DNA of 37,530 bases from contig JAERMM010000009.1 in assembly GCA_016844585.1 (NCBI GenBank), positions 1 to 37,530 of the forward strand, read 5' to 3'. Each line of letters starts with the position of its first letter. The first letter of the stretch is position 1. Below, piece after piece: positions 1 through 37,530 of the stretch. Made by a program: the position numbers and the translations under genes. The notes below the pieces were generated by a model. The model was not told the DNA's origin, searched no databases, and was given only the letters and a program-made list of their open reading frames with translations. This DNA comes from Chloroflexota bacterium (lineage in GTDB: Bacteria > Chloroflexota > UBA6077 > SHYK01).

Positions 1-277
1 GCCGCCCCCACAGCGGTCGCTGTAGCTCGGCAGGCACGACGAACACGTCAGGAATGTAGTAACTCTGCGCGGTAAGGCGGACGTGGCCGGCGTTGGAGCG
101 GACGGCGAACTGGCGTCGGTCAAGCTGTTGCATCAGCGTGTAGTGGAGCTGGCTCATGACCTCGTTGTGCTCGATGCTCATTCCTGGTTTCCGGCGCAAG
201 AATCCACAAACCAGCTCCCAATGCCCCTCCGGATCATCCAGCGCTATCTGACGGTACGTCTTCTCGCTCACCGGCAT
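1..277 (-). CDS. Uma2 family endonuclease-like protein (DUF820/PDDEXK), C-terminus cut by window edge
   Basis: Minus-strand translation from ATG at 277: MPVSEKTYRQIALDDPEGHWELVCGFLRRKPGMSIEHNEVMSQLHYTLMQQLDRRQFAVRSNAGHVRLTAQSYYIPDVFVVPAELQRPLWG, with the 'H..v...l...L..r' and 'YYIPDVFVV' pattern of Uma2. Not in the ORF track because it runs off the edge. Confidence 0.75.
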   Translation of the reverse strand, partial: MPVSEKTYRQIALDDPEGHWELVCGFLRRKPGMSIEHNEVMSQLHYTLMQQLDRRQFAVRSNAGHVRLTAQSYYIPDVFVVPAELQRPLWGR

Positions 278-499
278 GCTTTGTTCCAACCTCGTATGGC
301 TGAGATTGTAATGGAGCCCCTCGATTTTACGCATCGGCATTGCTGGTACGGGATTGGAAGAAGCATGATCGGTCGGGGCTGGCTATGGGTATCGGGTGAT
401 GGGATCATCGGGGAGGCCGCTACGTTAAAGTGGTGGTCAGGAAAGCTTCCGATCCGCCCTTCGTCATTACTACGGGCGACTAGTTACAGGAGTGGCCGT

Positions 500-733
500 A
501 TGCGATTTGCCTACGATGAGGCTGCGAATGCGGTTTATGTTTTCCTGGCGGAGAAGCCCTATGCTTACGGCCGTGACCTCGACTCAGAGCGGCGTATTGA
601 CTACGCGGCTGACGACACTCCCGTCGGTGTAAAGTTGACCTGCGTTCGCTCCGGAGTCAACATGGTCTCCCTTCCTGCGGCGACGGAGATTGCTCAAATT
701 CTTCGGCAGATTGAAGTCCGCGTGTATGCATAG
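500..733 (+). CDS. DUF2283 domain-containing small protein
   Basis: MRFAYDEAANAVYVFLAEKPYAYGRDLDSERRIDYAADDTPVGVKLTCVRSGVNM...; the 'YDxxANAxYvxl...rid.D.....vG' pattern is typical of DUF2283. ATG at 500 preferred over the longer ORF starting at 83. Confidence 0.7.
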   Translation: MRFAYDEAANAVYVFLAEKPYAYGRDLDSERRIDYAADDTPVGVKLTCVRSGVNMVSLPAATEIAQILRQIEVRVYA

Positions 734-1407
734 CCACCTCGCGAGCCATCCTGCGCACGGTTCCGGTGCCGTCGAACGTGGCAGCCGAAGATTCCGAACC
801 GTCGGCCTGACCCTTGTGGCGGGTCGGCCACGTAGACGTCCGGGTTCTCTGGCAGGTCCATCCATGCCCCGGTCTCCAAGATGGGGAGATTCCGATGGCG
901 CGGCCATCTGCGAGCAGTTTGGCGCCGTCTAACTGCCAAAGTGTGACATGGAACTGCCAAGAGCCCGCCAAGCTTCTGCGCCCGCACCCGCTGTCTTGGA
1001 ACTCGGCATCGATGGATTGACGCGGGCACCGCGCGCTGAAGCGGACGCTCCATGCCTGACCGCCCCGGAGTGCGGGAAGAAACACGCCACCCGACCGCTG
1101 TGGCCAGGCGAGGTTGGGCACGGCCGACCCCACGGCGGGTCGGCTTGGACGCGGATCAGGAGGCGATGAGGAGCTGGCGGCTCTGAAGCAGCGGTCCGCC
1201 AACGATCACCTGTCGAAGATGCCAGCGCAGCGGGCTCTTCGATCGTAGCCTCCCGCCAATCGAAATTTATGGCGGTTTTTGGCACTTCGGAGGCACTCTC
1301 TGGCACTTCCCGGGGTATATGCTTGCCCACATGGCGGCTGCCGTTGAGAGAAATGTTCTGTTTGACTGCGAGACTGTTCGGGGATAGAGTGCGCGCTAAA
1401 TTGGCGG

Positions 1408-2217
1408 TTGAGTAGCCCTATGGGTATGTGGTCACGGTTCTTGATCCTATTTCGTGAGCTTGACGTCACAACACTTCGTCCCACGACATCCGCTGAGGCT
1501 TGGGCCGCGCCGGTGGTCGCTTCGACGGGGCCCGAATGGCGGCGCCGCAGACCTGCCTGGCTCGTGGCGGCGTTGACGATCACGAGCCTCCCAATGACAC
1601 TTTTCCTCCCCTTCTATATGCTGGCTTGGCTTGTGCAGTGGTGGGGGGGAAAACCCGGCCAAATCATCACCTTCCTCCCCTATCCCCTGGTGTGGCTGGC
1701 CGCCACATGGTCGGAGATGAAACGCGAGCTGGACGATCCCGACATGCACCCGTGGTGGCACGCTCTGTCATTCCTGATACCGATCTACGGCCTATTCCGC
1801 CTCCACGCTCACTACCGAACAATCCAGGAGCTGCTTCTTCAGCGTGGCGCCGCGTCGCCCGTATCAGGGCGAGGTGCGGTTCTCGGCATGATCGGTGCCG
1901 ACCTCTTGCTTCTGGCGGGCACGGCCAACCTCTTGCTTCTGGCGGGCACGAAGGTAGAGGGCCCGGTCGGCACCGTCGACGTCCTGGGCGGCATGGGGTT
2001 CGTAGCCGTGTTAGTGGGCGGCATGGGGTTCGTAGCCGTGTTCGTCTACGGGCAGGTGGGGCTGAACCGCTACTGGAGCGCGCGGTCCACGCAGACTGTG
2101 CCGGTCCTAATTCATCCGTCAGAGTGGACCATGCTTCTGGCGGGGGGGGTTATCTGCATCAGCGCGCCTGTTCTCCGGCTCTTGTTGGTTAGCTCATTGA
2201 CGAGCGTCGCCGAGTGA
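1408..2217 (+). CDS. Multi-pass membrane protein of unknown function with internal tandem duplications
   Basis: 269 aa ORF (TTG 1408; alternative ATG 1420) with several hydrophobic segments and two in-frame tandem repeats. Confidence 0.55.
   Translation: MSSPMGMWSRFLILFRELDVTTLRPTTSAEAWAAPVVASTGPEWRRRRPAWLVAALTITSLPMTLFLPFYMLAWLVQWWGGKPGQIITFLPYPLVWLAATWSEMKRELDDPDMHPWWHALSFLIPIYGLFRLHAHYRTIQELLLQRGAASPVSGRGAVLGMIGADLLLLAGTANLLLLAGTKVEGPVGTVDVLGGMGFVAVLVGGMGFVAVFVYGQVGLNRYWSARSTQTVPVLIHPSEWTMLLAGGVICISAPVLRLLLVSSLTSVAE
1903..1956 (+). repeat. 27-bp in-frame tandem duplication (LLLLAGTAN/LLLLAGTKV)
   Basis: ctcttgcttctggcgggcacg occurs twice with 27 bp period. Confidence 0.85.
1986..2045 (+). 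repeat. 30-bp in-frame tandem duplication (GGMGFVAVLV/GGMGFVAVFV)
   Basis: gggcggcatggggttcgtagccgtgtt occurs twice with 30 bp period. Confidence 0.85.
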
Positions 2218-2295
2218 GTATCTGGTGCAACCCGATCAACTCGTGGCCTGGCTCAAACCACGTCTCGCTGCCGGGGCACGAATGCAAGAAGGAGT

Positions 2296-3657
2296 GTGCG
2301 CCAATTGCCCGTCGCCAGTCTGGATAGGCCCGCGGCCGTCCCTCAGTCATCCGTTCGAGTGCGGGTGACCCTGGTCCTGTTTACCGTCCTCATCGCGCTG
2401 CTGTACGCGGACCAGAACCTCATGGCTCCGAGCTTGACAGCCATCGGCGGTGAGTTCGGATTCTCTCGCTCCGAGATCGATCAGCGTCTTGGCGCTGACG
2501 TCAACCTCATCTTCTGGATGCTGGGTGGGCTGACCACCCTCGGGGTCGGGTACGCCGCTGACCGGGGCTCGAACCGGAAATGGCTGCTGGTTGCGGTCGC
2601 TCTGCTGGGTCAGTCCGCTTGTCTCGCCAGCGGACTGGCCCAGACCTACGATCAGCTCTACTGGGCTCGGGCCCTCACCGGGTTGGGCATCGGCGGGTCG
2701 TTCCCGCTCGTGTATTCGCTGCTGGGCGATTACTTTCCGCCACGCCGGCGTGCGGCCGCGGCGGCGACCATCGGCTTCGCGATGGGGCTCGGCATCGCCG
2801 TCGGCCAGTTTCTGGCGGGCATGCTGCTCGAAAACCACGGCTGGCGCGCAGCGTTCTACCTGGTTTCGATCCCCGGTATGTTCTTTACCCTGGTCTATGC
2901 GTTCGTGGCTCGCGAGCCGAGGCGCGGCCAGCAGGAAGCAGCCCTGAAGGATCTGCTCGCTGCCGGTGGCGTCTATGATGAGCGGATACGGCTCAGCGAC
3001 ATCCCAGAGCTGTTCAAAATTCCCACCAATCAGCTGATTTTCCTGCAGGCGATCCCGGGTACCATTCCGTGGGGCATGTTCTTCGTCTACCTGAACGACT
3101 TCTATGCGCACGACAAGGGGTTCTCAGTGGCCGATGCAACCCTGTTGGTGATAACGGTCGGTGTTGCGGCGATCTTCGGCGGCTTCGTCGGCGGGCTGAT
3201 TGGCCAATACGTCTTCAATCGGTCGTCACACTATCTGCCGCTGCTGTGTGGGCTCACCACGCTAATCGGGGTGATTCCGACAGCGCTTCTGATCAGCTAT
3301 CCGGCCGAGCCGGGCACGCCGATCATCGGACCTCTGCTCGTGGCCGTGATGACCGGGTTGCTGGTCGCCGTCACCGGTCCCAACGTCCGGTCTATCCTGA
3401 TCGCCGTGAACCCGCCCGAGCGTCGCGGCGCCGTGTTCAGCCTGTTCAATCTGTGCGACGATCTTGGCAAGGGCCTCGGAGCCTGGGTCGTGGGAGGGCT
3501 CGCTGCCACCATGGGCAGAGTTCCCGCGTTCCACATCGCCAACCTGATGTGGGTCTTCTGCGGGGTCGTGCTGCTTCTCGCGGTAAGGAGCTTCCATCGA
3601 GACGAGCAGGCGATGCAGGCTCAACTCGCCCAGCACCAGATGGAGGGCAGATCGTGA
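2296..3657 (+). CDS. MFS transporter
   Basis: 453 aa, about 12 hydrophobic segments, MFS signature 'GYAADRGSNRKWLL' and 'RALTGLGIGGSFPLVYSLLGDYFPPRRR'; AAGGAG upstream of GTG start. Confidence 0.85.
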   Translation: MRQLPVASLDRPAAVPQSSVRVRVTLVLFTVLIALLYADQNLMAPSLTAIGGEFGFSRSEIDQRLGADVNLIFWMLGGLTTLGVGYAADRGSNRKWLLVAVALLGQSACLASGLAQTYDQLYWARALTGLGIGGSFPLVYSLLGDYFPPRRRAAAAATIGFAMGLGIAVGQFLAGMLLENHGWRAAFYLVSIPGMFFTLVYAFVAREPRRGQQEAALKDLLAAGGVYDERIRLSDIPELFKIPTNQLIFLQAIPGTIPWGMFFVYLNDFYAHDKGFSVADATLLVITVGVAAIFGGFVGGLIGQYVFNRSSHYLPLLCGLTTLIGVIPTALLISYPAEPGTPIIGPLLVAVMTGLLVAVTGPNVRSILIAVNPPERRGAVFSLFNLCDDLGKGLGAWVVGGLAATMGRVPAFHIANLMWVFCGVVLLLAVRSFHRDEQAMQAQLAQHQMEGRS

Positions 3658-6251
3658 TGGCTTCTCACCTCTACGATCTGGTGCGGCAGCGAGCGGTCTC
3701 GTTTCCGGACGCCATTGCGTTCGGGGGGCAGCAGGGCCTCATCTGGAAGACGATCGATAGCAGACAGCTTCTGGACCTCGTCGATCGGTTGGCCGAGGAG
3801 TTGGCCGCGAAAGGCGTGAAGGAGAGCGACCGAGTAGTCGTATGGCTGCCCAGCCAGTGGCGAACGCCAGTCTATCTCTTCGCGCTCTGGAAGCTGGGCG
3901 CTATCGTGGTGCCGTTCGATCGGGAGATGAACCCAGAAGCTGGCACCGGCATCCTGGATGCTGTGGAGCCCCGCTTCATTCTGGCGGGCCACGGTGAGCG
4001 GCCGGCGTGGGCCAGGGACGAAAACATCGTCGAGTGGTGGGAACCAGGTAGCGAGGTACCCAACGCCTCGGCGCCGTGGTCGGCGCCAGGCGAGGAACTG
4101 GCGGTGGCCGCGTTCACGTCGGGAACGACCGGTGTCCCCAAGGGCTGCATGATCACACATGCCAATCTGCGCTCTCAGATACAGGCGCTCGCGGACGCGG
4201 TGCCTCTCGATCCATCGTGCCGCCTGGCAAGCGTGCTCCCGCTCTCACACCTGTTTGAGCTTACCTGTGGGATGCTTTACGCGGTCAGCACGGGCGCGGC
4301 GATCCACTACATCCCGAGCCGCCGCGGGCCCGACATCGTGCGGGTACTGCGGGAGCAGCAGATAACACACATGATGTGCGTCCCGCAGCTCCTGATGCTG
4401 ATGGGACAAGCGCTGGAGGACCAACTCGCGGCTGCGCTCCCGGCTCCAGTGCTGCGGGCGCTCAAGGCGGTCGCTGACAGGGTGCCACTTGGCGCCAGGC
4501 GCTTCCTGTTCGCGGTGGTGCACCGCAAGCTTGGCGGCCACCTCCGTCTGATGGTTTCCGGCGGGGCGGCCCTACCCGTCGAAACCCACCGGCAGTGGGA
4601 GCGTCTCGGCGTGCGAGTGGTTCAGGGGTACGGCGCGAGCGAATGTTCGCCCGTCATCGCCTGCGGCACGTGGGAAGGCAAGGCACCTGTGGGTAGCGTC
4701 GGCCGGCCGCTACCCGGCGTCGACACGAAGCTCAGTCCAGAGGGCGAGCTGCTGGTCCACGGCCCGAACGTGATGCGTGGCTACTGGAAGGACCCAGAGC
4801 GGACGGCTGAGGTGCTAACGGACGGTTGGTACTCCACCGGAGACCTGGCGCGGATCGACGCCGCGGGGAATGTGTGGATCGAGGGACGGGCTCGCGACCT
4901 GATCGTGCTTCCCTCGGGCCTCAATCTCTGGCCGCAGGACGTCGAAGACGTGCTTCGCGCACATCCCTCAGTCTCAGATGCCACTATCGTGGCTGTTCCG
5001 ACCGCGGCCGGCGGGGCGACGCTCCACGCGTATCTGATTCCCCACGGCTCAGTGTCCGACATCAGCCAGATCGTGAGCGCCAGCAACGCACGACTCGCGC
5101 AGCACCAGCGCGTCGCCTCTGCCTCGTGGTGGCCGGACGGGGATTTCCCGCGGACAAGCACCCTCAAGGTGCGACGCAACCTGCTCCCGCAACCCGAGGC
5201 TGGGGCCACGGTACGGGTGAGCCTGGCACTGGCCGCCGACGACCCGGTGGGCCAGGCGATCTGCGGCATCGCGCGGACCTCCGCCGTCCAGCCCCAGCAG
5301 ACGCTTGGCGAGCTGGGTCTGGACAGCCTTGGCCTTGTGGAGCTGGCAGTAACTCTGGAGGAGAAGACGGGCAAGGCCGTTGCAGAGGGAACGCTCTCAT
5401 CCGACATGACGGTTCAGCAGGTACGAGAAGCGGTAACCAATGCACCGGACGTCGCTGAGGGAAACGACAGGGATGAGACGGGCGAATCCCGAGAACAGCC
5501 AATGTGGCCCTACACGTGGGGACGCGCCTTCCGCGCGCTGGCTTTGCCGGTCGACGTGCAGTACCTCCGCGGCGTGAGCCAGACCATCGTTCTCGGCAAA
5601 GAACACCTGCAGGGTGTCGAGACGCCAGTGATCGTCGCGGGGACGCATCATGGCTTCCCAGACATGTCGCTGGTGCGCCGCGCGCTCGCGGCGTCTCCCT
5701 CTCCCGGGCTGGCTCATCGGCTGGTGGCGGCTGCCGGTTCCGAAGGCGCGGGCTTCACGGATGCTAGCTTCAAGATCGGCGGCATGGGGCTGGCGCCCTG
5801 GTATATGGTTCTGGCCTTTGGCCTCTATCCGCTGAACCAGCGGCGGTTCCAGGGTGAGAGTCTTCGCCGTCTGGTGCAGGTCGCGCAGGCGGGCAACGCC
5901 ATCCTGATCTTTCCCCAGGGTACCCATGCCCGCCCGCAGGATGAGCGGACCGCGGACCCAGCCGCTCGGTTTCGGACAGGCGCGGCGCACCTCGCCCAGG
6001 CCCTCGATGCCCCGGTGATACCTTTCGGGCTGGCGGGGACCGACATCATCCTGCCACCGTCAATCGAGGGCTTCAAGGGGATTGTCTTCGCTGGTGTGCC
6101 GTGGTCCTACAAGCGCGGACCGCTCGCGATCGCGTTCGGCGAGCCCTTGCGAATGGAAGCGTCCGAGTCGGCCGAGGACTTCACAACGCGACTCCAGACG
6201 GAATCGTTCCGATTGACCCGAATGGCCGAGGATGAACTGGCCAGGACATGA
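3657..6251 (+). CDS. Fused AMP-dependent acyl ligase - acyl carrier (PP-binding) - PlsC-type acyltransferase (copy 1)
   Basis: AMP-binding 'FTSGTTGVPKGCMITH', 'GYGASECSPV', 'WYSTGDLARID'; carrier site 'LGELGLDSLGLVEL'; acyltransferase 'THHGFPD' (HX4D) and 'FPQGTH'. ATG at 3657 overlaps the MFS stop (TGATG); the upstream extension to 3069 is out-of-frame MFS sequence. Confidence 0.9.
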   Translation: MASHLYDLVRQRAVSFPDAIAFGGQQGLIWKTIDSRQLLDLVDRLAEELAAKGVKESDRVVVWLPSQWRTPVYLFALWKLGAIVVPFDREMNPEAGTGILDAVEPRFILAGHGERPAWARDENIVEWWEPGSEVPNASAPWSAPGEELAVAAFTSGTTGVPKGCMITHANLRSQIQALADAVPLDPSCRLASVLPLSHLFELTCGMLYAVSTGAAIHYIPSRRGPDIVRVLREQQITHMMCVPQLLMLMGQALEDQLAAALPAPVLRALKAVADRVPLGARRFLFAVVHRKLGGHLRLMVSGGAALPVETHRQWERLGVRVVQGYGASECSPVIACGTWEGKAPVGSVGRPLPGVDTKLSPEGELLVHGPNVMRGYWKDPERTAEVLTDGWYSTGDLARIDAAGNVWIEGRARDLIVLPSGLNLWPQDVEDVLRAHPSVSDATIVAVPTAAGGATLHAYLIPHGSVSDISQIVSASNARLAQHQRVASASWWPDGDFPRTSTLKVRRNLLPQPEAGATVRVSLALAADDPVGQAICGIARTSAVQPQQTLGELGLDSLGLVELAVTLEEKTGKAVAEGTLSSDMTVQQVREAVTNAPDVAEGNDRDETGESREQPMWPYTWGRAFRALALPVDVQYLRGVSQTIVLGKEHLQGVETPVIVAGTHHGFPDMSLVRRALAASPSPGLAHRLVAAAGSEGAGFTDASFKIGGMGLAPWYMVLAFGLYPLNQRRFQGESLRRLVQVAQAGNAILIFPQGTHARPQDERTADPAARFRTGAAHLAQALDAPVIPFGLAGTDIILPPSIEGFKGIVFAGVPWSYKRGPLAIAFGEPLRMEASESAEDFTTRLQTESFRLTRMAEDELART

Positions 6252-6303
6252 TTGCGCGACCTGTGATCCACCGAGCGATCATGAGCGCCAATCAGTGGCA
6301 ACT

Positions 6304-7035
6304 ATGACCCTGGAGATCGAGCCACGCGTCTTTCAACTCCGAGCGTTCGGCGCGCACGTCTTTGCGCTCGTTGATGACGACGTAACGCTCATCGACACGG
6401 GCGCTCCGGGGAGCGGGCGTTTGGTCCTTCGGCAGCTCCAAGAGATCGGCCACTCCCCGAGCGACGTGAAGCGCATCATTCTCACGCACTATCACATTGA
6501 CCATCGCGGCGCGGCTCGAGAGCTGCAAGAGGCCACCGGCGCACGGGTATTCATTCACAAGTCCGAGGCCCCGTACCTCCGCGGCCAGCAGCGGTACCCG
6601 AACTTGGTGAGCTCCGGGCCCCTCGCCAGGCTTGCAGCGCCGTTCTCGGCCGCGATGCGGCTTCGCCCTGTGCAAGTAGAAGAGCTAGACGACGGAGACG
6701 TCATCGCCGCGCTGGGGGGACTTCGCGTGCTGCACTCACCCGGACATACCCGGGGCAGCATCTCCCTGTGGTTCAAAGAGACAGGACTGCTCTTCTCTGG
6801 TGACGCTATGGAGTACCGCCGTGGGCGTCTGCTGCGGCCTGGTCGCCAGGTGACTGAGGACATGGATGTCGCGGAAGCGACGCTGCGCCGTCTGGCTCAA
6901 CTGGGCACCGATCGTATTTGTTTCAGCCACTTCCCGGCGTTTCGCGGCCAGGCAGCGGACGCGTTCCGTGCTCTTCTGAGCGAGCTGGACCAGCAAGCAT
7001 CCGTGCAACGGGTTGTGAAAGGAGCGCCAAAATGA
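6304..7035 (+). CDS. MBL-fold metallo-hydrolase
   Basis: 'LTHYHIDHRGA' (HxHxDH), 'LHSPGHTRGSISLW', 'LFSGDAMEY'. Alternative in-frame ATG at 6232. Confidence 0.88.
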   Translation: MTLEIEPRVFQLRAFGAHVFALVDDDVTLIDTGAPGSGRLVLRQLQEIGHSPSDVKRIILTHYHIDHRGAARELQEATGARVFIHKSEAPYLRGQQRYPNLVSSGPLARLAAPFSAAMRLRPVQVEELDDGDVIAALGGLRVLHSPGHTRGSISLWFKETGLLFSGDAMEYRRGRLLRPGRQVTEDMDVAEATLRRLAQLGTDRICFSHFPAFRGQAADAFRALLSELDQQASVQRVVKGAPK

Positions 7036-9632
7036 GCAACGTGCTTCAAAATTGGCCCATTACTGACCAGGCGTTCGGCGAGTTCCTCGCCACCGCGGCC
7101 GATCGGTACGGCGACCGGCCGGCGCTGCTGATAAAGCCGGGGTTCCGAACTCGCATCACGACGTACAGAGGCCTCGAGCGTGGGGCGCTTCGAGTTGGGC
7201 GATACCTGCAGGCACGCGGAATCGGCAAAGGGGACCGCGTTCTTCTGTGGGCGCCCAACATGCCCGAATGGGTACAGGTCTTCTTTGGCTGTCAGAAGGT
7301 CGGCGCTGTCGTCGTCCCCCTCGACGTCCGCAGCGCCCCCGACTTTGTCGAGACAATCGTGGAAAAGACCCGGCCGAAGCTCGCGGTGCTCTCTCGATCA
7401 ACTGTCCAGCATGCCGGGTCAGTCAACGTTCCCGTGGCGCATCTCGAGCAGTTAGAGATCGACTTGCCGAATGAGGCAGAGCTGCTGGAACGCGTCGAGG
7501 TCGAACCAGACGAGATCGCTGAGATCATGTTTACTTCCGGGACGACCGGTGACCCCAAAGGGGTCATGCTCACGCACCGCAACGTCCTCTTCAACGTCCT
7601 GGGCGCCCATGACGTGCTGACCATCAGGCCCGATTTTCGGCTTCTGTCGCTGTTGCCGCTCAGCCATATGTTGGAGCAGAGCCTCGGCCTGTTCACGCCC
7701 TTATCTGGCGGCGCCAGCATCGCCTATCCCATCAGCCGCCAGCCGAGCGTACTGTTCCGAACCATCGCGGAAAACCGTGTAAGCATGCTTGTCGTCGTAC
7801 CTCAGGCGCTGCAGCTATTCGTCAACGCCATCGAGCGCGAGGCCCGCCGCCAGGGGCGGGAGGCGCAGATTCAGCGCCTGTTCGGCTTCGCCGAGCGATT
7901 GCCGATGCCCTTGCGCCGCCTGGCCTTCCGCTCAGTTCATCAAAAGTTCGGCGGCGGGCTCGATGTTGTCATCAGTGGCGGCGCCTATCTGGATCCGGCG
8001 CTGGCTCACAAATGGCAGCTAATGGGAGTTCAGGTCTTACAGGGTTATGGGGCAACGGAAGCAGCTCCCGTCATCTCATGCGACCGACCGGGACGTGCGA
8101 AGACCGGAGCCGTCGGCACGGCGTTTCCCGGCGTCGATCTGCTGATTGCGCCTGATGGCGAGATTCTCGCGAAAGGTCCGAACGTCTTTGGTGGCTACTG
8201 GGACAACCCGGAAGCCACGGCGCGCGCGCTCGAGGACGGCTGGTACCACACCGGCGATCTCGGATCGCTTGATCAAGATGGCTACGTGCACCTCAAGGGC
8301 CGCAAGAAGGATTTGATCGTGCTGGCCAACGGGCAGAACGTCTACCCGGAGGACATCGAGAGCCGATTGATCCAGCAACCGGCCGTAGAAGACGGTGTCG
8401 TCGTGGGCTTATCACGGCCGAACGGCGCCATCGAAGTGCACGCCGTGCTGCTGATGCGCGACCCATCGGTCGCGGGCGACGCCGTGCGGCAGGCGAACGG
8501 ACACCTTGCGGACCACCAGCAGGTGCAGGGGTTTACCGTCTGGCCATTGGACGATTTTCCAAGGACGCACACGCTAAAGGTGAAGAAACACGAGGTGATC
8601 GACTTCCTGTTGAACCAGGAAACGATCGACGTTTCCTCTCAGTCGGCGGTCCAGACTAAGGCCCCAGACGACCCGCTCTTTCGCCTGATTGCGGAGCTGG
8701 CTTCCGTTCCGGCGTCCCAGGTTACCGCGGAACGAACGCTTGGCGGCGACCTGAATCTCGACTCCCTCAGCCGCGTCGAGCTGCTCTCCGCCGTCGAGGG
8801 AGAGCTGGGCGCCTACGTCGACGAGGCTAACGTTACGCCCAACACCACCGTCGCCGAGCTCCGTCGGTTGGTGGAGGCTTCGCAGAGCCGAAGCGCAGAC
8901 AACACCTTCAAGTCATGGCCGCTAGGCCTGATCGGGAGCGTTGCCCGTGAGCTGTTCGTGCAGCTGATTGTATTCCCTGCGTATCACCTGTTCTGGCGCG
9001 TGCGGAGCACTGGGCTCGAACACGTGGCCGACCTTCATGAGCCCGCGCTCATCGCGGCAAACCATAACTTCGGTGTGGGCACGATCGGACTCGATCCAGC
9101 CGCCGCATGGATGGGGCTCCCTCGCGCCTTGAGACTGCGAACGTGCACCGCCGGCGAAGAACACGCGGTGTTCGACCAGCCAATCAAGGGCTTTCTGGCG
9201 CGCCTCCTAAACGCCTTCCCGCTGTCGAGGGAGGGCAACGTTCGGGGCAGCCTGGAGTACATCGGCAAGCTGCTCGATCTGGGCTGGTCGGTCCTGATCT
9301 TCCCCGAGGGAAAGCTCACCGTTGACGGTCCCATGCAGCCCTTCATGGGGGGAACCGGGCTGATCGCGGTCGAGTCGCGCACACCCGTGGTGCCGATGTA
9401 CATCGAAGTGGAGCGCAAGGGCATCGTCGAGGGGAGCCGCGGTCCGTGGCGTGGGGCGTTCGCCATCCACCTGGGCAAGACGCTGCGGTTTGCCCCCGGA
9501 ACCTCGTATGCGGCAGCGACCCAGCAGATCGAGGACGCGGTTCGCGCCCTGGCGCCAGCGGGCGCGCGGACCGAGCGAGAGAAACGCGACAGCAACCTGC
9601 AAGAGACTGGAATCCGCGGAACGGGGGCCTAG
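7032..9632 (+). CDS. Fused AMP-dependent acyl ligase - acyl carrier (PP-binding) - PlsC-type acyltransferase (copy 2)
   Basis: 'FTSGTTGDPKGVMLTH', 'GYGATEAAPV', 'WYHTGDLGSLD'; carrier 'LGGDLNLDSLSRVEL'; acyltransferase 'NHNFGVGTIGLD' and 'FPEGKLTVDGPMQPF'. ATG 7032 overlaps the MBL stop (ATGA). Confidence 0.9.
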   Translation: MSNVLQNWPITDQAFGEFLATAADRYGDRPALLIKPGFRTRITTYRGLERGALRVGRYLQARGIGKGDRVLLWAPNMPEWVQVFFGCQKVGAVVVPLDVRSAPDFVETIVEKTRPKLAVLSRSTVQHAGSVNVPVAHLEQLEIDLPNEAELLERVEVEPDEIAEIMFTSGTTGDPKGVMLTHRNVLFNVLGAHDVLTIRPDFRLLSLLPLSHMLEQSLGLFTPLSGGASIAYPISRQPSVLFRTIAENRVSMLVVVPQALQLFVNAIEREARRQGREAQIQRLFGFAERLPMPLRRLAFRSVHQKFGGGLDVVISGGAYLDPALAHKWQLMGVQVLQGYGATEAAPVISCDRPGRAKTGAVGTAFPGVDLLIAPDGEILAKGPNVFGGYWDNPEATARALEDGWYHTGDLGSLDQDGYVHLKGRKKDLIVLANGQNVYPEDIESRLIQQPAVEDGVVVGLSRPNGAIEVHAVLLMRDPSVAGDAVRQANGHLADHQQVQGFTVWPLDDFPRTHTLKVKKHEVIDFLLNQETIDVSSQSAVQTKAPDDPLFRLIAELASVPASQVTAERTLGGDLNLDSLSRVELLSAVEGELGAYVDEANVTPNTTVAELRRLVEASQSRSADNTFKSWPLGLIGSVARELFVQLIVFPAYHLFWRVRSTGLEHVADLHEPALIAANHNFGVGTIGLDPAAAWMGLPRALRLRTCTAGEEHAVFDQPIKGFLARLLNAFPLSREGNVRGSLEYIGKLLDLGWSVLIFPEGKLTVDGPMQPFMGGTGLIAVESRTPVVPMYIEVERKGIVEGSRGPWRGAFAIHLGKTLRFAPGTSYAAATQQIEDAVRALAPAGARTEREKRDSNLQETGIRGTGA

Positions 9633-9634
9633 CC

Positions 9635-10858
9635 GTGCGTCGAGTGTCTCTCAGATGGATGCTTCTCTACGGCGCTGCGCGCACAGGGGTGGGCATTCAT
9701 GACATCTTCTACAACGCGGTGGCCGGCTTCTACCTCGCAAGCTACGGCATGCCAAACGTGGCCATTGGCTTTCTCGCGAACGAACGCTCACTGATCGGCG
9801 CCCTTTTGCAACCGCTGGTCGGCGCGGCCAGCGATCGCCTGCAAACGCCTCTCGGCCGGCGCCGGCCAGTCATGCTGCTCGTGATCCCCACCATTCTGGG
9901 CTTCCTGGCGCTGGCCATGCGTCCGGACACCTGGCTCGTGGTGCTGATTTTCATCCTGGGCCCGCTCTTTCTCGGACTCGCCGTCACGGCCTACCAGGTG
10001 CTGCTGCCGGACTGTGTGGTGCCGGAGCAACGAGGCCTAGCAAACGGCGTCAACGTCTTCATGGGGTTCGTGGGCGGCATCGGACTGCTGCTGGTCGCGT
10101 TCCGCGTCTGGGAGTCGCAGCCCGGGATCGTCTTCATCGGGGTGGCCGCGTCTCTGGCCGTGGGCTTCGCGATCACGATGCTCACCATCAAGGAGCCGGC
10201 CGACGGCGTTTCCGAGGAGGCAGAGGAGCGTTTTAGCCTGGGCGACTATCTGCAGAGCATCCTGCAGTACCGGTCTGCAACTCTGTACGTGGCGTCTTAC
10301 TTTTTCTTCTGGTTTGGAATCGGGGGAATCACGCCGTTCATCACTCGATTCGGAAACGAGGAGCTGGGCGTGCCGCAGAACGAGACGTTCCTGCTTCTGC
10401 TCGCCGTGATGATCGCGACCATGGTGTCGGCCGCGCCGGCCGGCTGGCTGGGCGACCGTATCGGCAAGAAGGTCATGACGAGCTGGGGCCTGATTGCCTT
10501 CGCGGTATTCATTTTGATCGGTTCTCAGATCGAGACCCGTGACCAGGCCATTGTGATCCTCGCCTTCGCCGGCATTGGCCAGGCGATCCCGTCGGTGCTG
10601 GCGTACCCGCTCTTTACCGAGCTGGTACCTGCCCGTCGGATGGGCGAACTGACCGGCCTCAGCACTATGGTGTGGTCGCTCGCCCAACCGATCGGCGCCA
10701 CGGTCTTCGGCGCCGTCGCGGACGCGACGGGCAGCCTGCGCAGCGTTCTGGTCGGGGGCAGCATTGCCCTGCTCATCTCGTGGCTGATTCTGCGTGCGGT
10801 GAACGTTCCGCGGAAAGTCCCGCCCGAAAACACCGCGCCAGTTGCAGACGGGGCGTAG
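9635..10858 (+). CDS. MFS transporter (GPH/SLC45-like)
   Basis: GTG at 9635, MRRVSLRWMLLYGAARTGVGIHDIFYNAVAGFYL...; 'LGRRRPVMLL' motif and many hydrophobic helices. Confidence 0.82.
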   Translation: MRRVSLRWMLLYGAARTGVGIHDIFYNAVAGFYLASYGMPNVAIGFLANERSLIGALLQPLVGAASDRLQTPLGRRRPVMLLVIPTILGFLALAMRPDTWLVVLIFILGPLFLGLAVTAYQVLLPDCVVPEQRGLANGVNVFMGFVGGIGLLLVAFRVWESQPGIVFIGVAASLAVGFAITMLTIKEPADGVSEEAEERFSLGDYLQSILQYRSATLYVASYFFFWFGIGGITPFITRFGNEELGVPQNETFLLLLAVMIATMVSAAPAGWLGDRIGKKVMTSWGLIAFAVFILIGSQIETRDQAIVILAFAGIGQAIPSVLAYPLFTELVPARRMGELTGLSTMVWSLAQPIGATVFGAVADATGSLRSVLVGGSIALLISWLILRAVNVPRKVPPENTAPVADGA

Positions 10859-10952
10859 ATGGGATGGTGGGCTCGCCGTACACTCTGCATGAAACCAGCA
10901 ATCGGTGTCGAGCGCCGTAGTGGCAGTCGGCGCCTGGGGGCACGCGACCCGA

Positions 10953-11183
10953 TGGATGCGGAGAGCCTTCGAGCCCGACAGGCTGAGTGGGACCGCTTTC
11001 ACCAATGGGAACGAGCGCACCTCGCCGAGCAGACCCTCGAGGAAAAGTGGCGCTGGTACGAGGCGGCCTACGAGTTGGCGCGCCAATTAGGCCATCTCTG
11101 CCGAGCCTCACCTCGACCTTGAGAAAATTCGCCACATCCGGTCGGTGCAGGCCAAGCTGGCGTTGCTGCCATGGCGGAGCTGA
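10953..11183 (+). pseudogene. Frameshifted small charged protein upstream of nucleotidyltransferase remnant
   Basis: MDAESLRARQAEWDRFHQWERAHLAEQTLEEKWRWYEAAYELARQLG continues after a one-frame shift near 11087-11095 as AISAEPHLDLEKIRHIRSVQAKLALLPWRS*. Confidence 0.5.
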
Positions 11184-11198
11184 TACGCATCAGCGGCG

Positions 11199-11560
11199 TT
11201 GAATGAGGTCGTCCAATTCCTCGACGATCTCGAGGTTCCGTACATGGTCATTGGGGGCGTCGCCAATCAGGCACTCGAATTGATCTTATTCGGGCTGGCT
11301 TACCCTACGAGGAAGCGGCCATTCGCCGAGCATCGAGTGTCGAGGTCGGCGGTACTCGGGCGCAGGTTGCATCGGCGGAGGACCTCATTCTGCATAAGCT
11401 CGCATCGACTCGACCGAGAAACCGCGAAGACGCGGACGGCGTGATCCGGCGACAACGCACCGCTCTGGATCGGGGCTACCTCGATCCCCTCGTCCAAAAG
11501 TCTCTCGGAGATCCTGGAACAGCCAGAGATCTGGGACTGGTACACGCACCAAATCGCCCG
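11199..11560 (+). pseudogene. Nucleotidyltransferase (AbiEii-like) remnant with internal deletion and frameshifts
   Basis: N-terminal LNEVVQFLDDLEVPYMVIGGVANQ; then in another frame GLPYEEAAIRRASSVEVGGTRAQVASAEDLILHKLASTRPRNREDADGVIRRQRTALDRGYLDPLVQK; then a further shift to LSEILEQPEIWDWYTHQIAR. The Asp-rich catalytic segment after 'IGGVAN' is missing. Confidence 0.65.
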
Positions 11561-11596
11561 ATGAAGAGCCAGAGTCGCAATAGTTCGCGCACGATC

Positions 11597-12958
11597 TTAG
11601 GCGCCTTCGTGATCTTCACGACTCGGCGAGCCACCTGGCCCGCGCACGCGTCGAACGCGCTCGACGATCTGCCCCTCATGACCTTCCCCTGTCGGCTCGT
11701 AGAAGCGGCTTCCCGCGATTGCATCCGGCAGGTGTTGCTGGTCAACCACGTGACCCTCGAAGTCGTGGGCGTATTTGTAGCCCTTGCCGTAGCCCATCCC
11801 TCGCATTAGTCCCGTAACCGCGTTCCTCAGGTGCAGAGGAACTGGCAGCGCGCCGGAGCGCTGCACCTCCGCCACGGCGCCCTCATAGGCGGTCTTTACC
11901 GAGTTGCTCTTCGGCGCAGTGGCCAGGTAGAGGGCCGCCTCCGTGAGCGGGAACAGCGCCTCTGGCATGCCGACAAAGTGGGCCGCCTGCTGCGCGGCGA
12001 TCGCCACGGGGAGCGCCATCGGGTCTGCGAGCCCGACGTCCTCCGATGCCAGAATGACCAGCCGGCGAGCCACAAATAGCGGATCCTCACCGGCTTCCAG
12101 CATGCGCGCAAGCCAGTACACCGCGGCGTCCGGGTCTGAGCCCCGAATCGACTTGATGAGAGCGGACACAAGGTCATAGTGCTGGTCGCCGGCGCGATCG
12201 TACATGAGCGCACGCCGCTGCATGGCGTCCTCGACGGTTGCCCTGATGACGTGACGCTCACCGTCCCCCGTCGGGGACGTGGCAAGCGTCGCCAATTCCA
12301 GCGCATTCAGTCCAATGCGGGCGTCGCCGCCAGCTACGCCGACGATGTAATCCAACGCGTCCGGATCGAGTTTCACGTGAAACATCGCCAGACCGCGGCT
12401 CTCGTCCCGCAGCGCCCGTTGGACCAGCGCCTCGATGTCCTCATCCGACAGCGACTCGAGGCGATACACGCGAGACCGCGACAGGAGGGCGCTGTTGACC
12501 TCGAACGACGGGTTCTCCGTCGTCGCTCCTATGAGGGTCAAGAGCCCACTTTCGACGTTGGGCAACACCGTATCCTGCTGGGCCTTGTTGAAACGGTGAA
12601 TCTCATCGATGAACAGGATGGTTCGCTGGCCCTGGCTTCGACGCGCCAGCGCGCCATCGGCCGCGCGCCGCAGGTCTGCCACGCCGGCCGAAACACCACT
12701 GAGGGCTACCATGTGTGCGTGGGTGGTTCGGCTGATAACTTCCGCCAGGGTCGTCTTCCCACTCCCCGGTGGCCCCCAGAGAATCATCGACGATAGCTGG
12801 TCCTCTTCGATTGCGCGTCGGAGCGCACGACCACAGCCCACCAGGTGCTCCTGCCCGACGAATTCATCGAGCGTCGTCGGGCGCATTCGAGTGGCGAGAG
12901 GCGCACCCGCGTTGGCCTGGACGCCGCCTGTCTGCACGGTGTCTGGAGCGGCAAACAA
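11597..12958 (-). CDS. rarA: Replication-associated recombination protein A (RarA/MgsA AAA ATPase)
   Basis: 'RPTTLDEFVGQEHLVG', Walker A 'LWGPPGSGKTTLAEVI', Walker B 'LFIDEIHRFNKAQQD', 'GATTENPSFEVNSALLSRSRVYRLE', 'YWLARMLEAGEDPLFVARRLVILASEDVGLADP'. Start uncertain: TTG at 12958 gives 'LFAAPD...'; the longer ORF to 13342 overlaps the rpmH promoter and leader. Confidence 0.92.
   Translation of the reverse strand: MFAAPDTVQTGGVQANAGAPLATRMRPTTLDEFVGQEHLVGCGRALRRAIEEDQLSSMILWGPPGSGKTTLAEVISRTTHAHMVALSGVSAGVADLRRAADGALARRSQGQRTILFIDEIHRFNKAQQDTVLPNVESGLLTLIGATTENPSFEVNSALLSRSRVYRLESLSDEDIEALVQRALRDESRGLAMFHVKLDPDALDYIVGVAGGDARIGLNALELATLATSPTGDGERHVIRATVEDAMQRRALMYDRAGDQHYDLVSALIKSIRGSDPDAAVYWLARMLEAGEDPLFVARRLVILASEDVGLADPMALPVAIAAQQAAHFVGMPEALFPLTEAALYLATAPKSNSVKTAYEGAVAEVQRSGALPVPLHLRNAVTGLMRGMGYGKGYKYAHDFEGHVVDQQHLPDAIAGSRFYEPTGEGHEGQIVERVRRVRGPGGSPSREDHEGA
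12369..12384. promoter_or_regulatory. parS: Candidate parS centromere site (AGTTTCACGTGAAACA)
   Basis: 15/16 match to consensus TGTTTCACGTGAAACA; lies inside rarA, about 5 kb from parAB. Confidence 0.85.
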
Positions 12959-13080
12959 GGCCTCTTGAGAGGGGGAGGAAGGCCCACCCGGGGCAGCCTG
13001 CGCCCTGACAGTGGGCCGGATATCGCGGCCTGAAGAGATGGTTCGCCTCCGATAATCTGTACGATCGACCCATCGCCTGA

Positions 13081-13110
13081 TTGACAGGCGGTTTCGACCC
13101 TTCCTATAAT
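13081..13110 (+). promoter_or_regulatory. Consensus sigma70-type promoter TTGACA-N18-TATAAT for the rpmH operon
   Basis: ttgaca ggcggtttcgacccttcc tataat read directly; about 180 nt upstream of rpmH. Confidence 0.8.
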
Positions 13111-13148
13111 CGCAAAAGCCTGCCAGGGACGACGACTCGCAAACCCCG

Positions 13149-13280
13149 GCGGTAGCGAAGACCGCAATGCCTGTGGCAACCGACGCCGACACCGCGGTAG
13201 CGAAACCGCAACGCCTGTAGCAACTGATGCCGACAAGCGGTAGCAAAAACCGCAATGCCTGTAGCAACCGATGCCGACAG
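13149..13280 (+). repeat. Three tandem ~44-bp repeats in the rpmH leader, each with a GCGGT...ACCGC hairpin
   Basis: Units at 13149, 13194 and 13237: gcggtagcgaagaccgcaatgcctgtggcaaccgacgccgaca / gcggtagcgaaaccgcaacgcctgtagcaactgatgccgaca / gcggtagcaaaaaccgcaatgcctgtagcaaccgatgccgaca. Confidence 0.85.
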
Positions 13281-13291
13281 AAGGAGGCTGA

Positions 13292-13429
13292 GTGCCTAAG
13301 CGGACCTGGCAGCCCAAGCGGATCCCACGCAAGCGCGTCCACGGATTCCTCAAGCGCATGAGCTCACCCGGAGGCCGCGAGGTCATCCGTCGGCGGCGTC
13401 GCCGCGGCCGAAAACTGCTCTCTATTTGA
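13292..13429 (+). CDS. rpmH: 50S ribosomal protein L34 (bL34)
   Basis: GTG start after [52 protein letters not shown]. Absent from the ORF track, probably because it is short. Confidence 0.95.
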
Positions 13430-13508
13430 CGTCCTGACCGTTTTCGCGACTGTTCCGGCCGACGATTGAGTCGCCGTCGGACCGAATCGCGGCGCTGACG
13501 GCGGCCGT

Positions 13509-13886
13509 ATGCAGCGAGCACACCGTCTTCGACGAGGTACAGACTTTGACCGCGTGCGGGCAAGCAGGCGGAGTTGGGCGCATCCACTGCTCATCTGCTA
13601 CGCCAGCCCCGCCGACGGCATCGGCCTCCCCAGGATTGGAATTGCCGTTGGTCGTCGCGTCGGCAACGCTGTCGTGCGCAACCAGGTGAAGCGCCGAATT
13701 CGTGAGGCAGTGCGCACGTTTTACGGGAAAATCCAGCCCGGGGTAGACCTTGTGTTGATTGCTCGGCCGGCAGCCTCGAAGGCTGGGTATGCAGATCTCG
13801 CCGGGGCGGTCGGTTCGCTCATTGAGAGAGCCGCGGCGAAACCGGTGGGTTCGAAAAGCCCGACCGATGGACCAGCACAATCGTGA
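13509..13886 (+). CDS. rnpA: Ribonuclease P protein component
   Basis: '[23 protein letters not shown]...[28 protein letters not shown]'; directly downstream of rpmH. Confidence 0.92.
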
Positions 13887-14128
13887 AACCGATAGTCCTG
13901 TGGACAATTCGCCTCTACCAGTTGGCCATCTCGCCTGCTGTGCCGCCGTCTTGCCGCTACCTGCCAACCTGCAGCGAGTACTGTACGGAGGCGGTCGAGC
14001 GCCACGGTGTTGGGTGGGGGTTGTGGCTGGGCCTCCGCAGAATCGCCCGTTGCCACCCGTTTCACCCCGGCGGCTACGATCCCGTGCCGGACGTCCGAAT
14101 CAAAGCCACGCCGGTAGGCCACTTCTAG
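13883..14128 (+). CDS. yidD: Membrane protein insertion efficiency factor YidD
   Basis: '[37 protein letters not shown]...[17 protein letters not shown]'. Confidence 0.95.
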
Positions 14129-14145
14129 TCTAGGATAGGTATTCT

Positions 14146-14976
14146 GTGCCGTTTTTCGACGTTTTCCTGCCAGTTTGGAACGGGCTGCTCGTCGGCCCAA
14201 TTGAGAGCGCGCTCATCGCCTTGGCGGAGGCGACAGGCAGCGCCGGCCTTGCAATCATCCTTTTCACAATTGCTGTCCGGACCGCGCTCTTGCCACTCGG
14301 CATCATGCAAGCAAAGTCGCAGAAAGCGATGTACGCGCTACAGCCGCATATAAAGGAGCTGCAGAAACGCTACGGCAACGACCGCCAGAAAATGAGCCAG
14401 GAGCAGATGCGCCTCTATAAGGAGAAGGGTGTCAATCCCCTCGCGGGCTGTTTGCCGATGCTTCTCCAGATGCCGATCTGGTTCGCCCTCTACTCCGCTC
14501 TGCTGACACTCGCCGATCGGAATACCCTCTTTCAACAGTCGTTCCTCTGGGTTGACAACCTCGCCCATCATTCCACACCCACCCTGGAAGACCCGAGAAC
14601 CTGGACGTTGGTGATCCTACCCGTGGTGACCGCGGCCACCCAGTGGGTCGTTCAGCGCATGGCGACGTTGCCAGCGGCAGACCCACAGCAACAGCAGATG
14701 AACCAGATGATGCAGTTCATGCCGCTGATGTTCCTGGTTTTCTCGTTTCAGGTGGCGTCGGGCCTGGTCCTATACTGGGTTATCTCGAACATCTATAGCA
14801 TCGTTCAGCAGTATTTCACACTCGGTTGGGGCACGCTCCCATTGCTTGGATCCGGTTCGCTGGTCGACGGGCCCGAACCCCCACGCGGAGACCAGCCGCA
14901 AATCGGGAAGCCAAACGCCGCACCGCCGCGACGAAAGGGACCAGGCCCGGCGCCTCGGCGGAAAAGGGGGAAGTAG
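14146..14976 (+). CDS. yidC: Membrane protein insertase YidC/Oxa1 family
   Basis: 'GSAGLAIILFTIAVRTALLPLGIMQAKSQKAMYALQPHIKELQKRYGNDRQKMSQEQMRLYKEKGVNPLAGCLPMLLQMPIWFALYSAL'. Confidence 0.95.
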   Translation: MPFFDVFLPVWNGLLVGPIESALIALAEATGSAGLAIILFTIAVRTALLPLGIMQAKSQKAMYALQPHIKELQKRYGNDRQKMSQEQMRLYKEKGVNPLAGCLPMLLQMPIWFALYSALLTLADRNTLFQQSFLWVDNLAHHSTPTLEDPRTWTLVILPVVTAATQWVVQRMATLPAADPQQQQMNQMMQFMPLMFLVFSFQVASGLVLYWVISNIYSIVQQYFTLGWGTLPLLGSGSLVDGPEPPRGDQPQIGKPNAAPPRRKGPGPAPRRKRGK

Positions 14977-14979
14977 GCA

Positions 14980-15735
14980 GTGGAAAACGAAAGCATTGAA
15001 GCACACGGTCGGACGACGGATGAAGCGATTCGGGCGGCTCTCGAGCAGCTAGGCGTTACCCGTGACGAGGTGGACGTGGAGGTCCTGGCCGAAGGACGCT
15101 CCGGAGTCTTCGGCGTTGGATCGCAAGAGGCTCGCGTTCGCGTCACTCTGATTGGTGACGAGTATGGCGACGAGGTTGAAGACGAGGAGAACTACTCGCC
15201 GCCACCTCAGATGGCTACCGAGGAGGCCGAAGCGGCGCGCGAGACTCTGGAGCACATTCTTGACCTACTCGAATTCCCGAACGTCGTCACCGTAGGGGGG
15301 ATCGAGAAAGACCGCGACGTCACCGCCATTCACCTCGAGGTGGCGGGCGAAGACGTCGGCCTACTCATTGGGAGACATGGGGAAACGCTGTCGAGCGTCC
15401 AATTCCTCGTCAACGCGTGCCTCTCGAAGCGCATGCCGCGCGACATGCGCGTCATCGTGGACATCGAGCACTATCGCGAGCGACGTGAGCAATCGCTACA
15501 GGGCATCGCACTGCGCACTGCCGACCGCGTCCGTCGTGACAACCGCGCGGTTACGCTACAGCCAATGCCGGCCAATGAGCGGCGCATCATCCACCTGACG
15601 CTCCAGACGAGCCAACACGTGAGCACCGAGTCGACTGGCGACGGGCCCGAGCGCCGCGTTGTGGTGTCTCCCAAGCAGGGCGCCCCGAGTCGCCGACCCA
15701 GCTATGGACCTCCGCGTGGCGGCTACAGAGGTTAG
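14980..15735 (+). CDS. jag: Jag/KhpB RNA-binding protein (Jag-N, KH, R3H)
   Basis: 'EAHGRTTDEAIRAALEQLGVTRDEVDVEVLAEGRSGVFGVGSQEARVRV' (Jag-N), 'GLLIGRHGETLSSVQFLVN' (KH), 'LQPMPANERRIIHLTL' (R3H). Confidence 0.92.
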   Translation: MENESIEAHGRTTDEAIRAALEQLGVTRDEVDVEVLAEGRSGVFGVGSQEARVRVTLIGDEYGDEVEDEENYSPPPQMATEEAEAARETLEHILDLLEFPNVVTVGGIEKDRDVTAIHLEVAGEDVGLLIGRHGETLSSVQFLVNACLSKRMPRDMRVIVDIEHYRERREQSLQGIALRTADRVRRDNRAVTLQPMPANERRIIHLTLQTSQHVSTESTGDGPERRVVVSPKQGAPSRRPSYGPPRGGYRG

Positions 15736-15743
15736 CGACCGCG

Positions 15744-16604
15744 GTGCAACTCGGTCCGACTGGGATTGACCTAAGTGCGGAGCCTGACTATGTTCTGGTC
15801 GGACACGTCACTCGCGATCTCTTTGGGGTTGACCAGCGTCTCGGTGGCACCGTCCTCTATGCCGGCGTCGCAGCCGCGCGCCTTGGGCGGCGAGTCGGCA
15901 TCGTGACGGCCTTCGAGACGTCGCTCGTCCTCCCACCTGAGGCAGCAGGACTCGCCGTGTCGCGTGCAGCATCAGATCGGACAACGACTTTTCGGATCGA
16001 TCACGTCGGCGGGGGGCGCCGCCTCAGCCTTCTGGATCGAGCGCCTCGTATCGAATGTTCGGACGCACCACAACGTTGGCGTAGATCGCCCATCGTGCAT
16101 CTCGCCCCGGTGGCAGACGAGACGAGTCCTGAACTGGCGGCCTGTTTCCCGAAATCCTGGACCGGCGCAACCGCTCAGGGCTGGCTCAGGGATCCGTATG
16201 GGGATGTAACCACCGCACGCTGGTCGCGCAGCGCCGCTCAATTGGGCAACGAGAGGTTCGGCGCCATCGTCGTTTCCGATGACGACCTCCGAGATAATAG
16301 CGACGTAGGCCTTTTCACGCAGCACGCGGAGTGTGTTGTAGTCACCCATGGAGCATCCGGCTGCACGGTCCATGTTGTGGGCCAGACTATCGAGGTCCCT
16401 GCCTGCGCGGCTGACGAGGTTGATTCGACCGGGGCCGGCGACGTCTTCGCCGCGGCGTTTTTTGTTCGGCTGAACGAGACACGCGACCCCGTCTCGAGCG
16501 CAAGATTTGCCGCTTGCGCGGCCGGTCTGTCGATCGAGGGAGTCGGCCTGTCGCGGATTCCCACCCGCGAGCAGGTGGTTGTCCGTTTGGCGATGGGAGG
16601 GTGA
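15744..16604 (+). CDS. PfkB/ribokinase-family sugar kinase-like protein
   Basis: N-terminal 'VGHVTRDLFGVDQRLGGTVLYAGVAAARLG' and C-terminal 'DEVDSTGAGDVFAAAFFV' PfkB signature. Confidence 0.82.
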   Translation: MQLGPTGIDLSAEPDYVLVGHVTRDLFGVDQRLGGTVLYAGVAAARLGRRVGIVTAFETSLVLPPEAAGLAVSRAASDRTTTFRIDHVGGGRRLSLLDRAPRIECSDAPQRWRRSPIVHLAPVADETSPELAACFPKSWTGATAQGWLRDPYGDVTTARWSRSAAQLGNERFGAIVVSDDDLRDNSDVGLFTQHAECVVVTHGASGCTVHVVGQTIEVPACAADEVDSTGAGDVFAAAFFVRLNETRDPVSSARFAACAAGLSIEGVGLSRIPTREQVVVRLAMGG

Positions 16605-17368
16605 CGCGCACCGTCGCGGTCGCCAATCAGAAGGGCGGCGTAGGCAAGACGACCACCGCCGTGAGTCTTGCCGCGCATCTCGGGGCGGCGGGGCGTGTGT
16701 TGCTCGTCGACATGGATCCACAGGCGAATGCCACCAGTTCACTGGGTCTGCACGTCGCGGACGGCACGCCGTCCGTCTACGAGGTTCTCATTGGACGGGC
16801 GGCTATGGAGTCCGTTCTGATCAGATCGGGAGAGCCCGGATTGACCGTGGCCCCCGCGTCGCAGGCCCTGGCTGGTGCGCAGGTTGATCTAGTTGACACC
16901 GCTGACGGCGACTTGCGCCTTCGCAACGCTCTACAGCCGGTGTTGGGCCTCTTCGACCTGGTGATCATTGACTGTCCGCCAGCAGTGGGAGTGCTCACCG
17001 TGAACGCGCTCGCGGCTGCTGACGCAGTGCTCGTTCCCGTCCAGTGTGAGTACCTGGCGCTAGAAGGGCTCGGCCAGATCATGCAGCTGGTAGAGGCCAT
17101 GCGGTGCGGGTTGAATCCGCGACTCGATCTGCTAGGGGTCCTACCGACGATGTTCGACAGCCGTACCAACCTCAGCACACAGGTGGTCGATGAGATCCGC
17201 CACTACTTCCCCAACGAAACCTTTGAGAGTGTCGTTCCGCGGTCGGTCCGGTTGAGCGAAGCGCCGAGCTTTGGAAAATCCATCGTTGCATACGACGCGC
17301 ATTCTCGCGCCGCGGAAGCGTACGCCCAGGTGGCCCAGGAGATTATCGCTCGGGGCTACTGGCGGTGA
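16601..17368 (+). CDS. parA: Chromosome partitioning ATPase ParA (Soj)
   Basis: 'TVAVANQKGGVGKTTTAVSLAAHL', 'VLLVDMDPQANATSSLG', 'LVIIDCPPAVGVLTVNAL', 'VPRSVRLSEAPSFGKSIVAYD'. GTG start overlaps the PfkB stop. Confidence 0.95.
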   Translation: MTRTVAVANQKGGVGKTTTAVSLAAHLGAAGRVLLVDMDPQANATSSLGLHVADGTPSVYEVLIGRAAMESVLIRSGEPGLTVAPASQALAGAQVDLVDTADGDLRLRNALQPVLGLFDLVIIDCPPAVGVLTVNALAAADAVLVPVQCEYLALEGLGQIMQLVEAMRCGLNPRLDLLGVLPTMFDSRTNLSTQVVDEIRHYFPNETFESVVPRSVRLSEAPSFGKSIVAYDAHSRAAEAYAQVAQEIIARGYWR

Positions 17369-17385
17369 CCCACCAGGAGGGACCA

Positions 17386-18219
17386 ATGCAAGGACTTCGC
17401 GGCGGCCTCGGCCGAGGGCTGGATGCCCTCATCCCGCGCGGTGCCGGCGGAATGCAGGAGATCGAAGTCGATCGGATCGCACCGAATCCGGCCCAGCCAC
17501 GAAAGGGCTTCGACTCCACGGCCCTGGACGAGCTTGCCGCATCCATTCGAGAGCATGGCCTGCTGCAGCCGGTTATCGTCTCACGCGCGCCGTCGGGATA
17601 CACACTCATTGCGGGCGAGCGCCGCTGGCGGGCCGCCAAGCTCGCTGGCCTCGCAACCGTCCCCGCTCTCGTAAAAGACGTCTCGCCGCTGGCAGCACTC
17701 GAGCTGGCGCTGGTCGAGAATCTCCAACGGGCAGACTTATCACCGATCGAGGAAGCCGCTGCCTACCGGGAGTTGATCGATGGCCACGGCATCACTCAAG
17801 AGCAGGTCGGAGCGCGCATCGGACGCAGCAGAGTCAGCGTCGCTAACCGGTTGCGACTCCTGAGCCTTCCCCCGGGAGCCCGCGGCCTCCTCGCGGATGG
17901 GCAACTGAGCGAGGGTCACGCCCGCGCGCTTCTCGGCTGTACCGACTTGGTATTGCTCGAAGCGCTGGCGGCCCGCGTAGCTGTGGAGCAGCTCAGCGTT
18001 CGCTCTACCGAAGAGCTGGTACGGCGGGCGGTCCGAGGGAGCGAGACCAAGCCAGAGCGCGCCGAGCCTTCCGGGACCGAAGAGGAGCTGCAGCGTGCGC
18101 TTGGAACCCGCGTGCAGATCGTGCGCTCGCGTCGGGGTGGACGCCTGGTGATCCATTACTATGACGATGACCAGTTGGCGGGAATCGTGGGCTCTCTTCT
18201 CGGGCAGGAGCGACTGTGA
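17386..18219 (+). CDS. parB: Chromosome partitioning protein ParB (Spo0J)
   Basis: 'GLGRGLDALIP', 'IAPNPAQPRKGFD', 'GERRWRAAKLAGL', 'LALVENLQRADLSPIEEAAAYREL', 'GRSRVSVANRLRLLSLP'. AGGAGG precedes the ATG at 17386. Confidence 0.95.
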   Translation: MQGLRGGLGRGLDALIPRGAGGMQEIEVDRIAPNPAQPRKGFDSTALDELAASIREHGLLQPVIVSRAPSGYTLIAGERRWRAAKLAGLATVPALVKDVSPLAALELALVENLQRADLSPIEEAAAYRELIDGHGITQEQVGARIGRSRVSVANRLRLLSLPPGARGLLADGQLSEGHARALLGCTDLVLLEALAARVAVEQLSVRSTEELVRRAVRGSETKPERAEPSGTEEELQRALGTRVQIVRSRRGGRLVIHYYDDDQLAGIVGSLLGQERL

Positions 18220-18302
18220 CCAGTATCTCGGCCGTCCTGCCCGCCTTTCAGGTTCCACTGTGACCAGTATTTCGGCCGTTCTGCCAGCTTTCAATGAGGA
18301 AG
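18216..18302 (+). repeat. Imperfect 44-bp direct duplication covering the GT2 start region
   Basis: actGTGACCAGTATCTCGGCCGTCCTGCCCGCCTTTCA and actGTGACCAGTATTTCGGCCGTTCTGCCAGCTTTCAA, offset 44 bp. Confidence 0.85.
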
Positions 18303-19024
18303 AGCTGATCGGCGCAACCGCCGAGGCAATGGCCGAGACCCTTGCATCATTGAGCGATGACTACGAGGTCATCGTGGTCAACGACGGCTCGCGCGATCGG
18401 ACGCGCGAGGTCGTAGATGCATTGTCGGCCACGAATTCACACGTGCGATGCGTCAGCCACGCGATCAACCGTGGATATGGCGATGCACTGAAGACCGGGT
18501 TCTCCGCGGCGGCAAAGGACCTGATCTTTTTCACGGACGGCGACCGACAGTTCGACGTCAGTGAGATTTCTCGTTTCATCCCCGAGATCGACCAGGCCGA
18601 CATGGTGATTGGGTATCGCAGTCCCAGGCGAGATCCCGCCATTCGCCTCGTCTATGCCTGGGGATGGCGCCTGCTAGTCACGATATTGTTTGGCTACACT
18701 GCCCGAGACATCGATTGCGCATTCAAGCTGTTTCGTAAGGCTGTGTGGCAGCGTGTGCAGGTCCACTCGGGAGTGGCTACATTCAGCGCCGAGTTTCTGG
18801 TCAAGGCGCGACGTTGCGGCTTTCGCATCGTCGAGCTGCCGGTACGTCATCTGCCTCGCACTGCGGGCCGGCCAACGGGTGGGAACCCACGGGTTATCCT
18901 GCGGGCCTTTCGGGACATCATCAAGCTCAGGCTACGTCTCGATCCTTGCCCGCAGAACATAGGAGCAGGTCCTGAACATTCCAAAGTCAACCCAGTGGAC
19001 CACGGACACAGCCGGGTCAGCTAA
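18260..19024 (+). CDS. Glycosyltransferase family 2 (dolichyl-phosphate mannose synthase-like)
   Basis: 'ISAVLPAFNEEELIGATAEAM', 'YEVIVVNDGSRDRTREV', 'FFTDGDRQFD', 'DIDCAFKLFRKAV'. Confidence 0.88.
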   Translation: MTSISAVLPAFNEEELIGATAEAMAETLASLSDDYEVIVVNDGSRDRTREVVDALSATNSHVRCVSHAINRGYGDALKTGFSAAAKDLIFFTDGDRQFDVSEISRFIPEIDQADMVIGYRSPRRDPAIRLVYAWGWRLLVTILFGYTARDIDCAFKLFRKAVWQRVQVHSGVATFSAEFLVKARRCGFRIVELPVRHLPRTAGRPTGGNPRVILRAFRDIIKLRLRLDPCPQNIGAGPEHSKVNPVDHGHSRVS

Positions 19025-19049
19025 GGACGCTTCCCCAGAATCCACGGCG

Positions 19050-20255
19050 ATGCCGAGGCTGCCGGTGCTGACGATCGCGCCGACATCCTTTTTCGGCGAT
19101 TACGGCTGTCACGTCCGCATCGTCGAGGAGGTCCAGGCGCTCATGGCGCATGGCATCGACTCCACGATCGTCACCTACCCATTCGGGCGCGACATCCCGG
19201 GCTTTTCGCTACGTCGGTCACCCAAGCTTCCCGGCCAGCGGAACGTCGATCCCGGGTCCTCGCTGCACAAGCTTTCGATGGACGCCGCGCTGGCAGTCCG
19301 TGCAGCGTCCGCTGCCGCGGAACAACGACCGGCTCTGGTTCACGGCCACCTTCACGAGGGCGCTCTCATTGGCTGGAGCGTCGCGCGGACCAGGCGCATT
19401 CCATTGCTCTTCGACTTCCAGGGCAGCCTCACGTCAGAGATGGTTGACCACGGCTTCATTCAGCCACGTTCAACCGCCTTTCACGGCTTTCGCGCGGTCG
19501 AAACCTGGATCGTTCGTCGCGCCGATGCAATCGTGACGAGCACCTACCATGGGGCTGACGTTCTCGTACGAGACTTTGGCTGTCCGGCAACGAAGATCAC
19601 GGTCGTCCCGGACGCCGTCAACACCGCGCGCTTTCGACCATTGTGGGAAGTCGCGCAGGAGGATGGCCATCTTGTCCGCGCCCAGCGGTTGCGTGAGCAG
19701 CTTGGGATTCCCGTCGGACTACCGGTCGTCGTGTACCTCGGTCTGCTGGCGGAGTACCAGGGCATAACGCATCTGCTACGGGCGGCTCAGGCGCTCTTCA
19801 GTCGGGGATTGGAGGCCCATTTTCTCATTATGGGATTCCCCGGCGAGAATCGCTATCGGGATCTGGCGAACAGGCTCGGGCTGGGCCCACACGTCACGTT
19901 CACCGGGGCCATTCCGTATGAGGACGCCCCCGTCTACCTGTCGCTGGGAGATATCGCGGTGTCGCCAAAGCTCTCCGAGACTGAGGGCAACGGCAAACTG
20001 CTGAACTACATTGCCATGGGCTTACCGACTGTGGCGTTCGATACGTCTGTTAGCCGCGAGATCCTGGAAGGTCTCGGAGTATATGCGCCCCCGGGCGACT
20101 GGACGGCGCTCGCGGCGGAAATCGAAGGGCTGCTCCGAGATCAGACCCGCGTGCAGCAGCTCGCTCGGGCGCTCCGCTCAATGGCCATCGAGAAACACAG
20201 TTGGGATCGCTCGGGCGATGCGCTCGTCGAGGTCTATAGGAGTCTCGCGAGTTAA
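19050..20255 (+). CDS. Glycosyltransferase family 4
   Basis: 'PTSFFGDYGCHVRIVEEVQALMAHGID', 'VVPDAVNTARFRP', 'VVYLGLLAEYQGITHLLRAA', 'SPKLSETEGNGKLLNYIAMGLPTVAFD'. Confidence 0.88.
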   Translation: MPRLPVLTIAPTSFFGDYGCHVRIVEEVQALMAHGIDSTIVTYPFGRDIPGFSLRRSPKLPGQRNVDPGSSLHKLSMDAALAVRAASAAAEQRPALVHGHLHEGALIGWSVARTRRIPLLFDFQGSLTSEMVDHGFIQPRSTAFHGFRAVETWIVRRADAIVTSTYHGADVLVRDFGCPATKITVVPDAVNTARFRPLWEVAQEDGHLVRAQRLREQLGIPVGLPVVVYLGLLAEYQGITHLLRAAQALFSRGLEAHFLIMGFPGENRYRDLANRLGLGPHVTFTGAIPYEDAPVYLSLGDIAVSPKLSETEGNGKLLNYIAMGLPTVAFDTSVSREILEGLGVYAPPGDWTALAAEIEGLLRDQTRVQQLARALRSMAIEKHSWDRSGDALVEVYRSLAS

Positions 20256-20305
20256 CTCGGCAAAACCATCCGGTTTCCCGTCGCTTCGTGCGCGCTTATC
20301 GTCGC

Positions 20306-20449
20306 TTACGTGCCACTGCCGATTCGGAACATCTTGGTTCCGCACACAGAACACTCGCCCCGTGTGGCGGGACGCCCATTCTTGAGCGTTACCTTCTCCG
20401 TGTTCTTCATTTCACGCGATTGCCGGCACTTCACGCAGTACGCGTCCAT
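20306..20449 (-). CDS. DUF5679-like small zinc-ribbon protein (47 aa)
   Basis: Minus-strand translation MDAYCVKCRQSREMKNTEKVTLKNGRPATRGECSVCGTKMFRIGSGT*; two CxxC knuckles. Too short for the ORF track. Confidence 0.85.
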   Translation of the reverse strand: MDAYCVKCRQSREMKNTEKVTLKNGRPATRGECSVCGTKMFRIGSGT

Positions 20450-20557
20450 TGTATGCGCTCCTCGCCTCTACGTTGGTGAGCGCGGGCTCACGCCCGACCC
20501 CCAACGCATTCTAAGGCATAGACGGCGCGAGCAACCTGGAAGGGCGTTGCACGGCCG

Positions 20558-20587
20558 TTGAACGCGCGTTTTCGGCCTCGGTATACT
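20558..20587 (+). promoter_or_regulatory. Candidate promoter TTGAAC-N18-TATACT
   Basis: ttgaac gcgcgttttcggcctcgg tatact upstream of the TPR-NDK ORF; argues that the start is downstream, e.g. GTG 20723. Confidence 0.5.
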
Positions 20588-20722
20588 GCCCACAGACTCG
20601 GGCGCCCGCGACGCTTTCGGGTGGGTACACACGCATATGACAGGGTAGGCACTCTCGGCAGGGTTCGGCCATTCCACGGTTTTCGGCCGGACGCAGCCAG
20701 CGCGGTGCTCGGGGTGGGTTAC

Positions 20723-22417
20723 GTGGCATCGCTCGCTGAGTTGCACCAACAAATCCGCGCCGCCATCGAGCATGGTGACATCGCCCAGGCGCGTTCGATC
20801 TGCAACCGCGTCCTCGCTGCCTGCCCGGAAACGGTCGAGACGTACCTGCTCGCGGCAGAGATTGACCTCGAGCTGGGAAACCTCAAGCGTGCGGTTTCGG
20901 GCTTCGAGCGGGTCCTCGACGCTGACCCGGAAGGCTATCTCGCGTGCGCGGGGTTGGGCATCGCACAAGAGGCGCTCCACGACCCGGCTCGGGCGCTCCA
21001 CTGGTTCTCGCGAGCCCTCGACCTCGATCCATCGAACGGTGAGATCCGGCGCGAGCACGACCGACTGTTCATGGACTCGTATCCAGGCCGCACGATCCCG
21101 GCTGGGCTTTCCCCGTTTGCAACGGGTCGGGCGTACCTCACCGCCGGCTTGACCGCCGAAGCGGTCACGGTGCTTCGCCAGGCGGTAAAGGATGAGCCGG
21201 GCCGCGCCGAAGCCAGACTTGCGCTGGCCGAGGCTCTGTGGTTCTCCGCCGACGTTGCCGCCGCTGATCGAGCCGCGATCGACGTTCTGTCGATAGCCCA
21301 GCGAGCGGTGAAAGCACAGGCGATCCGTGCGGCGGCGGCGGCTAGGACTGGAGACTGGCCCCGGGCTCAAACGCTCATCGCAGGCATTCGCCAGTCCGAT
21401 CCGAACGGGCGCATATCTGCTCGAATCCTCGATCAGACGGGGCTTGCGGAGGAGGTGGCGGAGTTTGCAGACGTGCCGGCCACCGGCGTCGAACGACCGA
21501 GCGTCAATCCATCCCACGGCGCTGCGCCTGATTGGGCTGCTTGGATGCGCGGTTACCTCTGGCAGGTGTTACGTCTCGTCGGAATGCCGATCGACGAGCC
21601 CTCAGACCAGTGGAGCGTACTCCTGCCTCAGGCGGACGATGGACTCCCAATGCGTCTCGGCTCGGGCCCGATCGGCCGCCGCGTTTCCGGTGCGACGACT
21701 CCCGATGTCCCGGAGCAAATCGAGCCTACCACGGCCGAGAGCGCTATGGTTTCTGAAGAAATCGTCAGAGTCCATGCCGTCGAGCGAATCATCGTGCCAA
21801 AGGCATCGACCCGCAAGCGGCCTCCGATCACAAACAGGCAATCATCGAGCCCGGGGGTGACGCCACCGGTCAGCCCGGGAGACGACGAAACCGAACTCAC
21901 CGAAGTAATTGACGACCGCAAACCGAGGATATCGCCGCGCGGTTTGAGAAAGGGCGTACCCATGACCGAGCGCACACTTGTCATCGTCAAACCGGACGGA
22001 GTCCAACGAGGTCTTACCGGAGCCATTTTGAGTCGGCTCGAGGCACGGGGCCTGAAACTGATCGGCCTAAAGTTCATGTCGGTGCCGACCGCCCTCGCCG
22101 AGCGGCACTACGCCATCCACAGGGGCAAGCCTTTTTACCCGGGGCTGATCAACTACATCATTTCAAGCCCGGTCGTGGTCGCGGCATTCGAGGGAGAAAA
22201 CGCGGTCGCGGCCGTGCGCTCAACCGTCGGGGCGACAAACCCAGCCGCGGCAGCGCCGGGTTCGATTCGAGGCGACTGGGCTCTCGAGATTGGGCGAAAC
22301 CTGGTCCACGCTTCCGATGAGCCGCCGACTGGTTTGACCGAAGTTGCATTGTGGTTCAATCCGGCGGAGATCATCTCATGGGAACGTGATGGCGAGCGCT
22401 GGCTTTCGGAGGGCTAG
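20723..22417 (+). CDS. ndk: TPR-repeat protein in continuous open frame with nucleoside diphosphate kinase (NDK module about 21962-22417)
   Basis: TPR-like helices 'LAELHQQIRAAIEHGDIAQARSICNRVLAACPETVETYLLAAEIDLELGNLKRAVSGFERVLDADPEGYLACAGLGIAQEAL'; C-terminal 'MTERTLVIVKPDGVQRGLTGAILSRLEARGLKLIGLKF...VGATNPAAAAPGSIRGDWALEIGRNLVHASD'. No stop between modules; internal ATG at 21962. Confidence 0.8.
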   Translation: MASLAELHQQIRAAIEHGDIAQARSICNRVLAACPETVETYLLAAEIDLELGNLKRAVSGFERVLDADPEGYLACAGLGIAQEALHDPARALHWFSRALDLDPSNGEIRREHDRLFMDSYPGRTIPAGLSPFATGRAYLTAGLTAEAVTVLRQAVKDEPGRAEARLALAEALWFSADVAAADRAAIDVLSIAQRAVKAQAIRAAAAARTGDWPRAQTLIAGIRQSDPNGRISARILDQTGLAEEVAEFADVPATGVERPSVNPSHGAAPDWAAWMRGYLWQVLRLVGMPIDEPSDQWSVLLPQADDGLPMRLGSGPIGRRVSGATTPDVPEQIEPTTAESAMVSEEIVRVHAVERIIVPKASTRKRPPITNRQSSSPGVTPPVSPGDDETELTEVIDDRKPRISPRGLRKGVPMTERTLVIVKPDGVQRGLTGAILSRLEARGLKLIGLKFMSVPTALAERHYAIHRGKPFYPGLINYIISSPVVVAAFEGENAVAAVRSTVGATNPAAAAPGSIRGDWALEIGRNLVHASDEPPTGLTEVALWFNPAEIISWERDGERWLSEG

Positions 22418-22454
22418 AGGACCTGGCGGACCAAACGGCACACGGGCGCTATGG

Positions 22455-22467
22455 TAGAATCACTCAA
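22455..22467 (+). promoter_or_regulatory. Candidate leaderless promoter (extended -10 TGG-TAGAAT, 6 nt before ATG)
   Basis: atggTAGAATcactcaATGagc; no Shine-Dalgarno possible between the -10 and the ATG at 22467. Confidence 0.5.
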
Positions 22468-23444
22468 TGAGCAGCTCCCTGCCGGATGCCCGGGTCACTG
22501 CTCGTCCTGGGCTGATAGACACCCTCCAGGCCGGCTTCAACACCGTCAATCGCAATGCGTGGCTCCTCCTTTTACCTCTGGCGATTGACATTTTCCTCTG
22601 GCTTGGCCCCCAGGTATCTATGGGCGGCGCCCTCGATAGCTGGCTGCGAGCAGCCGTGCCGCCTCCCGGCAGTGACAGCAGCCTTGTGCAAATCTTCGAG
22701 CAAAATCGCCGCTCGTCTCTCGAAACGCTCCAGCAGGGCGACGGCATTAGCCGGTTCAACTTGCTGTCGCTGATTGCCATGCCGATCCTGGGCATTCCGA
22801 GCTTTCGTTTCGGCTTGCCCGGCGAGGGCACATTGCTCCCGGCTGGCTCGCTCGGCAGCGCCGCCGCGGTAAGCGCGGGTGTTCTCATAGCGGGTCTGAT
22901 TGCGACAGCGATGTTCTATGGACTCATGGCTCAAGCCGTTCGTGACGGTGGCGCACGTCCTCGGACCTTCATCGACGACGCGGGGCGATTATGCGTGGCC
23001 GTAGCTGGCCTCTATGGCCTGATCATCGTCCTAACGATCGCGATAGGGGTGCCGCTTTACTTCTTGCTGGTGGTCGCCAGCGCCGCGGCGCCGCCCGCCG
23101 CGGCGATTGTCGGTCCGCTGTTCGTTGGGTTCCTACTCTGGGGACTTCTCTACCTCTTCTTCACAACTGAAGCCCTCTTTATTGGCCGCGTTTCCCCGAT
23201 CCTTGCAATGCAACAAAGCATTGTGGTCGTTCGTGGGTACTTCTGGCCAACTCTTGGATTTATCGCACTCTACTTAGTCATAAGCATCGGAATGGCGACT
23301 TTGTGGCAGGAGATTGCTCGGAACCTTCGAGGTGTTGGCACTATCGTAGCCATCGTTGGTCACATTTACATATCGAGTGGGCTCGCGGCAGCCAGTATGA
23401 CGTACTATAGAGAGCGCTCAGAGCAACTGCGATCTCACGCCTGA
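22467..23444 (+). CDS. Multi-pass integral membrane protein of unknown function
   Basis: 325 aa with several long hydrophobic helices. Confidence 0.75.
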   Translation: MSSSLPDARVTARPGLIDTLQAGFNTVNRNAWLLLLPLAIDIFLWLGPQVSMGGALDSWLRAAVPPPGSDSSLVQIFEQNRRSSLETLQQGDGISRFNLLSLIAMPILGIPSFRFGLPGEGTLLPAGSLGSAAAVSAGVLIAGLIATAMFYGLMAQAVRDGGARPRTFIDDAGRLCVAVAGLYGLIIVLTIAIGVPLYFLLVVASAAAPPAAAIVGPLFVGFLLWGLLYLFFTTEALFIGRVSPILAMQQSIVVVRGYFWPTLGFIALYLVISIGMATLWQEIARNLRGVGTIVAIVGHIYISSGLAAASMTYYRERSEQLRSHA

Positions 23445-23512
23445 TGTGGTATCCTTGGAGAACATGCGTTCTGAGAGCGCATCGCGCCCGTGCGTCGGGT
23501 CAGGGTTGAGAA

Positions 23513-25382
<1,870 letters not shown>

Positions 25383-25387
25383 GGCCG

Positions 25388-25402
25388 CCCGACTGCGTCG
25401 GG
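25388..25402 (+). terminator. Weak hairpin downstream of gyrB (CCCGA-ctgcg-TCGGG)
   Basis: 5-bp GC-rich inverted repeat 6 nt after the stop; no strong T tract. Confidence 0.25.
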
Positions 25403-25430
25403 TGGGGGTTTCGCCCGATTGGCCGCCACG

Positions 25431-26489
25431 ATGATCCGCGTTCCAATTCCCCGAATCGTGCTGGACGGCATGGGGGGCGATTTCGCCCCAACTGCCACGG
25501 TAGCAGGCGCGCTGCTGGCCCACCGCCAGCTCGGCGCCAGCGTCATCCTTACCGGCCCGGAGTCGCTGCTCAGGGATGAGCTGCAGCGTCAGCACGCCAA
25601 CCCGAGCGACGTACGCGTGGTGGACGCGCCCGAGATCATCGGGATGGGCGAGCACCCCGTGGCTGCCGTTCGCAGCAGAAGAAAGTCTTCCATCGTCGTT
25701 GGGCTAGATCTCGTCTCCGCCGGCGAGGCCGAGGCGTTCGTTAGCGCCGGTAACACCGGAGCCGCCATGGCCGCGGCCGTGCTGAGGCTCAGGCGCATTG
25801 AGGGGATAGACCGCCCCGCGCTGGCGACACCGTTTCCCACTTCTCGCGGCGCGTGTCTGCTGCTCGACGTCGGGGCCAACGCCGATGCGCGCGCCCAGAA
25901 TTTGGCCCAGTTCGGCATTATGGGAGTCACCTACGCGGAAAGGGTCTTGGGTATCGCGCAGCCACGTGTCGCGTTGCTCAACATTGGCGAGGAGGAGTCC
26001 AAAGGGAGCCTGGTGGCGCAGGAGGCGCACCTGCAACTCGCCCGTCTTGGCCTGAACTTCATCGGAAATATCGAGGGCAAAGACATCCCTGAAGGCACGG
26101 CTGACGTGATCGTCATGGACGGCTTCGTGGGAAACATTCTCATCAAATTCGCCGAGGGCCTGGCTTCGAATCTGATGCGTACCATTCGCGCTGAGATCCG
26201 GGCCAACCCAGTCAGCACGCTCCTGGGCATCGGCCTGAAGCCGATGTTTGATCGAATCCGCGGTCGGATGGACTACGCCGACTATGGAGGAGCGCCGCTG
26301 TTAGGAGTGAACGGCATCTGTATCGTTGCCCACGGACGGTCCACACCGCGCGCCATTCGCAACGCGATTCGGGTGGCCGGTGAGGCCGCGAATCAATCGC
26401 TGATAAGCGTCATCAAGGAAGGCGTCGCGGCAGCAACGGAGAAAGCGCCCATCGGGAGCGAATCGCCCTCGTCGTCGCCGACGCGCTGA
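25431..26489 (+). CDS. plsX: Phosphate acyltransferase PlsX
   Basis: 'RIVLDGMGGDFAPTATVAGALLA', 'AFVSAGNTGAAMAAA', 'LLDVGANADARAQNLAQFGIMG', 'LLNIGEEESKG', 'VIVMDGFVGNILIKFAEGLA', 'DYADYGGAPLLGVNGICIVAHG'. Alternative TTG 25419. Confidence 0.95.
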   Translation: MIRVPIPRIVLDGMGGDFAPTATVAGALLAHRQLGASVILTGPESLLRDELQRQHANPSDVRVVDAPEIIGMGEHPVAAVRSRRKSSIVVGLDLVSAGEAEAFVSAGNTGAAMAAAVLRLRRIEGIDRPALATPFPTSRGACLLLDVGANADARAQNLAQFGIMGVTYAERVLGIAQPRVALLNIGEEESKGSLVAQEAHLQLARLGLNFIGNIEGKDIPEGTADVIVMDGFVGNILIKFAEGLASNLMRTIRAEIRANPVSTLLGIGLKPMFDRIRGRMDYADYGGAPLLGVNGICIVAHGRSTPRAIRNAIRVAGEAANQSLISVIKEGVAAATEKAPIGSESPSSSPTR

Positions 26490-27202
26490 TGCAAGTCCAC
26501 ACGAACGACAGGGCGGCGCAGCAGAAGATTTACCTGAGCCTTGTCTACCTGGTCCTGGCGCTGGGGTTCCTTCTCGGAGGCTGCGTTCTCTCTTCGAACC
26601 CTGAGGCCTTCGATCAGAGCTTCGTCGCGTCGCTCGCTTCTCTAGCCGCCGGTCTGTTTTTCTGGTGGCTTAACCAGCGATTGATCCGGAGGTGGGGTCC
26701 AAAAAGCCGACTCGACGGCCCGTTGGCCAGAGCGCTGCGCGGACTCGACGATCGCCATCATCTTTTCGTGTTTCCCGCGTCCTCGCTTCCCGACTATCTC
26801 CTCGTGGGACCTGTCGGCATCCTCGTCCTGGTGCCCAGGGCCATTGGCGGAAACGTGAAATGCTACGAAGGCCGTTGGCTCCACGACGACAATCGCCCCC
26901 CGATCGCTCGGGCGATCAGATTCCTGGCGCCGGGGCCGCCACTAGGGAACCCTTCCGCGGAGGTGCAGCGAGGCATCTCGACCGTTCGCCGCTTCCTGGG
27001 ACGTCACGCGCCAGCCGAGTTGGCCGATCGCACCGGCGTAGACGGCATCGTGGTATTCACGGAGCCGAAGGTCAACCTCACACTTCAGGGGTGTCGGACG
27101 CCGGCCCTTTCACTGCGCTCTTTGCGCTCCCATATCCAGAGAAGCCCCAGGGCCCTCAGCAGCTCAGAAACAGCCGACTTGGCCCGTCTGATGGGCGGCT
27201 GA
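26489..27202 (+). CDS. Membrane protein with NERD-like domain
   Basis: N-terminal hydrophobic hairpin followed by 'HHLFVFPASSLPDYLLVGPVGILVLVPRAIGGNVKCYEGRW...VDGIVVFTEPKVNLTL'. ATG overlaps the plsX stop. Confidence 0.65.
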   Translation: MQVHTNDRAAQQKIYLSLVYLVLALGFLLGGCVLSSNPEAFDQSFVASLASLAAGLFFWWLNQRLIRRWGPKSRLDGPLARALRGLDDRHHLFVFPASSLPDYLLVGPVGILVLVPRAIGGNVKCYEGRWLHDDNRPPIARAIRFLAPGPPLGNPSAEVQRGISTVRRFLGRHAPAELADRTGVDGIVVFTEPKVNLTLQGCRTPALSLRSLRSHIQRSPRALSSSETADLARLMGG

Positions 27203-27278
27203 CGTCTCGTCGTCTTTCGACTTCGTCGCCAATATGGTACACCGGCTCGCTACGTAACGGCCATTCGGAGCACATTTT

Positions 27279-27782
27279 GTGGCCAACGCCCTGCGGTTCG
27301 CGATCCTCGGTCTTCTTCTTGCCCTGTTGATCGAGCCAGTCATCGGCGCCTGGGGCCCGGCCTACGGCCAGACGAGCGGACCACTCCCGACACGGCCACC
27401 TGCTGGCTTCACGCCGCTACCGGGCGAGCCACAGCGGCCGACTGCGCCGTTGCCCCTGGGCGCCTCCACGCTCGCTCCCCTGTCAGCCCAACCCACCACG
27501 GTACCAGTGCTTCCTACTGCGCCCGCGGAACCGGCGGCCGAGACGCCCACGAGGGGAACCTCACCCCTGCAACCGCCGGCCTCGACATCGACGATAGAGG
27601 CCGCGGGCGCAACGCCCATTCCGATCGCCACCGCACCCATTCCGAACGCCACCGAACCCATTCCGATCGCCACCGCGCCCGATCCACCGTCCCCGAACCC
27701 TATCGTGGCCCTCGTGATCTTGCTGGCCGCCGTTTGCGTCGCAACCGTCGGCCTCCTGGCATTCAGAAGAACGCGGCATTGA
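27279..27782 (+). CDS. Pro/Ala/Thr-rich exported protein with C-terminal transmembrane anchor
   Basis: GTG start, signal-like N-terminus 'LRFAILGLLLALLIEPVIGAWG', low-complexity Pro-rich middle, C-terminal 'IVALVILLAAVCVATVGLLAFRRTRH'. Confidence 0.7.
   Translation: MANALRFAILGLLLALLIEPVIGAWGPAYGQTSGPLPTRPPAGFTPLPGEPQRPTAPLPLGASTLAPLSAQPTTVPVLPTAPAEPAAETPTRGTSPLQPPASTSTIEAAGATPIPIATAPIPNATEPIPIATAPDPPSPNPIVALVILLAAVCVATVGLLAFRRTRH
27616..27679 (+). repeat. 21-bp coding tandem repeat x3 (PIPIATA/PIPNATE/PIPIATA)
   Basis: cccattccgatcgccaccgca / cccattccgaacgccaccgaa / cccattccgatcgccaccgcg. Confidence 0.8.
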
Positions 27783-27807
27783 CCGCTGCCGGTTGAAAGG
27801 ACCTGAT

Positions 27808-28935
27808 ATGAGCTCCCGGCGCTACCTGCTCTTCGCATTCACGGCCATCGTTGCTGTCACCGCAAGCACTGGAGCTACGTCCGAGCAATCTTCGCCCAGC
27901 CAGGCCCCCCCGTCCGCCAGCTCGTCAGAACACGGCGTGGCCGTGGCGGACATCCGGGTTGAGGCCTCATCGCAGCCTCCCACCGAAATCGACGATCGCT
28001 TTGGCGTTGTCGTCACCGCCAACTTCGCGGGCCGCGAACGAAAGCCGGCTATGGCGTCCCTTCTCGATCGCGTGGGCGTCCGCTGGTACATCGACGCCGG
28101 CTGGGATCCCGCAACGAAGCCTGACGGGGTGAACTGTCTCTATACGCTTCCCGCGCGCGCGGAATCGTTCCTACTGACAGCGACCCGCATCGCTGAGCTG
28201 GTGCGGCTGGCCCCCGGCGCTTACTGGGCGGTCGGCAACGAGGCCAACGTTCCTGGCATGGACAACAATCCTCCCCGGGATTACGCCAGGTTCTTCCATC
28301 ACTACGCCACGAACATCAAGCGACTCGATCCGTCAGCCAAGCTGGTCGGCCCTAACGTCCTGAATTGGGTCGACACGTGCACAGGGTGTCCCGGGTACGC
28401 AAAGGGGCAGGAATGGGTGGATGCTTTCCGCGATGCTTATCGCACTGAGTACAACGAAGAGCCCCCCATCGACGTGTGGGCGCTCCACACGTACGACCTG
28501 GACTGGGAAAAGCTCCCCATGGTCAACTGGCAGTTCCAGGTGCGGCAGATCATCGCTTTGCGTGACTATCTCGATCGTTCCGTCGTTCATGCCGGTAAGC
28601 CAATCTGGGTAACCGAGTTCGCCGTCCTCTTCGCGTTCGACGGATTCGAGTGGCGCGAGAACGCGCGCGGACAGGAGCGTCTCTACCCGGTGGGCGACTT
28701 GCCGGTTCCGAAATTAGAGGCGTACGTACGTGAGATGCTCGGATGGCTGACCGAAAGCGGCCGGAGCTACGGCGTTGACCGCTGGTTCTTCTTCGAAACG
28801 AACAGGGGAGAGGTCAGCGGCGGCGAATGGTCAGGCGCATTCATCGGTATCTCTCTGCTCGACGGCCCAACTCCAGACAGTCAGCTCACGCCCGTCGGCA
28901 CGTTGTATCGCTCCCTTGCTGCCCGCCGAACCTGA
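27808..28935 (+). CDS. Secreted glycoside hydrolase-like protein (clan A type)
   Basis: Signal peptide; 'FGVVVTANF...LLDRVGVRWYIDAGWDP', 'YWAVGNEANVPG' (putative acid/base E), 'KPIWVTEFAVLFAF' (putative nucleophile E). Confidence 0.75.
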   Translation: MSSRRYLLFAFTAIVAVTASTGATSEQSSPSQAPPSASSSEHGVAVADIRVEASSQPPTEIDDRFGVVVTANFAGRERKPAMASLLDRVGVRWYIDAGWDPATKPDGVNCLYTLPARAESFLLTATRIAELVRLAPGAYWAVGNEANVPGMDNNPPRDYARFFHHYATNIKRLDPSAKLVGPNVLNWVDTCTGCPGYAKGQEWVDAFRDAYRTEYNEEPPIDVWALHTYDLDWEKLPMVNWQFQVRQIIALRDYLDRSVVHAGKPIWVTEFAVLFAFDGFEWRENARGQERLYPVGDLPVPKLEAYVREMLGWLTESGRSYGVDRWFFFETNRGEVSGGEWSGAFIGISLLDGPTPDSQLTPVGTLYRSLAARRT

Positions 28936-28942
28936 TCGGAAC

Positions 28943-30436
28943 ATGGCGTCGCTCGCACCGTCCGTGCCACCTGAGCACGTGGGTCCCCGCGCGCGACGCT
29001 GGCCGATCCCCGACAACCGCTGGCACGGCGTTTCCGACCCGCCACTATCACTTGCACTTCTATGCTCGGGGGGTTGTGGCTTCCTGGCACTTGGGCTCTA
29101 CCTCCGCACGACGGCCCCGACCATATCGTGGGCGCACGGCGGCGCGGACGGCGGCGACCTCATCACGGCTGCCTATCTGCTCGGCATTCCACATCCGACT
29201 GGCTATCCACTCTGGGTCCTGGCGGCCCATGTCGCGACCTGGGTTCCCGTGGGGGACGTCGCGTTCCGGGTCAACGCGTTCTCTGCGCTCTGCGGCGCCT
29301 TGACTGTCGGGCTCGTGGCGGCTTGCACTGTCAAAATCGCGCAACGGCTGGAGGCTGAGAGCCCGCCCACGTTGGGTCCGGCGCTCGCCGGTTCCGCCGC
29401 AGGACTCGCCTTTGCGATCTCTCCCATGCTCTGGTCACAGTCGACTATCGCAGAAGTGATGACGATGCACACGGCCCTTGTGAGTGCCTTGCTCCTCCTC
29501 GCGCTCCGCGTCGAAGGCGCCCGGCAATCGAAGACCACACTTTTCGAGCTCGGGCTTGTCGCCGGCGCCTCGCTGAGCGTGCATCGCACCGCGCTGCTGA
29601 GCGTCCTAGCAGTCGCCCCGCTGCTGGTGAGACCGTGGCGCAAGACGCAGTGGCCGCAGTTCGCGATCGCAGCCCTGGGAGTCGCGCTGGGCCTGGCCCC
29701 TTATGCGCTATTGTCACTGCGAGCCGGTGCGGCGCCCGCGGCCGACTGGGGCCACCCGGCCACGATTGAGGCTTTCCTGCACCACGTATCTGGAGCAGAC
29801 TACGGGTACTTGCTCACAATCGTCCCGCTGCCGCAAGCGCTCGAGCGGTTCGCGACCATTCCCCATCAAGTGGCTGAGCAATTCACCTGGCTAGGATTCG
29901 GTCTTGTGCTACTGGGCGGCTATCGCCTTGCCACAAGAGACAGGAACACAAGCATTGCGCTCGCAGTAACATTTTCGGCGAACGTCGTTTTCGCCTTGCT
30001 GTACGGGGGCGAAGGCAGCGAGTCGTACCTGCTCCCTGCTTTTGGAGTCGCTGCCATCTGGCTCGGCCTCGGACTGCTGGCCCTGGTCGACGCTATGCGA
30101 AACCACGGGTTTGTCGTTCAAACCTCCGTCGCGGCCGTATGCACCGCCGTCCTGCTGGTCGCGGGCGCCCAGCGGGCGCCATCTCTGGATCTGAGCGACG
30201 ACCGTCAAGCACGGACGCTTGCGGAAGCCACGCTGATCGCCGCTGCGCCTGACACGATGGTCTTCCGGAGCGACGACGCGGCGGCGTTTACCTTGCGCTA
30301 TCTTCAGGCCGTAGAAGGGCTCCGTCCGGACGTCGCCGTGGTCGATCCACGTCTGCTGAGGTTTCAATGGTACCGGGACGGCCTCGAAACACTCTACCCT
30401 TCGATCCCGGAAATCAAGCTGCTCCATGCGCAATAG
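28943..30436 (+). CDS. DUF2723-family membrane protein (glycosyltransferase-like)
   Basis: 'YLRTTAPTISWAHGGADGGDLITAAYLLGIPHPTGYPLWVLAAHVATWVPVGDVAFRVNAFSALCGALTVGL' typical of DUF2723; multi-TM. Confidence 0.85.
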   Translation: MASLAPSVPPEHVGPRARRWPIPDNRWHGVSDPPLSLALLCSGGCGFLALGLYLRTTAPTISWAHGGADGGDLITAAYLLGIPHPTGYPLWVLAAHVATWVPVGDVAFRVNAFSALCGALTVGLVAACTVKIAQRLEAESPPTLGPALAGSAAGLAFAISPMLWSQSTIAEVMTMHTALVSALLLLALRVEGARQSKTTLFELGLVAGASLSVHRTALLSVLAVAPLLVRPWRKTQWPQFAIAALGVALGLAPYALLSLRAGAAPAADWGHPATIEAFLHHVSGADYGYLLTIVPLPQALERFATIPHQVAEQFTWLGFGLVLLGGYRLATRDRNTSIALAVTFSANVVFALLYGGEGSESYLLPAFGVAAIWLGLGLLALVDAMRNHGFVVQTSVAAVCTAVLLVAGAQRAPSLDLSDDRQARTLAEATLIAAAPDTMVFRSDDAAAFTLRYLQAVEGLRPDVAVVDPRLLRFQWYRDGLETLYPSIPEIKLLHAQ

Positions 30437-32426
30437 ATGGCGACGCGTTGCAATCATCTTCGTATCGCTCATCCTGTTCACCGCCGCGGCCGCCTCGATC
30501 GTGCTCATCGAGGTATCGGACCGCGTCCACAGGATGACGGTGCTGGTTCAGGCTGCCTCGGCGGACGCCGAAGAGATCCGAGCACTGGCCCAGGAGCCCG
30601 ATCTCGCCACGCTTGATGCGGCTCGCTTGGAGGAAGTCGGTGCGACCCTTCGACGCCTGCAAGCGACGTTGGGTCAGATACAGGCGGAGGAAGCTCCCTT
30701 CGACCCGCTCCTCAGCTTCGTCGCGACGCGCTCCGAGCTCGGCGACACTGCCCGCCAGGCAGGAGCGGTTCGTCCGTTGCTTAGCCTGTCGTACGGAGTG
30801 GTCTCCGCCTCGGCCCTTCTCGCGGACGCCGCCTTGCCCGTTCTCTCCCTGGTTGACGGCAGCACGACAGAACAGGCCCCCAACAGAAGCCTGGAGACGA
30901 TGTTACAGAAAGCTCGACCCTCGATCGTGCAAGCACAAGCAATGCTTCGGTCGGCGCGGCAGGAGCGCGCACTCATCGACCGAAACACGTTGAACGGCCG
31001 CCTCGCGCGCGCCGGCTCCCTCCTGGATCTCTATGACCGCCACGAGCCGGCGCTTGCCGGCGCAATCGAATCTCTCGACAAAGCGACCGATCTGCTGCCA
31101 TCGCTCCTCGGGTTCGATCGGCCGAAAACGTACCTGGTGCTGGGCCAGAACAATGACGAGTTCCGCGTCACAGGCGGATTTATCGGAAGCATGGGAACCG
31201 TGGTTGTCGACCACGCTCGCATCGTGCAGATCGATTACCGGTCGAGCTACGAGTTCGACAACCCCTCAACGCCGCGGGCGGTTCCCCCGGAGCCGTTCGA
31301 GCGTTACATGGCATTCAGCGAGTGGCACATGCGCGACGCGAACTGGTGGGCGGACTTCCGATCCAGTGCCCTCGAGATAGAGCGTATGTGGGTGAAGGAG
31401 CAGGGGGCACCCATCGACGGGATCATTGCCGCGGATCGCGCCGTTGTCGAGGAGCTTCTGAGGTTCGTCGGTCCAGTGGAGCTCCCAGCTTTCGGCTTTT
31501 CGGTCGATCATACGAACGTATGGTCCAGCGCGGTTGGCCGAATTCAAGCGCTCCCAGCAGGCACCGGCCCCGACGTCAGCCAGCATGAAAAGGGACGGTT
31601 CCTGGCGGCTGTGATGCGAGAGGTCCTAGCTCGCGTCGAAGGGCTGCCACCGCGCGAGCGAATCAGGCTCGCCCAGCGCATGGCGACTAGGCTCGACGAA
31701 AAGCATGCCCTCGTTGCATTTCACGACCCCGGGCTCGCCGCGCAGGCGCGCGCGTTGAACTGGGATGGCGCGATCCTCTCATCGGAAGGCGACTATCTCT
31801 ACGCGACCGATACCACGCTGTCCTATAGCGAGGTGTATCAGCACATTCGCAAATCGTTGCACGCCCTGCTTCAGATTGACCCGGATTCGGGCACGTATGA
31901 GAGCACGCTCACCGTGAGCTACCAGAATTCGTACGGGCCTGGCGTCGGTCCCGCGGCGCGTGCCGTGGCAGGGGGGCTCTTCTACGACATGAGCCGCGGC
32001 ATCATCAGCATCGTTGAAGGTTACTGGGGCAACTGGCTCCGAGTCTTCATTCCCGCGGATGCCGAGTTGATCTCGGTGATTGGACTGGACTCGGAAATGC
32101 AGACGTACGAAGAGGCGGGCAGACGGGTGGTGGCCGGCTACGTCGGTCTACGTCCTGGCGAGCCGCGATCGGTGACGGTCCGATATCGGCGCGGCCTTCC
32201 AGCCGGCGAAATGGTTGACCGATTGCGGCTCCTGGTGCAGAAACAGCCGGGATCCACCGAGGTACCCTTCGACATCGTCGCCGAGACAACCAGCGGCAAC
32301 GATCTGAACCTCATCGCCGCTGGAAGTCAGGAAGTGCACGCACATCGGCTTACCACCTCGCTCTTGCGAGACCTGAGGCTGGACATTGTCTTGCCCCATC
32401 CGTATCCCGGAAAAGAGTCCCCGTAA
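30426..32426 (+). CDS. DUF4012 domain-containing protein
   Basis: N-terminal TM; 'LLGFDRPKTYLVLGQNNDEFRVTGGFIGSMGTVVVDHARIV', characteristic DUF4012 segment. Confidence 0.85.
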   Translation: MRNRWRRVAIIFVSLILFTAAAASIVLIEVSDRVHRMTVLVQAASADAEEIRALAQEPDLATLDAARLEEVGATLRRLQATLGQIQAEEAPFDPLLSFVATRSELGDTARQAGAVRPLLSLSYGVVSASALLADAALPVLSLVDGSTTEQAPNRSLETMLQKARPSIVQAQAMLRSARQERALIDRNTLNGRLARAGSLLDLYDRHEPALAGAIESLDKATDLLPSLLGFDRPKTYLVLGQNNDEFRVTGGFIGSMGTVVVDHARIVQIDYRSSYEFDNPSTPRAVPPEPFERYMAFSEWHMRDANWWADFRSSALEIERMWVKEQGAPIDGIIAADRAVVEELLRFVGPVELPAFGFSVDHTNVWSSAVGRIQALPAGTGPDVSQHEKGRFLAAVMREVLARVEGLPPRERIRLAQRMATRLDEKHALVAFHDPGLAAQARALNWDGAILSSEGDYLYATDTTLSYSEVYQHIRKSLHALLQIDPDSGTYESTLTVSYQNSYGPGVGPAARAVAGGLFYDMSRGIISIVEGYWGNWLRVFIPADAELISVIGLDSEMQTYEEAGRRVVAGYVGLRPGEPRSVTVRYRRGLPAGEMVDRLRLLVQKQPGSTEVPFDIVAETTSGNDLNLIAAGSQEVHAHRLTTSLLRDLRLDIVLPHPYPGKESP

Positions 32427-32512
32427 CCACCAATGACCGAAGCGTGGACACTTGCATCTGCGAAGCAAATGCCAAATCGGTGGCAACATTGGGTTTTGCT
32501 CAACTATTCCGG

Positions 32513-32541
32513 TTGAATACCAGGCATTCCTCGCATAAACT
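32513..32541 (+). promoter_or_regulatory. Candidate promoter TTGAAT-N17-TAAACT upstream of LPNTG protein
   Basis: ttgaat accaggcattcctcgca taaact in the 160-bp gap after the DUF4012 gene. Confidence 0.4.
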
Positions 32542-32586
32542 CTTGCGAACGTAGTCGAGATCTGCTTCCGAGCCGGCGGCGGGTGG

Positions 32587-33342
32587 ATGGAGTGGCCTAC
32601 GATGCGGTTGAACTCGCCTTTCGCGTTGCCCGGGCGATTCGTGATGTCCCTGCTCGTAATGGGCGCGTGCATGGGCATTGCATTGCTCAGCGCGCCTGTC
32701 GATCCCGTAGCTGGTGGCCAAATAATGCCCTCCATTACCCCCTCCATTACCCCCGGCCTTTGCGGAACTCTTCCGTGCCCACCGACCGGCACCCCAACGG
32801 CCACCTCAACGGCCACCTCAACGGCCACCCCAACGGCCACCCCAACGGCGACCGCGACGGCTACTACACCCGTAACCGAGCTACAACCAATCTCGGGCGG
32901 CGGCGGCGGCTCCGCAGGCGGCGCACCAGTGGGGATTGTGGCCCCACCGCTGCCAGTGTCGCAAGGAGGCGGTGGAACCGGAGCACCGGCCCCGGCACCC
33001 GCACCTCCTCCGGAGCTGCCCGCGCCAGCAGCGCCGCCCGCGCCGCCCGCGCCACCGGTGCCCCCGGTGCCACCGCCACCGCCACCGCCACCGCTACCTC
33101 CACCACCGCCGCCGCCGCCCCTTGCGGACGATGTGGAGGCCCCACCAGTGGCACTCCTCCCCCCGGAGCCGGAAGAGCCGATCGGCAGCCCGCTGGGAGA
33201 TCTCATCGACCGACTGCCCAATACGGGTGAACCGGTCCCAGCGAATGCCCCGCCCTGGATCCCAGCAGTTGGCTATGGCGTAATCGGCCTCGCACTCGCC
33301 GCGGGCATGCTCACCCTGCGCCGCCGAGGCTCTAATTCGTGA
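32587..33342 (+). CDS. LPXTG (LPNTG) cell-wall/surface-anchored polyproline protein, candidate sortase substrate
   Basis: Signal-like N-terminus, T/A/P repeats, long polyproline tract, C-terminal sorting signal 'LPNTGEPVPANAPPWIPAVGYGVIGLALAAGMLTLRRRGSNS'. Confidence 0.85.
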   Translation: MEWPTMRLNSPFALPGRFVMSLLVMGACMGIALLSAPVDPVAGGQIMPSITPSITPGLCGTLPCPPTGTPTATSTATSTATPTATPTATATATTPVTELQPISGGGGGSAGGAPVGIVAPPLPVSQGGGGTGAPAPAPAPPPELPAPAAPPAPPAPPVPPVPPPPPPPPLPPPPPPPPLADDVEAPPVALLPPEPEEPIGSPLGDLIDRLPNTGEPVPANAPPWIPAVGYGVIGLALAAGMLTLRRRGSNS

Positions 33343-33893
33343 AATTTGCACCTGGGAGGCAATCTGTGCGACTTGCCCTGGTTTCTTTGCTCGCCGCCGC
33401 GTCTCTCATGACCCTTCCAATGGGGGCACTCGCCCAGACGGATCTCGCGGCAATCAACCTCAGCGCCGCGGACGTCGGGGACACCTACACCCTCGATGAG
33501 TCCCGCTCGGGGACAATCGACTCGCCAGACGTCCACATGCACTCCGCGCTCTTCGATCGCCGCCCGGGCGTGCTTCAGGAGCCGGGTCCGTACCTCGTGG
33601 CGAGCTTGCTCGCGACGACCGATCGAGGCGTTTCGCCCGTCTTCCTGGAAAAACTGGTTGAGGGCCTCTCCCAAGATCCTGCGCTGGAAGTGTGGGATGG
33701 GCCGGCAATCGGAAGCGAAACCCGCTGGTACCATATAGCCTTAGATTCGTCCGGGATCGCGCGCGACCAGCACATCGTGGGCTTCATCGCCGGCAACACG
33801 GCGGTCGCTGTGCTCACGGTCGGCGTGGGTGGTCGCTCTGATCAGGGTGAGGTAGCAAGGCTTGCGCGCCTCATCGCGTCGCGGCTCGAGTAA
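33339..33893 (+). CDS. Small secreted protein of unknown function
   Basis: GTG start overlapping the upstream stop; signal peptide 'LALVSLLAAASLMTLPMGALAQ'. Confidence 0.65.
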   Translation: MKFAPGRQSVRLALVSLLAAASLMTLPMGALAQTDLAAINLSAADVGDTYTLDESRSGTIDSPDVHMHSALFDRRPGVLQEPGPYLVASLLATTDRGVSPVFLEKLVEGLSQDPALEVWDGPAIGSETRWYHIALDSSGIARDQHIVGFIAGNTAVAVLTVGVGGRSDQGEVARLARLIASRLE

Positions 33894-34028
33894 GAAAAGG
33901 GGAATCAGTCACACGCTACTCGGTTGGTGTTCGTGCATCTTGCGCGCCTATCCTTCCTCTGAGCAGTCCAGTTCCCTTGGCGTTGCCCGGCGGCCCCTCT
34001 GGGCGCGTGGTTTGAACCGGATGTCTGC

Positions 34029-35558
34029 ATGTTCGGACTAGGGTTTCGCCACCGGGTGGGTAGCACCCACCGCGCCGCCCGACTGGTTGCCGTGGGCGGA
34101 ATTGCTGCCCTAACACTGGGCCTGACATTGCTCGACGTCTTTGGCGAATCGCTCGCGACGATCCAGGCGCAGCCTCAAGGCCCCACCGTGCTGGCGACTC
34201 CGCTGCCAACAAACCCGCCCGCGCCCGTCGCCCGCCTCCCCGTCCCCCGCTTTGTTGAAGGCGGGACATATGAGACGGCAGGCTACGCGTTGCCAAACGT
34301 CTCCCTCCAATTGCGCTGCGCTGGGTCCGTCGTCGCGTCAACACAGGCCGATGCGGATGGCCTCTTTGAGATAGTGGGCGTAGGCTCCGACCCGTGCACA
34401 ATCGAAGCATCGCTGTCTGATTACGTGACCCAGTCCGTGCTTCTCACCGGCGAGCCGCATCTCGACATCACGCTGAGCAGGAGCCCCGGAACCCTGCAGA
34501 TCCTGGCCCGCGATGCCTTCACAGGGGCGCCCGCGCGGAACGCCGAGGTTGTCGTAGCGCTCGTGCGCGGAGGCATTGTGGTTAGCGAGGGGCAGACGGA
34601 CGCAAGCGGAAGAGCATCCCTGGTCGTAGACCCCGGTGATTACGCGATCCGTGTCAGCGGCAGCGGCTACGCGTCGCGGAGGGTTACAGCTACCGTCGGA
34701 TCAAATGAGGACGTGCCGGTCGCATTCCCCATGTCGCTCGCCATCCAGGGAATGGTCGTTTCACGTGACACTGGGAACCCGATCTTCTATGCCTGGGTGA
34801 CCCTCTACCGATTGGGGCCCCCAAACGGCGCCGCCAGCGGATTGTCCCGTCGACTCGAGGCGGAGGCGTTCCAGGGCGCGGGCGTGGCGCTCCCCGAGCT
34901 GCCCCAGGAGATCGATGGCGAGATGGTTGGTTACACGATCACCGACGATCGGGGCTATTTCTGGCTTGATGTGCCTTCTGATGGACAATACCGCGCGGTC
35001 GCGGAGGCAGAAGGCTGGAATGTGTGGCCCGAAACGACCGATGTCGGGAACCTCTCGGCCGCGGAGCCGCTCCTTGATTTCCGTCTTGGGATGTCACGGC
35101 TCCGCCGTCGGATTCCCGTCGTTCCGCCGGTCCGCATTGATATCCCATCGCTCGCGGTGCAAGCCCCGGTCCTTCCCGTCGGAGTGGAACGGAACGGCAC
35201 TATGGAGTCGCCATCGGATCCGGACACCGTCGTCTGGTTCCAGTACGGCGCTGGCGTCGGGTCGCGGGGGAACGCCATCCTGGCCGGCCACGTCAATTGG
35301 GCCGGCAGTCCGCGCGTATTCGGCTTCCTCCACGAGATGGTACCCGGGGACGCGATCAGCATCACGGCCGCGACGGGCGAAGTAATTACGTACCGCGTTC
35401 AATGGAGCACCATGGTTGACGCCAATTCGTCGGTTGCCGATATCGTGCGTCAAGGCCCCCTCGAGGAGATCACTCTCATCACGTGCGGCGGCGAATACGA
35501 TACTCAGATCCGCCAATACCTGGGGCGACTCGTCGTACGGGCGGTGAGGGACAGCTAG
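34029..35558 (+). CDS. Sortase (class F/E-like) fused to N-terminal carboxypeptidase-regulatory-like/Cna-B-like domains
   Basis: C-terminus 'VRIDIPSLAVQAPVLPVGV...GRGNAILAGHVNW...VTYRVQWSTMVDANSSVADIV...LITCGGEYDTQIRQYLGRLVVRAV' (catalytic His, Cys, Arg); N-terminus has TM plus repeated 'DADGLFEIVGV', 'TDASGRASLVVDPGDYAIRVSGSGY', 'TDDRGYFWLDVPSDGQYRAVAEAEGW'. Confidence 0.85.
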   Translation: MFGLGFRHRVGSTHRAARLVAVGGIAALTLGLTLLDVFGESLATIQAQPQGPTVLATPLPTNPPAPVARLPVPRFVEGGTYETAGYALPNVSLQLRCAGSVVASTQADADGLFEIVGVGSDPCTIEASLSDYVTQSVLLTGEPHLDITLSRSPGTLQILARDAFTGAPARNAEVVVALVRGGIVVSEGQTDASGRASLVVDPGDYAIRVSGSGYASRRVTATVGSNEDVPVAFPMSLAIQGMVVSRDTGNPIFYAWVTLYRLGPPNGAASGLSRRLEAEAFQGAGVALPELPQEIDGEMVGYTITDDRGYFWLDVPSDGQYRAVAEAEGWNVWPETTDVGNLSAAEPLLDFRLGMSRLRRRIPVVPPVRIDIPSLAVQAPVLPVGVERNGTMESPSDPDTVVWFQYGAGVGSRGNAILAGHVNWAGSPRVFGFLHEMVPGDAISITAATGEVITYRVQWSTMVDANSSVADIVRQGPLEEITLITCGGEYDTQIRQYLGRLVVRAVRDS

Positions 35559-35766
35559 GTCCGGCGTCAGTGATCCTGGCCTGATTGGCACAAAGAGGCC
35601 CGGACCTGGCTGTCGCGACTAGAACGCCTCCCCGATCCCGCCCAGGATTTCGTTTTATGTCGGACCTGGAACTCTCATGGGCCGATGGCTGCGCAGGTTC
35701 TGGCACCCGGCCTACCTGCGGGCTGGTTCGTCACCTGCGCTATGATTGCGACGACCTGTTCGGGTC

Positions 35767-37530
35767 ATGAACCATCTTCTGGAGAGCTACGTGAGTATTG
35801 CACCAGGGCTCGCAAAGGCCGTGCCGCGAGTCGACCGCTCGCGCGTCGACATCCGCGACAAGGTGATCGGGATGGCCCGATACATCGACGATATCCCTGA
35901 TCTGCCGCGAACCGCATATGCCGCGGCGATCCGCAGCCCGTACTCGCACGCCCGAATCGTCTCGGTCGACTCATCGCGCGCCGCGGCCGTCCCGGGCGTC
36001 CTGGCCGTGTTGGACCCCGCGACCCTGTCCGAGTACGACGTCCATCTGGGTCCCCACGAGCACGAGTCCGTTTCGATGGCGGAGGAGTTCATTACCACGG
36101 ACCGCGCACGCTTCGATGGAGACCTGATCGGCATGGTGGTGGCGGAGGACCTTCGCACGGCCCGCTACGCTGCCACCCTCGTTGACGTCGAATGGGAGCT
36201 GCTCGAGCCGCTCTTTACCGCCGACGGAGTTCTGGCGCCCGACGCGGACGTGCTCCACGACAACGTGGGAAGCAACGTCGCCGTGGAGGACAGCCTCGAG
36301 TGGGGCGACGTCGATCAGGGTTTCAAAGAGGCCGACTACATATTTGAGGGGACATTCACCTCCCCGACGATCTACCACCACCCCATCGAGCCCGCTATGT
36401 CGGCCCTGGTCGACTACAGGTCCGATGGCGTCGAGATCTGGTCGCCCAGCAGCGGGCCATTCAGCGTCCTCCGAGACGTCGCGGAGCTGTTCGGCATCAG
36501 CGAGGAGCAGGTGCGGGTTCACACGCCATACGTCGGTGGCAACTTTGGCGCAAAGCACAGCTCAGCCGAGACGATGGCGGCCGCGGCGATCTCCATGAAG
36601 ATCGGGCGCCCAGTCAAGTACACCGCTAGCGAGGATGAGAGCTTCCGCCAGACCGCACGCCACGCCGCGGACTTCACCGCGAAGGTCGGCGTCAAGCTGG
36701 ATGGCACGCTGGTCGCTCTCGACGTGAAACTGATCTTAGACACCGGAGCCTACTTCACCGGCGCTCGCATCGTGACCGGCAACGCGGTCACGTCGTCTTA
36801 TGGTGGCTACCGTCTGCCGAACTTCCGCGTTCATTGCACAACCATTTACAGCAACAAAGTACCCGCCTCGATGTTTCGCAACACGGGAAAAAACGAAACG
36901 GCCTTCGGGATCGACTGCGCCATGGATGCGGTAGCCCGACACCTGGGCATCTCTCCGATCGAGTTCCGCGGACGGAATCTGCTCCACCGCGGGGAGACGA
37001 TCGCCGCTGAGAACTGGAAGCGAGGCGGGAAAACCGGTCCGATGCGCATCCCGCTGATGGACACCGACTACGGCGAGCTGCTGGAGCAAGCAGCGGCGGC
37101 GATTGGCTGGGACGGACGGACGCTGGGGCCGGTGCCAGTCGAGGGCCACCCGCATCGTTTCCGGGGGCGCGGGATGTCAGCTTCAGTGCGGCGCGGGTCG
37201 TCCATCGGCTCCGCCACGGCTCGGGCGAGCCTCGACCGCGACGGCGTTGTCTCCATCCAACACAACGCACCAGACGTCGGCGAGGGCGCTCACACCGTGA
37301 TCAGCGTAGTAGCCGCCGGCACTATGGGGATCTCGCAGGACCAGGTACGCGTCGCACAGCCCGACACCGACAACCACCTGTATTTCTCGGGGAGCAGCTC
37401 GCAGCGCGTAACGGTTCAGATGGGCAACGCAGTCGAGAATGCCTGCAAAGCGCTGAAAGACGAGTTGCGGTACGCGGCGGCGCGAGTCCTGGGCGGCGAC
37501 GCCTCCGAATGGACCGTCGAGGACGGGACC
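35767..37530 (+). CDS. Xanthine dehydrogenase/aldehyde oxidase family molybdopterin-binding subunit, 3' end beyond window
   Basis: 'DIRDKVIGMARYIDDIPDLPRTAYAAAIRSPYSHARIVSVD', 'YHHPIEPAMSALVDY', 'VRVHTPYVGGNFGAKH', 'FGIDCAMDAVARHLGISPIEFRGRNLL'. Confidence 0.9.
   Translation, partial: MNHLLESYVSIAPGLAKAVPRVDRSRVDIRDKVIGMARYIDDIPDLPRTAYAAAIRSPYSHARIVSVDSSRAAAVPGVLAVLDPATLSEYDVHLGPHEHESVSMAEEFITTDRARFDGDLIGMVVAEDLRTARYAATLVDVEWELLEPLFTADGVLAPDADVLHDNVGSNVAVEDSLEWGDVDQGFKEADYIFEGTFTSPTIYHHPIEPAMSALVDYRSDGVEIWSPSSGPFSVLRDVAELFGISEEQVRVHTPYVGGNFGAKHSSAETMAAAAISMKIGRPVKYTASEDESFRQTARHAADFTAKVGVKLDGTLVALDVKLILDTGAYFTGARIVTGNAVTSSYGGYRLPNFRVHCTTIYSNKVPASMFRNTGKNETAFGIDCAMDAVARHLGISPIEFRGRNLLHRGETIAAENWKRGGKTGPMRIPLMDTDYGELLEQAAAAIGWDGRTLGPVPVEGHPHRFRGRGMSASVRRGSSIGSATARASLDRDGVVSIQHNAPDVGEGAHTVISVVAAGTMGISQDQVRVAQPDTDNHLYFSGSSSQRVTVQMGNAVENACKALKDELRYAAARVLGGDASEWTVEDGT

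Follow-up and report, generated by a model that had tools for sequence, protein, structure and literature searches.

The gene cluster at positions 2296-10858 of a 37,530-nucleotide stretch of Chloroflexota DNA (hereafter the window) raises the question of what two proteins that each join an AMP-ligase, an acyl carrier and a PlsC acyltransferase in one chain might do between two transporters and on either side of a hydrolase. The source genome is fragmented (443 contigs, about 80% complete) and the window is its contig 305.

Organisation of the cluster

The cluster comprises five co-directional genes, as follows.

2296-3657, + strand: MFS1, major facilitator transporter, 453 aa (Pfam MFS_1, 157 bits)
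3657-6251, + strand: FusA, 864 aa, AMP-ligase (AMP-binding and AMP-binding_C), carrier (PP-binding) and PlsC acyltransferase by Pfam
6304-7035, + strand: MBL-fold metallo-hydrolase, 243 aa (Pfam Lactamase_B, 115 bits)
7032-9632, + strand: FusB, 866 aa, AMP-ligase, carrier and PlsC in the same order as FusA by Pfam
9635-10858, + strand: MFS2, 407 aa, MFS_2/GPH-related transporter (Pfam MFS_1, 111 bits; MFS_2, 68 bits)

The TGA of MFS1 overlaps the ATG of FusA (TGATG, 3655-3659), the ATG of FusB at 7032 lies within the MBL stop (ATGA) with a Shine-Dalgarno-like AAAGGAG ending 7 nt upstream of it, and the FusB stop (9630-9632) is followed after a 2-nt gap by the GTG start of MFS2 at 9635. The weakest link in this operon-like packing is the junction between FusA and the MBL gene, where a spacer of 52 nt (6252-6303) is found; a chimeric assembly at this point seems unlikely. 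Codon-position GC is coding-like in all five genes (0.71-0.81 at the third position, 0.44-0.50 at the second), and AMP-binding, PP-binding and Acyltransferase all score over the Pfam cut-off in both fusions. The coordinates and junctions given in a sequence-only reading of this DNA are thus correct, and Pfam confirms the two ligase-ACP-PlsC fusions, central MBL protein and outer MFS proteins that it had named.

A site scan of the five-gene cluster found no promoter-like sites, and only two terminator-like sites against 5.2 expected by chance, both of them intragenic. Hence a single transcription unit appears plausible from the sequence. Ahead of the cluster, within an ORF at 1408-2217, window positions 1981-2040 hold tandem copies of a unit about 25 nt long (GGCGGCATGGGGTTCGTAGCCGTGTT).

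Active-site motifs and predicted folds of the fusions

The phosphopantetheine serine of the carrier domain (LDSL) is conserved in both fusions. In FusA, the carrier serine (LGLDSLG), the HX4D motif of the PlsC domain (THHGFPD) and the sequence IFPQG are kept in all orthologues that cover these regions, so that PlsC motif III reads FPQG instead of FPEG throughout the FusA proteins; the motifs of the ligase domain are likewise conserved among the FusA orthologues. Structure prediction, suggested earlier as a check, gave a model of the FusA PlsC domain of moderate confidence (pLDDT 62.7, pTM 0.65) whose best fold matches in the PDB are PlsC, GPAT and PatA, the solved PlsC 5kym being matched with E = 1.5e-7. 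With its HX4D motif and this predicted fold FusA has the features of a PlsC/GPAT-type acyltransferase. PRK08633, the NCBIfam model for fused Aas proteins, is matched by both ligase domains, though at scores well below its cut-off, and a PDB search with the FusA profile has gramicidin synthetase at the top; these matches do not separate fatty acids from other acids as ligase substrates.

Motif I of the FusB PlsC domain carries a five-residue insert (NHNFGVGTIGLD) which turns HX4D into HX9D and makes the transferase activity of this protein uncertain; judged by this motif, FusB of the window may act without acyl transfer. The insert is shared only with the FusB of genome G002, most other FusB-clade proteins having HX4D. 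A FusB-like side clade (loci L028, L029, L115 and L118) has lost both the PlsC histidine and aspartate (NYQGPYA) while its ligase and carrier remain intact, and would represent a natural pseudo-acyltransferase group. Both the HX9D motif and this side clade would fit a FusB that is no longer an acyltransferase here and works, as an acyl-carrier ligase or as a scaffold that binds lipid, in the service of FusA or the MBL protein. However, FusB retains the histidine, the aspartate and FPEG, this region is well conserved between FusB and its 63%-identical counterpart in G002, and Pfam still gives the PlsC domain 60 bits; we regard this reading of FusB as very improbable.

Relationship between FusA and FusB

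Pairwise comparison shows FusA and FusB to be 32% identical, whereas FusA orthologues in other genomes are 55-62% identical to FusA. In a tree of the ligase domains, the FusA proteins group in a fully supported clade separate from FusB, and a recent tandem duplication of the fusion is therefore ruled out. FusB has a 62-63% identical orthologue in G002, which belongs to the same family. A scan of species genomes with FusA found orthologues exclusively in Chloroflexota. By these comparisons FusA and FusB are ancient paralogues that have been brought together. The description of the two as paralogous three-domain proteins with the same domains stands; they did not arise by local duplication.

A duplicated transporter is likewise ruled out, as no paralogy between MFS1 and MFS2 is detectable (BLASTP E = 0.025). 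Since the outer genes are not detectably related and the fusions are ancient paralogues, the mirror-like look of the cluster, to which the earlier reading had drawn attention, is superficial and reflects appearance and not history.

Conservation of the neighbourhood

Our survey of neighbourhoods covered Chloroflexota, to which a single FusA scan of species genomes and a single FusB search of plasmids were added; the loci compared include draft MAGs and, besides these, two Fusobacteriota records. The five-gene order was absent from all of about 40 related FusA/FusB loci examined outside this genome. A conserved five-gene operon is ruled out, as no FusA or FusB locus examined elsewhere has this order. 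The expectation of a conserved neighbourhood holds for the two halves, which recur separately (MBL-FusB in 23/25 loci and MFS-FusA in 5/10), and fails for the whole, which was found only in this genome. The cluster is thus best described, on gene order, as two putative modules placed end to end, MBL-FusB and MFS-FusA.

The MBL protein has kept a complete metal site, with HYHIDH (an HxHxDH motif), GHTRG and SGD. The FusB clade and its near relatives supplied 26 loci. Of these, 25, from eight Chloroflexota families, were assessable (L105 ends at a contig edge), and 23 have an MBL homologue directly upstream of FusB; 21 were recognised from neighbouring ORFs and two (L098 and L108) were added by six-frame search. 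At some of these loci the MBL gene and FusB are divergent, lying on opposite strands. The two exceptions are L025 and L111. More distant FusB-like loci (L028-L030, L032, L110, L112-L115 and L117) showed no MBL gene in the stretches searched. At a threshold of E <= 1e-125, relatives of FusB turn up in 58 of 400 Chloroflexota genomes, a count that takes in stand-alone ligases and distant FusB-like clades. On this recurrence MBL-FusB is an old pair. In genome G010 an MBL gene directly precedes a stand-alone HX4D PlsC that has neither ligase nor carrier (L124:6221-8095), a hint that the MBL protein is tied less to acid activation than to the transfer of acyl groups to lipid.

FusA is rarer, being present in 10 of 400 Chloroflexota genomes with this genome counted. 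An MFS gene directly adjoins it in five of 10 FusA loci outside the window, and in an approximate calculation, with a chance adjacency of about 2% per locus (574 MFS matches in 55 Mb), this gives P of about 1.5e-6. The neighbours are of the ATG22 type in L017 and L022 and homologues of MFS2 in L018, L020 and L023 (166-248 bits), L023 having a second MFS gene. The other five FusA loci have no MFS neighbour, and this counts against the explanation that we prefer.

The two modules might also be functionally separate and merely adjacent in this genome, MFS1-FusA (plus MFS2) on one side and MBL-FusB on the other. They are apart in all other genomes examined: FusA and a FusB-like gene lie on different contigs in G007, G024 and G028, and G002 has MBL-FusB without FusA. 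Against this, the TGATG and ATGA couplings and the 2-nt gap bind the genes tightly everywhere except at the 52-nt FusA-MBL junction, no promoter-like site lies within the cluster, and both halves share their enzyme chemistry. We consider mere adjacency improbable.

The MFS transporters

The best PDB sequence matches of MFS1 are 6e8j/6e9c (1.8e-9) and a D-galactonate transporter (5.4e-9), and 6e9c is HnSpns, a bacterial Spinster homologue (PMC9440201). The two E-values are too close to distinguish a lipid from a sugar-acid transporter for MFS1, of whose 42 NCBIfam matches 25 were listed. For MFS2, the predicted model (pLDDT 86.5) has SLC45A4 and other, generic MFS proteins as its closest PDB folds. 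MFS2 has 14 NCBIfam matches, none of them to LplT, and its 50 best structural matches include neither LplT nor MFSD2A. Family and fold searches thus give no support for recognising an LplT or MFSD2A-like protein in MFS2, or for a lysophospholipid as the putative substrate; this counts against the explanation that we favour.

Genomic context

The genome also encodes PlsY, PlsX (in the window, 25419-26489) and a separate stand-alone PlsC. The fusions therefore do not replace a missing PlsX, PlsY or PlsC, and are auxiliary to the main phosphatidate route. Housekeeping genes follow the cluster at window positions 11597-33000, among them the following.

11597-13342, minus strand: MgsA-type AAA ATPase
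14146-14976: YidC-type insertase
23913-25382: gyrase B, C-terminal part
30426-32426: DUF4012 protein

Two ORFs in this region, 22467-23444 (325 aa) and 26489-27202 (237 aa), have no Pfam match; the latter begins right at the PlsX stop.

A different role for the fusions would be the acylation of a non-standard acceptor, such as a sugar, a polyol, an amino lipid or a hydroxy-lipid, with the MFS proteins exporting the product of an unusual lipid or metabolite synthesis. PatA, which is among the fold relatives of the FusA PlsC domain, acylates a glycolipid. The order of adenylation and carrier domains is that of NRPS/CAR-type assembly lines, gramicidin synthetase is the best PDB match of FusA by profile, and FusA is rare and patchy in the manner of accessory pathways. 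In contrast, the operon contains no other biosynthetic genes and runs out into housekeeping genes, and MBL-FusB is widespread and often comes without further accessory genes. We see this synthesis of an unusual lipid as unlikely, though a serious competitor.

Comparison with known systems

AasS works on free ACP and has neither a carrier nor a transferase domain, unlike the fusions, although these too would turn free fatty acids into acyl-ACP for use in lipids. A-T multidomain enzymes (NRPS loading modules and carboxylic acid reductases) also have an adenylation domain that loads an acid on a carrier in the same chain; FusA and FusB differ in that off-loading would be by a PlsC acyltransferase and not by a condensation or reductase domain.

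Lysophospholipids that LplT has flipped are acylated in E. coli by Aas, which first produces the acyl-ACP for this step out of free holo-ACP (PMC11416262). The cluster resembles this system in having an MFS gene beside an enzyme that unites an acyl-ACP synthetase (AMP-ligase) and a PlsC-type transferase in one chain, and in its likely role alongside de novo synthesis; fused LplT-Aas forms also exist. It differs in domain order and carrier, Aas being PlsC then ligase with free holo-ACP (PMC11416262) whereas FusA and FusB are ligase-carrier-PlsC with the carrier in cis, and in the presence of a second fusion enzyme, of an MBL hydrolase and of MFS proteins that have not been recognised as LplT. 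The analogy with lplT-aas, with reversed order and built-in carrier, is upheld by the Pfam domains and by the MFS genes found beside FusA.

The ligase-carrier-PlsC architecture itself is not new, since Ilyobacter polytropus encodes such genes in tandem. Its proteins WP_013388595.1 and WP_013388596.1 (about 820 aa) are annotated only as 'AMP-binding protein' and have the three domains in the order of FusA and FusB. They differ in being 25-27% identical to FusB, in forming their own clade and in having no adjoining MBL or MFS gene. The two adjacent genes lie on a plasmid (L127:7962-13129) and represent an independent tandem pair in Fusobacteriota. We found no published description of this architecture in the literature searched. 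Three features appear to be undescribed: the recurrent pairing of MBL with FusB, that of MFS with FusA, and the union of both in this cluster.

Proposed function

The reading that we tentatively favour, at somewhat less than an even chance, is that the cluster carries two modules of auxiliary acyl-lipid metabolism on one transcript, serving acyl salvage or remodelling in the manner of Aas but with a built-in carrier. We infer each reaction, substrate and direction of transport, and the single transcript, from the observed domains, conserved motifs and gene order, the recurring module pairings and the presence of PlsX, PlsY and PlsC, together with the predicted FusA PlsC fold and the Aas-type ligase matches. 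The AMP-ligase domain of each fusion would convert a free fatty acid to acyl-AMP, and the acyl group would then be loaded on the phosphopantetheine arm of the carrier domain of the same chain. From there the PlsC domain would pass it on to a membrane-lipid hydroxyl at the cytoplasmic face, the acceptor most likely being a lysophospholipid or a related lipid. Like LplT for Aas, the MFS protein beside FusA would carry either the acceptor or its acyl lipid through the membrane, and the MBL protein beside FusB would hydrolyse the same lipid, by deacylation or by head-group or ester cleavage, thereby supplying or trimming the substrate. Rather doubtful is the idea that MBL-FusB and MFS-FusA are undescribed Chloroflexota lipid-acylation modules, with the acyl carrier integrated in a ligase-transferase chain and a metallo-hydrolase as regular partner, that together run a deacylation-reacylation cycle on a lipid other than an ordinary lysophospholipid.

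If the favoured reading of auxiliary acyl-lipid metabolism is true, acid activation, carrier and transfer to lipid would be united in single proteins, which would open remodelling to direct tests on a single purified chain. The HX9D and lost-motif variants would offer natural tests of the role of the transferase domain, and the conserved MBL-FusB pair would provide a named, widespread target in a phylum whose lipid metabolism has been little studied.
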